Shown: piece by piece, positions 1 through 64,000 of the stretch
Layout: every line of letters starts with the position of its first letter
Numbering within the stretch: the first letter of the stretch is position 1
Assembly (NCBI RefSeq): GCF_014203605.1
Contig: NZ_JACHJJ010000001.1
Span: 62,001-126,000 of the forward strand
DNA: 64,000 nt
Direction: 5' to 3'
DNA from: Thiemannella venezuelensis
GTDB lineage: Bacteria; Actinomycetota; Actinomycetes; Streptosporangiales; Streptosporangiaceae
Program-made: the position numbers and the translations under genes
The notes under the pieces: model-generated
Told to the model about the DNA's origin: nothing
Seen by the model: only the letters and a program-made list of their open reading frames with translations
The model's database searches: none

Positions 1-407
1 CCGATCCGCTCGGCGATCTGGCGGTAGGTGGTCACCGTCCCGTACGGCACCGCGAGCATCATCTGCAGCACGGTCCTGGCGAACGGGGTGGCCAGCCGGA
101 GGTCGACCGGGGCGGTGAACGTGCGCAGGCGGCCGGAGAAGTAGGCGTCCAGCTCCCGGCGGACCGGGTCGATCCGCCGGGGGTCGGCCCCGATGAACGT
201 GCTGACGCCCCTGGCGATGCGCTCGAAGACGACGCTCTCGTCCTCGTAGCCGCAGGCGACCACCCCCCGCCCGGTCACCGCGAGCACCATGCGGCCCACC
301 GGCCCGTCGTGGGTGCCGAACGCGACGTCGGGATGCCTGTCCCCGACGTAGGTGGGCGAGGTCGCTCGCAGCAGTGCGTCGAGGTCGCCGGACGACCCGG
401 ATGACAT
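1..407 (-). CDS. ogt: Methylated-DNA-protein cysteine methyltransferase, partial
   Basis: The gene runs off the left edge, so only the first 135 residues are present. FSGRL, PVDLRLATPF and VPYGTVTTYRQIAERIG are typical of the C-terminal DNA-binding domain of O6-alkylguanine-DNA alkyltransferases. The PCHR active-site loop would lie just outside the window and cannot be checked. ATG at 407 is preceded by a G-rich ribosome-binding site. The gene is divergent from the kinase at 547. By family, the protein repairs O6-methylguanine by transferring the alkyl group to its own cysteine. Confidence 0.82.
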   Translation of the reverse strand, partial: MSSGSSGDLDALLRATSPTYVGDRHPDVAFGTHDGPVGRMVLAVTGRGVVACGYEDESVVFERIARGVSTFIGADPRRIDPVRRELDAYFSGRLRTFTAPVDLRLATPFARTVLQMMLAVPYGTVTTYRQIAERI

Positions 408-546
408 GGCCCCACCCTTTCCCGTTCAGGTGTGTGGTGACCGCAGCGTATCGGACGGATCGCATCGGAGAGCGCCGGCACATGCAGGACGAAAGTGCCA
501 AGATCCATCCGCTCCGGGCGGCAAGATGGGGCATGTGCGTGATGAC

Positions 547-2430
547 ATGAGCGCGATCAGTGACGAAGCCGTCGGCGGGATGATCGTCGGAAGCTCCCCC
601 AACGCGATCGTCGCGCTCGACCGGGACCAGATGATCATCAACTGGAACCCCGCGGCCGAGCGCCTGTTCGGCTGGCCGGCGGGGGAGGCCGTCGGACGCC
701 GGCTCCCGATGGTCCCCGAGGAGCTCACCGCCGAGCACAACGCGGTTCTGGAACGGGTCCGCACCGGCGGCCGGGTCTCGCTGCGCACCCGGCGGTTCCG
801 CCGGGACGGCAGGCTGCTCGACGTCCGGGTGGACACCGGAGCGCTCTGCTCGGAGGCCGGGACCCTGCTCGGCTACGTCAGCGTCTACCACCCGGCCCAG
901 GACGACGAGACCGCCAGCGAGAAGATCCTCCGCCGCGCGCAGCTCGTCCGGAGGCTGACCGACGTGGTCGCCGACATCAACGCCGAGCTGGAGCTGCCCA
1001 CGGTGCTCGACCGGATCGCCGCCAGCCTCACCGAGCTGACCGGCGCCGACGCGGGCGGGATCGTGCTCATCGAGGGCGACCGGCTCCGCCTGGTGGCCTG
1101 CCACCGGCTCCCCGACGTGCTCCGCGGCACCACCGCCGACCTGCGCGCCAGCCTGGTGGGCAGGCTCCTGCGGGCCGGCCGGACCGTGATGATGGAGACC
1201 GCCGACCAGGCCCGCTCCGACGAGCCGGCCTGGTCGTGGCTGCCCGGCCTGCACACCATCGCGCTCGGCGTGGCGGCGGTGGGCGGCCGGCCGTACGGCG
1301 CGCTCTACGCCCTGTTCGCCAACGGCCGGGCCGGCCATGTCGAGCTGGAGCTGCTGGAGCTCCTCGCCGGGCATGCCGGGATCGCCGTGGACAACGCCAT
1401 GGCCTACCAGGAGGCCGTACGGCAGCGCGCCCACGAGCGCGCGGTGTTCGACGCCAGCGCCGACGGCATCGCGGTCCTCGACGGCATGGGCCGCGTCATC
1501 CAGTGGAACCCGGCCGCCGCCGAGCTGACCGGCTTCCACGCCGCCGAGATGATCGGCGAGCCGCCGCCGTTCCCGCTGCCCGACCCGGGGGACAAGCTCA
1601 CCTACCAGCTGCCCTCGGGCATCTGGCTGGACGTGCTCCGCGCGGAGATCGTGGAGACCGGGGAGACCGTGGTCGACTTCCGCGACATCACCCGGGCCAA
1701 GGAGCTGGAGGAGGCCAAGGACCTGTTCCTGGCCACCACCAGCCACGAGCTGCGCACCCCGATCACCGTGGTCCGCGGCTTCGCCGCCATGCTCGACACG
1801 CGCTGGGACGGCCTGAGCGACGCCGAGCGCCGCTCGGCGGTCCACACCATCGCCGAGCGGGCGCGCTCCCTCGGGCAGCTCATGGACCACCTGATGCTGG
1901 GCTCGCGCGCCGGGGCGGGCGAGCTCACCCTCAAGATCGAGGGCTTCGACCTCGGTGCGCTGATCCGGGCCGCCACGCTGGGCCTGCCGGTCCTGTCCGA
2001 GGTGCACCGGGTCGAGGTGGTCGTCCCCGACGGGCTGCCGGAGGTCTCCGGGGACGCGCTGGCCACCGACATCGTGCTGGGCCAGCTCCTGGAGAACGCG
2101 TTCAAGTACTCGCCGGACGGAGGTCTGATCAGGGTCGAGACGTGGCCGGAGGGCGACCGGGTGGTCCTCGTCGTCGACGACGAGGGCGTGGGCATCGCCC
2201 CGGCCGACCGGGAGCGGGTCTTCGAGCGCTTCGTCCAGGTGGAGAGCGGGAACCGCCGCCGGTTCGGCGGGGTCGGCCTCGGCCTCTACATCGTGCGCAG
2301 CCTCGCCCGCGCCCAGGGCGGCGACGTGTCCGCCTATCCCCGGCCGGGCGGGGGGACCCGGATGCGATTGGTCCTGCGCAGAGCCGACACGCCGGACGCC
2401 CTTACCGGCTCCGACACGCCAGCGCGGTAA
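547..2430 (+). CDS. PAS-GAF-PAS sensor histidine kinase
   Basis: A 627-residue soluble sensor kinase with no membrane segment. It has a PAS domain at about 10-110 (NAIVALDRDQMIINWNPAAERLFGW), a GAF domain at about 130-280 and a second PAS at about 295-385. The HisKA H-box SHELRTP has the phospho-acceptor His at 400. The HATPase carries the N-box ENAFKYSP (Asn 517), the G1 box DDEGVGI and the G2 box GVGLGLYIV. Start ATG 547 (MSAIS) puts the PAS at the N-terminus; an in-frame ATG at 526 is possible. No response regulator is adjacent on this side. The ligand is unknown and a cytosolic redox or small-molecule signal is only a guess. Confidence 0.85.
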   Translation: MSAISDEAVGGMIVGSSPNAIVALDRDQMIINWNPAAERLFGWPAGEAVGRRLPMVPEELTAEHNAVLERVRTGGRVSLRTRRFRRDGRLLDVRVDTGALCSEAGTLLGYVSVYHPAQDDETASEKILRRAQLVRRLTDVVADINAELELPTVLDRIAASLTELTGADAGGIVLIEGDRLRLVACHRLPDVLRGTTADLRASLVGRLLRAGRTVMMETADQARSDEPAWSWLPGLHTIALGVAAVGGRPYGALYALFANGRAGHVELELLELLAGHAGIAVDNAMAYQEAVRQRAHERAVFDASADGIAVLDGMGRVIQWNPAAAELTGFHAAEMIGEPPPFPLPDPGDKLTYQLPSGIWLDVLRAEIVETGETVVDFRDITRAKELEEAKDLFLATTSHELRTPITVVRGFAAMLDTRWDGLSDAERRSAVHTIAERARSLGQLMDHLMLGSRAGAGELTLKIEGFDLGALIRAATLGLPVLSEVHRVEVVVPDGLPEVSGDALATDIVLGQLLENAFKYSPDGGLIRVETWPEGDRVVLVVDDEGVGIAPADRERVFERFVQVESGNRRRFGGVGLGLYIVRSLARAQGGDVSAYPRPGGGTRMRLVLRRADTPDALTGSDTPAR

Positions 2431-2477
2431 CGAGGCGGCAACGGGAGGGATGATCTATCGTCCAATGTGCACAAGCT

Positions 2478-3092
2478 GTGATCGGGGCACGGTTTCCATG
2501 GGAGGAGAACGGGGCATTTCGGTCGTATCTGGGGTGTGTTCCTCAGGGGGAACAGAGATACGGGGAGGTGAGTCCGTCGAGCGTCGTGTTGTTGCCGTAC
2601 GCACCGTCCAGCGTCGCCGTCGCACGCCAATGCCTCAGCTCTGACCTGCAGGAATGGGGCGTCTACGAGAGTGCGATAGACGACGCCGTGCTGGTGGTGA
2701 GCGAGCTGCTGAGCAACGCTCTCCGGCACGCGCACCCCCTGCCGTCCGGGCAGATCAAAGTGGCATGGCGCTGGACCGATGGACATGTCGAGGTAGCGGT
2801 GAGTGACGGGGGCGCCGCCACCGAACCACGGGCCGGGAGGGCTCCGCTCTCCTCGTTGGGGGGACGGGGTCTGGGCATCGTCGAATACCTGGCCGACCGA
2901 TGGGGGGTCAGGCACGAGGGCGAGATCACCACGGTCTGGGCGATCGTGACGACTCTCAACCACAAGGCCAACGGCCAGGAGCTCGGGGGCCGGATCGGCG
3001 GGCGCTACGCCGGGAACGGCCACCTGGGCAACGGCCACCAGGGGAACGGCCACCGTCCCGTCGCCGAGGCCGCCCTGCCGGAGCACATCTGA
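2478..3092 (+). CDS. RsbW-like ATP-binding protein (putative anti-sigma factor)
   Basis: A 204-residue protein with a GHKL/HATPase_c_2 fold. The N-box is VVSELLSNALRHA (Asn 80), the G1 region is VSDGGAATEP and the G2 region is GGRGLGIVEYL. Single-domain actinobacterial proteins of this kind act as anti-sigma serine kinases that work with STAS antagonists; one candidate partner lies at 6106. The C-terminus carries three GNGH repeats in a low-complexity tail. The start is uncertain: GTG 2478 is used, and GTG 2569, right after GGGGAGG, would give a shorter protein beginning at the domain. Confidence 0.75.
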   Translation: MIGARFPWEENGAFRSYLGCVPQGEQRYGEVSPSSVVLLPYAPSSVAVARQCLSSDLQEWGVYESAIDDAVLVVSELLSNALRHAHPLPSGQIKVAWRWTDGHVEVAVSDGGAATEPRAGRAPLSSLGGRGLGIVEYLADRWGVRHEGEITTVWAIVTTLNHKANGQELGGRIGGRYAGNGHLGNGHQGNGHRPVAEAALPEHI

Positions 3093-3202
3093 GCCTTCCT
3101 GCGGGCCGCCGCCGCGGTGGCCCGCAGGACGAGGCCGGTCCTCCGCGGCCGGGCGGCTCAGCCGTGCGTCACCTGGAGAACCGCGTCACCTGGAGAACCG
3201 CG

Positions 3203-3370
3203 TCACTTGGAGAACCTGGCCGCGACGGTGACCCCGGCGACGACCAGGAACGCCACGGCGGCCAGCACGAACAGGAACTTGAAGAGCCCGAACAGGGCGG
3301 GCAGCACGAGCCCGAACACCACGTAGAGCGCGAGAACGCCGCCCAGGACTGCCATCACGGTACGACCCAT
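3203..3370 (-). CDS. Small two-helix membrane protein
   Basis: A 55-residue protein starting MGRTVMAVLGG, with two hydrophobic stretches (about 6-27 and 31-50) and a basic C-terminus ending AARFSK. It lies convergent with the ATPase gene at 2478-3092 and divergent from the response regulator at 3486. A longer reading from 3487 would overlap the regulator promoter and is disfavoured. I recognise no family; the sequence supports only a small integral membrane protein. Confidence 0.6.
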   Translation of the reverse strand: MGRTVMAVLGGVLALYVVFGLVLPALFGLFKFLFVLAAVAFLVVAGVTVAARFSK

Positions 3371-3485
3371 GGGTCCACCGTACGCCGCAGGCCGGTCCGG
3401 GACGCGGCGGGACGCATAACGATCAGGTCTTACGGACCGGTGACGGGATTCGGCGACCGGTCGTGTCCCGCCTACCGTGGGAAGC

Positions 3486-4181
3486 ATGAGCGCGCGGATT
3501 CTGGTGGTCGACGACGACCCGACGGTGGCCGAGGTCGTGGCCCGCTACCTCGAACGCGACGGGCACACCGTCGAGTGCGTCGGCGACGGCGCCGAAGCGC
3601 TCAGGCGCGCCCTGTCCAGCCCTCCCGACCTGCTCGTGCTCGACCTGATGCTGCCCAAGATGGACGGCCTGCAGGTCTGCCGGAAGCTCAGGGAGCGCTG
3701 GCCGGTCCCAGTGATCATGCTGACCGCGCTCGGCGAGGAGATCGACCGGGTCGTCGGCCTGGAGACCGGCGCCGACGACTACGTCACCAAGCCGTTCAGC
3801 CCCCGCGAGCTGGCCCTGCGGGTGCAGTCGGTGCTGCGGCGGGCGCGCGGCGCCTCGGTCCCGGCGGGCACGGGTGTGCTGCGGGACGGCGAGCTGGTGG
3901 TCGACGTGGGCGCCCACGAGGTACGGCTCGGCGAGGAGGAGATCATGCTGACCGCCCGCGAGTTCGACCTCCTGGCCCACCTCATGCGCAACCCCCGCCA
4001 GGCCTTCAGCCGCTCCGACCTGCTCGACCAGGTCTGGGGCTGGTCCTTCGGCGACTCCTCCACGGTGACCGTCCACGTCCGCCGCCTCCGGGAGAAGATC
4101 GAACCCGATCCGACCGTCCCCCGGCGCATCGTCACGGTGTGGGGCGTCGGCTACCGCTACGAGCCCCTGGCCCTGCCGTGA
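3486..4181 (+). CDS. OmpR/PhoB-family response regulator
   Basis: A 231-residue two-component regulator. The receiver domain (about 1-120) has the acidic pair DDD near residue 10, phospho-acceptor Asp 53 in LVLDLMLPKMDG and the conserved Lys in YVTKPFSPREL. The C-terminal winged helix has the usual LTAREFDLLAHLMRNP and VTVHVRRLREKIEPDP. ATG 3486 starts directly at SARILVVDDDP; GTG 3477 would add three residues. Its stop overlaps the start of the kinase at 4178 (GTGA), so the two are translationally coupled and are almost surely a cognate pair. Confidence 0.9.
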   Translation: MSARILVVDDDPTVAEVVARYLERDGHTVECVGDGAEALRRALSSPPDLLVLDLMLPKMDGLQVCRKLRERWPVPVIMLTALGEEIDRVVGLETGADDYVTKPFSPRELALRVQSVLRRARGASVPAGTGVLRDGELVVDVGAHEVRLGEEEIMLTAREFDLLAHLMRNPRQAFSRSDLLDQVWGWSFGDSSTVTVHVRRLREKIEPDPTVPRRIVTVWGVGYRYEPLALP

Positions 4182-5335
4182 TCCCGGAGATCGTGGAGAT
4201 CGCGGCGGTCACCGCGGGGCTCGGCCTGCTGGTGGCGCTGACCGGGCTGGGCGCGATGCGCCTGCTGCGGGAGCGGTCGATCGGGGTGATGCTCGCCGTG
4301 GTCGCGGCCGTCCCCGTCGCGGTGACGGTGGCGGGCGTGGTGGCGATCACCCTGAAAATGATCATCGAGGGCAGGCCCAGGGACATCGTGCTCAGCGTGG
4401 TCGCCGTCGGCGGCCTGGTCGGGCTGGGGGTGGCGGCCGTGCTCGCCCGGCGGGTCGTGGCCGCCAGCCGCAGGCTCGTCGCCGCCGTGCACGAGGTCCC
4501 CCCGTCCGGCGAGTTCACCCCGCCGGACGGGCTGCCCGCCGAGCTCGGCACGATCGCCGCCGCGCTGGACGAGGCCTACCGGCGCATCCGCCTCGGCCAC
4601 GAGCGCGAGCGGACGCTGGAGGGCGCCCGCCGCGAACTCGTGGCCTGGGTCAGCCACGACCTGCGCACCCCGCTGGCCGGGATGCGGGCCATGGCGGAGG
4701 CCCTGGAGGACGGCGTGGCCGCCGACCCGGAGACCGTGAAGCGCTACCACACCCAGATCCGGCTGGAGGTGGACCGCCTCTCCGGCATGGTGGACGACCT
4801 GTTCGAGCTGTCCAGGATCCACGCGGGGACGCTGCGCCTGTCCCGCGGCCGGATCGGCCTCGGCGACCTGGTCGCCGACGCGCTGGCCGGGGTGGAGCCG
4901 CTGGCCCGGGCCAAGGGGGTGCGGCTGGCGGGCGAGGTGGAGCCTGCGGTGCCCGTCCACGCGGACGCGGGGGAGCTCTCCCGGGCCCTGCGCAACCTGG
5001 TGGTCAACGCGATCAGGCACACGCCGGGCGACGGCGCGGTCGTGGTCCGCGCGGCGGTGGAGGGCGACCGGGCGTGCCTGTCGGTGGCCGACTGCTGCGG
5101 CGGCATCCCCCCGGAGGACCTGCCCCGCGTGTTCGACGTGGCCTTCCGCGGCGAGGCGGCCCGGAGCCCGCGCCCCGACGGGGCGGGCGCCGGGCTCGGT
5201 CTGGCGATCGCCCGCGGCATCGTGGAGGCCCACGAGGGCGCCATCGGCGTCGTCAACGAAGGCCCCGGCTGCCGCTTCGAGATCCGCCTTCCCCTAGCGC
5301 CGAGCCCCCGCTCTCCGGCTGGGCCGGGATCATGA
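4178..5335 (+). CDS. Membrane sensor histidine kinase, partner of the upstream regulator
   Basis: A 385-residue kinase starting at the GTG that overlaps the regulator stop codon. Three hydrophobic segments lie in the first 90 residues and are followed by a HAMP-like linker. The H-box WVSHDLRTPLAG has His 160. The catalytic domain has the N-box RNLVVNAIRHTPGDG and a G2 box GAGAGLGLAIARG. The G1 box is altered, reading VADCCGGIP where DNGPGIP is usual, so the aspartate is shifted and two cysteines are present. The 3' end overlaps the convergent gene at 5253. Confidence 0.85.
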   Translation: MIPEIVEIAAVTAGLGLLVALTGLGAMRLLRERSIGVMLAVVAAVPVAVTVAGVVAITLKMIIEGRPRDIVLSVVAVGGLVGLGVAAVLARRVVAASRRLVAAVHEVPPSGEFTPPDGLPAELGTIAAALDEAYRRIRLGHERERTLEGARRELVAWVSHDLRTPLAGMRAMAEALEDGVAADPETVKRYHTQIRLEVDRLSGMVDDLFELSRIHAGTLRLSRGRIGLGDLVADALAGVEPLARAKGVRLAGEVEPAVPVHADAGELSRALRNLVVNAIRHTPGDGAVVVRAAVEGDRACLSVADCCGGIPPEDLPRVFDVAFRGEAARSPRPDGAGAGLGLAIARGIVEAHEGAIGVVNEGPGCRFEIRLPLAPSPRSPAGPGS

Positions 5336-5837
5336 CGCTCACCTGGGCCCGGCCGGGTTCTCCGCCGGCCTCCCCGCCGCCCGGCCCGGAGTCGTCGGGC
5401 TCGACGGGGTGACGGGCGTCACCGGCGGGGCGGGCGGGGGCGTCTTCCCCGCCGCGGGGCTCCCGCGCGGTGCCGAAGGTCTCCGACATCGCGCGGAAGG
5501 TCGGGCACGGCCAGCGCCACATGCAGCTCCGGCAACGCAGGATCGGATGCGCGGTGTCGCTGGTGATGCCGCCCGCGTCACGGGGCTGGTGGAGGTCGAG
5601 GAGCCGGACCCCGAGAGTGGCGAAGTCCAGCAGCTCCTCCCTGGCCGTTTCCAGGAAGTCGAGGTCGTCGCCGGTCAGGCGGGCCCTGATCGGGACGGTC
5701 CCCTCGCGGCTCACCAGGCCGCGGAGCAAGGCGGTGGCGTCCCGCCACGGCGTGGATCGCTCCGCGCGGGTGATGGCCGACTCCAGTCGCTCTCGGAGCC
5801 GCTGTCGCGGGAGGTCCTCAGGAAGATCGATGTTCAT
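5253..5837 (-). CDS. Actinobacterial WPCPT-motif protein of unknown function
   Basis: A 194-residue protein beginning MNIDLPEDLP. The first 120 residues look folded and end in a CRSC...WPCPT cluster (about 102-113), a cysteine arrangement common in small uncharacterised actinobacterial proteins that sit near regulators. Residues 120-194 are proline/glycine-rich and overlap the 3' end of the convergent kinase by 83 bp, so the tail may be poorly conserved. The function is unknown; metal binding by the cysteines is an inference. Confidence 0.6.
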   Translation of the reverse strand: MNIDLPEDLPRQRLRERLESAITRAERSTPWRDATALLRGLVSREGTVPIRARLTGDDLDFLETAREELLDFATLGVRLLDLHQPRDAGGITSDTAHPILRCRSCMWRWPCPTFRAMSETFGTAREPRGGEDAPARPAGDARHPVEPDDSGPGGGEAGGEPGRAQVSVMIPAQPESGGSALGEGGSRSGSRGLR

Positions 5838-6069
5838 GGATTCTGTCAGGCCCGTTTCTCACTCGACGTCCGTCGCCCGTCCGTGCAGCGGCGGTCGGGA
5901 GGTTCCGGGCCTCCCCCTTTCCGGCCTAGCCGGCGTTGCACAGTGTCAAGCTTTGCGCACCGAGGGTTCCCGTGAAGGGAGAACGGGGACAAAGAACGGG
6001 TGAGTCGGATCGGCGGGCGCCCGGCGGCGCCTCCGGCCGTGAGGGGGACACCCTCTAGACGAGAGAAAC

Positions 6070-6105
6070 GTGACCGGAGGGCTTCGCGCCGCTAGTGTGC
6101 CCGCT
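6070..6105 (+). promoter_or_regulatory. Candidate leaderless promoter of the STAS gene
   Basis: GTGACC (6070-6075) and TAGTGT (6093-6098) are separated by 17 bp. The -10 lies 7 nt before GTG 6106, so transcription would begin at the start codon. This favours GTG 6106 over GTG 6070, although 6070 itself is preceded by GAGAG. Confidence 0.45.
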
Positions 6106-6459
6106 GTGGAGCTAAAAGTCTCAACTCGATCTCATGGCGGGCACACCGTCATGGCCATTGTCGGAGAAATCGACCTATATACCGCACCTCGCCTGCAGGC
6201 CGAGTTCACTCGGCTGCTTGAGGAGAGCGCCACGACCCTCGTGGTCATCGACATGTCCGGCGTGGAGTTCTGCGATTCCACCGGGATGAACGTGCTGCTC
6301 TCCGCGCTCAAGCGGCTGCGCGAGCGCGGAGGCGCGCTGGAGGTGGCCGGGCCCAGGCCCGCCGTCCGCAAGATCCTTCAGGTCACCGGCCTCGACTCGG
6401 TGTTCACCGTGCACGAGACGGTCCCGGAAGAGCTGCTCGCGGTGGAATCCCAGGGGTGA
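6106..6459 (+). CDS. STAS-domain anti-sigma factor antagonist, BldG/RsbV-like
   Basis: A 117-residue single STAS domain. It has GEIDLYTAPRLQ near the N-terminus and the phosphorylation motif FCDSTGMNVLLSALK with Ser 58, matching the regulatory serine of SpoIIAA and BldG. By family, the unphosphorylated form binds a GHKL anti-sigma kinase and frees a sigma factor; the RsbW-like protein at 2478 is a possible partner but is not adjacent. GTG 6106 starts at VELKVST, where family members normally begin; GTG 6070 would add 12 residues. Confidence 0.85.
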   Translation: MELKVSTRSHGGHTVMAIVGEIDLYTAPRLQAEFTRLLEESATTLVVIDMSGVEFCDSTGMNVLLSALKRLRERGGALEVAGPRPAVRKILQVTGLDSVFTVHETVPEELLAVESQG

Positions 6460-6535
6460 GCCGCCTCCATGACGCGGGTCCGGGGGGTGGACGCCGCATG
6501 CACGACGGTCTTCGCGCGGGCCGGGGGCGGAGGCC

Positions 6536-7234
6536 GTGACCGGCACAGCAGTGATCATCCCGGCGAAGGACGAGGCCGACCGGATCGGGGCCACCGTGAC
6601 GGCGGCCCTGGCGCTCTCCGGGGTGGACCTCGTCGTGGTCGTGGACGACGGCTCGGCTGACCGGACGGGCCAGGTGGCCAGGGCCGCGGGGGCCCGCGTC
6701 GTACGGCACAGCCACAACCGGGGCAAGGCCGCCGCGATGGAGAGCGGCGCGGAGGTCGCGCGCCTGCTGGACGGCGAGGGTGAGGACCCGCGCCATCTGC
6801 TGTTCCTGGACGCGGACCTGGGCGAGACCGCGCACACGGCCGCGCCCCTGATCGAGCCGGTCCGGGCAGGCGAGGCGGACATGACCATCGCGGTCTTCGT
6901 CACCCGGGTCAAGCTGGGCGGTCACGGGTTCGTGGTGCGGCTCGCCCGCGAGGGCATCGAGCGCGCCACCGGCTGGGCTCCCGCCCAGCCCCTCAACGGC
7001 CAGCGCTGCCTGACCAGAGCCGCCTTCGAGGCGGCCCGGCCGCTGGCCCGCGGCTTCGGGGTGGAGACGGGCCTCACGATCGACCTGATCCGCAGGGGGT
7101 TCCGGGTCCGCGAGGTCGAGGTGGAGATGGCCCATCGGGCCACCGGCACCGACTGGAGGGCCCAGATCCACCGGGCGCGGCAGTTCCGCGACGTCGGCCG
7201 CGCCCTGCTGGCGCGCAAGGCCCTGCGCCGCTGA
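6536..7234 (+). CDS. Family 2 glycosyltransferase
   Basis: A 232-residue GT-A enzyme. The N-terminus AVIIPAKDEADRIGATV and VVVVDDGSADRTG form the nucleotide-sugar site, and LFLDADLGE holds the DxD metal motif (Asp 92-Asp 94). NRGKAAAMESG is similar to glucosyl-3-phosphoglycerate synthase and dolichol-phosphate mannosyltransferase families. GTG 6536 follows a GGGGGCGGAGG ribosome-binding site. It precedes a polytopic mannosyltransferase, so a role in making the polyprenol-linked sugar donor or a related envelope glycan is reasonable but inferred. A 12-bp unit CCGCTGACAGGG recurs just after the stop. Confidence 0.82.
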   Translation: MTGTAVIIPAKDEADRIGATVTAALALSGVDLVVVVDDGSADRTGQVARAAGARVVRHSHNRGKAAAMESGAEVARLLDGEGEDPRHLLFLDADLGETAHTAAPLIEPVRAGEADMTIAVFVTRVKLGGHGFVVRLAREGIERATGWAPAQPLNGQRCLTRAAFEAARPLARGFGVETGLTIDLIRRGFRVREVEVEMAHRATGTDWRAQIHRARQFRDVGRALLARKALRR

Positions 7235-7337
7235 CAGGGCCCCCGGCAGAGCCGCTGACAGGGCCGCTGACAGGGCCGCCGGCGGAGGCCGCCGATCACC
7301 GGGACCTGCGACCGGGCCGGGCCGGGCCGTCCCCCGG

Positions 7338-8933
7338 ATGTGCTGGAATTTGCGGGTGACCCTGGATGCGGCGGCGGCCCCGAAGAACACGACGCGTGAC
7401 CCGCGTGACGGCCTGGGCGTCCTCGCACCCGCGGCCATGGGCGCGTCGGTCGTCCTGACGCTCCTGATCGGTGCGCTGGGGCCGTCCGCCATGGTCCCCG
7501 CGCTGGCCGGGCCGTCCTGGGAACCCCCCTACTCGCTGGGCGCCGGGCCGGACGCCCGCCTGGTGATCGCGCTGGCGGCCGCCGCGATCCTGCTGGGCGG
7601 GGCCGGGCTGGGGGCGGCGCTGCACTCCCGGTGGCGACCGGACCCGCGATGGCTGCTGGCGGCGGGGTCCGCCGCGGCCGCGGTCCTGGCCTTCCTGCCG
7701 CCCTCGGGCTCGGCCGATCACCTCAACTACGCCGCCTACGGCCGGCTCGCCGCCCTCGGGCACGACCCCTACGCCGTCACGCCCGCCGAGGTCCCCGCCG
7801 ACCCGGTGGCCGGAGCCGTCGAGGAGTGGGCCGGGGTGACGAGCGTCTACGGGCCGGTGGCCACCGCCGTGCAGGCGCTGGCGAGCCTGGCGGCCGGTGA
7901 CTCGGTCAGGCTGACCGTCTTCGGCATGGCGCTGTTCAACGCCGCCGCGTTCGTCGGGACCGCCCTGCTGGTCCACCGGTTCACCGCCGGGGACGAGGCC
8001 CTCCAGCGCCGGGCGGCGCTGCTCTGGGCGGCCAACCCGCTGATGATCTACCACCTCTCCGCCGGGATGCACGTCGACACCCTGGCCGTCTTCTGCATGG
8101 TCGCGGCCCTGGTCGCCTGGCGGGCGGGCGGCCGGTGGCGGTCCCTGGCCGCCACCGGGCTGCTGCTGGGCGCCGGGATCGGGGTGAAGCTCAACGCCGG
8201 GCTCGTCGCGCTCGGGCCCGCCTGGGAGCTGCGGCGCTCGCCCGCCCGGCTCGCCGTCGTCGCGGGAACGGCGACCGCCACGGTGGCGGTCGTCTACGGC
8301 CTCGCCGGGCCGCACGTGCTGGACCAGGTTGGCGAGGCCAGCAGGAAGGTCTCCCTCGGCACGCCGTGGCAGCTGGTCAAGCGCGGGCTGCAGGAGCTGT
8401 TCGGGAGCGGCGCCTACACGGTCTGGATCCAGCTCGGCTCCATGACCCTGCTCGCCGTCCTGGCCTGGCTGCTGCTGCGCGCCCTCCCCGCCGGCCGGGT
8501 CCCCGGGGCCGCGGGGGCCACCGGACCGGCCCCGGGGGCCACCGGACCGGCCCCGGAGGGCGACGGGTCCGGCCTGCGGGGTGCGGCGGGGGCTCCGGCT
8601 CCGGCGGTGGCCGCGGTGGTCGTGGCGGCCTGGCTGTTCGCCGCGCCGTACGCCCTGCCGTGGTACGACGGGCTGGCCTTCGCGCTGCTGGCGCTGGCCT
8701 CCTGGCCCGCGCTGGAGCTGTTCATGGTCGCCAGGGTGACGATCCTCTCCCTGGGATACCTCCCGGCCCGCGAGGCGCTCCGCCCCGACGACCTGCTCTG
8801 GCTGAAGACCGTGGTCAGGCAGGAGGTGGTGCCGTGGTCCCTGCTGGCTCTGACGGTCGCTCTGGGATGGTGGGCGGCGAGAGCCGGAGCGCGCGCACGC
8901 AGGCGGCCAGCGTCAGCGGCACCGCGACCGTGA
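7338..8933 (+). CDS. Polytopic mannosyltransferase, MptA/MptB-like
   Basis: A 531-residue integral membrane GT-C protein with about 12 hydrophobic segments. SADHLNYAAYGRLAALGHDPY in the first external loop resembles the substrate loop of polyprenol-phosphomannose-dependent alpha-1,6-mannosyltransferases of the MptB type. ASGMHVDT-like sequence (LSAGMHVDTLAV) and a C-terminal LPWYDGLAFA loop also fit. It would extend a lipomannan-like glycan on the outer membrane face. A tandem of two ATGPAPG units lies in a loop near residue 400. GTG 7356 is an alternative start. The gene ends 119 bp inside the convergent gene at 8815. Confidence 0.75.
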   Translation: MCWNLRVTLDAAAAPKNTTRDPRDGLGVLAPAAMGASVVLTLLIGALGPSAMVPALAGPSWEPPYSLGAGPDARLVIALAAAAILLGGAGLGAALHSRWRPDPRWLLAAGSAAAAVLAFLPPSGSADHLNYAAYGRLAALGHDPYAVTPAEVPADPVAGAVEEWAGVTSVYGPVATAVQALASLAAGDSVRLTVFGMALFNAAAFVGTALLVHRFTAGDEALQRRAALLWAANPLMIYHLSAGMHVDTLAVFCMVAALVAWRAGGRWRSLAATGLLLGAGIGVKLNAGLVALGPAWELRRSPARLAVVAGTATATVAVVYGLAGPHVLDQVGEASRKVSLGTPWQLVKRGLQELFGSGAYTVWIQLGSMTLLAVLAWLLLRALPAGRVPGAAGATGPAPGATGPAPEGDGSGLRGAAGAPAPAVAAVVVAAWLFAAPYALPWYDGLAFALLALASWPALELFMVARVTILSLGYLPAREALRPDDLLWLKTVVRQEVVPWSLLALTVALGWWAARAGARARRRPASAAPRP

Positions 8934-11394
8934 GCGCCATCGCCGGGATCGCGATGCCCGAGTCGTTCATCAGGAAGCCGACGAGCGCGCAGGTCAGCGC
9001 ACCGATCAGGCCGGCGCGCAGGGCGGGGGCCGACGCGTAGGCGCGGCCCAGCGCGGCGGCTCCCCAGCGGGAGGGCCGGTTCAGCACCAGGAACAGGAAG
9101 GCCAGTGCGACCAGCGAGAGCAGGGTCAGCGACCAGTTCCCGACCGTGACGCCGACCATCGCGCCGAACTTCCGGGAGACCACCGTCCACGCCTCGCCGT
9201 CCAGCACCTGCTGGACGAACGCGCCCAGATGGGTGCGCCGCCCGGCGGGGCGCGACCAGTCGGCGACCGCGATCGCGCCGATCAGCACGGCCCCGGCCAG
9301 GCCGACCAGGCCGAGCCCGGCCACCGAGACCCGGCGGCCGGTCAGCAGCGTCACGAAGACGGCCACCCCGGCCAGGAACGCCGGGACCCCGCCGAAGTCC
9401 GCTCCCCACGCCGGCCAGCCGTCCGCGAAGACCGCCAGCCCGCCGTACAGCACGCAGACCGCCACGGCGAGCCCGCGCCGCCCGCGGCCGGTCAGCCACT
9501 GGGCGATCCCGGCCAGGGCGAGGATCGTGCCGGCCGAGTAGACGGCGAAGGCGATGTTGCCGAAGCCGTAGAAGCGCCCGCCGGTCACCGGCTCGTAGCC
9601 GGTGACGGCGTTCACCTGGAGCGTCGAGCCGGTCATCACGTCGAGCAGCAGGGCCAGCGAGGTGATCCCGGCGACCGCGGTCAGCGGGCCGAGCACGTGC
9701 GCCCGCCACGGCCCGGCGAGGGCGAGCCCGGCGACCGCGCAGGCGATGCCGAGGATGGTCAGGACCACCCCGGCCATCGGGACCGGGAACGTCCACCACG
9801 GCACGAGCTGGGCCAGGAAGGTGGCGACCGCGATCGAGCCGCTGACCGTGGCGACCGCCCGGACGGCGGTCAGCGCCCGGGCGCCGCCCCAGCCCCGGCG
9901 GATCGCCGCGGCGGCCAGCAGGTAGAAGAGGATCTGCACGGTGACGAAGGCGGTGAAGAACGGCCCGCGCACCTGGCGCAGGACCTGGCTGGCCAGGTCC
10001 TCGTCGGCCAGGTCCGCCACGAGGGCGGAGGCCGGTCCGCCGGCCGGGGAGCCCGCGGTCCAGGCCCGGCCGACGACGGAGGTGGGCGCGTCCAGTCCGA
10101 GCAGGGCGAGCGCGGTGGCGGTCAGGTCGGTGAGGGTGACCAGGCCGTCCTGGCGGGTCGAGGCCGCGGTGAGGCGGCCGCGCGGGTACGGCCCGCCGCC
10201 GGGGGACGGGCCGTAGGCGATCGCCACGTGCAGGTGGGCCGCGGAGGCGGTGTCGGACACCCCGCCGACCAGGAGCGCCGTGTCCGGCGGGAGCCGGTCG
10301 AGGACCGCGCCCACCTGCCGGTCGGCCGAGGCCACCGCCTCCCGCCTGGCCTGTCCGGTCAGGGAGGCGTGCTCGCCGCCTTCGCCGGTCCCGGCGCCGA
10401 TCCACGCCCGGGCCAGGTCCCCGGCCTCGACCACGACGAGCCGGTACGGCGCCAGGTCGCCGAGTTGCTCCACGCTCTCCGCGTATCTCCCGACTTTTCC
10501 CGATGTGTCGGCTGCACCCAGGACGGCGCCCGGCCCGACCGCGGCGACCTGTCCCCCGGCCGTCGTCACGAGCCGCCCCAGCTGACCCAGCACCGGGTTG
10601 TAACCGGTCCCGGTGTTGAAGGCCGCCAGCTCGGCCCAGCCCGGCACGCTCACCCCCGCGCCGGAGACCGGCGGGGGCGAGGGAAGGGCGCAGGCCATGC
10701 CGGGGGTCCCCGCCCGCTGCCCGGCCGAGACGGTCAGCCAGCCCTCCACCGGGCAGATGAACCCCCGCCCCTGCGGCGGCGCCGCCCGGGTGGACATCGA
10801 CGCCGACCCCCCGGCCTCCACGAGCCTCCACAGGTTCGGCGTCCGCGCCCGGTCCAGGTCGCTCCAGAGCAACCCCGGCACCCCGAGGACCACCACTCTG
10901 GCGGCACCGCGCCGCCCGGGCCCCCCGGCGGGCGCCGGGGCGGACGGACGGGCGAGGTGGTCCGCGGAGGACGGGCCCGTGGAGGACGGTGCGGCGGGCG
11001 GCGTGGCGGAGGCGGCGGCCGTACCCGGACCGGACAGGACCAGGAGCACGGCGGCGGGCAGCAGCAGGACGGCTGCTCTCCGGAGGGGATTGCTGAGCGC
11101 AATGAATATCGCGCTCAGCAATCCCCTCCGGGAAGACAGTCCTCCAGGAAGAGGCGGGACTCGGCTCGCGGGCCCCGGTGGGACCGTCCGAGACGGTGGC
11201 CGATCCGTGACCGCGGAGAGCACGCAGGGCCGCAGGGGCACCGGGGCGGTGCCGGGTGACGCGGAGAGCGGCCGGGCCGGGGCGGTGCCGGGTGACGCGG
11301 AGAGCGGCCGGGCCGGGGCGGTGCCGGGTGACGCGGGGAGCGGCCGGGCCGGAGCCGTACCGGACGGCCGGTGGTTCCCGCGTGCTGAGCTCAT
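8815..11394 (-). CDS. Large membrane protein with alkaline-phosphatase-like extracellular domain
   Basis: An 859-residue protein if ATG 11394 is used. A hydrophobic segment near residue 110 is followed by an exported domain with VVVLGVPGLLWSDLD, TPNLWRLVEAG and LLVGGVSDTASAAHLHVAI, which resembles the alkaline phosphatase superfamily core. About ten membrane helices fill the second half. The first 100 residues come from 36-bp tandem repeats and a 21-bp inverted repeat, so the true start may lie near 11090. Its divergent and convergent neighbours are envelope mannosyltransferases, which suggests a job in decorating or remodelling surface glycans. I do not recognise a characterised homologue. 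Confidence 0.72.
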   Translation of the reverse strand: MSSARGNHRPSGTAPARPLPASPGTAPARPLSASPGTAPARPLSASPGTAPVPLRPCVLSAVTDRPPSRTVPPGPASRVPPLPGGLSSRRGLLSAIFIALSNPLRRAAVLLLPAAVLLVLSGPGTAAASATPPAAPSSTGPSSADHLARPSAPAPAGGPGRRGAARVVVLGVPGLLWSDLDRARTPNLWRLVEAGGSASMSTRAAPPQGRGFICPVEGWLTVSAGQRAGTPGMACALPSPPPVSGAGVSVPGWAELAAFNTGTGYNPVLGQLGRLVTTAGGQVAAVGPGAVLGAADTSGKVGRYAESVEQLGDLAPYRLVVVEAGDLARAWIGAGTGEGGEHASLTGQARREAVASADRQVGAVLDRLPPDTALLVGGVSDTASAAHLHVAIAYGPSPGGGPYPRGRLTAASTRQDGLVTLTDLTATALALLGLDAPTSVVGRAWTAGSPAGGPASALVADLADEDLASQVLRQVRGPFFTAFVTVQILFYLLAAAAIRRGWGGARALTAVRAVATVSGSIAVATFLAQLVPWWTFPVPMAGVVLTILGIACAVAGLALAGPWRAHVLGPLTAVAGITSLALLLDVMTGSTLQVNAVTGYEPVTGGRFYGFGNIAFAVYSAGTILALAGIAQWLTGRGRRGLAVAVCVLYGGLAVFADGWPAWGADFGGVPAFLAGVAVFVTLLTGRRVSVAGLGLVGLAGAVLIGAIAVADWSRPAGRRTHLGAFVQQVLDGEAWTVVSRKFGAMVGVTVGNWSLTLLSLVALAFLFLVLNRPSRWGAAALGRAYASAPALRAGLIGALTCALVGFLMNDSGIAIPAMALTVAVPLTLAACVRALRLSPPTIPERPSEPAGTTAPPPA
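11078..11129. repeat. 21-bp perfect inverted repeat with 10-nt loop
   Basis: CCGGAGGGGATTGCTGAGCGC and its exact reverse complement are separated by AATGAATATC. The hairpin falls in the presumed N-terminal coding part of the membrane protein gene, just upstream of its first hydrophobic segment. It has no T-rich tail. Confidence 0.85.
11246..11353. repeat. Three 36-bp tandem repeats
   Basis: Three consecutive units start at 11246, 11282 and 11318, the third slightly diverged. Read on the minus strand in the membrane-protein frame they encode a 12-residue TAPARPLSASPG unit; otherwise they fill the gap between divergent promoters. Confidence 0.9.
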
Positions 11395-11454
11395 CCGATC
11401 CCCCGTATCCGTTCCCGCCGGTCTTTCCGGTCGTTCACGGTAGCCTGCCTCGTC

Positions 11455-12801
11455 GTGACGAGTGGCGAGGTGAGCGTGGGCGACCGGCCGGCGGGCGGGC
11501 GGGTGGCGGGCGGACGGCCGGTGTGGGTGTGGCCGCTCGCGCTGCTGATCGTCGCGGCGGCCGCGGCGCCCCTGGTGCTCCACTGGCTCGGCAACCCCGA
11601 CGACCAGCGCCTGGTCGACCTGGACGTCTACCGTACCGGCGGGGAGATGGTCCTCTCCGGGCGGCCGGTGTACGACTTCTTCACGCCCGCGCCGCAGTTG
11701 CTGCCCTTCACCTACCCGCCGATCGCGGCGCTGCTGGCCGCGCCGCTGGCGGCGATGTCCTGGCCGGCGGCGCAGTGGGTGTGGACGGCGGGGATCTTCG
11801 CCACCCTGGTGGTCACCGTCGGGTACGGCTTCCGCGAGGCGCTCGCCCGCATCGGCCGCCCCGGCACGGCCGCGGGCGGGCCGGAGCGCGGCGGACCGGT
11901 CCCGCGGGTGCCGCGGCCGGTCTGGATGCCGCTGGCGTTCGCGTTCCTGACGGTCGCGTGCACCTACCTGATGCCGATCAGGGACCAGGTCCGCTTCGGA
12001 CAGGTGGACATCCTGCTGGTCGCGCTCTGCCTGGCCGACTGCGCGGCGCGGCGGCCGGTGTGGCCGCGCGGCATGCTGATCGGGCTGGCCACGGCGGTCA
12101 AGCTCACCCCCGGCGTCTTCCTGATCTACCTCCTCGTCACCGGGTTCGGCCCCGGGGCGCGGGAGGAGCAGCGCAGGACCTTCTTCATGGCCGCCTTCAC
12201 CGCCGCGCTGCTGACCCTGCTGCCGTTCCTGGTGATCCCGGCCGACGCCGCCGACTTCTGGTTCCGCGCGCTGCTCGACCCCGAGCGGCTCGGGTCCAAC
12301 GCCGCGACCACCAACCAGTCGATGCGCGGCATGCTCATCCGGCTCTACCTGCCCGACACGCTGACCGGCCTGATCTGGGTCGCCCTGGTGGCGGTCGTCG
12401 GCCGGTACGGCTTCCTCCACGCCCGCCGGGCGCTGCTCGGCGGGGACGCGCCGACCGCCTTCGCCCTGGTCGGGCTGATGGCCGTGCTGCTCTCCCCGGT
12501 GGCCTGGATCCACCATCTGGCCTGGGTGGTCGTGGTGCTCGGCGCGATCGCGGGCGACGGGCGGGACCCGGTGCGGGTCCGGGTGGCGGCCGGGGTGTGG
12601 CTCTACTACGTGGTGCCGATCCCCTGGTGGGGAGTGGCGATCAGGGCGGCGGAGATCCCGGTCGTCAGCCCGGTGCTGGGCAAGATCGTGCAGAACGCGT
12701 TCGGGCTCGGCGCCCTGGGGCTGGTCTGGCTGCTCGGAGTCTGGCTGCCGAGACGGCGCGAGGCCTTCCGCGAGGAGGCCCTGCGGGCCGTGCCGTCCTG
12801 A
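11455..12801 (+). CDS. DUF2029/GT87 mannosyltransferase, membrane-bound
   Basis: A 448-residue polytopic protein with about ten hydrophobic segments. VDLDVYRTGGEMVLSGRPVYD in the first loop carries the acidic motif of GT87 polyprenol-phosphomannose alpha-1,2-mannosyltransferases (PimE and Rv2181 types). LPFTYPPIAALLAAPL and VKLTPGVFLIYLLVTG match the rest of the family. GTG 11455 is used. It is divergent from the alkaline-phosphatase-like membrane protein and, together with the genes at 6.5-8.9 kb, forms an envelope glycan group. The exact acceptor cannot be told from sequence. Confidence 0.82.
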   Translation: MTSGEVSVGDRPAGGRVAGGRPVWVWPLALLIVAAAAAPLVLHWLGNPDDQRLVDLDVYRTGGEMVLSGRPVYDFFTPAPQLLPFTYPPIAALLAAPLAAMSWPAAQWVWTAGIFATLVVTVGYGFREALARIGRPGTAAGGPERGGPVPRVPRPVWMPLAFAFLTVACTYLMPIRDQVRFGQVDILLVALCLADCAARRPVWPRGMLIGLATAVKLTPGVFLIYLLVTGFGPGAREEQRRTFFMAAFTAALLTLLPFLVIPADAADFWFRALLDPERLGSNAATTNQSMRGMLIRLYLPDTLTGLIWVALVAVVGRYGFLHARRALLGGDAPTAFALVGLMAVLLSPVAWIHHLAWVVVVLGAIAGDGRDPVRVRVAAGVWLYYVVPIPWWGVAIRAAEIPVVSPVLGKIVQNAFGLGALGLVWLLGVWLPRRREAFREEALRAVPS

Positions 12802-12903
12802 CCTGCGGGCTCCCGGGAGGCGTCTGCGGGTCGTCCCTTCCGCGGGGGAATTTTCCGGGCGCCGAGTGTGCCGTTCTGCGCGCACTTCCGGACACCCGCC
12901 GGA

Positions 12904-12915
12904 TAACCTGGTGGT
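12904..12915 (+). promoter_or_regulatory. Candidate leaderless promoter of pheA
   Basis: TAACCT (12904-12909) lies 6 nt before ATG 12916, the spacing expected when the transcript starts at the initiation codon. No convincing -35 is seen. Confidence 0.45.
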
Positions 12916-13836
12916 ATGCCGAAACTCGCCTATCTGGGACCGGAGGGGACCTTCGCCGAGGAGGCCCTGCGGATCCTGGCGCCGGAAGCCGAGCGCCTGC
13001 CGAGCGCGAACGTCAGCGCGGCACTCGACGCCGCCCGGCGGGGCGAGGCCGACGGCGCCGTCGTCCCGCTGGAGAACTCGCTGGAGGGCGGCATCGCCAC
13101 CACCCTGGACGAGCTCGCCTGGGGCGACCCGCTGCTGATCACCGCCGAGGTGCTGCTGCCGGTCGAGTTCTCGCTGCTGGCCCGCCCGGGCACCGAGATC
13201 GGGCAGATCAAGCGGGTCTTCTCCCACCCTGCGGCCCTCACCCAGTGCCGCGGCTTCATCGCCCGCGAGCTGCCGGACGCGGTGACCATCGCCGCCCCGT
13301 CGACCGCCGGGGCGGCCCAGGAGGTGTCCCTGCCCGCCTCGCCGTACGACGCGGCCATCGGCGCGCGCATCGCCGGGGAGCACTACGGCCTCGTCGAGCT
13401 GGCCGCGCGGATCGGCGACCGCTCCGACACGATGACCCGGTTCGTCCACGTGATCCGGCCCGCGCCCCTGCCCGAGCCCACCGGAGCGGACCGGACCTCC
13501 CTGGTGGTCTTCCTCTCCGACGACCACCCGGGCGCCCTGCTGGAGATGCTGACCGAGTTCTCGGTGCGCGGGGTCAACCTGACCCGCATCGAGTCGCGGC
13601 CCACCGGCGACGGCATCGGCCGCTACTTCTTCCACTTCGACTTCGAGGGCCACGTCGCCGAGGCCCGCGTCGGCGAGGCGATCTCCGGGCTCCACCGGGT
13701 CTGCTCCGAGGTCCGCTTCCTCGGCAGCTATCCGCGTGCCGACGGCGTGCCTCCTCAGGTCAAGCGGGGCACGGCCGACGCCGACTTCGCCGAGGCCGGC
13801 GACTGGCTGGCCAGGATCAGGACCGGGCTGGTCTGA
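12916..13836 (+). CDS. pheA: Prephenate dehydratase
   Basis: A 306-residue enzyme converting prephenate to phenylpyruvate in phenylalanine synthesis. The catalytic domain has YLGPEGTFAEEA, VPLENSLEGG and the threonine-containing GDRSDTMTRF motif (TRF). The ACT domain carries GALLEML and ESRP, the phenylalanine-binding signatures, so feedback inhibition by phenylalanine is expected. The length is normal for a monofunctional bacterial enzyme. It stands alone; serS follows after 246 bp that hold no clear gene. Confidence 0.95.
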   Translation: MPKLAYLGPEGTFAEEALRILAPEAERLPSANVSAALDAARRGEADGAVVPLENSLEGGIATTLDELAWGDPLLITAEVLLPVEFSLLARPGTEIGQIKRVFSHPAALTQCRGFIARELPDAVTIAAPSTAGAAQEVSLPASPYDAAIGARIAGEHYGLVELAARIGDRSDTMTRFVHVIRPAPLPEPTGADRTSLVVFLSDDHPGALLEMLTEFSVRGVNLTRIESRPTGDGIGRYFFHFDFEGHVAEARVGEAISGLHRVCSEVRFLGSYPRADGVPPQVKRGTADADFAEAGDWLARIRTGLV

Positions 13837-14070
13837 TCGCCGGGAATCCGGGAAATCATCAGAGAGCCTGAACGCAAGGCATCCGTGGCGCGTCCAACCT
13901 GATGAGGGAGGCGCCGTGGATGCCCGGCCGGGCGAGGGCGGGCCGGACGGACGGCGAGACCGGCGCCCACCGGGTCGCGGGCCTGAAGGCGCTGCGGTGG
14001 CGGGCGGGGCCCCCGAGCCGGGGACGCTCCGGTAGGCGGTATATCCGCGCGGGCGGGAGCCGTACGTCGG

Positions 14071-14082
14071 TACCCTGTCTCT
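14071..14082 (+). promoter_or_regulatory. Candidate leaderless promoter of serS
   Basis: TACCCT (14071-14076) followed by 6 nt and GTG 14083. This is the same layout as at pheA. Confidence 0.45.
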
Positions 14083-15345
14083 GTGATCGACCTGCGTACC
14101 CTTCGTGAGGATCCCGACCGGCTACGGGCGTCGCAGCGTGCCCGCGGTGCAGACGACTCCGTCGTCGAGACGCTGCTCGACCTGGACGAGCGCCGCCGCT
14201 CCGCGCTGAGCTCGTTCGAGTCCCTGCGCGCCGAGCAGAAGACCATGGGCAAGTCCGTCTCGAAGGCTTCGGGCGAGGAGAAGGCGGCGCTGCTCGACCG
14301 CGCCAAGGATCTCGCCGCCCAGGTCAAGGAGCGGGAGGCCGAGGCGGAGAAGCTGGCGGCCGAGCTCGACGCGGTCCTGCAGACGGTGCCCAACATCGTC
14401 GAGGAGGACGCCCCGCACGGCGGCGAGGACGACTACGTCGTCCTGGAGGAGGTCGGCGAGAAACGGGCCTTCGACTTCGAGCCCCGGGACCACCTGGAGC
14501 TGGGCGAGCTGCTCGGCGCCATCGACATGGAGCGCGGGGCCAAGGTCTCGGGCGCGCGGTTCTTCTTCCTCAAGGGCGCCGGCGCCCGGCTCCAGCTCGG
14601 CCTGCTCAACATGGCCATGCAGCAGGCGGTCGCGGCCGGGTTCACACCGATGATCACCCCGGTCCTGGTGAAGCCCGAGGCGATGCAGGGCACCGGCTTC
14701 CACGTGGCCCACGACAAGGAGATCTACCGCCTGGCCGAGGACGACCTCTACCTGGTCGGCACCTCCGAGGTGCCGCTCGCGGCCTACCACGCCGACGAGA
14801 TCCTCGACGCCGCCGCGCTCCCGCTGCGCTACGCGGGCTGGTCGTCCTGCTTCCGCCGCGAGGCGGGCTCGTACGGCAAGGACACCCGGGGCATCATCCG
14901 CGTCCACCAGTTCGACAAGGTCGAGATGTTCTCCTACTGCCGTCCCGAGGACGCGCACGAGGAGCACCTGCGCCTGCTCGCGTGGGAGAAGGAGATGCTC
15001 GCCAAGATCGAGGTCCCCTACCGGATCATCGACACGGCGGCGGGCGACCTCGGCACCTCCGCCGCGCGCAAGTTCGACTGCGAGGCGTGGATCCCCACCC
15101 AGGGCCGCTACCGCGAGCTCACCTCGACCTCCAACTGCACCGACTTCCAGGCCCGCCGCCTGGCCGTGCGCTTCCGCGACGCCGGGGGCAAGCCGCAGCA
15201 CGCCGCCACGCTGAACGGCACGCTGGCCACGACCCGGTGGATCGTCGCCATCCTGGAGAACCACCAGCAGGCCGACGGCTCGGTCGTCGTCCCCGAGGCC
15301 CTGCGCCCCTACGTCGGCCTCGACGTCCTGGAGCCGGTCAAGTAG
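14083..15345 (+). CDS. serS: Seryl-tRNA synthetase
   Basis: A 420-residue class II aminoacyl-tRNA synthetase. It has the N-terminal long helical arm (about 25-105, rich in Glu/Lys/Ala) that grips the tRNA-Ser variable arm. Motif 2 is [21 protein letters not shown], and motif 3 is in [31 protein letters not shown] is the family serine-binding region. The start is GTG 14083 and no ribosome-binding site is seen, which fits a leaderless transcript. The gene ends in a strong hairpin. Confidence 0.96.
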
Positions 15346-15352
15346 GCCCCGA

Positions 15353-15387
15353 GGCGGGGACCCGGCCGCTCAGGCCGGGTCCCCGCC
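15353..15387. terminator. Hairpin between serS and the TetR gene
   Basis: A perfect 15-bp stem (GGCGGGGACCCGGCC at 15353-15367 against 15373-15387) with loop GCTCA. It has no U-tract but sits between two convergent genes and can serve both. Confidence 0.75.
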
Positions 15388-15436
15388 GTCCCGCCGACCC
15401 GGCCCGCCGTACGGCCCGCTCGGAGCGGGGTCACGG

Positions 15437-15982
15437 TCACCCGACGAGGTAGCGCTGGAGGGTCGGGCCCAGCCAGTGCACGATCTCCTCGCGCGACATG
15501 GCGGCGACGGGGGGCAGGCGGAGCACGTAGCGGCACAGGGCCATGCCGAGCACCTGGGCGGCGGCGAGCCCGGACCGGAGGGGGACCTGGGCCGGGTCGT
15601 CGTGCAGCCCTGCGACCAGCGGGCCGAGCTGGTCCGCGAAGATCCCGCGCATGCGCTCGGCGACGGCCTCGTTGGTGACGCCGGTGCGGAGCAGGATCAT
15701 CATGCCCTCGTCGTCCTCCCACCGGTCGAGGAAGTGGGAGATGAGGGCCGTCCCCACGGTCTCGCGCGGGAGCCCGGCCAGGTCCGGGAGGCGCAGGTCG
15801 ACGTCGGCCGCGGCGGCGAAGAGCTTCTCCTTGCTGCCGAAGTAGCGCATGACCATCGACGGGTCGATCGCGGCGTCCGCGGCGATGGCGCGGATGGTCG
15901 CCCGTTCGTACCCGTCGGCCGCGAAGCGCTCGCGGGCCGCGGCCAGGATCAGCGCCTTGGTGTCCTCCGAGGATCTCCTCAT
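15437..15982 (-). CDS. TetR-family repressor
   Basis: A 181-residue regulator. The N-terminal helix-turn-helix (about 20-55) reads ATIRAIAADAAIDPSMVMRYFGSKEKLFAAA, and the C-terminal half is an all-helical ligand-binding domain of the TetR_C type. ATG 15982 starts at MRRSSEDTKALIL; the upstream in-frame sequence is operator DNA and is left out. It is divergent from the FAD monooxygenase at 16090, and four matching operator boxes lie between them, so it probably represses that gene and itself and responds to the enzyme's substrate or a related aromatic. Confidence 0.88.
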   Translation of the reverse strand: MRRSSEDTKALILAAARERFAADGYERATIRAIAADAAIDPSMVMRYFGSKEKLFAAAADVDLRLPDLAGLPRETVGTALISHFLDRWEDDEGMMILLRTGVTNEAVAERMRGIFADQLGPLVAGLHDDPAQVPLRSGLAAAQVLGMALCRYVLRLPPVAAMSREEIVHWLGPTLQRYLVG

Positions 15983-15983
15983 G

Positions 15984-16068
15984 CCAACGATTGTAGGCCA
16001 ACAACTGTTGACTTCGCCGCCCGCGAGGCGCAGAGTTATGCCAACAGACGTTGACCAACAAGCGTTGG
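15984..16068. promoter_or_regulatory. Four-box TetR operator
   Basis: Four 14-bp pseudo-palindromes: CCAACGATTGTAGG (15984), CCAACAACTGTTGA (15998), CCAACAGACGTTGA (16041) and CCAACAAGCGTTGG (16055). They abut in two pairs, and the starts of boxes 2 and 3 are 43 bp apart, about four helical turns. The consensus is CCAACAnnnGTTGn. Confidence 0.75.
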
Positions 16069-16089
16069 CATAAATCATCGGAGGCCGAG

Positions 16090-17235
16090 ATGCTCCCCAC
16101 CCGTACGGACGTCCTCGTCGTCGGCGCCGGGCCCACCGGGCTCACCGTCGCGGTCTCCCTGGCCGCGCAGGGCCACGACGTGACCGTCGTCGACGACCAG
16201 GCCGCCGGCGGCAACACCTCCCGGGCCGCGGTGGTGCACGCCAGGACGCTGGAGGTGCTGGAACCGCTCGGCGTCTCCGCCCGGCTGGTCGCCCGGGGCA
16301 TCCGGGCTCCCCGGTTCACGATCAGGGACCGCGACCGGGTGCTCGTCCCGGTCGAGTTCGGAGGCCTCCCGACCGCCTACCCCTACACGCTGATGATCTC
16401 CCAGGCCGAGACCGAGCGGATCCTCCTGGAGCGCCTCGCCGAGCTGGGCGGCCGGGTCGCCAGGCCGTACCGGCTGGAGAGGCTCACCCAGGACGGCGAG
16501 GAGGCCACCGCGGTCATGGCCGACGGGAGCACCGTGCGGGCGAAGTACGCGGTCGGCGCGGACGGCATGCACAGCACGGTCCGGGAGCAGGCGGGCATCG
16601 GCTTCACCGGCGGGCGGTACGCCGAGTCGTTCAGCCTGGCCGACGTCCGGCTCACCGGCGGGGTGCCCGCCGGGGAAGTGGTCCTCTACTTCTCGCCCGC
16701 CGGGCTGGTCGTGGTCGCCCCGCTGCCCGGCGGGATCCACCGGATCGTGGCCACCGCGGACGAGGCGCCCGCCGCGCCCGACGGGGCCTTCGTCCAGGCG
16801 CTCCTGGACGCCCGGGGACCGGAGCGGGAGCGGGCGGTGGTGCACGAGGTCGTCTGGGGCTCGCGGTTCCGGGTCCACCACCGGGTGGCCGACGCCTACC
16901 GGGCGGGACGGATCGTCCTCGCCGGGGACGCCGCGCACGTCCACAGCCCCGCAGGAGGCCAGGGGATGAACACCGGTATCCAGGACGCCGCAGTCCTGGG
17001 GGAGGCGCTCAGCGCCGCCCTGAAGGGCGCGGAGGAGGCCCTGGACACCTACGAGGCGGCCAGGCGCCCGGTGGCCGGGCAGGTGGTGGCGTTCGCCGGC
17101 CGCCTGACCGCCCTCGCCACCATGAACCGGCACGCCCGCCCGGCCCGCAACCTGGCCCTGCGGACCCTGGCGCGGATCCCGGCCTTCCGCCGCACCCTGG
17201 CCCGGCGGCTCTCGGGGCTGGTCTACCGGGTCTGA
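16090..17235 (+). CDS. FAD-dependent monooxygenase (phenol hydroxylase/TfdB type)
   Basis: A 381-residue class A flavoprotein hydroxylase. It has the Rossmann GxGxxG motif VVGAGPTGLTVAV near residue 12, a DG-type motif YAVGADGMHSTVR around residue 160 and AGDAAHVHSPAGGQGMNTGIQD for the flavin ribityl. The length is shorter than two-domain phenol hydroxylases and matches compact antibiotic- or aromatic-modifying members. ATG 16090 follows a GGAGG ribosome-binding site. Control by the divergent TetR repressor through four operator boxes is inferred. The substrate is unknown; an aromatic compound or drug is likely. Confidence 0.87.
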   Translation: MLPTRTDVLVVGAGPTGLTVAVSLAAQGHDVTVVDDQAAGGNTSRAAVVHARTLEVLEPLGVSARLVARGIRAPRFTIRDRDRVLVPVEFGGLPTAYPYTLMISQAETERILLERLAELGGRVARPYRLERLTQDGEEATAVMADGSTVRAKYAVGADGMHSTVREQAGIGFTGGRYAESFSLADVRLTGGVPAGEVVLYFSPAGLVVVAPLPGGIHRIVATADEAPAAPDGAFVQALLDARGPERERAVVHEVVWGSRFRVHHRVADAYRAGRIVLAGDAAHVHSPAGGQGMNTGIQDAAVLGEALSAALKGAEEALDTYEAARRPVAGQVVAFAGRLTALATMNRHARPARNLALRTLARIPAFRRTLARRLSGLVYRV

Positions 17236-17303
17236 GCCTCGCCGGGGGCGGTCTGAGCCCCGCCGGAGGGTGTGAGCCCCGCCGGAGGGGTCGGAAAGCA
17301 CGA

Positions 17304-17334
17304 AGGCGGGGTTCGCGCAAAGCGAACCCCGCCT
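17304..17334. terminator. Bidirectional hairpin terminator
   Basis: AGGCGGGGTTCGC (17304-17316) pairs perfectly with 17322-17334 around loop GCAAA, between the convergent monooxygenase and cold-shock genes. Confidence 0.8.
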
Positions 17335-17356
17335 CTGTGACCTAGTGGTCTATGCG

Positions 17357-17560
17357 TCAGATGCCACGGACCTGCGAGGCCTGCGGGCCCTTCTGACCCT
17401 GCGTGATCTCGAATTCGACCCGCTGGCCGTCCTCGAGGCTACGGTAGCCGTTGCCGACGATCTCGGAGAAGTGCACGAACACGTCCGGCGCACCGCCGTC
17501 CGGTGCGATGAAGCCGAAGCCCTTTTCAGCGTTGAACCACTTGACGGTTCCCTGAGCCAT
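17357..17560 (-). CDS. Cold-shock protein, CspA family
   Basis: A 67-residue single cold-shock domain. It carries RNP1 GFGFIAP and RNP2 DVFVHFS on the nucleic-acid-binding face, beginning [14 protein letters not shown]. Full family length. A GAGGGAGAG ribosome-binding site precedes ATG 17560. By family it binds single-stranded RNA or DNA and acts as an RNA chaperone. It shares the hairpin at 17304-17334 with the convergent monooxygenase gene. Confidence 0.96.
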
Positions 17561-17801
17561 TAAAGCTCTCCCTCAGGATTTGAAACTATGGGATTCACAC
17601 CTCGTGAACCCCCGTGTGTCGTACAGCGGGGCCCCGGGTGGCTCAGATCTAGCTCTGGTCATGCACTACGGGATCAGCTAATACAACGCCATCACATCTA
17701 ACACTATCCCGCCTCCGCGTGTTCCCGCCATCGGGAAGATTCCTCTCCAAGCGATCCCGGGACTGGCGCGGCAGGCATCACAGTGCAGACTGGGACCTGT
17801 T

Positions 17802-18596
17802 ATGGGAAGTCCCCGCCTTGTCGCCACAGACCTCGATGGTACCGCCCTGCGTTCGGACGGCACTGTCTCACCCCGTACCGCCGCCGCGTTCGCCCAGGTC
17901 GAGAGCGCCGGGGCCGCGCTGGTCTTCGTGACCGGCCGCCCGCCGCGGTGGATGCACACCGTCGCGGGAGCCGTACACCACCGGGGGCTGGCCATATGCG
18001 CCAACGGCGCCCTCGTGTACGACCTGCACACCGAGCAGATCGTGAAATCCCACCTGATCGAGCCCGAGGTGCTCGAAGAGGTGGTCAGGAGGCTTCGGGA
18101 GAAAGTTCCAGAACTTTCCTTCTCAGTGGAATACGAGGGCGGATTTGCACACGAATCGGACTTTCGGCTGGGCGGCTGGGACAGCAAGGCCGTCGCCGGG
18201 CTCCGCGTCGGCACGGCCACCCTCACCTCGCGCCCCTGCGCCAAGCTCCTGGCCCTGCACCCCCGGATGGATCCCGACATCCTCCACGCGGCGGTGTGCG
18301 GGGTGGTCGGAGACCTGGTCACGCCCACCCACTCCAGCGGCCGGGCGCTGATCGAGATGAGCGCCCACGGCGTGACGAAGGCCTCGGCCCTGGCCGAGCT
18401 CGCCGAGGCGCAGGGGGTCGCACCGGCCGAGGTGGTCGCCTTCGGGGACATGCCGAACGACCTGCCGATGCTGCGGTGGGCGGGGACCGCCTACGCGGTC
18501 GCCAACGCCCACCCCGAGGTGCTGGCCGCGGTGCACCACGTGACCGCGGCCAACGACGACGACGGGGTCGCCCGGGTCCTCGAAGAGATCTTCTGA
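17802..18596 (+). CDS. HAD-superfamily hydrolase, Cof type
   Basis: A 264-residue phosphatase. Motif I is VATDLDGTALRSD with the nucleophile Asp near residue 10; motif II is VFVTGRP; motif III and IV are the Lys in GVTKASAL and VAFGDMPNDLPML. The C2-type cap (about 85-190) is typical of Cof/YidA sugar-phosphate phosphatases. Start ATG 17802 has no strong ribosome-binding site. The substrate cannot be predicted. It is convergent with bpa. Confidence 0.88.
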   Translation: MGSPRLVATDLDGTALRSDGTVSPRTAAAFAQVESAGAALVFVTGRPPRWMHTVAGAVHHRGLAICANGALVYDLHTEQIVKSHLIEPEVLEEVVRRLREKVPELSFSVEYEGGFAHESDFRLGGWDSKAVAGLRVGTATLTSRPCAKLLALHPRMDPDILHAAVCGVVGDLVTPTHSSGRALIEMSAHGVTKASALAELAEAQGVAPAEVVAFGDMPNDLPMLRWAGTAYAVANAHPEVLAAVHHVTAANDDDGVARVLEEIF

Positions 18597-18616
18597 GCCC
18601 GGGCGCCGGGCCGTGC

Positions 18617-19126
18617 TCAGAGGTAGGGCCCGGAGCTCCCCTGCTGGTGGCCCTCCTGGTGGAGGGAGGCGCCGCCGGGCAGCGCCCGCCGCATGTTCTC
18701 CAACTGGGCGCGGGCGGCCATCTGCTGCGCGAACAGCGTGGTCTGGATCCCGTGGAACAGCCCCTCCAGCCAGCCGACCAGCTGGGCGTGGGCGATCCGC
18801 AGCTCCGCGTCGCTCGGCGGGGCGCCGTTCTCCTCGGTGAAGGGGAGCGACAGGCGCTCCAGCTCCTCCACCAGCTCGGGCGCCAGGCCGTCCTCCAGCT
18901 CCTTGATGGAACTCTGGTGGATCTCCTTGAGCCGCTTGCGGCTGGCGTCGTCCAGCGGAGCCGCGCGCACCTCCTCGAGGAGCTGGCGGATCATGCTGCC
19001 GATGCGCATCACCTTGGCGGGCTGCTCGACCAGGTCGGTGATCGACCGCCCGTCGCCTTCCTCCTCGGGCTGCATGCCCTGGGGGCCCACGACCACGATG
19101 TGCGGGGTGCTCTCCTCAGCGTTCAT
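18617..19126 (-). CDS. bpa: Bacterial proteasome activator
   Basis: A 169-residue protein of the Bpa (DUF2587) family. The middle is a helical core with EQPAKVMRIGSMIRQLLEEVRAAPLDD and AHAQLVGWLEGLFHGIQTTLFAQQ. The C-terminus ends SSGPYL, which fits the hydrophobic-Tyr-x motif that docks into the 20S proteasome; the mycobacterial protein ends GQYL. By family it forms a dodecameric ring that opens the proteasome gate without ATP for unfolded substrates. Presence of Bpa is diagnostic of proteasome-bearing actinobacteria. A quinone oxidoreductase gene lies directly upstream on the same strand. Confidence 0.92.
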   Translation of the reverse strand: MNAEESTPHIVVVGPQGMQPEEEGDGRSITDLVEQPAKVMRIGSMIRQLLEEVRAAPLDDASRKRLKEIHQSSIKELEDGLAPELVEELERLSLPFTEENGAPPSDAELRIAHAQLVGWLEGLFHGIQTTLFAQQMAARAQLENMRRALPGGASLHQEGHQQGSSGPYL

Positions 19127-19191
19127 GGAATCAACCTACTAACTGCCGCCCGGTGGTGGGGCGGTCCAGAGCGCGGACACGACCCCCGTGA

Positions 19192-20154
19192 TCACAAGTC
19201 GTTCGTCAGCAGGACCTTCCCGACGTGCTCGCCGGCCTCCACGATCCGGTGCGCCCGCGCCGCCTCGCTCATGGGCACCCGCGCGTGCACCACCGGGCGG
19301 ATCGCACCGGCGTCGAACAGCGGCCAGACGTCGTCCACGACACTGCGCACGATGGCGCCCTTCTCGTCGACCGGACGCGAGCGCAGCGTGGTGCCGTGCA
19401 CCGAGGCGCGCTTGACGAGCAGCGCCCCCAGGTCCAGCTCGCCCCTCGTGCCGCCCTGCATCCCGATCACCACGAGCCTGCCGCCGGTCTTGAGGGCCTT
19501 CACGTTCTGCGCGAGGTACCTGCCGCCGATGATGTCGAGGATCACGTCGGCCCGGACCTTCTCCGCGAAGTCCTCCTCGCGGTAGTCGATCCCCTCGTCC
19601 GCGCCGAGCTCCAGGCAGCGGGCGATCTTCTCGGCCGATCCCGCGGTGACGACGACGCGCGAGCCGAACGCCTTCGCCAGTTGCACGGCGAGCGTGCCGA
19701 TCCCGCTGGCGCCGCCGTGGACGAGCAGCGTCTCGCCCTTGCGCAGCCTCGCGGTCATGAACACGTTGGACCAGACCGTGCACGCCACCTCGGGCAGGCC
19801 CGCCGCCTCGACCGGGTCCACCCGGTCCGGGACGCGCATGACCTGCTGCCAGGGGACGGCGACGCGCTGCGCGTAACCGCCGCCGGCCAGCAGCGCGCAC
19901 ACCCGGTCGCCCGGCGCGAACCCCTCGACGTCCGCGCCGACCTCGCCGACGACCCCGGAGCACTCCAGCCCGAGGTACGGCGGGGCGCCGGGGGGCGGGT
20001 CGTAGAGGCCCTGGCGCTGCAGGAGGTCGGCCCGGTTGACCGCGGAGGCCGTCACATCGATGATGATTTCTCCCCGTCCGGGACGGGGGTCGGGAACCTC
20101 CCGCCAGGAGAGGACCTCGGGCCCGCCGGGCCTGTCAATCATGATGGCGTGCAT
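19192..20154 (-). CDS. NADPH:quinone oxidoreductase, zeta-crystallin type
   Basis: A 320-residue medium-chain dehydrogenase/reductase. It has the substrate-side motif ASAVNRADLLQRQGLYDPPPG and the cofactor loop LLVHGGASGIGTLAVQLAKAFG. It lacks the structural-zinc cysteines of alcohol dehydrogenases, as expected of quinone reductases. ATG 20154 is preceded 7 nt upstream by TAGCGT on the minus strand (20162-20167), suggesting a leaderless transcript; GTG 20163 is an alternative. bpa follows 65 bp downstream on the same strand. Confidence 0.9.
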   Translation of the reverse strand: MHAIMIDRPGGPEVLSWREVPDPRPGRGEIIIDVTASAVNRADLLQRQGLYDPPPGAPPYLGLECSGVVGEVGADVEGFAPGDRVCALLAGGGYAQRVAVPWQQVMRVPDRVDPVEAAGLPEVACTVWSNVFMTARLRKGETLLVHGGASGIGTLAVQLAKAFGSRVVVTAGSAEKIARCLELGADEGIDYREEDFAEKVRADVILDIIGGRYLAQNVKALKTGGRLVVIGMQGGTRGELDLGALLVKRASVHGTTLRSRPVDEKGAIVRSVVDDVWPLFDAGAIRPVVHARVPMSEAARAHRIVEAGEHVGKVLLTNDL

Positions 20155-20268
20155 GCGGTTCACGCTATCGGGGAACCCAACTCGGTGGTTGCCTGCATCG
20201 AAGAGAACACGGGGCGTTAATCTTCAATGTGTTTGCTGCCCCTTTAGCCCATCCCGAGGGGGAACACG

Positions 20269-22365
20269 GTGGCAAGACACGATCGTGAGGAATCTCTCGA
20301 GGAACAGCTCGCCTGGCTCGACGCCATCAAGGAGCAGGAGGAGGCACCCGTCGCGGTGACCGTCGCCGCAGCCGCGGCGACGGACGACGCCGTCGCATCG
20401 CCATATCCGCAGGACCCGTGGAGCCTGGTGCCCACGGAGCCCGACACCGCCTCGTCGTCGCTGTTCCGCACGGCCGCCGACTCCGAGCACGCCGCCGCGG
20501 GCACGTCCGTGACCGTCGCGGACCCGCCGGCGGACCGGGAGACGGAGGCCGCCGACGCGGCGGACGCGGCCGAGTGGACGGAGGCCGCGGAGGCGGCGAG
20601 TTCCTTCACGCTGCCCGCCATGCCCTCCCCGGAGGACAACGACGCCTTCCTGGCCCCGCTCAAGCCGCTGCCCCGCCAGGAGTCCGGTTCCCCGGACCCC
20701 GGCGGCTCCGGCACGGGCTTCGGCTCCGGGACGACCGGCGAGTACGCGCCGGGCTCCTCCGCCGGGCCGGAGCCGGCCCGGGGGCTGTTCGAGGAGCCCA
20801 GGCGCGGCGAGGGAGCGGGCGAGTCCTTCACGCTCCCCTCCGCCGGCCTGCCCGCTCCGGGCCCGGAGCCGTCCGGCCCCGGCGGGACCGAGCCCGCCGC
20901 CGGCCGCTTCACGCCCGGCGCGGAACCGGACGCCGTCCGCTTCGGCCCGGGTGACACCGACCCCGGATACAACCGGTTCGGCCCGGGTGACACCGATCCC
21001 GGATACGACCGGTTCACGGCCGGCGGCACCGAGACCTCCGGCTCCTTCCAGGTGCCCGGCTCCTTCGGGACGGACCGGCAGGGCCCGGCCGCGCCGCAGG
21101 AGCACTCCGCTCCCGGCGCGTTCGCCCCCGACCTCTCCGAGACCGCCAAGGTCTTCCCCCGCGGCGGGGACACGGCCGCCGAACCTGGTCGCGGCGGGAT
21201 CTCCGAGCCCGATCGCAACGACACGATCGGAGCCGTCCGGGCGGCGGCCTTCGGCACGGCCCGGAACGCCCCTCCCGCCGCCGATGACCAGGGCGCGGCC
21301 GAGCCGGTGCGGGAGCCGTACCCGGACGCGGCCGAGCCCGTGCGGGAGCCGTACCAGGCGCGCCGCCGCCAGCAGCCTCCGGCGCCCGCCTTCGGCGCCC
21401 CGCCCCGCCGGCAGGACCCGGGCACCCCCCGGCCGTCGGCCGACAGCCTGGACCCCGAGTCGCTGCTCAAGGGCCGCCGCAACGGGCCCTCCGGCGGCTG
21501 GCGCAAGCTGATCTTCAAGGCCTCGGCGGGCCTGATCAAGCCCGGCGAGTCCCCCGAGGTCCGCCGCCGCGGGGAGCTGCTCACCCGCGCCCGGACCCCG
21601 GTGGCCACCGGTCACCACCGCGTCGCCGTGCTCAGCCTCAAGGGCGGGGTGGGCAAGACCACCACCACGGTCGGCCTCGGCGCCACCCTCGCCCAGCTCC
21701 GCGGCGACCGGGTGATCGCCGTCGACGCCAACCCCGACCGGGGCACCCTGTCGGACAAGGTCGAGCTGGAGACCGCCGCGACCGTCCGCGACCTGCTGAA
21801 CGAGCGCGGCCAGATCAAGCGCTACGTCGACATCCGGGCCTTCACCTCGCAGGCCCCGTCCCGCCTGGAGATCCTCGCCTCCGACAGAGACCCGTCGGTG
21901 TCCGAGGCCTTCAGCGCGTCCGACTACCAGTCGGTGGCCCAGGTCCTGGAGAACTTCTACTCGATCTGCATCACCGACTGCGGCACCGGGCTGCTCCACT
22001 CGGCCATGTCCGGCGTCCTCGGCCTGGCCGACCAGCTCGTCCTGGTCAGCTCCCCGTCCGTGGACGGCGCCAGGGCCGCCTCGGCCACGCTCGACTGGCT
22101 GGAGGCCCACCACTACGAGCACCTCGTCCGCTCCGCCACGGTGGTGCTGTGCAGCGTCCGTCCCCGGTCGAAGTCCACCGTCGACCTCGACCGGCTGGAG
22201 GCCCACTTCGCCGCCCGCTGCCGCGCGGTCATCCGCGTGCCGTACGACCCGCACCTGGAGGAGGGCGCAGAGATCGACCTGGAGAGGCTGCAGCCCGCCA
22301 CCCGCGAGTCCTACCTCCGCCTGGCCGCGTCGGTGGGCGACGGGTTCGCGCCCGTGTCCGCCTGA
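20269..22365 (+). CDS. MinD/ParA-like ATPase with long disordered N-terminus
   Basis: A 698-residue protein. Residues 1-400 are low-complexity and rich in Pro, Gly, Glu and Ala, with repeats such as FGPGDTDPGY and AEPVREPY. The C-terminal 250 residues form a ParA/MinD P-loop ATPase with deviant Walker A LKGGVGKTTTTVG (Lys 463), VDANPDRG and ITDCGTGLL. The layout recalls EspI-like ATPases linked to type VII secretion and ParA-like proteins of actinobacteria, but no ESX machinery is adjacent. GTG 20269 follows CGAGGGGG. A strong hairpin and then tRNA-Ser lie downstream. Confidence 0.82.
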   Translation: MARHDREESLEEQLAWLDAIKEQEEAPVAVTVAAAAATDDAVASPYPQDPWSLVPTEPDTASSSLFRTAADSEHAAAGTSVTVADPPADRETEAADAADAAEWTEAAEAASSFTLPAMPSPEDNDAFLAPLKPLPRQESGSPDPGGSGTGFGSGTTGEYAPGSSAGPEPARGLFEEPRRGEGAGESFTLPSAGLPAPGPEPSGPGGTEPAAGRFTPGAEPDAVRFGPGDTDPGYNRFGPGDTDPGYDRFTAGGTETSGSFQVPGSFGTDRQGPAAPQEHSAPGAFAPDLSETAKVFPRGGDTAAEPGRGGISEPDRNDTIGAVRAAAFGTARNAPPAADDQGAAEPVREPYPDAAEPVREPYQARRRQQPPAPAFGAPPRRQDPGTPRPSADSLDPESLLKGRRNGPSGGWRKLIFKASAGLIKPGESPEVRRRGELLTRARTPVATGHHRVAVLSLKGGVGKTTTTVGLGATLAQLRGDRVIAVDANPDRGTLSDKVELETAATVRDLLNERGQIKRYVDIRAFTSQAPSRLEILASDRDPSVSEAFSASDYQSVAQVLENFYSICITDCGTGLLHSAMSGVLGLADQLVLVSSPSVDGARAASATLDWLEAHHYEHLVRSATVVLCSVRPRSKSTVDLDRLEAHFAARCRAVIRVPYDPHLEEGAEIDLERLQPATRESYLRLAASVGDGFAPVSA

Positions 22366-22376
22366 GTCCGGGTACG

Positions 22377-22417
22377 GCGTGGCGCCTCGTCCGGGAGATC
22401 CGGACGAGGCGCCACGC
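22377..22417. terminator. 18-bp hairpin terminator
   Basis: GCGTGGCGCCTCGTCCGG (22377-22394) pairs perfectly with 22400-22417 around loop GAGAT. It sits between the ParA-like gene and tRNA-Ser. Confidence 0.8.
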
Positions 22418-22474
22418 GGTACGGGTCGTGAGAGACTAGGGTGCAATCTGACGCGTCCCGCGGGCGCGTCACCA

Positions 22475-22563
22475 GGAGAGCTCGCCTAGTGGACGATGGC
22501 GGCGGTCTTGAAAACCGCTAGGCCGGGTGACCGGCCTCGTGGGTTCGAATCCCACGCTCTCCG
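22475..22563 (+). tRNA. tRNA-Ser (UGA)
   Basis: An 89-nt type II tRNA. Acceptor arms are GGAGAGC and GCTCTCC with discriminator G. The anticodon stem-loop GCGGT-CTTGAAA-ACCGC gives anticodon TGA. A long variable arm closes on loop GTGA. The T-arm is GTGGGTTCGAATCCCAC. CCA is not encoded. The 3' part from the anticodon loop onward is the attL site of an AICE, so it was probably supplied by the element. Confidence 0.95.
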
Positions 22564-22564
22564 C
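22505..22564. other. attL
   Basis: The 60-bp left copy of the attachment repeat, from the anticodon loop to the end of the tRNA. It differs from attR at four positions, all in the variable arm. Confidence 0.85.
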
Positions 22565-22618
22565 TGACCAGGGGAAACAGTCGGAGTCGGTTCCGGCGGC
22601 CATCGCCGGGACCCCCCG

Positions 22619-22638
22619 ATGGGAACAAAATGGGAACA
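22619..22638. repeat. Left arm-type integrase repeats
   Basis: Two direct copies of ATGGGAACA at 22619 and 22630, 11 bp apart, lie between attL and the integrase stop codon. An identical pair lies near attR (40902 and 40913). Confidence 0.6.
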
Positions 22639-22643
22639 CGGCG

Positions 22644-24029
22644 TCACGAGCTCGCCTCCTGAGCGCCCTTCCGCCCCGGCAGGAGCGCCACGACCTTCTC
22701 CGCCGCGTCGTCCAGAACGGCCTGGCGGACGTGCTGGTAGAGATCCCGCGTGATCGTGGTCGTGGAATGCCCGAGCTGCGCGGAGACGATCTTCACGTCC
22801 AGTCCGGCCTCCAGACCGAGTGAGGCCGCCGTGTGCCGCGCCTCGTGCAGCTTGATGACCGGAAGCCCGGTGTCCCGCGCGATCTGCTTGAACCGCTCCG
22901 TCACCCGGTCCGGCGGCAGAGGCCGACCATCGGGACGGGGGAAGACGAGGTCGTTGTCCTCGTAGCGGTCACCGGCCGCGAACCGCTCCCGGCGCTGGAC
23001 CGAGTGGTGCGCCTTCAGCAGCGACACCGTATCTGTGTCCAGGGACACGACCCGGTGCCCGGCCCTGGTCTTCGGGGTGTCGATGACGATCCGCCCGCCG
23101 AGCTGCAGCACCGTCTGAGTGATCCGGGCGTGTCCGGTGTCCATGTCGAGGTCGCTCCACCGCAGGCCGCACGCCTCACCGCGCCGCAGCCCTCGGAGCA
23201 GGACGATGCGGTACAGCAGTCCGAGCGGGTCGTGTTCGGCGGCCTCCAGGAACATCCCGACCTGCTCGGGCGACCAGACCCGGGCCGGATCACGCTCCTC
23301 CGCCGGGAGCTCCACGCCCATGCACGGGTTGGACTCGACCATCCGCCGTTTCACGGCCCAGTTGTAGGCGTTGCGCAGCGTGGCGAAGATCCGGTGCTGG
23401 GTCGCGACCCCGGTGACCTTGTGGCGCTCGCGCACGTCCCCGGCCAGGTTCGGGACACGCTTCTCGGCGGCGGCCGTGCGGATCTCGGCGTTCCACTCCT
23501 CGATCGTGTCGAACATCCCGTCGATGTGGGCGGCCCGGAGGCGGTCACGGGAGATGTCGCCGAGCTGGGGGATGAGGTAGTGGTCCAGGTGCTGCCGCCA
23601 GCCGCGCCTGGTCGACTCCTTCTTCGCTCGCTTGGAGGCGTACCAGTCCTCCAGCAGATCGGCGACGGTGCCGACGGAAGCGGTCAGGTCGAGCCCGAGC
23701 TTCAGCTTGCGCCGGACCTCCTCCACGTCGGGCAGTTCCTGGCCGTGCTTGGTCGCGAAGATCAGGTCGCCGATCTTTCGGCGGGCCGTGTCGTCGTCCC
23801 GGGCGAGCTGCACTAGATCCCGTACGCGGCCGAACGCCTGCTCTGCGGCGGTCTGCGTCGCGAAGCCGAACCGCTTGAGCTGGCGCGCGGCCCGGTCGGT
23901 CGTGTCGAGGCGGGTCGTGAAGCCGTGCGTGCCGTGTCGGCGCTTGGTGAGCTCCGGGCACTTGGAGTCGAGTGGCTTGCCCGTCTCGGGATCCTTGCAG
24001 CCGCAGCGCTTGGAGTAGGACGCCTTCAT
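22644..24029 (-). CDS. int: AICE tyrosine integrase
   Basis: A 461-residue site-specific recombinase. An N-terminal zinc-finger-like patch (CGCKDPETGKPLDSKCPEL) and a SAM-like core-binding domain precede the catalytic domain. The catalytic residues are present: Arg in GLRRGE, His 395 and Arg 398 in HEARH, His 421 in LGHST and nucleophile Tyr 431 in DLYQH. It would integrate and excise the element at tRNA-Ser. Its stop codon is 80 bp from the tRNA. A decayed relative is found at 45.2 kb. Confidence 0.94.
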   Translation of the reverse strand: MKASYSKRCGCKDPETGKPLDSKCPELTKRRHGTHGFTTRLDTTDRAARQLKRFGFATQTAAEQAFGRVRDLVQLARDDDTARRKIGDLIFATKHGQELPDVEEVRRKLKLGLDLTASVGTVADLLEDWYASKRAKKESTRRGWRQHLDHYLIPQLGDISRDRLRAAHIDGMFDTIEEWNAEIRTAAAEKRVPNLAGDVRERHKVTGVATQHRIFATLRNAYNWAVKRRMVESNPCMGVELPAEERDPARVWSPEQVGMFLEAAEHDPLGLLYRIVLLRGLRRGEACGLRWSDLDMDTGHARITQTVLQLGGRIVIDTPKTRAGHRVVSLDTDTVSLLKAHHSVQRRERFAAGDRYEDNDLVFPRPDGRPLPPDRVTERFKQIARDTGLPVIKLHEARHTAASLGLEAGLDVKIVSAQLGHSTTTITRDLYQHVRQAVLDDAAEKVVALLPGRKGAQEASS

Positions 24030-24039
24030 CTTCTGCCGC

Positions 24040-24441
24040 CTACTCCGATCTGCGCGCCTGGCGCGCGGCGACGAGATCAGCGGTGGCGACCTCGGTCATG
24101 AAGATCCGCTCGTCCATCCCCGGCAGCGGCTCCTCCCCGCGTACCCACGCCCGGACGGTGTCGGCGTCCTCGACTCGCTCTGGGGTGACCTTCACCGGCC
24201 CGTCGCTCAGCGGGACGAACAGATGCACCAGGCCGACGTCCAGCACCGCGCCGAGCGCCAAGAGCTCTGTCAGGGTGACGTTCTGGCGCTTGCCGTTCTC
24301 CAGGTTCGACACCGTGAAGCGGTCCCACCGCACCCCCTGGCGGGTGAGCGCATCTCCGAGCTGGGCGGCTGTCCACCCCTTGCGTCGGCGGAGCTCGCGC
24401 ACGCGGCGGCTCACGACCTGCACCGGGTCATCAGGGATCAC
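24040..24441 (-). CDS. XRE-family regulator
   Basis: A 133-residue protein with an N-terminal helix-turn-helix (VRELRRRKGWTAAQLGDALT and FTVSNLENGKRQ). It starts at GTG 24441 and ends 10 bp upstream of int, so the two are probably cotranscribed. On the minus strand TAGAGT lies 6 nt before the GTG, so a leaderless transcript is likely, and this -10 overlaps a GAGTTGGG box. A role as element repressor that keeps int, xis and replication genes off is inferred. The gene is divergent from the Xis-like gene at 24553. Confidence 0.85.
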   Translation of the reverse strand: MIPDDPVQVVSRRVRELRRRKGWTAAQLGDALTRQGVRWDRFTVSNLENGKRQNVTLTELLALGAVLDVGLVHLFVPLSDGPVKVTPERVEDADTVRAWVRGEEPLPGMDERIFMTEVATADLVAARQARRSE

Positions 24442-24443
24442 AT

Positions 24444-24528
24444 CCCAACTCTAGGCCGAAAGTGAATTTCAATGCAACTAGAGTGTATCAAGAAGAACAA
24501 ACGTGATGTTCGTTCATTATAAGTTGGG
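24444..24528. promoter_or_regulatory. Divergent xre/xis control region
   Basis: An AT-rich stretch for this genome. It carries CCCAACTC (24444-24451) at the xre promoter and AAGTTGGG (24521-24528) upstream of xis, plus GAAC...GTTC half-sites between. The same box recurs at 26483, 26513, 26661, 32933 and 32970. Confidence 0.55.
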
Positions 24529-24552
24529 TTCATTTCACATATGGGAGAAGCA

Positions 24553-24783
24553 ATGACTGCTCCGGTTGCTCGTCATGGCCTGGATCGGCCCTTCGATGGG
24601 GACCGCTTCCTGACCACCGATGAGGTCGCGCAGCGCTACCGCACCAACCCCAGCACCGTCCGCTACTGGCGTCATGTGGGCTACGGACCCGTGGGAGAGA
24701 AGTTCGGCCGGCGAGTGCTCTACCGCGAGTCGGACCTGATCCGTTGGGAGCAGGAGAAGGCACGGAACGGCAGCGCCGCCTGA
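24553..24783 (+). CDS. Excisionase-like MerR-type DNA-binding protein
   Basis: A 76-residue winged-helix protein of the HTH_17/excisionase family: FLTTDEVAQRYRTNPSTVRYWRHVGYGPVGEKFGRRVLYRESDL. ATG 24553 is chosen because GGGAGAAG lies just upstream; ATG 24541 is in frame. By family such proteins bend DNA at the att arms and drive excision with integrase. It is transcribed away from int, under the same control region as the XRE gene. Confidence 0.85.
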   Translation: MTAPVARHGLDRPFDGDRFLTTDEVAQRYRTNPSTVRYWRHVGYGPVGEKFGRRVLYRESDLIRWEQEKARNGSAA

Positions 24784-24846
24784 AGCGGAGGGTCAGAGTT
24801 ATCCGGCGCGGAATCGGCCCCCACGCTGTGTGGGGGCCTGACCGTC

Positions 24847-26358
24847 CTAGCCGGACTGGCGGTTGAGGTAGGGCGCCGGACGGGCCTGGGGGTCCGAGTC
24901 GTCGATCGCGTCCGACGTCCTAGCCCTGAGCGGGACGATATTGTCGGCCGGGGTGTCATTCTTGACCTGGAACAGGCCGTAAATCTCGCTGACGTAGACC
25001 GGGCGGTCGGAATTCGCGGCAAGGAAGTCATTGATGATCTCGAATACCACCCGGCCGTAATGGTCGCCCCGGGCGATCATCGTATTATCGACGAATTCCT
25101 TCACGTTTCGAATCTTGTCCCGGCATTCCACGACCCACTTCTCGGGAGCAACCGACATGAACCAGTGGCGGGTGAGCAGAGCGGAATTCCATGCATGGTC
25201 CGGGAGATCGGCCGAAAGCTCAGTTTCCATCATATCGTCGAAGCCGCCGTCAATCTCATCACGCTTTTCACGGTACTCATGAATCTGGTCGAGCATATAT
25301 GCCGGGCTCGGCTCCAACTTGGTTCTGTATTGGCTTTCGATATATCGATCGGTATGTCGGCATGAGTCAACGGAGCCGCGGAGGAGATCCTTGGCAGACT
25401 GGAGACCGAAATCTTTGATGAAGTCGACTAATTCTGCGACGATGGCGTACGCCAAATTCTTGTTTTCCTCATTTTCCTCCATCCAGTCATGCCAGTTTTC
25501 CCCGACGGTGGCCGCAAGCCATTCCCGAGTGGTGAGTTTGGCGTCATTTAAAAGTTTCTTGGCCTTCTTAGCGGCGTACTCCTCCCGCTTCCTGGCGGCC
25601 TCCATCTCCCGTTTCTTCGCGGCCCGCCTCTCTACCTTCTGTGCGGCCTTCGTGGCGGCCTCGGCGGCGGCCTTCCTCTCAGCTTCAGAGAGCTTCCGCT
25701 TGGCCACGGGATTCGTCAGCTTATCGAGCGGCTTGTATCTGTTCAGGCGGCCCCAGGCGTTGCCGTCGATCTCGATGAGTCCGTAACTCTTCATCTCTTT
25801 CAGGTCGTCGCTGACGGTGTTTGGGTGGACGTCCTTGGGACCGGTGCTGATCAGCTTCCCGAGATCCTTGCGCGAGGTATAGGCCCATCCGAACCGCTCA
25901 GCATCGTTCTGATTCTGCCCCTTGATCCGATCCAGGATGATCCACTCCCGAAAAACGCGGGGGCGAGGACCGTGCGTCAAGATGTCTCGGGTGACCTTGG
26001 TCCATCGCCCCACATCCAGACGATGCAGATGCGAGTAGCCGTGGTATGTGTCCTCCAGGTTCTGGGATTCCCGGTACAGATGGAACACCACTCCCTTCCG
26101 GCCAGCATGCCGGACCGACATGAAACCGGACTGCTCCTGTCGGCGCATCGAGCGCTGGAGGGTCCGCTTGGCGATCCCGAGGTCCTCGTAAATCGTCCGA
26201 AGCAGAATCGGCGACGTGCCGCCATCCAGGGCGCCGAAATACGTACAGACGTAGGCCCAGACGGTCACATCGATATCGTCCAGATGGTCAGAAATGGCGA
26301 CCGTCAACGGCACCTTGCCGAATGGCATCTTGGCAGAGCCTGGGGGTAGACTACCCAT
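24847..26358 (-). CDS. Winged-helix protein, candidate replication initiator
   Basis: A 503-residue protein with two winged-helix-like segments: about 20-90 (LLRTIYEDLGIAKRTLQRSM) and about 135-200 (YTSRKDLGKLI, HPNTVSDDLKEMKSYGL). A Lys/Glu/Ala-rich coiled coil follows at about 215-275, then a helical C-terminal domain. Tandem winged helices are typical of replication initiators, and the iteron-like repeats just upstream of its start fit that reading, but no Rep family is certain. The DNA is noticeably poorer in GC than the chromosomal genes. AAGGA precedes ATG 26358. Confidence 0.65.
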   Translation of the reverse strand: MGSLPPGSAKMPFGKVPLTVAISDHLDDIDVTVWAYVCTYFGALDGGTSPILLRTIYEDLGIAKRTLQRSMRRQEQSGFMSVRHAGRKGVVFHLYRESQNLEDTYHGYSHLHRLDVGRWTKVTRDILTHGPRPRVFREWIILDRIKGQNQNDAERFGWAYTSRKDLGKLISTGPKDVHPNTVSDDLKEMKSYGLIEIDGNAWGRLNRYKPLDKLTNPVAKRKLSEAERKAAAEAATKAAQKVERRAAKKREMEAARKREEYAAKKAKKLLNDAKLTTREWLAATVGENWHDWMEENEENKNLAYAIVAELVDFIKDFGLQSAKDLLRGSVDSCRHTDRYIESQYRTKLEPSPAYMLDQIHEYREKRDEIDGGFDDMMETELSADLPDHAWNSALLTRHWFMSVAPEKWVVECRDKIRNVKEFVDNTMIARGDHYGRVVFEIINDFLAANSDRPVYVSEIYGLFQVKNDTPADNIVPLRARTSDAIDDSDPQARPAPYLNRQSG

Positions 26359-26482
26359 AGGATGAAGTCCTTTCGCTTGGATCTACTTCATCTTCCGGCC
26401 CGGTTCCTCCCTCAAGGAGCCGGGCCTTCCGTCGTTCACGGTAGAGGACGACACAGCCACCTGCCTAATTCGGAAGGCATAT

Positions 26483-26520
26483 CCCAACTTGGAAGTTCTC
26501 GCGAGTTGGGTTTTACTCAC
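26483..26520. repeat. Inverted pair of GTTGGG boxes
   Basis: CCCAACTT (26483-26490) and GAGTTGGG (26513-26520) face each other upstream of the winged-helix gene; a further copy is at 26661-26670 (TAGTTGGGAT). Confidence 0.6.
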
Positions 26521-26698
26521 CACCGTGGAAAGAATTGCGCATCATGGACGCCGTGTGACACCCAGTCGACGGCCCATCGGTCGGGTAGGGCGGGTGGCCC
26601 GACTGGGTAATCACACGGCGGTCACCTTGAAAGAGCGTGCCGAGCCCGAGCGGCCGCATCTAGTTGGGATATTGGGGCCAGAGGACCGTCGCCCGTGG

Positions 26699-26844
26699 GG
26701 TGTCACCACGACTGAGGGATGTCACCATGACTGCGTTACTGCGACCGTGAGGTGTCACCGCGACTGGGCTAATAGAGATTTTCAAGATTTGAGAGATATT
26801 AGGGAGAGACTTCGTCTCTCTACGCCGCGACCTTCGGTCGCGGC
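26699..26844. other. Candidate replication or transfer origin: iterons and twin hairpins
   Basis: Three 16-bp direct repeats, GGTGTCACCACGACTG (26699), GATGTCACCATGACTG (26718) and GGTGTCACCGCGACTG (26751). An AT-rich 30 bp follows, then two adjacent hairpins with TTC loops: GAGAGAC/GTCTCTC (26804-26820) and GCCGCGACC/GGTCGCGGC (26824-26844). The rest of 26359-27464 shows no convincing gene. Confidence 0.5.
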
Positions 26845-27038
26845 GGAAACTCCAAACTCCAGGAGTCCGGAAGCCATGGACCATGGCCAGCAACTGCATG
26901 CTCCCGGCCCGATGCTTGGTCTCCGGTCAGATTTCCCGCTGCAGACCTCCGGCCCGAATATCCCTGCGCGGCCCTGAATGCCATTCTCCGGGCTGATCAC
27001 CTCGATTCGGTGGGGATTCCGCAGCCGGGGTCCCGTCG

Positions 27039-27069
27039 GCCCTCAGAAGCGATCTGAGGGCTTTATTTG
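27039..27069 (+). terminator. Intrinsic terminator without an evident gene
   Basis: GCCCTCAGA and TCTGAGGGC form a 9-bp stem around loop AGCGA, followed by TTTATTTG. The orientation fits a rightward transcript, yet no rightward gene precedes it. Confidence 0.7.
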
Positions 27070-27464
27070 ATCACCGGCCCCGAATCCCGCTCGGACGGAA
27101 ACGGCCTGCCGATGCGATCCCCGGCCGGATCCCGGTCACGGCCCAGGAGACCGGTTGCCGCTCCCAGCGCCTCGACGCTCTAGCGGCCGGAAAGTCGGCC
27201 CGGCATGTGGTCACCGCCGCGAGCACGCACAGACCACACCAGCGTTGGATACGATCACGGACGCGTCCCTCCACGAAATGCGGCCCCCGTGGAGACGGGG
27301 CGGAAAAATCGGCGCCCGACGGAACGCCCCTCGGATCCAAGGTCGGAACATGGCCCACAGCTCACCCGGACCCCAGTCGCCGACTGGAGCCCGCGGGCTG
27401 CGTTTCCGCAGGTCAAAAAATCGGCGGATTATTTGGCGGCCCTCCGGATCCCCTGGCTCTACAC

Positions 27465-27833
27465 CTACGTCAGACCCTGATCTCCACCGGCCGAAAGCAC
27501 CACATCGAATCTCACGTGAGCTTGGCCCGCCGCGTACAAGTTGACCAGCATCGAAAACACCGGAGCCCGATTTTTCGGCTCGGCGTAGCCTGGATAGAAG
27601 CGACCCTCGGCATCCTTCCAATCGTCATCGCTGTAGCTCATCGACAACTGTTGAGACCGGGGACCGAAGAGCTGGAGCGCCTGACTATCCAGCGTGATCC
27701 CCTTGGCCAGCATCTGCCGCACCATGATGCTGACCACCCGCGACAGCGGAAGGTCCAGCTCATTCTTGGCACGGGCCGAGGCCAACTCCAGTGCCTTCGG
27801 GTTGACCGAGTAGCTCGTCTTATGGCGCGTCAT
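27465..27833 (-). CDS. Small protein with ribbon-helix-helix-like N-terminus
   Basis: A 122-residue protein. The start MTRHKTSYSVNPKALELASARAKNELDLPLSRVVSIMVRQML resembles a ribbon-helix-helix DNA-binding fold. The C-terminal half (DDDWKDAEGRFYPGYAEPKNRAPVFSMLVNLY) is not recognised. It is the only convincing gene in 26.4-28.2 kb. Several GAAAAATCGGCG-like sequences lie around it and could be its sites, which is a guess. Confidence 0.6.
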   Translation of the reverse strand: MTRHKTSYSVNPKALELASARAKNELDLPLSRVVSIMVRQMLAKGITLDSQALQLFGPRSQQLSMSYSDDDWKDAEGRFYPGYAEPKNRAPVFSMLVNLYAAGQAHVRFDVVLSAGGDQGLT

Positions 27834-28196
27834 GGGCTCGGTTATATCGAAGCTGCCAAGATATGGATGAGTTGTCCGCGCCCTGTCCCCGATTCCCAGC
27901 GTAGGCGGTTACCGGGACCAGCCGAAAAATCGGCGCCGCTCGGAGCACTCTCCTCTACCTACATGAGGACCGGGACCACGAAGACATCCTGACCGCAGAC
28001 CATCCGCATGCCGTTCCGGCCTCCTGGTCTCGGCCGTCGGCACCTGGTGCCAGCGCCTACGCGGCCGCCTGGTCCCTCGCACCAACTACGCCGGACACCC
28101 GGTACCCCGTAGGTCAGGGCATGGGGGCAGACGAGCGCCCAAGGACTTGGGGCAGTGGCCGGATGGCGCTCCGCGCCGAGCTCGTCGCCGGAGCCG

Positions 28197-28238
28197 GAGA
28201 CGACGAGAGCGCCCACCCCACGAGGGACGAGCGCTCTC
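28197..28238 (-). terminator. Repeat-borne hairpin downstream of the 40-residue gene
   Basis: GAGAGCGC (28205-28212) pairs with GCGCTCTC (28231-28238). The first 30 bp (28197-28226) are repeated exactly at 29444-29473 next to the second recombinase gene. Confidence 0.5.
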
Positions 28239-28276
28239 AGCGGCCTTCGAGCTCTGCGACCTATCGGCGCGTCCGG

Positions 28277-28399
28277 CTACGGGAACTGGACCTCCATCCC
28301 GAGGGCGGACAGGACCAGGACCACGACGATGACGACGGTGGTCCGGAGGTACTGACCCCACTCACCGGGGATCTGGACGCAGAGGGTGAAGTTGCTCAT
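28277..28399 (-). CDS. 40-residue single-span membrane protein
   Basis: The reading begins MSNFTLCVQIPGEWGQYL, continues with a hydrophobic run TTVVIVVVLVLSALGM and ends EVQFP. GAGGAGGCGCCC directly before ATG 28399 is a strong ribosome-binding site. A hairpin follows the stop within 80 bp. Membrane insertion with one helix is predicted. The function is unknown; small single-span proteins on AICEs may serve spread, entry exclusion or toxicity, but nothing here decides. The flanks, 27834-28276 and 28400-29499, show no other supported gene. Confidence 0.6.
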   Translation of the reverse strand: MSNFTLCVQIPGEWGQYLRTTVVIVVVLVLSALGMEVQFP

Positions 28400-29443
28400 G
28401 GGCGCCTCCTCGGCGGATCGACATGATTACGGATGTGCCGGGCCTGTCCGAGGAGTCGGATTCTGCTCGCTACCCTGAGCGTGCGAAGAACAGGTGCGTA
28501 GCTGAGCCTCTGGCTCGGCTGGACACCTAGGGGAGGCCCGGTCCCTTTGGCCGAGGGGCCGGACTTCTCGATGCCCGAGGGAAACCATACGGGTGGGCAG
28601 CCGCGTACAAACGGAATCGAGAGCGCCGAGACTCGTTTTCCCTCCGGGATCAGGCGTTACTTCTTGTGCTCGAACGGGCTGCCATGCCGGTTCCGGGAAA
28701 ATGGCAACCTCCGCACCGTGCAGGTCGACGGCTAGAACTTCCGGCCGTAGAGGGTGAACGACCTGCTGGAGGAGGGTTCTCATGGACTTCGTCGCCGAGT
28801 AGCTGCTGAACGGCGGACAGTTCGGTGCAGTACCAGGGCCACGATGACGAGAGAGCCGCGAATGTCGCTGACAGGGCGGTCCCCCCATGAGAACGTCGAC
28901 CGTTGTTCGGCATGCCTCTGTCACCGAGATGAGTCGATCGGAGCAGACAGAGACCGCCGATCTCCATCTTCGCCGCCAGCCGACTTCTCCCCGTCGGCAG
29001 AGCATCTTGGTGTCGTTCATGGCCTTCGTTTCCGACGGTCGGAGCTGACGTCCTCCCGTACGTCACCCGTACGTGAAACTGGTGACGTACTCGGCTCTCG
29101 GCCGGAGGCGTGACGCGACCGAGCCGCGCCCCCTGGAGTTCTCCGAGCTGTCGCAGGCTGATCGACTCCCAGGCCCGGGACGGATTGCCCAGTCGCCGGC
29201 CTCTGCTCCGTAGGCGGATTTTCCCGCGTTTCCGCAGGTCAAAAATCTGCGGACCCCTGGCGGAGAAAATCGGCGCGGGTCTGGACATCTTGTCGGACCA
29301 AGGACAGAGGCACGGACGACCGCGCAGGGAGCAGGACTACGCCCACCGGCTCTCAGGTCCCGTTCTCGCCGTCCTGGTTGGAGGTCATGGGGTCTCCGCT
29401 CGTCGAGCAGCTCGCCCCCGAGGCCCTGGCCGTCGTGTAGTCA

Positions 29444-29473
29444 GAGACGACGAGAGCGCCCACCCCACGAGGG
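29444..29473. repeat. Second copy of the 30-bp repeat
   Basis: Identical over 30 bp to 28197-28226 and located 27 bp past the stop of the recombinase gene. GAGCG...CGCTC pairing continues into the flank. Confidence 0.85.
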
Positions 29474-29499
29474 CGGACGCTCCAGGCGGTCAGGCAGGA

Positions 29500-30579
29500 C
29501 TACAGGCCGGTCACCGGGTTGTCAGTCCAGCGGTCGCCCTCTTCCAGGTAGCCGAGCAGGGCCGTGGAGCCGTCGGCCCATCCGCCGTGGCGGCCGATTC
29601 TCTCCAGGGTGGCGCCCGCGCGCCGGGCGGCCGTGGCGAACCCGCGCCGCAGGGAGTGACCGGTCCAGCGGCCTTCGAGGCCAGCGGATGCGGCGATGCG
29701 GCCGACGATCTCCGCGACGGCCTCGGCCGTCATGCGGCCCTGGGGGTCGCCGATCACCTTGCCCTTCCGGGTCATCGGCGGGGCGATGCGGCCGTGCCGG
29801 TCGATGCGGACCAGGAGCGGCCCCGATGTACGGCCAGCCTCGCCCATGGCGCCCAGGAGAGCGCGCACGGCGCGCACGGGGCAGGTGGCCGGAATCCGGC
29901 CGTACGGAATGGCAACCTCGGTGAACTTCTTGATCTTCCGCCGGTACACCGTGACCAAGAGCCCGTCGGCCGTCTCCCGAACATCGACGATGTCCAGAGC
30001 CACCAGCTCGGAGATGCGCGCTGCGCAGGCGTAACCGAGCAGGAGCGCCACGGCGTCCCGCTTCCCGGCCAGGGTCGTCCGGTCCAAGGTCTCCAGCATC
30101 GTGCGCAGGGCGTCGGGCTCAGCCGCATCGGCCTTGCGGGTCTTGGCGGCCGGGTCCTTGGTCAGGGCCAGCCGCTCGCGGTAGCCGGACAGCACCTTCC
30201 GCGCGGCCTTGGTCTGGGGCGGCTCGACGTCGGCCGCGTTGTGCCTCGTGCGGATCGCGGCGAGGGACCGCTCGATGCTGGAGGGGGCCAGCGGACGGCC
30301 GGTCTTGGCCGAGGGGGTCACGGTCAGGTGGGCGACGTACTCGGTCACGGTCTGGGCCGTAGCCGGAAGCGCCACGCGACCGACCGACTCGCACCACACC
30401 GAGAACGTCTCCCAGTCCGAGGCGTACGCGCGTCGGGTCGACCCCGGGACGCCCGCGATGACGGCCACACGGGTGAACGGGCTCAGAGTGAGATCGGCGG
30501 CCGAGTGGGTCACCCGCGCGTCGACGGCTGGGACGACGACGGCCGAGGGAGTGAGGGGGGCGGGGACGAGCTCGGTCAT
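29500..30579 (-). CDS. Second tyrosine recombinase
   Basis: A 359-residue XerC/D-like recombinase, unrelated in detail to the tRNA-linked integrase. The N-terminal SAM-like domain (about 45-145) has STRRAYASDWETFSVWCES. Catalytic residues are Arg in AARISELVAL, His 308 and Arg 311 in HSLRRGF, His 331 in GRHGGW and Tyr 344 in LLGYLE, so it should be active. ATG 30579 follows CGGAG. It lies inside the AICE, away from both ends, and may have come with a separate small element or serve in DNA resolution. Confidence 0.85.
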   Translation of the reverse strand: MTELVPAPLTPSAVVVPAVDARVTHSAADLTLSPFTRVAVIAGVPGSTRRAYASDWETFSVWCESVGRVALPATAQTVTEYVAHLTVTPSAKTGRPLAPSSIERSLAAIRTRHNAADVEPPQTKAARKVLSGYRERLALTKDPAAKTRKADAAEPDALRTMLETLDRTTLAGKRDAVALLLGYACAARISELVALDIVDVRETADGLLVTVYRRKIKKFTEVAIPYGRIPATCPVRAVRALLGAMGEAGRTSGPLLVRIDRHGRIAPPMTRKGKVIGDPQGRMTAEAVAEIVGRIAASAGLEGRWTGHSLRRGFATAARRAGATLERIGRHGGWADGSTALLGYLEEGDRWTDNPVTGL

Positions 30580-30850
30580 GGGGGCTCCGGTCGATCGGTT
30601 CTGGCTCTTGAGAAGAAAGATTATCAAGAGCCAGACGAGATGAGATCATGTTTGGTCACGGTCAGGCGACGATGACGACCGGTCTCCAAGGATCGGCCCG
30701 GCCCACGAACCCGCCGTGATATCTGCCCCTCTCGTTCTCTCTCCTCATGCGCCCCCGCCACCGGTCGGCCCCCGTACCGCCCCGTTCCGGATCCTCCGCG
30801 AGACGCCCCGCCCATCCACGCCGCGTCTTCACCAGGGCATCGCCTCGTAG

Positions 30851-31066
30851 GTGAACGCTCCCGCCGTCAGCCAGCCACCCCAGTCCAGCCCGCACGGCGA
30901 CAGCGCCGAGCACGCGGCCTGGTGCGTCCCCGACTGCCCACAGCCTCGCCACGACCACGGCCCCGCCGTCGGTGGCCCCTGCTCGGCGACCCGACCACGG
31001 CGAGCACGTCACCCCGGGCCATCGGCCGTCGACTGGCGGACCCGGTGCCGCACCTCGTGGCGTTGA
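30851..31066 (+). CDS. Possible small Cys/His protein
   Basis: A 71-codon reading from GTG 30851 contains HAAWCVPDCPQPRHDHG...GGPC, a spacing seen in small zinc-binding actinobacterial proteins. The second half becomes Arg-rich and a different frame (GDPTTASTSPRAIGRRL) looks more protein-like, so a frameshift is possible. Support is weak. The rest of 30580-31236 shows no gene apart from the promoter at 31225. Confidence 0.25.
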   Translation: MNAPAVSQPPQSSPHGDSAEHAAWCVPDCPQPRHDHGPAVGGPCSATRPRRARHPGPSAVDWRTRCRTSWR

Positions 31067-31224
31067 CCCCCCCACCCTTAAACGGCCTTCTCGAAAGGCC
31101 CCCCGCCTGGTTTCTCAGGTAGGTCACGCCCTCATGGTCGAGACAGTGGCCTGAAATTCCCGAAGCCGGGACCAGTGCCATTGTGTAGGCGGTCACACAT
31201 TACCATTCAAGCGATGTACTTCAT

Positions 31225-31236
31225 TAATGTATAAGC
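31225..31236 (+). promoter_or_regulatory. Candidate leaderless promoter
   Basis: TAATGT (31225-31230) followed by 6 nt and ATG 31237, within an AT-rich 40 bp. Confidence 0.45.
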
Positions 31237-31506
31237 ATGAAGAACATCAAGGTATCCCCCGAGCGGTTCAAGCAGATCAGAGTAGAAAAGGGCGTCAGCG
31301 CATACGCCCTGGCTCGGATGATCGGTAGCAGCTCAGCGCAGATGTGGCGGATCGACAGCGGCCGTTTCACAACCAGCACACTTTTCCTCCAGCGCCTCGT
31401 TCCGGTCTTCGGCGAGGAGGCCGTGGCCTCCCTGCTTGTCGACGATGACCAGCGCGAACACTTCCTGAACGCCTGCGCCCGCCTGCGCGGCATCCAGCAG
31501 GTCTGA
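31237..31506 (+). CDS. Small helix-turn-helix protein
   Basis: An 89-residue XRE-like protein. RFKQIRVEKGVSAYALARMIGSSSAQMWRIDSGRF forms the helix-turn-helix, followed by a short helical tail. It precedes the HNH operon by 125 bp on the same strand and may regulate it. The start is ATG 31237 and no ribosome-binding site is present, in agreement with a leaderless transcript. Confidence 0.75.
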   Translation: MKNIKVSPERFKQIRVEKGVSAYALARMIGSSSAQMWRIDSGRFTTSTLFLQRLVPVFGEEAVASLLVDDDQREHFLNACARLRGIQQV

Positions 31507-31631
31507 CCCGATAACCCCTTCCAGAAGGAACGGTCCTACGGAGCTTACTCGAACACAAAAAGCGTCCAGGATCGAAAACTCCTGAACGCTCGACCTTTCC
31601 TCCTGGTCCTTTCCGGCTAGGAGAAAATCAA

Positions 31632-32237
31632 GTGAACAACGACAACAGGGTATCCCCCAGTAAGGATGCTCGAACCGTCTCCCAGTACCTCCGCGAGAGG
31701 ATCCTCCTCGGAACGGTGGACGGCAAGGCAATTACCCGGTTCGCCGAGAAAATCGACCTCGTCGAAAACGGCTGCTGGCGCTGGACCGCAGACGACAACA
31801 CGAACAACGGCTACGGTCGGTTCAGCCACAACGGCAAGCCCTGGGTCGCCCACCGCTGGGTCTGGGAGGCCATCAACGGCCCGGTGCCCGAGGGCCTCGT
31901 CCTCGACCACTTCCGGCACCCGCAGGACGGCTGCATCGGTCCCCTGTGCGTCAACCCGCACCACGTCAAGCCGGTGACCCAGCGGGAGAACGTTCTGCGC
32001 GGCAACAGCCCGAGCGCCCACAACGCCCGGAAAACGGTCTGCTCCAAGGGCCACCCGTACGACCGAAGGGACAGTCGCGGCCAGCGCCGCTGCTCCACCT
32101 GCCAGGCGGCCTACAGCCGCGCACGGTACGCGGCCAAGGTCGCCGCGCGGCGCTCGGCGGACCATGTCGGCCAGCTCCTGGCGCCTCTCCTGCCCTCCCC
32201 GGCCTCCAGGCCGCTCACCCTCGTGGAGACCTCGTGA
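31632..32237 (+). CDS. HNH endonuclease
   Basis: A 201-residue nuclease of the HNH_3 type common in phages and mobile elements. CWRWTADDNTNNGYGRF begins the fold; the core is AHRWVWEAINGPVPEGLVLDHF, then CIGPLCVNPHHVKPVTQRENVLRG with conserved Asn and His. A C-terminal CSKGHPY...RRCSTC zinc ribbon follows. GTG 31632 follows TAGGAG. Its stop overlaps the start of the next gene, making a translationally coupled operon. It may be a homing nuclease or a DNA-processing enzyme of the AICE. Confidence 0.88.
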   Translation: MNNDNRVSPSKDARTVSQYLRERILLGTVDGKAITRFAEKIDLVENGCWRWTADDNTNNGYGRFSHNGKPWVAHRWVWEAINGPVPEGLVLDHFRHPQDGCIGPLCVNPHHVKPVTQRENVLRGNSPSAHNARKTVCSKGHPYDRRDSRGQRRCSTCQAAYSRARYAAKVAARRSADHVGQLLAPLLPSPASRPLTLVETS

Positions 32238-32563
32238 TCGACTTCGACAACCTGAACGCCGTCTACCACGACCAGATGGACCGCACCGGCCGATTCTGGA
32301 ACATGTACAACACCGTCGTCGACGGCATCGGCGGGCACCTTCAGAACCAGATCGACGAGGCGTACGACTATCACCGCGCCCAGATGGCGCATGAGGACAC
32401 GATCATCCGCCACCAGTTCCAGTCCCGGCCCACGGCGTCGGGCCAGCCTCGCACGGGGCCGACCGCCTCGGCCGGGGCCACTCACACCACGTTCACGGGT
32501 GCGGCCCTCAGCCACACCGTGTCCGCAGCGTCCGCCCGTATGCCGCTGGCACGGCCGTCGTGA
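32234..32563 (+). CDS. Unknown protein in the HNH operon
   Basis: A 109-residue protein starting at GTG 32234, four bases inside the end of the HNH gene (GTGA overlap). The sequence is helical and polar in the first 65 residues (FDNLNAVYHDQMDRTGRFW, NQIDEAYDYHRAQMAHEDT) and Ser/Thr/Ala-rich after that. No family is recognised. Coupling to both neighbours suggests a joint function. Confidence 0.6.
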   Translation: MIDFDNLNAVYHDQMDRTGRFWNMYNTVVDGIGGHLQNQIDEAYDYHRAQMAHEDTIIRHQFQSRPTASGQPRTGPTASAGATHTTFTGAALSHTVSAASARMPLARPS

Positions 32564-32850
32564 GGAATCGGCCGACCCTGGAGCGGCTCGGCCTGCTCCT
32601 GGGCGATATGGGCAACGCCCTCATCCGGCGGTCGTTCACGTCCCGGTCCCTCGACGCCTTGGCGCACATCATCGAGGGCCGGGAGGACGCGGCCGACGAG
32701 ATCGTGAGGTACCGGCTGACCTTCGCCCAAGCCGAGGACCTCAAGCGGTTCATCGTCGACCTGAGCCGCCTCCTGGACGCCAGGTTGCTGGACCAGCTCC
32801 TCCGTGAGTCGGAGCACGTCGTCCAGAGGCCGGACGGCCCCGCCGTATGA
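32560..32850 (+). CDS. Unknown protein in the HNH operon
   Basis: A 96-residue protein from GTG 32560, overlapping the previous stop by GTGA. It is predicted to be all-helical (LERLGLLLGDMGNALIRRSF, EDLKRFIVDLSRLLDARLL). No family is recognised. It is the last convincing gene of the HNH operon. The following 336 bp hold an inverted pair of GTTGGG boxes and no supported gene. Confidence 0.6.
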   Translation: MRNRPTLERLGLLLGDMGNALIRRSFTSRSLDALAHIIEGREDAADEIVRYRLTFAQAEDLKRFIVDLSRLLDARLLDQLLRESEHVVQRPDGPAV

Positions 32851-32932
32851 AGCAACCGGGAGCCTGTTGTCAACATCCACTTACTATGTCGCCAAATTGG
32901 CTTCCGGCTGTTTCGCGGCAATCTCGCCGATT

Positions 32933-32979
32933 CGAGTTGGGACCCAAGTGCGTGGAACGCGGAACAGGATCCCAACTCG
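32933..32979. promoter_or_regulatory. Inverted pair of GAGTTGGGA boxes
   Basis: CGAGTTGGGA (32933-32942) and its inverted counterpart ending CCCAACTCG (32969-32979) lie in the gap between the HNH operon and the convergent regulator cluster. They match boxes at the xre, xis and winged-helix genes. Confidence 0.6.
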
Positions 32980-33186
32980 CGACCCAGGCCCCGGCGCCTG
33001 CTGATACGACGCAACACACCGCCATGCATGCCTGTGACCTGCGGATTCTCTGCCCAGGCAAGTCGCCGGCTCACCCCCGCCGGTCGGACTCTCACTGGAG
33101 GCGACAGTAACTGTTTCGGCTTCCGCAGGCCGTGAATCACGCTGAGCGCGGCGGGCACCGGGTGACGCCGATGCCCGCCGCGCGGT

Positions 33187-33486
33187 CTACCGAGCCTGGC
33201 CCATGAGCAGGCTGATCCACCACACTTCGGTCTCTCGCTGCGGCCACGGACCCGCGTAGTGGATGGCGTCCAGGTGCCGGACGGTGCGCCGGATCACCCG
33301 ATGGCCGCCCAAGGCGCACAGCTCGTATGTCGTGGATCGGCACGGGCAGGTGTGTTCTAGGACGCGCCGCACATCACCGGGCGCGGTCGCATTCCACCGC
33401 AGTTGCCTGGCCCCGGGCCGGGGCGTGATGGGATGCGGGGAGATCCCCGGACAGGGCCAGAGCACGGCGCTGTCCTGACTATCCAT
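33187..33486 (-). CDS. Small actinobacterial Cys-containing protein
   Basis: A 99-residue protein from ATG 33486 (MDSQDSAVLWPCPG). The C-terminal half, CPCRSTTYELCALGGHRVIRRT...WPQRETEVWWISLLMGQAR, looks like a small family found next to XRE/DUF5753 regulators in streptomycetes and relatives. It is the last gene of a leftward cluster starting at 35534. The function is unknown. Confidence 0.6.
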   Translation of the reverse strand: MDSQDSAVLWPCPGISPHPITPRPGARQLRWNATAPGDVRRVLEHTCPCRSTTYELCALGGHRVIRRTVRHLDAIHYAGPWPQRETEVWWISLLMGQAR

Positions 33487-33524
33487 CGGCCTGGTCGGCC
33501 TGGTCGGCCTGATCGGGCTGACCG

Positions 33525-33722
33525 TCACCGATACCACGACGCCTTGATCCGGTTCGCGATGGCCAACAGTTCCAGGTCCTCGAACGACTCGGAGGACAGG
33601 ACCTGCTTGCACCCAGCCGCGAGCGCCTCGGTGTTGAGCGGGTGGCGCAGCCGGGCCTGGAAGCCGTTGCCGTCTTCGCTCACGTCGTACTCGTAGATCC
33701 CGAAGGACTCGTCACCGTCCAT
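33525..33722 (-). CDS. Small acidic protein of unknown function
   Basis: A 65-residue protein beginning MDGDESFGIYEYDVSEDG, acidic at the N-terminus with a helical second half (LSSESFEDLELLAIANRIK). It lies 47 bp downstream of the XRE/DUF5753 gene on the same strand, in the position where such regulators usually have a small partner, commonly DUF397. I cannot assign it to DUF397. Confidence 0.55.
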   Translation of the reverse strand: MDGDESFGIYEYDVSEDGNGFQARLRHPLNTEALAAGCKQVLSSESFEDLELLAIANRIKASWYR

Positions 33723-33769
33723 GACCAGGACGGTAGAAACGGCTGGTCGTCGCTCTCAACGAAGTTGCC

Positions 33770-34603
33770 TCAAATTGCCGTGAGTGCTGCCGCGATCAGC
33801 TCCCGGGCGGGTGCCCCGTAGACGGCTGCGTGCTGCATCTGCTCGAACGTCCGGCCGTACAGAGCGATCTCACGGGGCTGCGTGATGGTCAACTGGGCGC
33901 TGACGGTCTCCACCCGAACCGTCATGTCGTCGAACATCAAGAACCCCTCGGCGGGCCAGACCTGTCGGACCGCGCCTGCCGGGACGATACCGAGGCTGAC
34001 CCGTTGCAGGCTCATCGTGGCCAGCAACCGGTCGAACTGGCCCGCCATGACCTCCCGGTCCCCCACCCGCGTCCGCAAGGCCTGCTCTTCGATGACAACC
34101 AGGAAGCGGCGGTCGCCGCTGTAGAGCACCCGCTGGCGGTCCATGCGCGCCTCGACCGCCTGGTCCACGTCATCGGGGAGGTCGAGGAAGGCACGGACCT
34201 TCCGCAGGATGGCGGCGGCGTAGTCGGCGGTCTGGAACAGGCCCGGGATCAGGAACGGGTGGTAGATCCGGAAGAGGTGGGCCTGCTCGTACAGCGGGAC
34301 CGACGCCTCCTGGCGCCGTCGCAGGCCAGTGCGGAGCTGGCGCTTCCACTCGATGTAGGCCGACTCGATGCCGCGCAGCGTGGCGATCAGATCCGGGACC
34401 TGGCCCTCGGCGTTGCAGTGCAGGCACCAGGCCCGCACGTCGTCTTCAGAGGCGTTGCGCACGCCCCGTTCAATCCGGGTGACCTTCGAGGGCTGCCAGC
34501 CGACGAGTGCGGCCAGCGCCCGCCCGGTGAGGTTCGCGTCCTTGCGGATCTCCCGGAGACGGGCGCCGAATGCCTCCTTGGCCTGCTGGATCTGGCTGGA
34601 CAC
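33770..34603 (-). CDS. XRE regulator with DUF5753 domain
   Basis: A 277-residue protein. The helix-turn-helix is at about 12-65 (LREIRKDANLTGRALAALVGWQPSKVTRIERGVRN). A DUF5753 domain follows from about 90 (YEQAHLFRIYHPFLIPGLFQTADYAAAIL, MDRQRVL, LVVIEEQALRTRVGD). Such proteins accompany small DUF397-type partners in WhiJ/Scr1-like systems with toxin-antitoxin-like behaviour. It lies 3 bp downstream of the DUF6879 gene, so they share an operon. Confidence 0.88.
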   Translation of the reverse strand: MSSQIQQAKEAFGARLREIRKDANLTGRALAALVGWQPSKVTRIERGVRNASEDDVRAWCLHCNAEGQVPDLIATLRGIESAYIEWKRQLRTGLRRRQEASVPLYEQAHLFRIYHPFLIPGLFQTADYAAAILRKVRAFLDLPDDVDQAVEARMDRQRVLYSGDRRFLVVIEEQALRTRVGDREVMAGQFDRLLATMSLQRVSLGIVPAGAVRQVWPAEGFLMFDDMTVRVETVSAQLTITQPREIALYGRTFEQMQHAAVYGAPARELIAAALTAI

Positions 34604-34606
34604 CGA

Positions 34607-35152
34607 TCAGGCCGTGACCGGTTCGTACTCGGCGTGCGGGGTCGCCAACTCCCACAGCAGGTCCCGAACTCGGGCGCACGCGGCCACGACATCCGGGTCG
34701 GTGATCAGTTCCTTGCCCCGGGATCGGCCGTCGTCGTGGAAGTGGTTGACGACCACCTGTGCGTCGTCGAGGAGCCAGAAGTCGTTGCCCTCGATGGGGA
34801 AGGTGAGATCGGCCGGGAGCCGGTGGCGGGATAGCCACCGGACGTCCTCGCCCGCGCCGACGTTGTGCGGGGTGTCGTGCCACTCGAAGGCGATGTAGTC
34901 ACTGATCGGCTCGGTCACCACTCGTAGGCGACGGATCGTCTTGCCCGCCTGGGTGGCCGCGCGGACCTTGTCGGTCCAGTCGCTGAACCAGGCCGCGACC
35001 TCCTCGTACGGCTGGCGCTCCCCGGCCAGCCACCGGCCGAACCGGGTGGCCTCTCCAGCGACCCCGTAGGAGTCGCGCAGTTCCAGGTGGAAGGCGTCCT
35101 TGTGGAAGCCGTCGAACAGCTCGCGCCACTCGTCAGCGGCCAGCCACCGCAT
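34607..35152 (-). CDS. DUF6879-family protein
   Basis: A 181-residue protein: EWRELFDGFHKDAFHLELRDSYG at the N-terminus and FEWHDTPHNVGAGEDVRWLSR in the middle are typical of DUF6879, which is found almost always beside XRE/DUF5753 regulators. The biochemical role is unknown; it may be the effector the regulator controls. Its start overlaps the upstream gene at 35133 by 20 bp. Confidence 0.82.
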   Translation of the reverse strand: MRWLAADEWRELFDGFHKDAFHLELRDSYGVAGEATRFGRWLAGERQPYEEVAAWFSDWTDKVRAATQAGKTIRRLRVVTEPISDYIAFEWHDTPHNVGAGEDVRWLSRHRLPADLTFPIEGNDFWLLDDAQVVVNHFHDDGRSRGKELITDPDVVAACARVRDLLWELATPHAEYEPVTA

Positions 35153-35534
35153 ACTCCTCCTTCATGACCGTCCGGAGTGCCCTGGGCACCTCGACCACGG
35201 TCTCATGGTCGGGGATGTCCATGTGCGCGAGCGCCTCGGCGTCGCTGACGGCCTGGCCCTTGACGATGTAGGTGTCCCGGTCGGTGCGCAGGATCACCGG
35301 CGCGGCCTGACCGTCGTCGGGCGCGTCGAGCTGGACGCTGTTGGCCAGACGCGACATCAACGGCCGGGGCACCTCCACGCAGGTTTCCCCGAATGCGAGA
35401 TCGAGCTGAGCGAGAACGGCGGGATCGGAAACCTTCCAGCCCTGAACGAGGTAGGTGCCCCGGTCAGTGTCGTAGAGGCTCGGACACTCGTCCTTCTCCG
35501 AGCCAGGGTCCTTGCCGAGGAACGTGACGCGCAT
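35133..35534 (-). CDS. Internally duplicated protein of the XRE/DUF6879 cluster
   Basis: A 133-residue protein with two repeats of about 45 residues: DTDRGTYLVQGWKVSD...CVEVPRPLM and RTDRDTYIVKGQAVSD...VVEVPRALR. A short N-terminal MRVTFLGKDPGS precedes them. It is the first gene of the leftward cluster 35534-33187 and overlaps DUF6879 by 20 bp. Similar proteins accompany XRE regulators in actinobacteria; their function is unknown. Confidence 0.75.
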   Translation of the reverse strand: MRVTFLGKDPGSEKDECPSLYDTDRGTYLVQGWKVSDPAVLAQLDLAFGETCVEVPRPLMSRLANSVQLDAPDDGQAAPVILRTDRDTYIVKGQAVSDAEALAHMDIPDHETVVEVPRALRTVMKEEYAVAGR

Positions 35535-35626
35535 GACCGCCTCCAGGTTGCCGGAAATTGCCGCTGGACTGGATGCTCCGCGCGAACAGAACGACTGTCA
35601 AGTGCTGAACGACAGAGGTTGCGTCA

Positions 35627-36052
35627 TCACTCGCGGTGGAAGATCGCCCTGACCATGGCGATGAAGAAGACGGCGACAACGCAAGTGCCACAGCTCACAA
35701 AGATCGCCAAGCCGGGACTTCCGTCGGTGCTGTCCAGATATTTCTCCCAGGACTGAACGGTCATCACAACGCCGCCGACCAGGGCCATGAAAAATAAGAC
35801 AGCTGCGCGTACGTTCTCGGCGTGGTCGTCAGCCTCGGCAGCAGCACGAATGACAGGTGCCATTTTCTGCTCCATCGGCACGGGGAACATCATTGGGGTG
35901 CCGTCCGCGTGGAAAACCGGCTGCCCGTCCGGGCCGATCGCCTGCTGCCACATCGGGGTTTCAGCCGCTTCGAGCGCGGCTTCGCGCATGTAGGGGTCGT
36001 GAGCGTAGGAATTGCAGCAGTTGCAGTAAGGGTCGTACCCGTGGGGGTGCAT
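35627..36052 (-). CDS. Membrane protein with Cys-rich N-terminus
   Basis: A 141-residue protein from ATG 36052. The N-terminus MHPHGYDPYCNCCNSYAHDPY is rich in His, Cys and Tyr, followed by a soluble helical part. Two membrane spans (VRAAVLFFMALVGGVVMTV and LAIFVSCGTCVVAVFFIAMV) form the C-terminus. It sits between the translocase gene and the regulator cluster, all leftward. No family is recognised; a role in transfer or spread is inferred only from position. Confidence 0.6.
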   Translation of the reverse strand: MHPHGYDPYCNCCNSYAHDPYMREAALEAAETPMWQQAIGPDGQPVFHADGTPMMFPVPMEQKMAPVIRAAAEADDHAENVRAAVLFFMALVGGVVMTVQSWEKYLDSTDGSPGLAIFVSCGTCVVAVFFIAMVRAIFHRE

Positions 36053-36252
36053 GGCGCGGATCCTAGCCGTCCAGATCGGGGGACAAAACCTCAAACATGA
36101 CCTCTGGCCAAGCGCGTGCCCTCGATAGGCATAGCACCCGCGATAGCGCCCGATCCAGTCCGTGACCTGGGGCCTATCCATCTAGCGGCCCACGCGCAGG
36201 GGGCCTGAAACCGGGCCGTTCCCGGGCTTCGATGCCCCTGCCGCTGATAGGA

Positions 36253-38415
36253 CTACCTCACCCGCCGGATCTTCTTCGGCACTGCCTCGACCACGTCGCC
36301 GCGAGTGATGCCGCGCCGATTCACGCCCCGGCCGTCGACCGTCCGGTAGACCTGCCCGACCTTGACGCCGTACGGCTTGAGCACCGCCGTCAGGTGCGCA
36401 GTCTTGGCCTCGTCCGCCTGGTCGGCCCACGGGCCGTAGACCTCCGGCCGCAGCTCGGCCAGCCGGTCGACGACCACGCTGTTCCAGACCTTGTCCTCCC
36501 CGGCCGGGACCACGGTGAGGATGTCGGCCAGCAGGTCGTAGGAGACAGGCTCGACCGGAACCTGCCCGACCGCGTAGCCGGACAAGGTCCCCGCGGCCTC
36601 TCTCAGAGCACGGGCACGGTCAGCGATTCGGCCCGACGTCGGGTTGTCCAGGTAGTACGAGCGGACGATCCTGGCCTCGGTGCTGACCCCGAGCAGGTAG
36701 CCGATGCCGAGGTCCTGGTCCGTGAACGTCGTGGCCCGGATCCCGTTCCTGTAGGCGCTGGTCCCGAGGACCATGTCGTTTTCGACCTGCCCGGCGACCT
36801 TCAGGCAGAAGCGCACCAGGACGTTGGCGGACACACCGGTCGGCATCGAGTCCTTGTCCGGCCGCTGGGTGGCCAGCAGCAGGATCACGCCCAGGGCGCG
36901 GCCCCGCTTGATGATGGCCGTACACAGCTTGGCGGCCTCCTCGCCGAACTCCTCGTGGGAGAACAGTTCCTGCACTTCATCTGCGGCGAAGACCAGCGGG
37001 TGAAGGCCCAGCGCCTTCTGGGCCGCCAACTCCGGCGTGACCTTGTTCTCCGGGCAGACGTCCTCGGGCAGGCCGTCGATGACGTCGGCCCGCCGCTCCA
37101 GATCCCGGTAGACCTCGCGCAGCGAGACCACGCACGCCTCGATCGTCGAGTCCTTGGCCCCGCTGGCGTAGTGGTGTGAGACCTTGGCCAGTGGCTTCAG
37201 ATCCCCGGTGCCCTTCAGCTCGAACACCCGCAGCTCGGCCGACGGGTCCAGCGCGGCGCCCAGGAGCAGCACCCGCAGGGCGAAGGTCTTTCCGAAGCCG
37301 GGCATCGCGCCGATGAGCAGGTTGCGGTACATCAACGGCACAGAGACCATCCGGCCCCGCTGATCGGTGCCGAACGGAATCGGCTGGAACAGGTCCACCT
37401 GACCGGTCCTGGTCATCGGCCACAGCGGCTGACGTGCCTTGTTCATGTCCTGGTCCCCGACCCACAGCACGAGCCGCCCGGGGTGGATGTGGGCTGCCGG
37501 CTCGGGCCACACGCACCCGAGAGGACGACGCAGAGCCGAGGCGAGCCGCGCCCGCTTGTCCATGACGTCGGTGGCCGTGACCCCGAACGGAAGGTCGACG
37601 TCGGCCCGCCAGCCGGGACCGTCGCGGGTGATGGGGGCCGGGAAGTTGATCCCGTCGCCGCCCTTGCCGACGGCCTTGTTCAGCTCGGCGATCCCCAGGG
37701 CGCCCAGGGCGCGAAGGACGAGGTCGCTGGTCAGCTTCTGGGCCTGGGTCGGGATCACGGCCCGGTCGAACACCCGCTTGTCGGCAGGAGTGCCCACAGC
37801 CCCGAGCAGCGAGACCAGTCCGGCGAGCGCCGCCCACTGGCTGTAGGTGGGGGCCGTTTCCATCGCCAGAACCGCCCCGAGGGCCAGGACCACGGCGGCC
37901 GACACGGACACGATCAGCCGGTTACGGACCCGCACGTCGTGGGCCTTGGACAGCTTCAGGTACTGCTCGGCGTCCCGACCTGCGGCGGCCAGCTTCCGCA
38001 CCGGCCTGCCCTCGGTGTCGAAGGTCCACGACACGACCGCCTTGACGGCCTTCCCGGCGCCGCGCGGAGAGCGGGCCGCCAGACGGCCGAGGTACTTCGG
38101 GGACCGGGTCAGGTGGTAGGCGCCCACGTAGGCGTAGTGGTTGACCAGCCAGCCCATGACGGCCAGGGCCTCGGCCTTGGACCGCAGCCACACCGGGACG
38201 ATCGGCAGCCGGTTCTTCGTGCGCTCCTCGATCTCGGTCAGCCAGTCGTGATCCGCCGGGCTCGGCTGGTCGACGAGCACGACCGGCGAAGCGCTCAGGT
38301 CGTCGCTGACGGTCTCGGCCTCCGGGGCGGTCGGGACGGTCTCGTGATCGTCTACGAGCTCCTCTACGACGCCCTGGGGGCTGCCCGGAGTGATCTCGAT
38401 CTCGGCGGCGGTCAT
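36253..38415 (-). CDS. FtsK/SpoIIIE-type conjugative DNA translocase (TraB-like)
   Basis: A 720-residue motor protein. Two membrane spans lie near residues 175-230, followed by a RecA-like ATPase with Walker A IGAMPGFGKT (Lys 376) and Walker B LVFAADE (Asp 479-Glu 480), then ATQRPDKDSMPTGVSANV. A small winged domain at the C-terminus fits the DNA-recognition part of TraB. By family it moves double-stranded DNA between mycelia in AICE conjugation. Its start overlaps the stop of the upstream gene (ATGA), indicating coupling. Confidence 0.92.
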   Translation of the reverse strand: MTAAEIEITPGSPQGVVEELVDDHETVPTAPEAETVSDDLSASPVVLVDQPSPADHDWLTEIEERTKNRLPIVPVWLRSKAEALAVMGWLVNHYAYVGAYHLTRSPKYLGRLAARSPRGAGKAVKAVVSWTFDTEGRPVRKLAAAGRDAEQYLKLSKAHDVRVRNRLIVSVSAAVVLALGAVLAMETAPTYSQWAALAGLVSLLGAVGTPADKRVFDRAVIPTQAQKLTSDLVLRALGALGIAELNKAVGKGGDGINFPAPITRDGPGWRADVDLPFGVTATDVMDKRARLASALRRPLGCVWPEPAAHIHPGRLVLWVGDQDMNKARQPLWPMTRTGQVDLFQPIPFGTDQRGRMVSVPLMYRNLLIGAMPGFGKTFALRVLLLGAALDPSAELRVFELKGTGDLKPLAKVSHHYASGAKDSTIEACVVSLREVYRDLERRADVIDGLPEDVCPENKVTPELAAQKALGLHPLVFAADEVQELFSHEEFGEEAAKLCTAIIKRGRALGVILLLATQRPDKDSMPTGVSANVLVRFCLKVAGQVENDMVLGTSAYRNGIRATTFTDQDLGIGYLLGVSTEARIVRSYYLDNPTSGRIADRARALREAAGTLSGYAVGQVPVEPVSYDLLADILTVVPAGEDKVWNSVVVDRLAELRPEVYGPWADQADEAKTAHLTAVLKPYGVKVGQVYRTVDGRGVNRRGITRGDVVEAVPKKIRRVR

Positions 38416-39383
38416 CGGGTGCCTCCAGCGATGCCAGCGTCACAGAAGGGGTGTCGGGGGTCGCGCCCGCATCCGGCGCAGCAGGTGCCGTCAGCGACGT
38501 CGGCGGCCAGCTTCCGGACCACGTCGGAGAAGCGGCGCAGGTGCTCGTAGTCGCCGAAATTCGGGTCATCGGCGAACTTGTGGCAGTACTCGGCCAGGGC
38601 CAGGGGCGCGTGCTCGGTCAGGGCCTCGGCGATGCGGGCCAGCAGTCGCGTCCGCAGCCAGGCAGGGGCCTTGCGGTAGTGGTCGGGCATCTGGCCCAGG
38701 ACCTCGCCAGCAAGCCAGGAAATCTCTTCCTGACTCGCCGAAGGCGTCGTGGCGGCGTCTCGCGCGGTACGGACCGTGAGCGCGCCTACGGCGCGAAGAG
38801 GATCGGTGGTCTTCTTCTTGGTCTTCTTCTGGTCCTCTGTTCTTCTTAAGGGGACGGATTTTCCGTCGTTGGTTCCGACCTGCGGCGATGCACCGTTCTC
38901 GCTGGTCACGACCTCTGACGGATTTTCCGTCGTAGGTGTGATCTGGGCATCAGGGGTGTTGTCGCTGGTTGCGGCCTCCGCCGGATTTTCCGTCGTAGGT
39001 GCGGGCCGGTCGTCACCGCCAGGGACGGAAAATCCGTCGTTGGTTCCGACCTGGGCAGACGTCGCCGAAGTGGTCCACGGGTCGGACAGGACGTACTCGA
39101 CGACGCTGAGCTTGCCGCTGGCGTCCCGCTTGCGCTCACGGCGCAGATATCCGGTCGTCTCCAGCTCGCGGATTCCCGCGCGTACGGAGTCGCGGCCGTC
39201 CGGGGCCGCGCCGATGATGGCCTTCTCCGACACTCGGAAGCCGACCGCGTGGGAGGCCAGCCAGGCGAGGATGCCCCGGCTCTTCCACGTCAGGCGCTTG
39301 TCGCGGATCCACCGATTGCTGAGCATCGTGAAGTTGTCGGCAGGGAGTTCGGCACGCCGGAATCCGGCGCTACGGTGGGACAC
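38412..39383 (-). CDS. Winged-helix protein with repeated linker, AICE replication module
   Basis: A 323-residue protein. The N-terminal domain (about 10-100) is a replication-initiator-like winged helix: MLSNRWIRDKRLTWKSRGILAWLASH, GRDSVRAGIRELETTGYLRRER. A 75-residue Thr/Asn/Pro-rich linker contains two TNDGxSVP and two TTENPxE units. The C-terminal helical domain ends in a CCAGCGRDPRHPFC zinc-like motif. The GTG start follows GGAGAG. It is coupled to the translocase gene and probably takes part in replication or its control. Confidence 0.7.
   Translation of the reverse strand: MSHRSAGFRRAELPADNFTMLSNRWIRDKRLTWKSRGILAWLASHAVGFRVSEKAIIGAAPDGRDSVRAGIRELETTGYLRRERKRDASGKLSVVEYVLSDPWTTSATSAQVGTNDGFSVPGGDDRPAPTTENPAEAATSDNTPDAQITPTTENPSEVVTSENGASPQVGTNDGKSVPLRRTEDQKKTKKKTTDPLRAVGALTVRTARDAATTPSASQEEISWLAGEVLGQMPDHYRKAPAWLRTRLLARIAEALTEHAPLALAEYCHKFADDPNFGDYEHLRRFSDVVRKLAADVADGTCCAGCGRDPRHPFCDAGIAGGTR
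38853..39038. repeat. Four palindromic repeats in a coding linker
   Basis: GACGGATTTTCCGTC or close variants occur at 38853-38867, 38917-38931, 38980-38994 and inverted at 39024-39038. The outer two also share the flank GTTGGTTCCGACCTG, and the inner two share CGTAGGTG. Confidence 0.85.
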
Positions 39384-39453
39384 AGGTCTCTCCTGGTTAC
39401 AGCAGGAAGTGGACTCAGGCCCCGGACCCGGTGTTGGCGCACCGGCCGGGGTC
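39384..39453 (-). promoter_or_regulatory. Structured leader, copy 1
   Basis: On the minus strand a long hairpin (39418-39453, loop CGCCAA flanked by GGTG and CACC) is followed by GTAACCAGGAGAG and the GTG start. It is paralogous to the leader at 40779-40850. The remainder of 39454-39647 has several GGGGACG units and no gene. Confidence 0.6.
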
Positions 39454-39647
39454 GCTTGCTTGTTGGGGACGGAAGCGGGGACGAGCCCGCAGACCGTCAG
39501 GCGGACAAGAACGGGGACGGCGGTAAGGCACGGCCCCCAGCGCTCACGGGGACGAGATCGGGACGGCTCCCCAGCACCGGGGACGGACCGGCTATCCGAG
39601 CGGCCCGTGGCGGCCCCGCCCGAGGACAGGACCGTCCCCGGCGCCGG

Positions 39648-40778
39648 TTACCGGCTGGCGGCCGAAGCGGTCAGTGTCTCGCCCGCTGTCCCCTGCTTGA
39701 GCAGGGCGAGCAGCTTTGAGGCCCGCCCGGTCGAAATCGGCTGACCGAGGTCCCGCAGGCCAGCAACGAGGTTGTCGCGAGTAAGGGGACGGTCCTGCTC
39801 GGCCAGCTTCTCGACGACCCTCGTCCCCACAGGGAGCAGGTCGGCCACGTCCGAAGACGAAGACCTCGTCCGGCCCGGCTTGCGGGGACAGTCCCCGTCG
39901 ATGGCGCGGAGCGCGGGGCGGACCGGCTCGGGACGGTCGTCCTTATCCCCGGCCTCGTCCGTGTCCACCGAGCGGCCGTCGTCCGCCAGCTCGACCCCCT
40001 CGTCCACGAGGACGGTCTCCTCGTCGGCTTCCTCCGCCAAGACCTTGCCGGTCGGGACCAGATCGGCCGGGACGAGCTCCCCGAGCTTGTACAGGGCACG
40101 CTCTCGGCGGGTGGCCTTCCAGCGCCACAGCCGCCCGTACCGGTCCTGGAGATCGGTCTTGGCCAAGACGCGGTCACGCTCCCGGCCCAGCGCCAGCGGG
40201 TAGGACCGGATCTCCCACAGGACCATCCGGCGCCACAGGGAGAACGTCGTCATGGGCGCCAGCAGCCACCGCGACTTGCGGATGCTGTCCATGTGGGTCT
40301 CGGACGACAGTCCAGCGAACCGCCGGAAGACGTGGGCCGCGACCTCCACGGCGATGACCCAGAGCATGGGCAGCATGGCGTGAGCGACGACGGCGAACGG
40401 GTCGTACTCCCCGGCCACGTTGAGGTAGATGGTCGCAGCAGTCAGCGCCCACGGAACGAACCGCAGGATCTTGACCCGCATGTCCAGCCGGGCAAGCACG
40501 ATGTCCAGGGCCGAGAAGGCGAGGATGCCGAGGTCGATGCCGAGCGGTACGGTCCACGCCAGGGCGCCGAAGAACGGCTGCGCGGCCTCGGTGACCTTGG
40601 CGAAGCTGTTGACGAAGCCGATCAGGCCGAGCGCGAAGACCACCGCACCGACGGCGGCAACGGTCGCGTACTCGCCGGAGGTCAGGGAGCGGGGCGGCTC
40701 GGTGGAAGCCGGGGCGCCGATCACGGGCGTCCGGTCGTCACCGGGCGTCAGTACGGTCCCGGAGATACGGTTGTGCAT
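39648..40778 (-). CDS. DUF2637 membrane protein, SpdA-like
   Basis: A 376-residue protein. Four membrane spans in residues 35-165 carry the DUF2637 pattern (GFVNSFAKVTEAAQPFFGALAWTVPLGIDLGI, IYLNVAGEYDP, HAMLPMLWVIAVEVAAHV). A cytosolic part follows with an acidic linker and a helix-turn-helix-like C-terminus (RDNLVAGLRDLGQPISTGRASKLL). Such proteins occur in Streptomyces plasmid and AICE transfer regions and are tied to intramycelial spread. ATG 40778 follows GGAGAGGACCC. Confidence 0.85.
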   Translation of the reverse strand: MHNRISGTVLTPGDDRTPVIGAPASTEPPRSLTSGEYATVAAVGAVVFALGLIGFVNSFAKVTEAAQPFFGALAWTVPLGIDLGILAFSALDIVLARLDMRVKILRFVPWALTAATIYLNVAGEYDPFAVVAHAMLPMLWVIAVEVAAHVFRRFAGLSSETHMDSIRKSRWLLAPMTTFSLWRRMVLWEIRSYPLALGRERDRVLAKTDLQDRYGRLWRWKATRRERALYKLGELVPADLVPTGKVLAEEADEETVLVDEGVELADDGRSVDTDEAGDKDDRPEPVRPALRAIDGDCPRKPGRTRSSSSDVADLLPVGTRVVEKLAEQDRPLTRDNLVAGLRDLGQPISTGRASKLLALLKQGTAGETLTASAASR

Positions 40779-40850
40779 GGGTCCTCTCCTGGTTACGTCA
40801 GGGTGATGGATCAAGGCCCTGAGCAGGTGTTCGCGCACCCGCTTGGGGCC
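40779..40850 (-). promoter_or_regulatory. Structured leader, copy 2
   Basis: The hairpin at 40815-40850 (loop CGCGAA between GGTG and CACC) and GTAACCAGGAGAG directly before ATG 40778 parallel copy 1, with base changes on both sides of the stem that keep the pairing. Confidence 0.6.
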
Positions 40851-40901
40851 GTTTTCGCTTGACGTCATGCCTGGTGAGAGGACGGCGGACCGCGTGCCCA
40901 G

Positions 40902-40921
40902 ATGGGAACACGATGGGAACA
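40902..40921. repeat. Right arm-type integrase repeats
   Basis: Two direct ATGGGAACA copies at 40902 and 40913, 11 bp apart, in the same orientation and spacing as the pair beside attL. Confidence 0.6.
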
Positions 40922-41035
40922 ACAGGTCCGAATACAGTCGTGATCAGCCAACGCCAGCCACCCATGGAGAAGGCGCTTGAGCTGCTGGTTTGTGGTTGCC
41001 CAACGCCACCCGACGGCAGCAAACGATCTTTCAGG

Positions 41036-41095
41036 TGTCTTGAAAACCGCTAGGGCCGGTGACGGTCCTCGTGGGTTCGAATCCCACGCTCTCCG
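41036..41095. other. attR, orphan 3' half of tRNA-Ser
   Basis: A 60-bp repeat from the anticodon loop to the tRNA end. Four differences from attL lie in the variable arm, whose stem GGCCG/CGGTC still pairs. It is not a gene because the 5' half is missing. Confidence 0.88.
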
Positions 41096-41303
41096 CCGAG
41101 CACGCGAAACGGCGTCTGACCAGGGGTTCTGCCCCGGTGAGGCGCCGTTGATCGTTTCCGGGGCATGCAGCCGTGTGCCGCTCTGAGCCGCCGCATGCCG
41201 CCGGCCGTGGGATAGGGATGGTGCCGTACAGCCGGAGACACGAAGGCTCCAGGCCGACTGGAGATCTGTTCCCGAACCCTCGCGTCCCGATCCCCTGTCG
41301 CCG

Positions 41304-43346
41304 ATGATGGACGGCATGACAGAGACCCCCTCTGTACCACCGGGGACCGGGCCGCTCGCACCGGAGTTCTCCGGGATCGACCCGGCGCTGATGAACGGCT
41401 TCATCGCCGAGTTGGAACAGGCCGGGCAGGTGATCGCCGAGCAGGCAGAGAACATCCGCCGTGAGCTGACCGCGGTCGACCTGCCCGCCGCGGGGCTCGC
41501 TCCGATCCGGGAGATCGGTGGCTGGACCGAGCAGCAGCTTCCCCGGCTGCGGCAGCGGGTGGCGACCATCACCGCTCCCATGCCCGAGCTCCCCGGGATG
41601 TCCAGCGTGGGGCTGCGGCCGTACCGGGAGGCGTCGTTGCTCTCCCCCGCCGAGGCGCAGCGGCAGGGCACCGACCTGGGCAAGCGGTTCGCCGCCATCG
41701 ACCCGGACGAGTTCCGACTCACCGGGCCGTACGCCTCCGACAGAATCGCCGCGGTGCTCAGGGAGCTGAAGGCGCACCAGCACGATGCCGTCTTCACCGC
41801 GGCGTTCTTCGCCGCCCTCGGCCCGGCCGGGGTCCGCCAGGTGGCGGCCGCTCTGCGCCGGCTGCCCGGCGAGAAGCGGCCCGATGCGCTCCGTGCGGCC
41901 GGTACGGCCTTCGCCACCGCGATCAGCGGCGGGGCGAAGGTTCCCGGGTTCGCCGCGGTGCTGAAGGCCGTGGAGAAGGCGAAGGCCGAGGGCGCCGAGG
42001 ACATGGAGGCGGTCGCCACCCTGCTGAGCCATGGAGACTATCCGGACGTGTGGCTGGCCGGACTCGTCGCGCCCGCGCTGAGACCCGGCAGCCGGATCAG
42101 CGGCCCGACCCTGGCGGGGCTGCTCAACGCGCTGGGGAACAACCCCGCCGCGGCCCGCCTCGCGATCGGCTCGGCAGCCGAGTTCGGCGCCAACCCGGCC
42201 TCCCCGACTCTTGCGCTCCCCTTCGGGCCACTTTCCCCGTCCCCCGAGAAGTGGGATAGCCGGCCCGAACTGGCCGCGTTCCTGAAAGGGCTCAATGAGC
42301 GGGCGGGGAGATCAGCGGAGGGATCGGACGCCTTCGGGCGGCTCCTGGCCGCGGCCTCCGGCGCCTATGACGAGCAGGACGGCGAACACAGCCAGGAAGC
42401 GGCGCTCTTCGCCTACACCGTGATGACCGCGGCGGACGGGTGGTCGCTGAACGACGCGACCCGGATCCACCTGGCGGAGATCGCAGGCTCGTACGCCACG
42501 GAGATCACCCTGGGCGCAGATCTCGGTGATTCTGACGTGGCCAAGGGCAGTGCCATGCAGACCACTCCCGGCCTGTTCGAGTGGACACCGCCTCCTGGGT
42601 TGCGCGGTGCCTTCCGGTTGAGCCCGGAGGACACCTTCCGCTTCATGACCACCTTCGCTGGGACCTCTGAGACCCGCAGTCCCTTCGACGACGGCATGGA
42701 CAATCTTCTCCATCGCATGCTTCCGCACGCTTCTGAGATGGCGAGAAGTAGTGGGGATGTCACCGCGCTGGACAACTTGTTCGCGGCCTTGGGCAATGTG
42801 CGAGGCTTCGAGTTGGCTGCTGCCGTGAGAGTTCTCAAGCCCAACGACGATGGCGTCGAGGATGCCGAAGACGCCGAGAGCTTCCTCGCGGGTGGCACTC
42901 TGGGAGTTCTTGGACTGATCAACCCCTTCTCCACCATCCCCAGGGCTTGGACTGCGCTCTCCACTGGAGTCTCCGCTTACTACACCTACGGGCGCGACCC
43001 GAAGATGCAAGTAGAGGAGATCCAGAAGCTGGACGGGGCGGAAACTTTGGCTCGCCAGTATGAAGCAGCTCGGCTTCTCATGACGCAGGGGTTCACGCCA
43101 AAGGTGGACCCGTCGGGCTCTATCGTCGGCCCGGACGGTGCGCTCCGTCCTTTCAATGAGATCGTCAAGCAGGGGAAAGCAGGTCTGCAAGCTCTTGATC
43201 AGTGGTTTGTCGACAACGGCATGGGCAGAGGGGATAAGTTCGCGTTCGGGCAGTTGAGTCGTCGCGAGACACAGTACTTCGAGGGCGCGAAGCAGCCTGC
43301 CTTCGAGAGAGCCCGTCTCTATACGGACAAGCTCATGACCGATTGA
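41304..43346 (+). CDS. Large ESX-associated-type protein of unknown function
   Basis: A 680-residue protein. The first 100 residues are helical and resemble a WXG100-type hairpin (LMNGFIAELEQAGQVIAEQ...EIGGWTEQQLPRLRQRVA). A long Ala-rich helical middle follows, then a hydrophobic stretch near 560 (LAGGTLGVLGLINPFSTIPRAWTAL). No known toxin domain is visible at the C-terminus. GC and codon bias fall in the last 700 bp, suggesting a mosaic. With the WXG100-like gene at 43875 it forms a possible type VII substrate module. ATG 41316 is an alternative start. Confidence 0.7.
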   Translation: MMDGMTETPSVPPGTGPLAPEFSGIDPALMNGFIAELEQAGQVIAEQAENIRRELTAVDLPAAGLAPIREIGGWTEQQLPRLRQRVATITAPMPELPGMSSVGLRPYREASLLSPAEAQRQGTDLGKRFAAIDPDEFRLTGPYASDRIAAVLRELKAHQHDAVFTAAFFAALGPAGVRQVAAALRRLPGEKRPDALRAAGTAFATAISGGAKVPGFAAVLKAVEKAKAEGAEDMEAVATLLSHGDYPDVWLAGLVAPALRPGSRISGPTLAGLLNALGNNPAAARLAIGSAAEFGANPASPTLALPFGPLSPSPEKWDSRPELAAFLKGLNERAGRSAEGSDAFGRLLAAASGAYDEQDGEHSQEAALFAYTVMTAADGWSLNDATRIHLAEIAGSYATEITLGADLGDSDVAKGSAMQTTPGLFEWTPPPGLRGAFRLSPEDTFRFMTTFAGTSETRSPFDDGMDNLLHRMLPHASEMARSSGDVTALDNLFAALGNVRGFELAAAVRVLKPNDDGVEDAEDAESFLAGGTLGVLGLINPFSTIPRAWTALSTGVSAYYTYGRDPKMQVEEIQKLDGAETLARQYEAARLLMTQGFTPKVDPSGSIVGPDGALRPFNEIVKQGKAGLQALDQWFVDNGMGRGDKFAFGQLSRRETQYFEGAKQPAFERARLYTDKLMTD

Positions 43347-43782
43347 GGCATTCTGTCTCCCCCCGGACCGTGTACTGCCCGTCCGCCGATGAGTCCATGT
43401 GAAGCGAGGTCTTCGTTGCTTCACTGGTAACACTGAATTTTTCACCACCCGGTCCGGTCATTTTGTAATCGGCGAACCCGCTTAATGCGCCGAGCATTTG
43501 GATGTTGAGCATTCTGGGCTTCGTCTGCCCAGCGATGTCCAAGCCGGTGGCAGCGAAGGTACGTTTGGCCTTGCCGTCGCCGCAAGGTATGTCCTTGCCG
43601 GGGTCGGTGACCTGGACATTCTGGGCACTCACCTCGTCGAGAAGCTTCAGGATGTGGTTCTTGAGGGTCGCACCCGCCTCGGCAGCCGTCGGCTCCTTCT
43701 CACCGCAGCCGACCGCGGCCAGAGCCACCACCAGGAGCGTCGCGCCGAGCCGTACGGGAAGCCTTCGGCTGGAACGGGGCAT
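43333..43782 (-). CDS. Lipoprotein of unknown function
   Basis: A 149-residue secreted lipoprotein. The signal peptide is MPRSSRRLPVRLGATLLVVALAAVGC with lipobox LAAVGC. The mature part has two further cysteines (IPCGDGK and TECLNRS) that could form a disulfide. Related small lipoproteins are common in this group. It lies tail to tail with the large ESX-like gene, overlapping by 14 bp, and is divergent from the WXG100-like gene; a partner or immunity role is speculative. Confidence 0.75.
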   Translation of the reverse strand: MPRSSRRLPVRLGATLLVVALAAVGCGEKEPTAAEAGATLKNHILKLLDEVSAQNVQVTDPGKDIPCGDGKAKRTFAATGLDIAGQTKPRMLNIQMLGALSGFADYKMTGPGGEKFSVTSEATKTSLHMDSSADGQYTVRGETECLNRS

Positions 43783-43874
43783 TGGATATCCTCCAAAGAG
43801 CTGGCCGTCTGAGCGCACCATCTCATATCGTCCGGGAGACCGCGCAAGCCGTTCCAAGGAGAAAGGGGAAGCGT

Positions 43875-44165
43875 TTGGCCCCCGAACCGCAGGATATGGC
43901 CCTCAATCCCCGCAGAGAGGAATTGCTGCGAGCGCTGGCGAAGGTACGCATGCACGCGGCTCGGCTGGAAACGGCCTTGGACCCGGCGCATGCGGCGTTC
44001 ACCGGCAAGGCGGTCTGGGTGGGCCCGGCGGCGCGGGACTTCACCGGGGAGTTGACCGGGCACAGAGCACGGCTGCGGACGCTCACCCAGCGGATCGTCG
44101 AGGAGCTGGAGGACGAGCTGCGGGCCACACCCGAGAAGGCGGCACGGTCCTCGGCCACGTGGTAA
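43875..44165 (+). CDS. WXG100-like small protein
   Basis: A 96-residue all-helical protein. VWVGPAARDFTGELTGHRARLRTLTQRIVEELEDEL forms the second helix of a WXG100-type hairpin, with WVG in the turn where WxG is expected. TTG 43875 is chosen for the strong GGAGAAAGGGGAAG just upstream; ATG 43896 is an alternative. By family, such proteins are exported as dimers by type VII secretion or form heterodimers with larger partners. Confidence 0.7.
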   Translation: MAPEPQDMALNPRREELLRALAKVRMHAARLETALDPAHAAFTGKAVWVGPAARDFTGELTGHRARLRTLTQRIVEELEDELRATPEKAARSSATW

Positions 44166-44275
44166 GGCCCGCCGGACACGCTGCTCACCGTGCCGGGCTC
44201 CTGGGGCGAGCCCGAGGCCGGTGCCCCAGACGGGACCTGCCGGGCGGGACGCGCCGGCGAAGAAGCGGCGGCGGG

Positions 44276-45091
44276 TCATGGCGCCCGCCGTTTCTTGTCT
44301 TGGACGCGGTGGACCGTTGCGATGATCCGGTCGATGGCCGCTTCGGTCTCCAGGGTGACGGGTGCCTCGTCCGGCCAGTACCTCGTGCCCAACCCCCACA
44401 GCGGCTGCGGGACGGCGCCGTTGAGGTCCGGGGTCGTGCCGTCCGGTGGCGGGGTGAGCGCCGTCACGACGTCCGCCTCGGCGCACCACGATCTGCACGC
44501 TCCCCCGAGCGCCTCGCGGGCCCAGCCGATGAAGCGTTCTCCGCGATAGCCCTGATCGGTCCATAGATGCACCATTCGAGGAAAGCGGTCGATTGACCGC
44601 GACAGCAGCACCAGCGCCCCGCCGCGATCCCCGGTGTCGGCAGGGCTGACGCAGGCGCCCGGTACCAGGCCCAGGGTGTCGACCAGCAGGTGGCGTTTGA
44701 CGCCCAGGACCTTCTTGGCGCCGTCGTAGCCGTGCAGGCCGCCGTGTTCGGTGCCACGTACGCTCTGGCTGTCGATGATGGCGTTCGGGGTGGGATCGCG
44801 GCCCTGCCGGGTGCGCTCGCGCTCGCGCAGCACCGCCAGCGCCTGCTCCCGTGGACCGTCGATGTTCCCGTGCCGCCGGTAGTGGTAGACCGTCTGCCAG
44901 GGCGGCGAATCATGCGGCGGAAGCCGCCAGGCGCAGCCAGCCCGCAGCCAGTAGGCGATCGCGTTCACGATCTCCCGGCGCGAGTGCCGCACCGGACGAC
45001 CACCGCGTTTCGGAGGTGGGACCAGCGGTTCCAGCAGTGCCCATTCGGCATCGGTCAGATCGGTCGGGTAGGGGCATCGATGTACGGGCAT
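44276..45091 (-). pseudogene. Truncated IS5-family transposase
   Basis: The first 210 residues match IS5-type DDE transposases: YPTDLTDAEWALLEPLVPPPKRGGRP, WRLPPHDSPPWQTVYHYRRHG, ID-x-QS in AIIDSQSVRG and a later Asp in LWTDQGYRGE. The catalytic Glu region (normally VVERTFGWL) is replaced by an unrelated tail from about residue 212 (PPPDGTTPDLNG...). The element is therefore dead. Its right end lies near 45170, where CAGCTTTTCAGACACCC probably marks the terminal repeat; no left end is seen. Confidence 0.8.
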
Positions 45092-45175
45092 GAGGACCTC
45101 CCGCACCCAGCAGCGCATACCAGCAGGCAGCTGAACAGCGACGCGGACGTCAGCTTTTCAGACACCCTCTGACCT

Positions 45176-45440
45176 GCAGAGACATCGCGAGCCGGTTCCG
45201 GTGGTGATCGTCGGAACCCTCCGGGGGAACACGGTGGCATGAGCTCGCCTCCAGCGGGCTCTCCGGCTGCTGAACCGTGTGGGGGGCCTTCAGCGGCTTT
45301 GCCCTGTCCTCGTCGAGGGAGACAACCCGGTTCCCGGTCTTGGTCTTCGGGGTGTCGACTTCAAGATCCATCCGCGGCACCTGCCTCGTCGAGGTTTTTA
45401 CGCCGATCCGAGGACGTGGTCCATCCGCCTTGATGAACAT
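45176..45440 (-). pseudogene. Remnant of a related AICE integrase and its att-proximal flank
   Basis: On the minus strand VDTPKTKTGNRVVSLDEDRAKPLKAPHTVQ matches residues about 318-347 of the 22.6-kb integrase (IDTPKTRAGHRVVSLDTDTVSLLKAHHSVQ). The catalytic part is deleted; the sequence jumps to the C-terminal EASS codons. The DNA then continues into a flank that resembles the attL-proximal flank of the intact element (GGTTCCGG, a degraded GGGGGAACACGG arm repeat, GAGCTCGCCTCC). It is a dead trace of an earlier, related element. Confidence 0.75.
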
Positions 45441-45449
45441 CCGATGCTG

Positions 45450-46226
45450 TCAGACGTCCCGTAGGCGAAACACCGCGAAGGCCGCCATGAGCAGGGCGGC
45501 TGTGCAAGCGGTCATCAGGCCGAACCCCGTCCAGGGGGCGAGCCGCTCCGGATGGTGGGCAGTGGTGATGACCTGAAGTCCGGCTGAGATCGGCCAGTAG
45601 GTGGTCACCCACTCTCCGACGGCTGCGGGCATGAGCCGGGGTCCGATGATGGGGATGATGAAGTTCACAGCCGTCACCATGGTCGTGGCGGCCATCGTGT
45701 TCCGTAGCAGGCAGCCGAGTGCCACGCCGATGAGACCCACCAGGACCCAGACCAGCCCCATACCGACGACGGCGCGCAGGACACCGGGCTGGTCGAGCGT
45801 TGCAGGCGAAGCGCCGCCCGCTCCGATCATGATCTGGCCGAGGAGAAAAGAGCAGAAGGCGGCGACTTCCCCCGTTACCAAGGCGATCAGACCGAACGTC
45901 CAGACCTTGGCGGCCAGCAACCGTCCCCGCCGCGGGACCACGGTCAGGCTCGTGCGGATCATTCCCGTGGCGTATTCGGATGTCACCACCAGCACGCCGA
46001 GTGCGCCCACGCTGATCTGGGCGAAGAGGAACCCGCCGTACATGCTGATGTACGTGGGGTCGAACGCCGCTCCCACCGCCTGGTGGTTCTCGCTCGCCCT
46101 GCTGGTGGTCAGTGCGCTCGCGCCTACCATGACCGTGACCGTTGCCAGCAGGATGGGCAGGTTGGAGGGGATCGAGCGGAACTTGGTCCACTCCGACCGC
46201 ATCGTGTCCGCGATGGCGGCGCTCAT
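45450..46226 (-). CDS. ABC-2 type exporter permease
   Basis: A 258-residue membrane protein with six hydrophobic spans. MRSEWTKFRSIPSN at the N-terminus and VTSEYATGMIRTSLTVVPRRGRLLAAK in the first cytosolic loop are typical of ABC-2 permeases paired with drug- or bacteriocin-type ATPases. Its ATG overlaps the stop of the ATPase gene, so the two are coupled. The substrate is unknown; export of a drug, lantibiotic or lipid is possible. Confidence 0.88.
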   Translation of the reverse strand: MSAAIADTMRSEWTKFRSIPSNLPILLATVTVMVGASALTTSRASENHQAVGAAFDPTYISMYGGFLFAQISVGALGVLVVTSEYATGMIRTSLTVVPRRGRLLAAKVWTFGLIALVTGEVAAFCSFLLGQIMIGAGGASPATLDQPGVLRAVVGMGLVWVLVGLIGVALGCLLRNTMAATTMVTAVNFIIPIIGPRLMPAAVGEWVTTYWPISAGLQVITTAHHPERLAPWTGFGLMTACTAALLMAAFAVFRLRDV

Positions 46227-47122
46227 GCCGCGCCCGCCTGGAACTCGACGCTGTCGCGGGTCAGGCCCATGTAGGCCTGCTCCAGTGAGCGTTGTGGTGT
46301 CAGCTCCGTCAGCACGACGCCGACGTCCAGCGCGATCTTTCCGATCTGCCGGGTGTCCAGCCCGGTGACGATGAATGAGCCGTCGGTCCCCTGCTGGATG
46401 GAGCCGCCTGCCTCGACCAGACGGGGAACGAGCCGGTCCTGGTCGTCTGCCCGCACCAGCACATTGGAGCCCTGCCGGAGGAACTCGCCGATGCCGATGT
46501 CCGCGATCAGCTTCCCCTTGCCGATGATGACGAGGTGGTCGGCGGTTTGCGCCATCTCGCTCATCAGGTGACTGGAGACCAGGAGAGTGCGGTTCTCGCC
46601 GGCCAGCCCGCGCATCAGCTCGCGGATCCACTTGATACCTTCGGGGTCCAGGCCGTTGACCGGTTCGTCGAACAGCAGGACCTGCGGGTCGCCGAGGAGC
46701 GCCGCCGCGATCCCGAGCCGCTGGCCCATCCCCAACGAGAAGCTGCCGGCCCGCTTGTGCGCCACGGACTCCAACCCGACCAGTTCCAGTACCTCGTCCA
46801 CCCGCCTGCCCGGGATACCGTTGGTCTGGGCGAGGCAGAGCAGATGGTTGCGCGCTGTGCGCCTGTCGTGCACCGCATGGGCATTGAGTAACGCGCCCAC
46901 TTCACGCATGGGCCGGGTCATGCCCACGTAGTCGCGGCCGTTGATCGTCACGCTTCCGGAGTTCGGTTTGTCGAGGCCGAGGACCATTCTCATGGTCGTC
47001 GACTTGCCTGCTCCGTTCGGGCCGAGGAATCCGGTGACCCGGCCAGGCTCAACGGTGAACGTCAAGCCGTCCACGGCGGTTCTGTCACCGAAACGCTTCG
47101 TCAGCCTGTCTATCCGAATCAT
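46223..47122 (-). CDS. ABC transporter ATPase
   Basis: A 299-residue nucleotide-binding subunit. Walker A is GPNGAGKST, the signature is FSLGMGQRLGIA (a variant of LSGGQ), Walker B is VLLFDEPVNGLDP and the switch His is in VSSHLMSEM. The architecture is of the CcmA/DrrA type with a C-terminal regulatory extension. ATG 47122 follows CGAGAGG. Together with the permease at 45450 it makes a complete exporter inside the att-flanked region. Confidence 0.92.
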   Translation of the reverse strand: MIRIDRLTKRFGDRTAVDGLTFTVEPGRVTGFLGPNGAGKSTTMRMVLGLDKPNSGSVTINGRDYVGMTRPMREVGALLNAHAVHDRRTARNHLLCLAQTNGIPGRRVDEVLELVGLESVAHKRAGSFSLGMGQRLGIAAALLGDPQVLLFDEPVNGLDPEGIKWIRELMRGLAGENRTLLVSSHLMSEMAQTADHLVIIGKGKLIADIGIGEFLRQGSNVLVRADDQDRLVPRLVEAGGSIQQGTDGSFIVTGLDTRQIGKIALDVGVVLTELTPQRSLEQAYMGLTRDSVEFQAGAA

Positions 47123-47354
47123 GCCGAGTGCCTCTCGTGCATACTTATCGATCAAGAATGTTGATCCGTACACTGGCATATCGAGAGCAATGGGCATAGT
47201 CCTTAGGCGTTGTCTTTCCGGTCTCCGGGCCTTCGCCGTGACCGGCCGGCGCGGGATATCTGCAGGGCGCTCTCTGCCGTGCGGGGTGCGGGGGGAGAGC
47301 CGTCGCCCCGGTGCAAGGACTGCTGGAAGGTCCCGTCCGTCCGGAACGCAGTCC

Positions 47355-47414
47355 TTTTGAAAAACCGATGGGGCCGGTGACGGTCCTCCTGGGCTCGAAT
47401 CCCACGCCCTTCGC
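47355..47414. repeat. Third, decayed copy of the tRNA-Ser att site
   Basis: TTTTGAAAAACCGATGGGGCC and CTCGAATCCCACG match attR with a one-base insertion and several substitutions. The variable-arm sequence is the attR version. About 80 bp beyond it (CACGCGAAACGG, TTGATCGTTTCCGGGG) also match the flank of attR at 41100-41176. No gene is seen in 47123-47624. Confidence 0.8.
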
Positions 47415-47624
47415 CGATCACGCGAAACGGCTCCTGGCCGGGAATTCCGACCGATTGGGGCGCTATTGATCGTTTCCGGGGTGCGCAGTCGTGTGCAGTC
47501 GTACGCCGTCGTGAGCGGTTCTGATCCGGTGTTCACGGAATATGCGCGAAATGATGCTGGTCGCGTTTCCCCGGGCGGCCATCCCCGGGAGGTGTTTTGA
47601 GACCTTGTCGGGCAAGAGGCGGGT

Positions 47625-48146
47625 TCAAACAGCGAGGTTCTTGGCCAGAACGACGCTGTCGTAGTTGGTGACGTCCCACCTCCACGTCCCGATCGATGCG
47701 TAGCCGCGGCGGCTGTACCAGGCGAGGAGATCGGTGGCCTGCGAGGAAGTGTCGATCACCACCCTCGACGCGCCCAGAGCGGCGATGCGCGTCTCAGCCA
47801 AGGTCAGGAGACGGTGTCCCAGGCCTGTTCCCCGTCGGGCCGGGTCCACTGCGAGTTGCCAGAAGGATCCCGCGTCGGCGGATGACGGATATCCGGGTGG
47901 AGTGCCGTACGCCCCTGTCACCGTGACGCTTCCGATGATCGTCTCCTGCTCCAGGGCGATCCAGCACTCACCTCTGTCCAGGCGGCTCAGTGTGTCCTCA
48001 GGAGACTGGTACGAGGCGAAGAAGACGAGCCCGGCGGCCGCGTGATCCGCATACGCGCGGTGCAGGAGCGTGGTGAGCTCTTCCGCCGAGTCACTGCCGG
48101 CGAAGCGCCGCATGATGATCGATTCCACAGGACCATGGTGTCCCAC
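47625..48146 (-). CDS. GNAT-family acetyltransferase
   Basis: A 173-residue acetyltransferase. AVDPARRGTGLGHRLLTLAETRIAALGA is the acetyl-CoA-binding motif A, and WYSRRGYASIGTWRW is motif B. GTG 48146 follows a strong GGGAAGGGGGG ribosome-binding site. The substrate is unknown; candidates are small amines or protein N-termini. It is the first chromosomal gene after the third att copy and is divergent from the LysR gene. Confidence 0.86.
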   Translation of the reverse strand: MGHHGPVESIIMRRFAGSDSAEELTTLLHRAYADHAAAGLVFFASYQSPEDTLSRLDRGECWIALEQETIIGSVTVTGAYGTPPGYPSSADAGSFWQLAVDPARRGTGLGHRLLTLAETRIAALGASRVVIDTSSQATDLLAWYSRRGYASIGTWRWDVTNYDSVVLAKNLAV

Positions 48147-48427
48147 GCCCCCCCTTCCCGAAGATCATCGTGATGGGCCGGCCTCCGGTGAACGACCGTC
48201 ACATCGGAAAGAGCGAAGAGACCCCGGTGACACCCTGGGTCCCTTCGCGTCTCCGTTCGCTCACGCCACCGGTGCAGCCTCGACTCGCCGGTCGTCCCCA
48301 CCCGGATCGAGACGGTGGGGTCCTCCGAACCGTCCGCTTTCCAGTGGATGCTTGAAGCGCACCAGCCGCGCTGGGAGTGATCGGACAACCGGTTCCCGGC
48401 GAGCCGCAACGATCGGTTGTGCACGCC

Positions 48428-48439
48428 TAGGGTGAACCG
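48428..48439 (+). promoter_or_regulatory. Candidate leaderless promoter of the LysR gene
   Basis: TAGGGT (48428-48433) is followed by 6 nt and GTG 48440. Confidence 0.45.
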
Positions 48440-49411
48440 GTGGACACCGAGGCATTGCGATCGTTCGTCCGGGCGGCCGAGGTCGGACGGCTGCGGCATG
48501 CGGCCGATGAGCTGGGCGTGACGCAGCAGGCGGTCTCCAAGCGGATCGCCGCCCTGGAGCGCGAGCTGGGAGTCCGTCTGTTCACACGTACCGCCCGAGG
48601 GGTTGAGCTGACGCTCGACGGTCAGGCGTTTCTCCCCCACGCGCGGAGCATCGTCGCGGGTGTCGAGCGCGCCGTCACCGCGGTCAGGCCGGGCTCCCGG
48701 GCCCTTCGGATCGACGTCCTCGGTCTGCGGAGCGCGCAGGCCGTCGTCCTGCACGACTACTGGCGGTCGCGTCCCGGAACCGACCTCGACGTGGTGACCC
48801 TCCGGGTCGACGACCCGAGCGTGGTGGTCGCCGCCGTCGAAGCAGGCGATGTCGACGCCTCGTTCCGTTCCGTCACCGACCCGGCCGTGCTTCCGCCCGA
48901 CGTGCAGATGGTCCACGCGTTCGACTCCCCGCTGGAACTTCTCGTCGGCCCGGGGCATCCGCTCGCCTCCGCGCGGAGACTGACGCCGCCGCAGCTGCGC
49001 AAGCACCGGATATGGGTGCCGGGTATCGCGCCCCGAAGCGAGTGGGCGGAGTTCTACGATCAGCTCGCCACCGACTTCGACCTGCGCATCGACGCGGCAG
49101 GCCCGCACTTCGGAGACCAGGTACTTCTGGACACCCTCGCGGACTCCGCGGACGTGGCCACCCTCGTCGGGGCGCGCGACCGGTACGTCTGGCCGGCGGA
49201 CCACGACCTACGCCGCATCCCCATCGTGAATCCGACCCTCGCGTACCCGCTCTCGCTCATCCTTCCCAGCAGGAATCCGCATCCGGGACTCCGTGGCGTC
49301 ATCACCCACCTCGGAAGCCTGCCGAGGCTCCCCGGGGCGGTCTGGCTCCCGTCCTGGGCGACGACGCCGCGGCGCGGCGACACCGCGAATGCCCGCACGG
49401 CCCACCCCTGA
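48440..49411 (+). CDS. LysR-family regulator
   Basis: A 323-residue protein. The N-terminal winged helix is standard (TEALRSFVRAAEVGRLRHAADELGVTQQAVSKRIAALERELGVRLFTRT). The C-terminal periplasmic-binding-like effector domain runs from about 90. A 15-residue Arg/Thr/Ala tail is unusual. It precedes the O-acetyltransferase gene by 90 bp on the same strand, which may be its target. Confidence 0.92.
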   Translation: MDTEALRSFVRAAEVGRLRHAADELGVTQQAVSKRIAALERELGVRLFTRTARGVELTLDGQAFLPHARSIVAGVERAVTAVRPGSRALRIDVLGLRSAQAVVLHDYWRSRPGTDLDVVTLRVDDPSVVVAAVEAGDVDASFRSVTDPAVLPPDVQMVHAFDSPLELLVGPGHPLASARRLTPPQLRKHRIWVPGIAPRSEWAEFYDQLATDFDLRIDAAGPHFGDQVLLDTLADSADVATLVGARDRYVWPADHDLRRIPIVNPTLAYPLSLILPSRNPHPGLRGVITHLGSLPRLPGAVWLPSWATTPRRGDTANARTAHP

Positions 49412-49501
49412 CGAAGGCGGCCCGGGTGGCCGCTGACAGCAGCCCCCACCGGCGTCCGGCGAGTCTTACCCGGTCACCGCTCCACCAGAAAGGACCGTGG
49501 C

Positions 49502-50044
49502 ATGTCCGACGACCGTCTCATACGCATCCACAGCGCCGAGTTCCAGGCCATGGCCGACAGGGTCCTGCGGGTCACCGAGCTCACCTCGCGCCTGAACGTC
49601 CTGCCCTTCGAGGACGGATCAGGCAGGGCGGAACTGTTCGAACGGATCCTCGGCAAGCCGCTGCCGGCGGGAGTCACGATCTATCCGCCCTTCTACACGG
49701 ACCACGGCCTTCGCCTGGACCTCGCGGAGCGCGTGTTCATCAACCAGAACTGCACGTTCCTGGACTACGCCGGCATCCGGCTCGGCGATCGTGTGATGGT
49801 CGGGCCGAAGGCCGCGTTCATCACCGTCGGTCACCCGGTCGATCCCGAGGAGCGGCGGGAGTGGCTGAGCGGTGCACCCATCGACGTGGCGGAGAACGTG
49901 TGGATCGGCGCCGGTGCCACGATCCTGCCCGGCGTCAGCATCGGCCGTGATGCCGTGGTCGCCGCCGGCGCCGTCGTGGCCGACGACGTTCCGCCGGCGA
50001 GCCTGGTGACCGGTGGCAAGGCGACCGTGCGCCGACGGTGGTGA
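49502..50044 (+). CDS. Maltose/galactoside-type O-acetyltransferase
   Basis: A 180-residue left-handed beta-helix enzyme. The hexapeptide repeat region spans about 70-165 (VFINQNCTFLDYAGIRLGDRVMVGP, VWIGAGATILPGVSIGRDAVVAAGAVV). The catalytic His is in FITVGHPVD, as in LacA and Maa. The length is normal. GAAAGGACC precedes ATG 49502. By family it acetylates a sugar hydroxyl using acetyl-CoA. It follows the LysR gene. Confidence 0.9.
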   Translation: MSDDRLIRIHSAEFQAMADRVLRVTELTSRLNVLPFEDGSGRAELFERILGKPLPAGVTIYPPFYTDHGLRLDLAERVFINQNCTFLDYAGIRLGDRVMVGPKAAFITVGHPVDPEERREWLSGAPIDVAENVWIGAGATILPGVSIGRDAVVAAGAVVADDVPPASLVTGGKATVRRRW

Positions 50045-50163
50045 CGGCATCTCCGGGCCGCGGAGAGCGCCCGAGGCCCTCTCGCCGTGACCCGCCGGCT
50101 CACGCGGCCGGCGCATCCGCGATCCTCGACGCCGGCGTCCGCTCGATACGTCGTGATCGTACG

Positions 50164-50883
50164 ATGAAGTCGGTTTTCTCGCCTTTGCGACGTCATCGTG
50201 CTGCCGCCCTCCACCAGGCAGCGGTCGAAGGCGGGCTGGCGGCGACGCCCATCCTGGACTGGGGACATCCCCGGGTGTCGAGGTTGGTGAGCGATGCCCG
50301 GCGTGAGAACACCGGGACGGACCGGGGTTTTCTGATCGCAGCCCACCGGCTCATCGCCGCACGGGTACGTCCGGTATATGCCATGAACGACACGCAACCG
50401 GTCTCCAGGACGCTTCTCCTGGAGCGTGGATCATGCAGCCAGCGGCTGGCGGTGCTGGAAGCGGTGGGGCGGGCCGGCGGGATCGCCGGCCGGGTCAGAG
50501 GGCTGCTGGTGGACGGGCGTTTCTGGCATTCGCGATTTCCCCGGCTGCGGGCGTTGGTCCCGCATCAGGTGGTGCTCGCCTGGCCGGAGTTCATGCTCGG
50601 CGGCCAGTGGGTGGCCGTCTCCGAGCTCTACGGTGATCTGGGCACGTTGCAGGAGGGAGGCGGGTTCACCAACACCGGCGGTGAGACGCTCTTCGACGCG
50701 GTGGCCCGCACCGCCGTGGACTGGGACGGTACGACCTGCTCGTCATGTGACCTGTCCGGCCACGTCCTGACCGATCTGGGGTATTTCAGCTCCCGTGATG
50801 CCTTGTTCCAGGCGCATGGCCAGACGCTGTGCCTGCCGGTTCGCATCATCGCGGACCCCATCATGGCTCGCCGGGCGGCGTGA
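50164..50883 (+). CDS. Transglutaminase-like protein
   Basis: A 239-residue protein from ATG 50164 (MKSVFSPLRRHRAAAL). LERGSCSQRLAVLEAVGRAGGIAGRVRGLLVDGRFWHSRF carries the transglutaminase-like core with catalytic Cys and a following His. Two extra cysteines lie in TTCSSCDLSG. By family it could be a cysteine protease or amidase, or a precursor-processing enzyme; nothing nearby identifies a substrate. Confidence 0.7.
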   Translation: MKSVFSPLRRHRAAALHQAAVEGGLAATPILDWGHPRVSRLVSDARRENTGTDRGFLIAAHRLIAARVRPVYAMNDTQPVSRTLLLERGSCSQRLAVLEAVGRAGGIAGRVRGLLVDGRFWHSRFPRLRALVPHQVVLAWPEFMLGGQWVAVSELYGDLGTLQEGGGFTNTGGETLFDAVARTAVDWDGTTCSSCDLSGHVLTDLGYFSSRDALFQAHGQTLCLPVRIIADPIMARRAA

Positions 50884-51121
50884 GTCCTGCCGGCGCCGCG
50901 CGGAATCCGGAACGGCCGTTCGTCCGTGAACGCCGGGCCCGTCGGGACGCTCCCGCAGGATGGTCACCGGCGACCGCCGGGACACGCGGTGCCCGCGCTC
51001 GATCACGGACCACGGATTTTTTCGGCGTACTGTGTCGATCCGGCGGGAGGCCGTTCGTGTAGGTGGTGAGAGGCCGGGAACGCCGGCCGCGACATCCGAC
51101 TCATCAGGGAGACCAGGGACG

Positions 51122-51484
51122 ATGAAGCACTACCTGCTCAGCATCCAGCAGCCCGACGGCGGCGCCGCCGCCCCCGAGGTCCTGGAGCCGATCATGCGGG
51201 AAGTGAACGCATTCAACGACGAACTGCGGGCCGCGGGCGCGTGGGTCTTCGCCGGCGGGCTGCACGACCCCGGCACGGCCACCGTGGTGCGGGTCCGCGA
51301 CGAGGAGGTGCTCATCACCGACGGCCCGTACACCGAGGGCAAGGAGCACGTCGGCGGCATATCCATCGTCGCGGCGCCCGATCTGGACGCCGCGCTGGAG
51401 TGGGGACGCAAACTCGCCCGGGCGACCACGCTCCCGGTGGAGGTGCGCCCGTTCCAGGGCGAACCGGGTGATCACCTGGCGTAG
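51122..51484 (+). CDS. YCII/DGPF-domain protein
   Basis: A 120-residue ferredoxin-like-fold protein. It reads [13 protein letters not shown] and [29 protein letters not shown], with the DGPF-type motif (here DGPY). Such proteins are encoded beside ECF42 sigma factors and are thought to be their regulated partners. The stop is 7 bp before the sigma factor ATG at 51492, so the genes are cotranscribed. Confidence 0.9.
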
Positions 51485-51491
51485 GGGTCGC

Positions 51492-52727
51492 ATGTACCTG
51501 TCCACCGCGGAGATCGAGCGGGTCTTCCGCGAGGAGTACGGCCGAGCCGTCGCCGTCCTGGTCCGCCGCTTCGGTGACATCGACGCCGCCGAGGAGGCGG
51601 TCCAGGAGGCGTTCGCCGCGGCGCTGCGGCGCTGGCCGTCCGAAGGCCTGCCGCCCAGCCCGGCGGGCTGGATCATCACCGCGGCCGTCAACCGGGCCGT
51701 AGACCGCCATCGGCGGGAGTCCTCGCGGGAGCACCGATACGCGCAGGCCGTCCTGCTGAACACCCGCGACGAACCGGCCGAGGAGGGGCCCGTGCGCGAC
51801 GACCGGTTACGCCTGCTGTTCACCTGCTGCCATCCGGCGCTGGCTCCCGCCGCCCAGGTCGCGCTGACGCTGCGGTTGCTGGGCGGGCTCACCACGGCGC
51901 AGATAGCGCGTGCGTTCCTGGTGCCCGAGCCGACGATGGCCCAGCGGCTGGTCCGGACCAAGAACAAGATCCGCGACGCCCGGATCCCCTACCGGGTCCC
52001 GCGCGAGGCCGATCTGCCGGACCGCCTGCGCGCGGTGCTGGCCGTGGTCTACCTGATCTTCACAGAGGGCCATACGGCCGGCTCGGGCGAGCGGCTGGGC
52101 CGCGACGACCTGTGCGCCGAGGCGATCCGCCTGGCACGTCTGCTGGCCGAGCTCATGCCCGACGAGCCGGAGGTCCTGGGGTTGCTGGCGCTCCTGCTGC
52201 TCACCGAGTCCCGGCGGGTCGCCCGTACCGGCCCGGACGGCGGGCTGGTCCTCCTGGCCGACCAGGACCGCACCCGCTGGGACCACGACCTGATCGCCGA
52301 GGGCCAGGAGCTGGTGCGGGCGTGCCTGCGGCGCGGCCGCCCCGGCCCGTACCAGGTCCAGGCGGCGATCAACGCCGTGCACAGCGACGCGCCGGACGCC
52401 GCCGGCACCGACTGGCGGCAGATCCTGCGGCTGTACGACCTGCTCCTGACCCTGGACCCGAGTCCGGTCGTGGCGCTCAACCGCGCCGTCGCCGTCGCCG
52501 AGGTCGACGGGCCGCAGGCGGCGCTTCCCCTGGTCGACGCCCTGGCACGGAACCGGTCGCTGAACCGCTACCACCTGTACCACGCCGTCCGCGCCGACCT
52601 GCTGCGCCGCCTGGGCCGCGGAGCCGAGGCCGCGCGGGCCTACGAGGCGGCGATGGCCCGCACGCAGAACGCGGCCGAGCGCGCCTTCCTGCGGAGCCGC
52701 CGCCAGGAGCTGGACCCCGACCTGTGA
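51492..52727 (+). CDS. ECF42-type sigma factor
   Basis: A 411-residue sigma factor. Region 2 is [42 protein letters not shown]; region 4 is [35 protein letters not shown] 200-residue C-terminal extension of TPR-like helices (DUF6596) replaces an anti-sigma factor and is characteristic of group ECF42. Pairing with an adjacent YCII/DGPF gene is the family's conserved context. ATG 51492 is used; GTG 51468 would overlap the YCII gene. Confidence 0.92.
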
Positions 52728-52828
52728 CTGCTGATCACCGAACGCGATGCGCTCCGCCGGGAGCAGGCGGACCTCCGGCCCAGGAGGTAGAGCCTGGCCG
52801 CCCCGCCTGCCGTCGACGGGCGGGCGCG

Positions 52829-54343
52829 CTAGCCCGCGGGAGAGGGTACGGCCTGCGCCGCAGCCGGTCCGTCCGCGACGGCGGGAGCGGTTGAGCGGCG
52901 GGCGAGGGCGGTGTGGACGAGGCGGGAGACGATGACGGCGGTGGCGGCCAGTGCCCCGGTGCCCGCCCAGATGTACAGCGCGGGCCAGATGTAGGAGACC
53001 TGGTCCAGCGTGCCCTCGCGGCGCATCAGGAAGCCGATCGCATCGGCGAGGCCGAGGAAGAGAACGACCGGCAGCGCGTGGGGGATCAGCCGTACGGCCG
53101 GGCGCCACACGGCGCGGCCTGCGCGGCGGCGGGCCCAGGCGCGGGCACGGCGGACCCCGATGGAGCCGAGCACGAGGTTGAGCAGCGCCAGGCCGCCCAG
53201 CCAGAGGTCCGCGGTCATGGCGAGGGGGACGGCGCCCGCGTCGGGCCGCCCTTCGAGGAGGTCGATCAGGCCGTCGGTGATGATGAGCGCGTCGTCACCG
53301 GAGACCATCCCGGTGTTGGTGACGACGGCGATGCCGTACCCGCTCGCGGGCAGGAGCGTCTGCGCGGAGTTGTGGGTGAGCAGCCAGCCGGTGTGCCGGA
53401 GCCTGGGCGCTCCTCCGGCGGTCCTTCCCGTCACCCATCCCATGCCGTAGTCGCTGCCGCCCGTGCCGGACGCGGTCTGGGCGGTCCTGACGGTCTCCTC
53501 GGGGAGGACGCCGCCGGCGCCGCTCTGCGCGATCAGCCACCTGGCCAGGTCATCGGCGGTGCTGACGACGCCGTAGGAGCCGTTGACGAACCACTTCGGG
53601 TGGGAGCGCCTGATGATTCGGTCGTGGATGCGGACGTGGCCCTCGCCGGCGTGGGGGAGGTCCGCGGTGGTGTCCACCGTCATGGTGGACGCCATGCCGA
53701 GCGGGCGGAACACGGCGGCGGCCATGTGGTCGGCGAACGGCATCCCGGCCACCGCCTCGGCCAGCCGTGCCGCGACGGCGTAGTTGGGGTTGTGGTAGGC
53801 CATCCTGGTGCCCGGGTCGGCGGCCAGCGGGGCGGTCCGCAGCATCGCGACGGCGTCCTCGAGGGTGTCCGGCGCGGGGAGCGTCAGCTCCGGGAAGGTC
53901 CGGTCGCTCATCCCGGAGGTCTGCTGGAGCAGCTGCCGCACCGTGATCCTCTCGGCGCGGGGGTCGGCCATGGCGAACTCGGGCAGGTGTTTCCGGACGG
54001 GGTCGTCCAGGTGGATCCTGCCCTGGTCGGCGAGGCGCAGCACCGCCAGTGCCGTGAACGACTTCGACAGCGAGGCGAGCGGCATCGGAGTGTCTTCGGT
54101 GATCGCCTCGCCGCCGGCCGTGCGGCCGTATCCTGCGGTGTGCACGACCTGGTCGTTCCTGGTGACGGTGACCACGGCGCCCGGCAGCCGGGTCCGCTCG
54201 ATGTAGTCGCGCACGTGGCGGTCGACCGAGGCCGCCAGCGCGCCGGCCTCGGGCGCTTCCACCGAGGCGCCCGCTCCCGCCGCTCCCGTCCCGAGCAGCA
54301 TGGCGGTCAGCCCGGCGATCGCTGCGACCTTCCGTACTCTCAT
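52829..54343 (-). CDS. Serine hydrolase, class C beta-lactamase type, with membrane tail
   Basis: A 504-residue exported protein. A signal peptide occupies about 1-27. The hydrolase domain has SxxK in LASLSKSF, YxN in AYHNPNY and HTG in RHTGW, the three motifs of penicillin-binding-protein-like hydrolases. Residues 370-480 contain four membrane spans. By family it acts as a D-alanyl peptidase or esterase outside the cell. ATG 54343 is used. It stands between the sigma factor and a SUFU-domain gene. Confidence 0.9.
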   Translation of the reverse strand: MRVRKVAAIAGLTAMLLGTGAAGAGASVEAPEAGALAASVDRHVRDYIERTRLPGAVVTVTRNDQVVHTAGYGRTAGGEAITEDTPMPLASLSKSFTALAVLRLADQGRIHLDDPVRKHLPEFAMADPRAERITVRQLLQQTSGMSDRTFPELTLPAPDTLEDAVAMLRTAPLAADPGTRMAYHNPNYAVAARLAEAVAGMPFADHMAAAVFRPLGMASTMTVDTTADLPHAGEGHVRIHDRIIRRSHPKWFVNGSYGVVSTADDLARWLIAQSGAGGVLPEETVRTAQTASGTGGSDYGMGWVTGRTAGGAPRLRHTGWLLTHNSAQTLLPASGYGIAVVTNTGMVSGDDALIITDGLIDLLEGRPDAGAVPLAMTADLWLGGLALLNLVLGSIGVRRARAWARRRAGRAVWRPAVRLIPHALPVVLFLGLADAIGFLMRREGTLDQVSYIWPALYIWAGTGALAATAVIVSRLVHTALARRSTAPAVADGPAAAQAVPSPAG

Positions 54344-54540
54344 CGAGTGCCCCTCCGAGGTGTCCGTTCACGTGGAACGAACGCTAGAAGCGGGCGGGAG
54401 GGGCGCACAGCGGACGATCGGACGGACCTCCCCCTGACTTTCGTCAGGTACGGAGCCCTCCGGAGCCATGTTCCTCCGGGCCTGCCCCGGACGGGCATGA
54501 GCGATCATCCGAAACGGTGATCTCACGGCAGAATCGGCAC

Positions 54541-55104
54541 ATGCAGACCCGTGTTGAGCGCTACCTGGCGCACCTCGACCGCCTCTCCGGCGGGCGGGAG
54601 CCGAAGTTCACCCCTTTCCGTTCGACCAGGCCGGGGATGCGCGGCGTCACCGCGATCGTCTACCGCGATCTCCCGGAACCGGGGATCACCACCGGTCTGA
54701 CCTACGGGCTGTCGCTGTCCGGCGACCCCTCCTGGACCCGCAGCACCCCGGAGCTGTGCATCAGCGTGCACTCCACCGACGATGCCTGGGGCTGGGCGAT
54801 CGCCTACCTCGCCGAGCGGCTCCGCGGCGGGGACTGCCACTTCGCGTACGGGGACACCATCGGATTCGGGGAACGCGTCTCCAAGGAGAGCGACATGGAC
54901 GCCTTCGTGCTCTCCGCCCCCCTCGGACTCGCCCGGGAGGACTTCGCGGGCATCGACGTCGGCGACGGCCTTCCCGTCGACATCACCGGCTGCTACCCCA
55001 TCCACTCCAGCGAACGCCGCTTCATCCAGGACAACGGCGTCGAGGCCTTCTGGAACCTCGACTGGGACCCTTACGACGTGACCCGCGCCGCGGTGGTCGC
55101 CTGA
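54541..55104 (+). CDS. Suppressor-of-fused-domain protein
   Basis: A 187-residue protein of the bacterial SUFU-like family: VERYLAHLDRLSGGREPKFTPF, VYRDLPEPGITTGLTYGLS and PELCISVHSTDDAWGWAIAYLAE. In polymorphic-toxin systems SUFU-domain proteins act as immunity proteins; here it stands alone. ATG 54541 is used; GTG 54517 would add eight residues. Confidence 0.85.
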   Translation: MQTRVERYLAHLDRLSGGREPKFTPFRSTRPGMRGVTAIVYRDLPEPGITTGLTYGLSLSGDPSWTRSTPELCISVHSTDDAWGWAIAYLAERLRGGDCHFAYGDTIGFGERVSKESDMDAFVLSAPLGLAREDFAGIDVGDGLPVDITGCYPIHSSERRFIQDNGVEAFWNLDWDPYDVTRAAVVA

Positions 55105-55193
55105 CCGTCCGGCGGTCTCCGCGCGGCGACCCCGGGCGGCCCGCGGAACCCGCGGTCCGCCCGGCCCTGCCGCGGATCGGGGGAGGCCCGTGC

Positions 55194-56159
55194 TCACACC
55201 GTGAGGACGATCTTGCCGCGGGCGTGCTCCGTCTCGAGGTGGTGGATGGCGTCGGCGGTCTCGCTCAGGGGATAGGTCCGCTGGATGACCGGGGCGAGCT
55301 TCCCCGCCGCCACGAGCCCGGCGAGGAAGGCGAGACCCTCGACGTCGGGTTTCTCGATCAGGACGCGGAGCCGCTGGCTCACGAACGGCGAGGTCGCGAC
55401 GGTGGCGACCAGCCGCGGCAGGGGCCCGAGCAGGGTGCCCATGTTGCCGTGGGAGGCGATGTAGACGCCCTTGGGGTTGAGCACCCGGCGGAACCCGGAG
55501 AGCGGGTGGTTGCCCAGGAGGTCGAAGACGGCGTCGAATCGCCGCGCGCCGCGGGTGAGGTCCTCGCGGGTGTAGTCGATCACGTGGTGGGCGCCGATGG
55601 AGCGCACCAGTTCCGCGTTGCGGGTGCTGCAGACGCCGGTCACCTCCGCGCCGAGCAGTCCGGCGAGCTGCACGGCGAAGGTGCCGAGCGCTCCGGAGGC
55701 CCCGTTGACGAGCACCGTCCGGCCGGGGCCGGCCTCGGCGAGGCGCATCCCCTGCAGCGCGGTCGTCGCCGCGATCGGCAGGGTGGCGGCCTGGGCGAAG
55801 GTCACCTCCGGGGGCTTGACGGCCAGGCGCGTTTCCGCCACCGCCACGTACTCGGCGAAACCCTGTTTGTTCGTCTGGCCGAGCACCTCGTCGCCGACCC
55901 GCAGGCCTGTCACCTTCGCTCCGACCGCCTCCACCGTCCCGGCGACGGCGCGGCCGAGGACGGGCTGCCTGGGGCGCCGGAGCCCGAGCGCCAGGCGGGC
56001 GATGGCGGGGGAACCGTGCATGTCGACCCGGTCGCCGTAGTTGACGGAGGCGGCGCGGACCCTTACGAGCACCTGGTCGTCGCCGGGGACGGGCTTGTCG
56101 ACGTCGGCGTGGTGCAGGACCTCGGCCGAGCCGTACGCGTTGTGGATGATCGCTTTCAT
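55194..56159 (-). CDS. NAD(P)-dependent alcohol dehydrogenase/quinone reductase-like protein
   Basis: A 321-residue medium-chain reductase. It begins MKAIIHNAYGSAEVLHHADV, and the cofactor loop is VLVNGASGALGTFAVQLAGLLGAEVTGVCS. There are no zinc-binding cysteines. QGFAEYVAVAET and FDAVFDLLGNH are typical of the NADP-quinone reductase branch. ATG 56159 follows GAGGAACCCCC. It lies downstream of the permease-prefix gene on the same strand, 110 bp away. Confidence 0.9.
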   Translation of the reverse strand: MKAIIHNAYGSAEVLHHADVDKPVPGDDQVLVRVRAASVNYGDRVDMHGSPAIARLALGLRRPRQPVLGRAVAGTVEAVGAKVTGLRVGDEVLGQTNKQGFAEYVAVAETRLAVKPPEVTFAQAATLPIAATTALQGMRLAEAGPGRTVLVNGASGALGTFAVQLAGLLGAEVTGVCSTRNAELVRSIGAHHVIDYTREDLTRGARRFDAVFDLLGNHPLSGFRRVLNPKGVYIASHGNMGTLLGPLPRLVATVATSPFVSQRLRVLIEKPDVEGLAFLAGLVAAGKLAPVIQRTYPLSETADAIHHLETEHARGKIVLTV

Positions 56160-56269
56160 GGGGGTTCCTCGTTCCGGTGGCGGGTGGGAGGGGTTTCCGG
56201 GCAGGGGGCATCGCGCCGGGGGGTTCGTCCGGCGTGGGGGTCGGGTCGGGGACGGGGACCGGGGGCTGC

Positions 56270-57220
56270 TCAGCGGTGACGCGCCCGGCGGATCCCTTCG
56301 GCGACGGTGTGGACGATCGTGAGGGCGGAGACCGCGATGATCCCGATGGTGATCCACCGGGGGACGCTCGCCGGCCAGCCGGCCGCCTGGACGAAGGCCG
56401 GGTTGAGCACCTTTCCGTTGGCGGCGAGCCAGATCGACGTGACCGGGCAGGCGATGTCGACGAGCGACCCGGTGACGGCGAGGGGGACGCTCCAGCGCAG
56501 GTAGTACTTGGCGTAGGAGAAGCCGAGGCTCGCGACCAGCAGGACGATGAACGCGTACACGACGCCGGTCTCCCACAGCCAGGGCGAGAACACGCCGATG
56601 GGTGCGCCGTCCGCATCGGTCCGGGTGCTCACCAGCGGTGAGAGCAGCACGAACGCGGTGCCCAGGACCAGCGCGACGGACTCCGTGATCAGCTCGGCGT
56701 ACCGCAGGCGGCGGCTGGGCGGCTCCGGGAGGGCGGAGGGAGTCCACGGCCGGGGCGGTGTCCGGTGCGGGGCGGCGGCGCGTTCGATGATCGCGAAGAG
56801 CAGGGTGGTCCAGACGGCGATGTGCACGCCGGTCGTGAGCGCCGCACTGAGCGTGTCACCGGCCACGCGGAGGGCGGGGGCGCCCTGGAGGGCGCCCACG
56901 AGCCCGACGGCCGCGGCGACGGCGGGCACGACCGTCGTGAGCAGGGCCGTCAGCAGCCGCGTGTAGTCGAGGTAGAGGGCGGGGCCGATGAGCTGGATCG
57001 GGCGGTCCGCGTAGCCGGCGGCGAGCCGTACCGGGTCGCCGAGCTCGGTGAGGACCGCGAGCTCCGCTGCGGCGGGATCGTCCCCGGCGTCGATGCGGTC
57101 GTCGACGGCGTCCGCGATCGAAGCGCGTAGTTCCTTCTCGATGTCGGGGCGCTGCCTGCCGGGCAGGCGGCTCAGGGCCGCCTCGACGTAGCGGTCGGTG
57201 AGGGTGCGCGTGGTGGTCAT
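56270..57220 (-). CDS. Membrane protein with permease-prefix (HAAS-like) domain
   Basis: A 316-residue protein. The N-terminal soluble domain (TLTDRYVEAALSRLPGRQRPDIEKELRASIADAVDDR...AVLTELGDPVRLAAGYADRP) is the HAAS/DUF1700 type that pairs with PadR regulators. Seven membrane spans follow. Its ATG overlaps the stop of the PadR gene (ATGA), so they are coupled, a common arrangement in which PadR controls envelope-stress or drug-related membrane proteins. Confidence 0.85.
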   Translation of the reverse strand: MTTTRTLTDRYVEAALSRLPGRQRPDIEKELRASIADAVDDRIDAGDDPAAAELAVLTELGDPVRLAAGYADRPIQLIGPALYLDYTRLLTALLTTVVPAVAAAVGLVGALQGAPALRVAGDTLSAALTTGVHIAVWTTLLFAIIERAAAPHRTPPRPWTPSALPEPPSRRLRYAELITESVALVLGTAFVLLSPLVSTRTDADGAPIGVFSPWLWETGVVYAFIVLLVASLGFSYAKYYLRWSVPLAVTGSLVDIACPVTSIWLAANGKVLNPAFVQAAGWPASVPRWITIGIIAVSALTIVHTVAEGIRRARHR

Positions 57221-57552
57221 GACCCCCCTTTCAGGGTGCGCAGTGCGGTGTCGAGCTCGTCCCAGTCGCGGCTCAGGGCGTCGGCGAGCGCGGCGCCCAG
57301 GTCGCTGGTGCGGTAGAACTTGCGCGGCCTGGACTCCTCGGTGTTCCAGTCGCTGGTCAGCAGCCTCTGCTTCTCGAGGCGGCGCAGGAGCGGGTAGAGG
57401 GTGTTGGCGTCGACGGCGAAGCCCGACCTGTCGAGCAGGTCGAGCAGGGCGTATCCGTAGTTCGGCTGCTTCAGGACGAGCAGGCAGGCGAGGACGACGG
57501 TCCCTCGCCGCAGTTCCTGCAGGTGCGTCGAGAGCAGCTCATCGTCCAGCAT
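57217..57552 (-). CDS. PadR-family regulator
   Basis: A 111-residue protein from ATG 57552. A winged helix of the PadR type (ELRRGTVVLACLLVLKQPNYGYALLDLLD, ANTLYPLLRRLEKQRLLTSDW) is followed by a short helical dimerisation tail. An inverted repeat of the ACACA/TGTGT type lies just upstream and probably is its operator. The gene is coupled to the membrane protein at 56270. Confidence 0.92.
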   Translation of the reverse strand: MLDDELLSTHLQELRRGTVVLACLLVLKQPNYGYALLDLLDRSGFAVDANTLYPLLRRLEKQRLLTSDWNTEESRPRKFYRTSDLGAALADALSRDWDELDTALRTLKGGS

Positions 57553-57557
57553 GACTG

Positions 57558-57571
57558 ACACAATACTGTGT
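57558..57571. promoter_or_regulatory. Candidate PadR operator
   Basis: ACACAATACTGTGT (ACACA inverted to TGTGT) starts 6 bp upstream of the PadR start, with a further ACACACTATTGG nearby. Confidence 0.5.
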
Positions 57572-57670
57572 GCCACACACTATTGGAAGACCCCCGCCCA
57601 CTGCGGGGACGGTGATGTCACCCTGGAGATCGTTCGGGACGGATGCGGGCGCGTGCCCGGACCGGACCGG

Positions 57671-58141
57671 CTAAAGGGTGTCCCCGTACTCGTCGACATC
57701 GAGTTCAGCCCGCGTGACCTGCAGAAAGTCGAGAATGCGCCGATCGATACGCCAGCCCAGCGGCCGATGCCGGACGGGGGCGCCGGAAGGTTCCCGATGA
57801 CCTGACGCGGTTTCCGTGTCCTCGTCGCCGAAGTGGCGGACGACCTGCAGGACGGCGGTGTGCCCGGGTTCGTGCCGGTCCAGGTCTCCGGCCAGCCCGC
57901 CGATCACCTCGGCGTACGGCTCCAGCCGGTCGAGCAGGAGCAGGATCATGTCGTCCACCGGCATCGCCGATGACCTGGGGCCGTTGACCTGCCAGATGTG
58001 AACGCCCGGACGCGGCGGTTCCAGCCGCCTGCTGCCTCGAATCGTGATCTCGTCGGGTTCGAGGCCGAGCCGTACCGTCATCTCCGCCGCAGACATGCGC
58101 TCGCTCTTGAGCGCGAAATAGACATACTGATCGACTTGCAT
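57671..58141 (-). CDS. DUF4279-domain protein
   Basis: A 156-residue protein beginning MQVDQYVYFALKSERMSAAEMTVRLGLEPDE, the conserved N-terminus of DUF4279, followed by HIWQV and a helical middle. These proteins are often found near toxin immunity loci, but no toxin is adjacent. It is divergent from nothing obvious and lies between the PadR and GntR genes. Confidence 0.82.
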   Translation of the reverse strand: MQVDQYVYFALKSERMSAAEMTVRLGLEPDEITIRGSRRLEPPRPGVHIWQVNGPRSSAMPVDDMILLLLDRLEPYAEVIGGLAGDLDRHEPGHTAVLQVVRHFGDEDTETASGHREPSGAPVRHRPLGWRIDRRILDFLQVTRAELDVDEYGDTL

Positions 58142-58295
58142 GAGGCGATTCTGCACGCGGCCGCCGGGAAATCCCGGTCGGTGGATGCTCGGGAGGGTAT
58201 CTCTGGGTTCAGCGCCTCATGATCCGTTGCGCGGCTTATCGCGCCTTCCGTCTCATCGGCGGTACCGGTGGCAGTTCGCCGACTACAAGAGGCCG

Positions 58296-59060
58296 TCAGT
58301 CGTCGGGTGGCATGACATCGATCACGTATTCGAAGACATGGCGATCGCCGACGGCGATCGAGTCGAGCAGTTCCACCGGCAGGCCGGTCACGTCGACTGC
58401 GAGGCGTCGAACTCGGGCGACCGGCACACCGGGGCCGATCTTCAGGGTCGCGCTCTCGTCGGGAAGCGGCATTCGGATGCCCAACTGTTCGATGAACCGA
58501 GCGATTCGCCGGCCCATCACGTCCTCGATGTAGGACGCCACACCGCCCCGGATTCTGTGATGTTCGGCGATCGGCGTGGAGGCGAACATGACGGCGGGGT
58601 AGTAGCCGTCGCTTCGTTGAACGGGCTCGCCGTCGACCATGAAGAGCCGACGTCGGAGGATCACGGGCTCGTTCTCTGCGATCTGGAGGCGTTCGGCTAC
58701 TTCGGCCGACGCCGGGAGCGTGGTGACCTCCAGCAGTTGCTGCTCGACGTCCAGCCCGTTGGCCGTCATCTCCGCGTTGAAGTTGGACAGCCCGGTGCTG
58801 CGCCTGTCGCGCCAGACCGCTCCTGTGGACTGCACGAGGATCTTCGAACGCGGCCTGACGTAGGAGCCGCTGCCCTGCGAGCTGACGATGTGGCCTTCGG
58901 AGCGCAGGACGGCCAGGGCCTTCCGCACGGTCGCCCGTGTGGTGTTGTACCGAGTCGTCAGTTCGTTCTCCGACGGCAACTGCTCCCCGGACGTGAACCG
59001 GCCGGTGACGATGTCGTCTCGTAGATCGTTTGCGATACGGCTGAACAGCGCCGTACTCAT
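58296..59060 (-). CDS. GntR-family regulator with UTRA domain
   Basis: A 254-residue HutC-type regulator. The winged helix at about 5-70 reads IANDLRDDIVTGRFTSGEQLPSENELTTRYNTTRATVRKALAVLRSEG. The UTRA domain runs from about 95 (QQLLEVTTLPASAEVAERL, RRRLFMVDGEPVQRSDGYYP). It follows the PPOX gene by 27 bp on the same strand. An inverted-repeat region at 59521-59589 is a plausible operator. Confidence 0.92.
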   Translation of the reverse strand: MSTALFSRIANDLRDDIVTGRFTSGEQLPSENELTTRYNTTRATVRKALAVLRSEGHIVSSQGSGSYVRPRSKILVQSTGAVWRDRRSTGLSNFNAEMTANGLDVEQQLLEVTTLPASAEVAERLQIAENEPVILRRRLFMVDGEPVQRSDGYYPAVMFASTPIAEHHRIRGGVASYIEDVMGRRIARFIEQLGIRMPLPDESATLKIGPGVPVARVRRLAVDVTGLPVELLDSIAVGDRHVFEYVIDVMPPDD

Positions 59061-59087
59061 GGGCGTCCTTCCCGTGTCGTCCTCCTC

Positions 59088-59507
59088 TCAGTGTTGCGGG
59101 TTGTAGGACCAGCCGCTCCACGACTCGACCGTGACGGAGACGACCGGGCCCTCGGGAGGCCGGTCCCGGTACTGGCCGTACCGGGCGCTCAGCTGTGTGA
59201 GTGCGCGGGCACGGATATCCGGATCATTCGTTATCGCTGCTCGACCGTCCGCACGTGCCCACCACAGCTGGGACCAGTCGTCGTCGTAGTGGTCCGTCAG
59301 AAGACAAACCTGATCGTTTTCGACGATGTTGCGTAGCCTGCGGAGGTTCATGGTGCTCTTGGGTTTGTGGTCGATGGCGAACACGATGACGTCCGCATCG
59401 ACGGCGAAGGTGACGGGCACCAGATGAGGGATGCCGTCACGATCTGCGGTGCCCAGTCTGGCGACCCGCGCCGAGGCGAACCGCTGTCTCGCGTCTGCTC
59501 TGTCCAT
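59088..59507 (-). CDS. PPOX-class F420-dependent oxidoreductase-like protein
   Basis: A 139-residue split-barrel flavin/deazaflavin protein. MDRADARQRFASARVARLGTADRDGIPHLVPVTFAV, then KPKSTMNLRRLRNIVENDQVCLLTDHYDDDWSQLWWARADG, closely follows the pattern of TIGR03668-type PPOX proteins. ATG 59507 is used; ATG 59519 is in frame. It is cotranscribed with the GntR gene. By family it would bind F420 or FMN; the substrate is unknown. Confidence 0.88.
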   Translation of the reverse strand: MDRADARQRFASARVARLGTADRDGIPHLVPVTFAVDADVIVFAIDHKPKSTMNLRRLRNIVENDQVCLLTDHYDDDWSQLWWARADGRAAITNDPDIRARALTQLSARYGQYRDRPPEGPVVSVTVESWSGWSYNPQH

Positions 59508-59520
59508 GCGGGCATTCAAT

Positions 59521-59589
59521 CAAGCTGGACCTGACAGTTCGCTTGCATGACCAAGTGTGCTGACCTAGAGTCCAGCTTGGGTATGCAAG
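59521..59589. promoter_or_regulatory. Nested inverted-repeat operator of the GntR region
   Basis: CAAGCTGGAC (59521-59530) is inverted exactly at 59570-59579, and CTTGCAT (59542-59548) is inverted at 59583-59589. The region lies between the leftward PPOX-GntR operon and the rightward gene at 59675. Confidence 0.6.
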
Positions 59590-59674
59590 TAGGCCGTGGT
59601 GGCTGAAAAGCTCGGGCCCGGCAGGCGCTCCAACGCCGTACCGGGCCCTTGATCAGGAATAGAGGTCCTGACCC

Positions 59675-60430
59675 GTGACACACACTAGACCCCCGAACGC
59701 CGCGAACGAGCCTGCCGGTGAGCCGTGCTTCTCCACCGGTCGGCCGCCGCTTCCGATGGGCTGCGCGGTGTGCAGGCATCCGCCGTACGACCACGGTTGC
59801 CTGCACCTCGACGCGCACGACTACCAGGCGCCCTCCGATGTCCAGGTGGCCGCCCGCTGGGATCTGATCCGCGCGGCCCGCCTGGGCGAGCTGAGGATGC
59901 CCGCCTGGAACTGGGTACGGCCCACCGAGTGTGCCCCGGCGCCCGTCACGGTGGCCGGGACCGAGACCACCGCTCCGGCGACCGCCGACCAGCAGCCCGT
60001 CGAGGCGCTCCCGCTCGTGCCCGAGCCCCGTCCGGCCGAGGGCGCGGAGCCGTACCACCTGCCTGTCCAGCCGGTCGGGCACCGGTCTGTCGCTCTCTCA
60101 GACCCGATGCCCGCGCCTCGCCCGGCGGAGCCGCCCGAGGCCCGTGCCGTACGGCTTGCGCTCGCTCGTGAACCCCTCGTCATCCGACAGGCCCGCATCA
60201 TGGCCCGCCGCAGACAGGAGCCCTCCCCGGAAGCTCTCCCCCAGGTGACGGCACGAGGGCCGCAACGCCGAGCCGGAGCAGGCGGGACCGGCCTTGCGAC
60301 GGGCGCGGGCCGGGTGCGCCGACGAGCTGCCGGTGCTCGGGGAGCGTCTGGCCGTCCAGCCCCGCACCGTCCTCGGGGCGCGAGAACGACGAGCGTGGCC
60401 GGCATCTCGGGGGAGGTGCCATGTCCCTGA
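59675..60430 (+). CDS. Unknown protein with Cys/His N-terminus
   Basis: A 251-residue protein from GTG 59675. The N-terminus has GCAVCRHPPYDHGCLHLDAHDY, a likely zinc site, followed by WDLIRAARLGELRMPAWNWV, then a Pro-rich middle. From about residue 190 the chosen frame turns Arg-rich, while the frame two bases on (GCADELPVLGERLAVQPRTVLGARE) looks more natural, so a frameshift or alternative gene end is possible. It overlaps the next gene by 10 bp. Confidence 0.6.
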   Translation: MTHTRPPNAANEPAGEPCFSTGRPPLPMGCAVCRHPPYDHGCLHLDAHDYQAPSDVQVAARWDLIRAARLGELRMPAWNWVRPTECAPAPVTVAGTETTAPATADQQPVEALPLVPEPRPAEGAEPYHLPVQPVGHRSVALSDPMPAPRPAEPPEARAVRLALAREPLVIRQARIMARRRQEPSPEALPQVTARGPQRRAGAGGTGLATGAGRVRRRAAGARGASGRPAPHRPRGARTTSVAGISGEVPCP

Positions 60431-60660
60431 TGACCATGGACCGGGAATGCCCTCAGCGGTCCCTCGTGCTCGCTGAGGAGCGGCAGGCCGCGCTCGCCGA
60501 CCGCATCGCCCGCGCGTTTCCCGCGTGGACGATCTGGTGGAACGCCGGCATCTGGTACGCCACCGGCCCCTGCTCGCAGTCCGGATGCGGGTGCAGGCGC
60601 ACATTGCACGCCCCCACCGCGGACGGCCTACGCGAGCAGTTGGCCGCCGGGGAGGAGTAG
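60421..60660 (+). CDS. Small Trp/Cys-rich actinobacterial protein
   Basis: A 79-residue protein from ATG 60421 behind GGGGAGGTGCC. AFPAWTIWWNAGIWYATGPCSQSGCGCRRTLHAPTADGLREQL resembles small proteins that neighbour regulators in actinobacteria. The function is unknown. It is probably cotranscribed with the gene at 59675. Confidence 0.65.
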   Translation: MSLMTMDRECPQRSLVLAEERQAALADRIARAFPAWTIWWNAGIWYATGPCSQSGCGCRRTLHAPTADGLREQLAAGEE

Positions 60661-60713
60661 CGACGGCCACCGTCAGGCAGTCGAACCCGGAGACCACGAC
60701 GGCCGACTCCGGC

Positions 60714-60986
60714 GTGACGAGGGAGATGGCTCCGGCTGCGGGGCTGTCGCCTCATCCGCTCCCACCGACGGCGGGTGTGATCGAAGTTGCCTGGCGGCCG
60801 GTCGTCTCGGGAGACGTCCGGCGGGTCCTCACCCATATCTGGACGCACCGGACGATATCTCTCACAGGAGGTGTGTTCTATCCCGATCGTTCCGGCTCTG
60901 CCGCCGTCGTCGTCCTCGCCGGACGCGACCGGAGGGGTGGAGCGGAGTCCAGCGGCGAGGCGTTCTCCTCCCACTTCAACGTATAG
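60714..60986 (+). CDS. Possible small hypothetical protein
   Basis: A 90-residue reading from GTG 60714 continuing the preceding operon: VAWRPVVSGDVRRVLTHIWTHRTI and FYPDRSGSAAVVVLAGRD. No ribosome-binding site and no family are seen. Apart from this, 60661-61139 shows no gene. Confidence 0.35.
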   Translation: MTREMAPAAGLSPHPLPPTAGVIEVAWRPVVSGDVRRVLTHIWTHRTISLTGGVFYPDRSGSAAVVVLAGRDRRGGAESSGEAFSSHFNV

Positions 60987-61139
60987 CGGGGGCGGGGGCT
61001 TGCGGCAAGGCCCCGGTGCGGGCGCAGAATCGGTGGCCGTGAGCCGGACCGGCCCGGGGAGGCGCCGGGTGGATGCGCGGGGCTCACGTTCACGCCGCGG
61101 CCGGCCGGTCGCGGCCGGAGCCGTCACAGGGGAGTTCTG

Positions 61140-62357
61140 ATGCGCGTGCTGCTGTCCACCATCGGGTCGCGTGGCGACGTCCAGCCGCTGGTGGCGCTGG
61201 CGTCGGAGCTGAGGGGTCTCGGGCAGGAGGTCCGCATGTGCGTGCCGCCCGACTTCCGGGACTGGATCGACGGCCTCGGAATCCCCGTCGTGCCCATCGG
61301 TCCCGAGCTGCGTACGGCCGCCGCCGGCCCGCCGGCCGCGTCGGCGCCGCCGTCACCCGAGCGCATGCGCCGGCTGGCGGAGGCCACGGTCGCCGCCCAG
61401 TTCGAAACGGTCGCGGAGGCGGCCCGGGGCTGCGACGTCATCGTGGCCGCCACGGCCCTGCAACTGGCCGCCCGCTCGGTGGCGGAGGGGATGGGGATCC
61501 CCTACGTCTTCGCCGCCTACTGCCCGGCGGTCCTGCCCTCGCCGCACCACGCGCCGCCGCCGATGCCGGGGCAGGCACCCGAGGCGGCTGACCACCGCGG
61601 GCTCTGGGCCCGGGACGCGGAGCGCTTCGACCACCTGTTCGGCGCCGCGCTCGACTCCCACCGGGCGTCGCTCGGCCTGGCCCCGGTCGCCGGCGTACGC
61701 GGCCACATCTTCACCGACCGCCCCTGGCTGGCCGCCGACCCGGTGCTGGCGCCCTGGCCCGAGCCCGCGGACCCCGGCGTCATGCAGACCGGCGCCTGGA
61801 TCCTGCCGGATGAGCGTCCGCTCCCTCCCGAACTGGAGGCGTTCCTCGACGCGGGCGAACCACCCGTCTACTTCGGTTTCGGCAGCAGCCTCATGAGTGA
61901 TCCGCAGGACCTCGCCCAGGAGATGGTCACGTCGGCCCGCGCGCTCGGGCGCCGTGCGATCGTGTCCCGCGGATGGGCCGGCCTGTCACCGGCGGACGGC
62001 GGGCCCGACTGCCTGTCCGTCGGCGAGGTCAACCAGCAGGCGCTCTTCCCCCGGGTCGCGGCCGTGGTCCACCACGGCGGGGCGGGCACCACGACCGCGG
62101 CCGCGCGGGCCGGGACGCCCCAGGTCGTCGTCCCCCAGGTCTACGACCAGCACTACTGGGCGCAACGAGTCCACCGGCTCGGGATCGGAGCCGCGCACCC
62201 GCCCGCCGTACCGACCGCCGGCTCGCTGGCCGCGGCTCTCGGCCAGGTCCTCCGGCCCGGCGTGGCGGCCCGGGCGCGGGCCGTCGCCGCCGAGGTGCGC
62301 ACCGACGGCGCCAGGACGGCCGCGCGGTGCGTGACGGCCTCGGACGGACCGTCCTGA
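61140..62357 (+). CDS. GT1 glycosyltransferase (UGT/GtfB-like)
   Basis: A 405-residue GT-B enzyme. It begins RVLLSTIGSRGDVQPLVALA, the hallmark of vancomycin-group and sterol glycosyltransferases. The C-terminal donor-binding region has FGFGSSLMSDP, then VEVNQQALFPRVAAVVHHGGAGTTTAAARAGTPQVVVPQVYDQHYWAQRV, the PSPG-like motif. ATG 61140 is used. It stands alone rather than in an antibiotic cluster, so a sterol, lipid or macrolide-inactivating substrate is possible. Confidence 0.92.
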   Translation: MRVLLSTIGSRGDVQPLVALASELRGLGQEVRMCVPPDFRDWIDGLGIPVVPIGPELRTAAAGPPAASAPPSPERMRRLAEATVAAQFETVAEAARGCDVIVAATALQLAARSVAEGMGIPYVFAAYCPAVLPSPHHAPPPMPGQAPEAADHRGLWARDAERFDHLFGAALDSHRASLGLAPVAGVRGHIFTDRPWLAADPVLAPWPEPADPGVMQTGAWILPDERPLPPELEAFLDAGEPPVYFGFGSSLMSDPQDLAQEMVTSARALGRRAIVSRGWAGLSPADGGPDCLSVGEVNQQALFPRVAAVVHHGGAGTTTAAARAGTPQVVVPQVYDQHYWAQRVHRLGIGAAHPPAVPTAGSLAAALGQVLRPGVAARARAVAAEVRTDGARTAARCVTASDGPS

Positions 62358-62374
62358 AGCCGGGGTTCCCGGCG

Positions 62375-62420
62375 CCTCAGAAGCGGTAGCGCAGGATCCT
62401 CAGAAGCGGTAGCGCAGGAT
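62375..62420. repeat. 23-bp perfect tandem duplication
   Basis: CCTCAGAAGCGGTAGCGCA and four further bases occur twice in a row (62375 and 62398), across the stop codon of the methyltransferase gene. Confidence 0.9.
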
Positions 62421-63218
62421 GCGGCCGATGTCCCGCAGGCCCGGGATGCGGGCCACGATCCACATCTGCACCCGGCCCGCGGCGGGCAGCCTGTCCAAGC
62501 CGGGCATGTCGACGCTGCGCAGCGCGTCGAGGCACTCCAGCCCCTCGTGCCAGCCCTCGATCTCGGACGGGTCGTCGACGCCCCAGTGCAGGGTCGCCCC
62601 GGCGTTGCGCACGGCGGGCACCAGCTTCTGCATCCGGATGCCCATCGTGCCGTAGCAGTCGAAGAGCAGCTGCCCGCCGGGGAAGTGCCCGGTGATCCGC
62701 TGGATGAGCCGCCTGCCCTCCTCCTTGCGCAGGTACATCGTCAGGCCCTCGAAGACGGCCACGACGGGGCGGTCGCCGGGCACCTCGGCGAGCCAGCCGT
62801 CGCCGGTCACCGAGGAGCCGATCATCCGGTAGTCGCCCTCCGGGACGGGGAGCAGCCGCTCGCGCAGCTCGACGACCTCCGGATAGTCGACGTCGAACCA
62901 GCGGACCGAGGGCGGACGCTCCAGCCGGTGGACCCGGGTGTCCAGGCCGCAGGCCAGGTGCAGGACGGTGGCATCGGGGCGGGCGGCCAGGAACTCGGCG
63001 GTCCAATCATCGAGCTGCCTGGCGCGGAGCGCGACGCCGGCCGCGGTCGTGGCCGTGATCCCGGTCCTGCGGAAGTCGTAGTCGATGCGCCGCACCGCCC
63101 GCTCGGCCTCGGTGTCGCCCAGGACGGGGTCGGGCGAGCGGCTGTCCAGCGCCCTGCCGTACAGCGTGGCGAGCAGGGTCTCCCGGGCGCCGGTGAGAGT
63201 GATCTTCTCGCGGTCCAT
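62400..63218 (-). CDS. SAM-dependent methyltransferase, leucine carboxyl methyltransferase type
   Basis: A 272-residue enzyme. ATVLHLACGLDTRVHRL is the SAM-binding motif of the PPM1/LCMT group of bacterial O-methyltransferases, followed by VRWFDVDYPEVVELRERLLP and VFEGLTMYLRKEEGRRLI. By family it methylates a carboxyl or hydroxyl of a small metabolite. Its last codons and stop are repeated in the 23-bp duplication. It is convergent with the glycosyltransferase. Confidence 0.9.
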   Translation of the reverse strand: MDREKITLTGARETLLATLYGRALDSRSPDPVLGDTEAERAVRRIDYDFRRTGITATTAAGVALRARQLDDWTAEFLAARPDATVLHLACGLDTRVHRLERPPSVRWFDVDYPEVVELRERLLPVPEGDYRMIGSSVTGDGWLAEVPGDRPVVAVFEGLTMYLRKEEGRRLIQRITGHFPGGQLLFDCYGTMGIRMQKLVPAVRNAGATLHWGVDDPSEIEGWHEGLECLDALRSVDMPGLDRLPAAGRVQMWIVARIPGLRDIGRILRYRF

Positions 63219-63524
63219 GGTGCCCCCGGTCGGCTCCGGCGGCCGCCGTACGGCCGCCGCTCCACACTACGCCCGCCGTGTCGGGGATACGCAGGACAGG
63301 AGCATCGGCCGGGCCGGGGGTCCGCCACCGGCCCGGCCCCCTCGCCGGTTCCCGGCCCCGTTTCCCTCCGGCCGGCGGGGCGCACCTCCGGCGTCCCCGC
63401 CCCGATACCCGTACCACCCGCGAGCCCGGTGCGCGCCCGCCTGTAGCATGCCGCTCGGCCGGCCCGGCCCGGCTCACCGGCCGCAGGGCTCACACGTCTC
63501 CGGTCCCCACGCAAGGAGCGCCTC

Positions 63525-64000
63525 GTGCGAGACATCACCGTGTTCAGCGGCAGCGCCCACCCCGAGCTGGCCGCCGAGATCTGCTCGCACCTGGGAACGC
63601 CGCTCCACCCGGTCCGGGTCAAGCGCTTCGCCAACGACTGCCTGGAAGTGCAGCTGCAGGCCAACTGCCGGGAGCGCGACGTGTTCCTCATCCAGCCGCT
63701 CGTCGCCCCGGTGCAGGAGAACCTCGTCGAGCTGCTCCTCATGCTGGACGCCGCCAGGGGGGCCTCGGCCGCCAGGACGACCGTGGTGATGCCGCACTAC
63801 TCCTACGCCCGCTCCGACAAGAAGGACGCCCCGCGCATCTCCATCGGAGCCCGCCTGGTGGCCGACCTCCTGGTGGCCGCCGGAGCGAGCCGGGTGCTGA
63901 CCATGACCCTGCACTCGCCCCAGGTGCACGGCTTCTTCAGCGTCCCGGTCGACCACCTGCACGCCCTGCGCGAGCTGGCCGAGCACTTCCGGCGGTACGA
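63525..64000 (+). CDS. prs: Ribose-phosphate pyrophosphokinase, partial
   Basis: The gene runs off the right edge; 158 residues are visible. RDITVFSGSAHPELAAEICSHLG at the start, then VRVKRFANDCLEVQLQANCRERDVFLIQP, VVMPHYSYARSDKKDAPR (flexible/ATP loop) and TMTLHSPQVHGFFSVPVDHL match PRPP synthetase. GTG 63525 follows AAGGAGCGCC. The enzyme makes PRPP from ribose 5-phosphate and ATP for nucleotide, histidine and tryptophan synthesis. The 306 bp upstream hold no gene. Confidence 0.93.
   Translation, partial: MRDITVFSGSAHPELAAEICSHLGTPLHPVRVKRFANDCLEVQLQANCRERDVFLIQPLVAPVQENLVELLLMLDAARGASAARTTVVMPHYSYARSDKKDAPRISIGARLVADLLVAAGASRVLTMTLHSPQVHGFFSVPVDHLHALRELAEHFRRY

What the first reader, a model, noticed from the sequence alone, without database searches (positions are those of the whole stretch)
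39384..40850. Paralogous, covarying hairpin leaders before two AICE genes
The 38412-39383 and 39648-40778 genes share the leader layout: 36-nt hairpin with GGTG-CGCxAA-CACC tip, about 25 nt, then GTAACCAGGAGAG and the start codon. The stems differ in sequence but keep pairing (CCGG...CCGG versus AGC...GCT). Covariation points to selection on RNA structure, perhaps an attenuator or protein-binding RNA that coordinates replication and spread genes.
Basis: partly seen in the sequence, partly recalled or inferred. Interest (0 to 1): 0.65.

Follow-up and report, generated by a model that had tools for sequence, protein, structure and literature searches.

The report
Paired hairpin leaders of mobile genes
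Two genes of an integrated mobile element each start with the same kind of two-hairpin RNA leader, a kind found here before many phage and mobile-element genes, which probably shields and tunes the ribosome's landing site rather than linking the two genes.

Summary
Genes 38412-39383 (phage-type replication initiator) and 39648-40778 (DUF2637 membrane protein) of an 18.5-kb AICE each carry a strong hairpin P1, then GTAACCAGGAGAG before the start codon.

P1 is a real covarying structure. The arms of 92 separate leaders pair far better with each other than with other leaders' arms (0 of 2000 shuffles), and the SD hairpin covaries too. P1's base lies 20-37 nt before the start codon. No Rfam family matches. 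The same leader stands before many phage genes, often HNH endonucleases, and before other AICE genes.

The invariant GGTG-CGCNAA-CACC tip is an impression from two copies. In related leaders the loop is CTNGAA, CTCCAA or, inverted, TTNGCG. Loops of the two genes differ within one element, so a shared loop-reading regulator coordinating them is not supported. No U-tract follows P1, so it is not an ordinary terminator.

Best reading: a portable, cis-acting leader. P1 insulates the ribosome-binding region from upstream RNA, and P2 damps initiation. Structure is shown; function is inferred. It is an uncatalogued member of a known kind.

The parts
39420..39451 (-). P1 hairpin of the leader of the replication-initiator gene; loop CGCCAA at 39434-39439
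   Evidence: fold, covariance-model hit 39412-39459, 34.6 bits, covariation in relatives
39390..39408 (-). P2 hairpin TTCCTG-CTGTAAC-CAGGAG holding the Shine-Dalgarno sequence
   Evidence: fold; SD unpaired probability 0.14; covarying SD hairpin in phage relatives
39388..39400 (-). shared sequence GTAACCAGGAGAG with the SD sequence
   Evidence: exact match
38412..39383 (-). 323-aa replication-initiation protein (winged-helix type), the gene behind leader 1
   Evidence: PHROG replication initiation families, best E 2e-14
40815..40850 (-). P1 hairpin of the leader of the DUF2637 gene; loop CGCGAA at 40830-40835
   Evidence: fold, z -4.7; covariance-model hit 40808-40855, 37.1 bits
40788..40802 (-). 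P2 hairpin CCTG-ACGTAAC-CAGG, pairing with part of the SD sequence
   Evidence: fold; SD unpaired probability 0.24
40784..40796 (-). shared sequence GTAACCAGGAGAG with the SD sequence
   Evidence: exact match
39648..40778 (-). 376-aa DUF2637 membrane protein, the gene behind leader 2
   Evidence: Pfam PF10935, E 2.7e-20
22535..41096 (.). AICE: 30-bp direct repeats 22535-22564 (3' end of tRNA-Ser) and 41067-41096, with integrase at 22644-24029, FtsK/TraB-type protein at 36253-38415, replication initiator and DUF2637 protein
   Evidence: repeat, tRNA, families

Best explanation
Each gene carries its own copy of a portable two-hairpin mRNA leader that acts in cis. P1, a strong hairpin whose base lies about 35 nt before the start codon here and 20-37 nt in relatives, takes up the RNA just upstream of the ribosome footprint. 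This walls the ribosome-binding region off from whatever sequence lies in front (structural insulation or standby-site boundary). P2, a weak hairpin that pairs part of the SD sequence, damps initiation, so translation is set by the leader itself. Shown: P1 and P2 are predicted folds that covary across relatives and keep their spacing to the start codon. Inferred: that their effect is on translation, that P1 insulates, and that P2 represses.
For: P1 arms pair with their own partner far better than with swapped partners: -13.8 against -9.8 kcal/mol over 92 leaders, 0 of 2000 shuffles. In the alignment, 171 cells change on both sides against 104 +/- 7 in shuffles. AICE leaders alone give -18.9 against -14.8, 1 of 5000. 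The SD hairpin covaries as well: -5.2 against -4.1, 0 of 2000. P1's 3' end lies at a median of 28.5 nt (5-95%: 20-37) before the start codon. SD accessibility is 0.50 with P1 present, higher than in control genes with native upstream RNA of similar length (0.40, p 0.003), and the same as when P1 and everything upstream is cut away (0.50). In about half of the sampled cases P1 begins within 45 nt of the stop codon of a co-directional open frame. Led genes are mobile or foreign genes (HNH and endonuclease VII, Bro-N, KilA-N, methylase, integrase, replication proteins), with no HNH family among 39 next-downstream genes. Both loop sequence and loop orientation can change while the structure stays.
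Against: Pure insulation does not explain why loops are non-random: CGCNAA and CTNGAA loops give 61 and 25 structured leaders in truncated lists, two scrambled loops give 2 and 0. In the two window leaders the SD is more occluded (0.14 and 0.24) than the average. The accessibility difference is small and computed, not measured. No expression data were available.
Confidence: 0.42

Rival explanations
1. P1 is the binding site of a protein or other trans-acting factor (ribosomal, host or phage) that reads the C[G/T]NNAA-type loop and regulates translation of the led genes.
For: Loop preference is strong: CGCNAA and CTNGAA far exceed scrambled loops. In a lambdoid leader the loop CGCGAA is kept although the stem tip changed from GTG/CAC to CTG/CAG (Lambda_4C10).
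Against: Loops vary between orthologous leaders and between the two leaders of one element, and the loop can be inverted to TTNGCG. Such a factor would have to exist across phages of very different hosts. No linked gene for one was seen.
Confidence: 0.2
2. P1 is an mRNA-stabilising or processing hairpin: it forms the 5' end of the transcript (own promoter or endonuclease cut) and protects the gene's mRNA from decay.
For: P1 often follows the previous gene's stop closely. The 8 nt before P1 are A-rich (0.50-0.53 against 0.19-0.32), which could be a single-stranded cut site or a -10 element.
Against: No conserved -35 or clear promoter was seen. This does not explain the SD hairpin or the constraint on the distance to the start codon.
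Confidence: 0.2
3. P1 is a transcription terminator or attenuator, in the sense direction or facing the opposite strand.
For: The hairpin is strong and GC-rich. A-rich sequence before P1 reads as a U-tract on the other strand, and in L046 the hairpin stands at the place where lambdoid phages have the oop terminator (oop from general knowledge).
Against: No U-tract in the sense direction (T fraction 0.18-0.20, at or below background). Little room for a promoter between P1 and the start codon. An antisense terminator gives no reason for the spacing to the start codon.
Confidence: 0.1
4. The inverted repeat works as DNA: a recognition site for a DNA-binding protein or a single-strand hairpin, with RNA pairing as a by-product.
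For: Loop inversion (CGCNAA to TTNGCG) is tolerated, as expected for a near-symmetric DNA site.
Against: Outer stems keep pairing with different sequences, which a DNA operator does not need. The position is constrained relative to start codon and strand. The SD hairpin also covaries.
Confidence: 0.08

Closest known systems
RNA hairpins that sequester the ribosome-binding site of phage homing endonucleases (I-TevI, SegB, Aeh1 mobE; reviewed in PMC3014915)
   Same: A hairpin at the translation start of mobile endonuclease genes pairs the SD region; HNH genes are frequent among the genes led here.
   Different: The T4-type cases rest on an inhibitory structure over the SD or start codon. Here the SD hairpin is weak and a separate strong hairpin P1 stands upstream. 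The led genes also include replication and DUF2637 genes of AICEs.
[quoted passage not shown]
   Same: A conserved SD-containing sequence just before start codons, with an inverted repeat upstream in about half of the cases, before many unrelated non-structural genes.
   Different: Different sequence (GGGATAGGAGCCC); the authors found little support for RNA pairing of the ESAS repeats, whereas P1 covaries.
Ribosome standby sites with an upstream hairpin (PMC3936740)
   Same: A single hairpin just upstream of the SD region sets ribosome access; proximal and distal single-stranded lengths and hairpin height are the determinants.
   Different: Standby sites are a general physical description with designed test sequences, not a conserved family with preferred loops.

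Membership tests
Any Rfam 15 family | Match at the family's gathering score | tested here: not met
   Window, leaders and 12 phage loci: no match at the leaders; best sub-threshold hit in 39300-41000 is radC at 14.3 bits (threshold 40) and not on a leader
SAS/ESAS of cluster K phages | GGGATAGGAGCCC within two mismatches before the start codon | tested here: not met
   No match within 2 mismatches on the minus strand of 39384-40900; best has 3 mismatches
SAS/ESAS of cluster K phages | Inverted repeat without support for RNA pairing | tested here: not met
   P1 arms covary
RBS-sequestering hairpin of phage homing endonucleases | SD paired in a hairpin | tested here: met
   P2 in both leaders; covarying in phages
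RBS-sequestering hairpin of phage homing endonucleases | Hairpin lowers translation in cells | not testable with these tools
   Needs reporter assays
RBS-sequestering hairpin of phage homing endonucleases | Led gene is a homing endonuclease | tested here: not met
   Window genes are a replication initiator and a DUF2637 protein, although many phage relatives lead HNH genes
Intrinsic terminator or attenuator | U-tract directly 3' of the hairpin | tested here: not met
   T fraction 0.18-0.20 after P1, longest T run mostly 1; none in the window leaders
AICE | tRNA-flanking direct repeats, tyrosine integrase, FtsK/TraB-type transfer protein, replication protein | tested here: met
   30-bp repeats; integrase, FtsK-like and replication families

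The most novel reading that the evidence does not exclude
The C[G/T]NNAA-capped P1 hairpin is read by one widely conserved factor (the ribosome itself or a universal RNA-binding protein), making this a so far unrecognised translational control element shared by phages and integrative elements of different bacterial phyla.
Probability: 0.15. Interest if true: 0.8.

Novelty: new member of a known kind. Interest (0 to 1): 0.5.

Why it matters
Mobile genes land behind arbitrary sequence and must control their own translation. A recurrent, structure-conserved leader shared by phages and integrative elements would show one way they do it, give a handle for finding such genes, and offer natural insulated ribosome-binding sites.

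Tried and rejected
An invariant GGTG-CGCNAA-CACC core: this impression came from searching with it. Orthologous leaders and a survey with a free six-base loop show other loops, so the covariance model R1 is biased to that tip.

A coordinating regulator that reads the loop: rejected because paired leaders carry different loops.

A sense terminator: no U-tract. A conserved own promoter: only A-rich sequence, no -35.

An Ala-codon (GCN) or tRNA-anticodon reading of the loop, and a GTG-CGC-TAA mini-ORF: rejected because the loop changes in other leaders and can be inverted.

SAS/ESAS membership: sequence not met.

Literature by motif sequence: one irrelevant primer hit. An AICE/SpdB leader search gave no papers.

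One protein-family call failed on coordinates, one paper search on syntax.

The weak third window hit 35267-35316 (17.8 bits) was taken as chance.

Full report
Observation. Reading the minus strand, both genes have the layout described. Leader 1 (before the 38412-39383 gene): CCCCGGCCGGTG-CGCCAA-CACCGGgtCCGGGG, linker, then GTAACCAGGAGAG-ACCT-GTG. Leader 2 (before the 39648-40778 gene): GGCCCcaAGCGGGTG-CGCGAA-CACCTGCTcaGGGCC, linker, then GTAACCAGGAGAG-GACCC-ATG. The exact tip occurs at only three places in the 8.18-Mb genome, and these are two of them. The full 13-base SD string is exact in both, and of the five AACCAGGAGAG copies in the genome only these two lie in such leaders. Alone, leader 2's hairpin is clearly more stable than shuffles (z -4.7), leader 1's only moderately (z -1.9).

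A second hairpin. In both leaders the fold puts the SD sequence into a small hairpin, TTCCTG-CTGTAAC-CAGGAG and CCTG-ACGTAAC-CAGG. The computed probability that the SD is unpaired is 0.14 and 0.24. In related AICE leaders CCTG recurs about seven bases before CAGG while the bases between differ.

Where it lies. The element is an AICE of about 18.5 kb: 30-bp direct repeats at 22535-22564 (3' end of tRNA-Ser) and 41067-41096, an integrase, an FtsK/TraB-type protein, a phage-type replication initiator and a DUF2637 membrane protein.

Relatives. The tip followed by an SD occurs in at least 120 viral contigs (list truncated) and in Streptosporangium, Planomonospora, Jiangella, Phycicoccus and Pseudonocardia genomes. 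Some contigs are enterobacterial lambdoid phages, where the hairpin stands before or at the start of the replication gene O. In 299 genomes of the window's family the tip is several-fold commoner than the backwards pattern (by inspection of the table). A covariance model built from 77 leaders finds matches in 106 of 201 genomes of the order, and in the window only the two leaders.

Covariation. Swapping the 3' arms of P1 among 92 separate leaders weakens pairing from -13.77 to -9.84 kcal/mol on average; no shuffle of 2000 reached the real value. In an ungapped alignment, 171 cells carry changes on both sides of a pair, against 104 +/- 7 in shuffles, and sliding the partner by one base lowers the score. 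The SD hairpin passes the same swap test, -5.20 against -4.09, 0 of 2000. AICE leaders taken alone (9 independent ones, not chosen by the CGCNAA loop) give -18.9 against -14.8, 1 of 5000. Streptomyces phage VWB has a 13-bp hairpin with an unrelated loop between the previous stop codon and its DUF2637 gene.

The tip is not invariant. Orthologues of the replication initiator and the DUF2637 gene keep the leader but change the loop: CGCCAA, CTCCAA, CTCGAA, CTATCAA, CTACCAA, CGACCAA, TTAGCG, TTAGAG and TTGGCG. Not all orthologues keep it; many DUF2637 homologues have no such leader. L225 and L227 are nearly identical in their flanks, yet one has CGCCAA and the other its reverse complement TTGGCG. 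L092 and L304 show the same inversion before one phage gene. A survey with a free six-base loop gave, among about 22 structured leaders, CGCNAA, CT[C/G]GAA, AGCCAA, inverted forms and others (structured leaders picked by eye). Loops are still not random: in viral contigs CGCNAA and CTNGAA gave 61 and 25 structured, ORF-led sites in truncated lists, inverted TTNGCG 17, and two scrambled loops 2 and 0.

Position and genes. P1's 3' end lies 20-37 nt (5-95%) before the start codon, median 28.5. About half of the sampled P1s begin within 45 nt of the stop codon of a co-directional open frame. Of 62 led phage proteins, many match HNH, endonuclease VII, Bro-N, KilA-N, methylase, integrase and replication families; no HNH family appears among 39 next-downstream genes. 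The HNH counts are per family and can overlap.

Mechanism. No U-tract follows P1 in the sense direction, so a normal terminator is unlikely. The SD of P1-led genes is as accessible with P1 as without any upstream RNA (0.50 and 0.50), and more accessible than the SD of control genes with native upstream RNA of similar length (0.40, p 0.003). This fits P1 as an insulator that keeps upstream RNA from folding onto the ribosome-binding region, with P2 as a local damper. In physical terms this is a standby-site arrangement (PMC3936740). The loop preference is the main fact this does not explain, and keeps a loop-reading factor in play. The two leaders of one element carry different loops in the window (CGCCAA, CGCGAA), in G071 (CGCCAA, CTGGAA), in G006 (TTGGCG, CTGGAA) and in L226 (CGCCAA, CAGCGAA). 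In the last three the second gene is not recognisably DUF2637. A shared loop-specific regulator coordinating the two genes is therefore not supported.

Known relatives. Phage homing endonucleases such as I-TevI, SegB and mobE have RNA hairpins over their ribosome-binding sites (PMC3014915), a functional analogue of P2. SAS/ESAS of cluster K mycobacteriophages (PMC3203893) share the layout but not the sequence, and their repeats show little support for RNA pairing. No Rfam family matches, and the motif sequence was not found in the paper library apart from an unrelated primer. Most subscription papers are not in that library, so earlier description cannot be excluded.

Limits. Most phage examples were found by searching with the tip and an SD, so loop frequencies are biased; the covariation tests concern the outer stem and the SD hairpin, which were not part of the search pattern apart from AGGAG. 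Hosts of the viral contigs were not assigned. In some lambdoid phages the hairpin falls inside the annotated O gene (Lambda_4C10), so coding constraint may contribute there. All functional statements are inferences.

Noticed in passing
39465-39639: Five GGGGACG copies and one inverted copy within 175 bp, just upstream of leader 1 and the replication-initiator gene; 41 copies in the whole 64-kb window. Possible iterons of a replication origin.
   Followed up: partly
L225 and L227; L092 and L304: The hairpin loop is inverted (CGCCAA to TTGGCG) between nearly identical leaders or before the same gene, as if the tip flips by strand switching between the arms.
   Followed up: partly
L003 1485-1522 (own genome, contig C3); L170, L171, L176, L192 and others: Chromosomal genes for SnoaL-like proteins and FAD monooxygenases carry a GGTG-CGCCAA-CACC hairpin 85-130 nt upstream of the start codon, with a long leader, in many genomes of the family.
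   Followed up: partly
L412, L413: AICE-type leaders also precede small DUF6907 proteins.
   Followed up: no
upstream of P1 in phage leaders: The eight bases before P1 are strongly A-rich in both AT-rich and GC-rich phages. On the opposite strand this is a U-tract behind the hairpin.
   Followed up: partly
24847-26358: 503-aa minus-strand ORF in the AICE with no Pfam or PHROG match.
   Followed up: no
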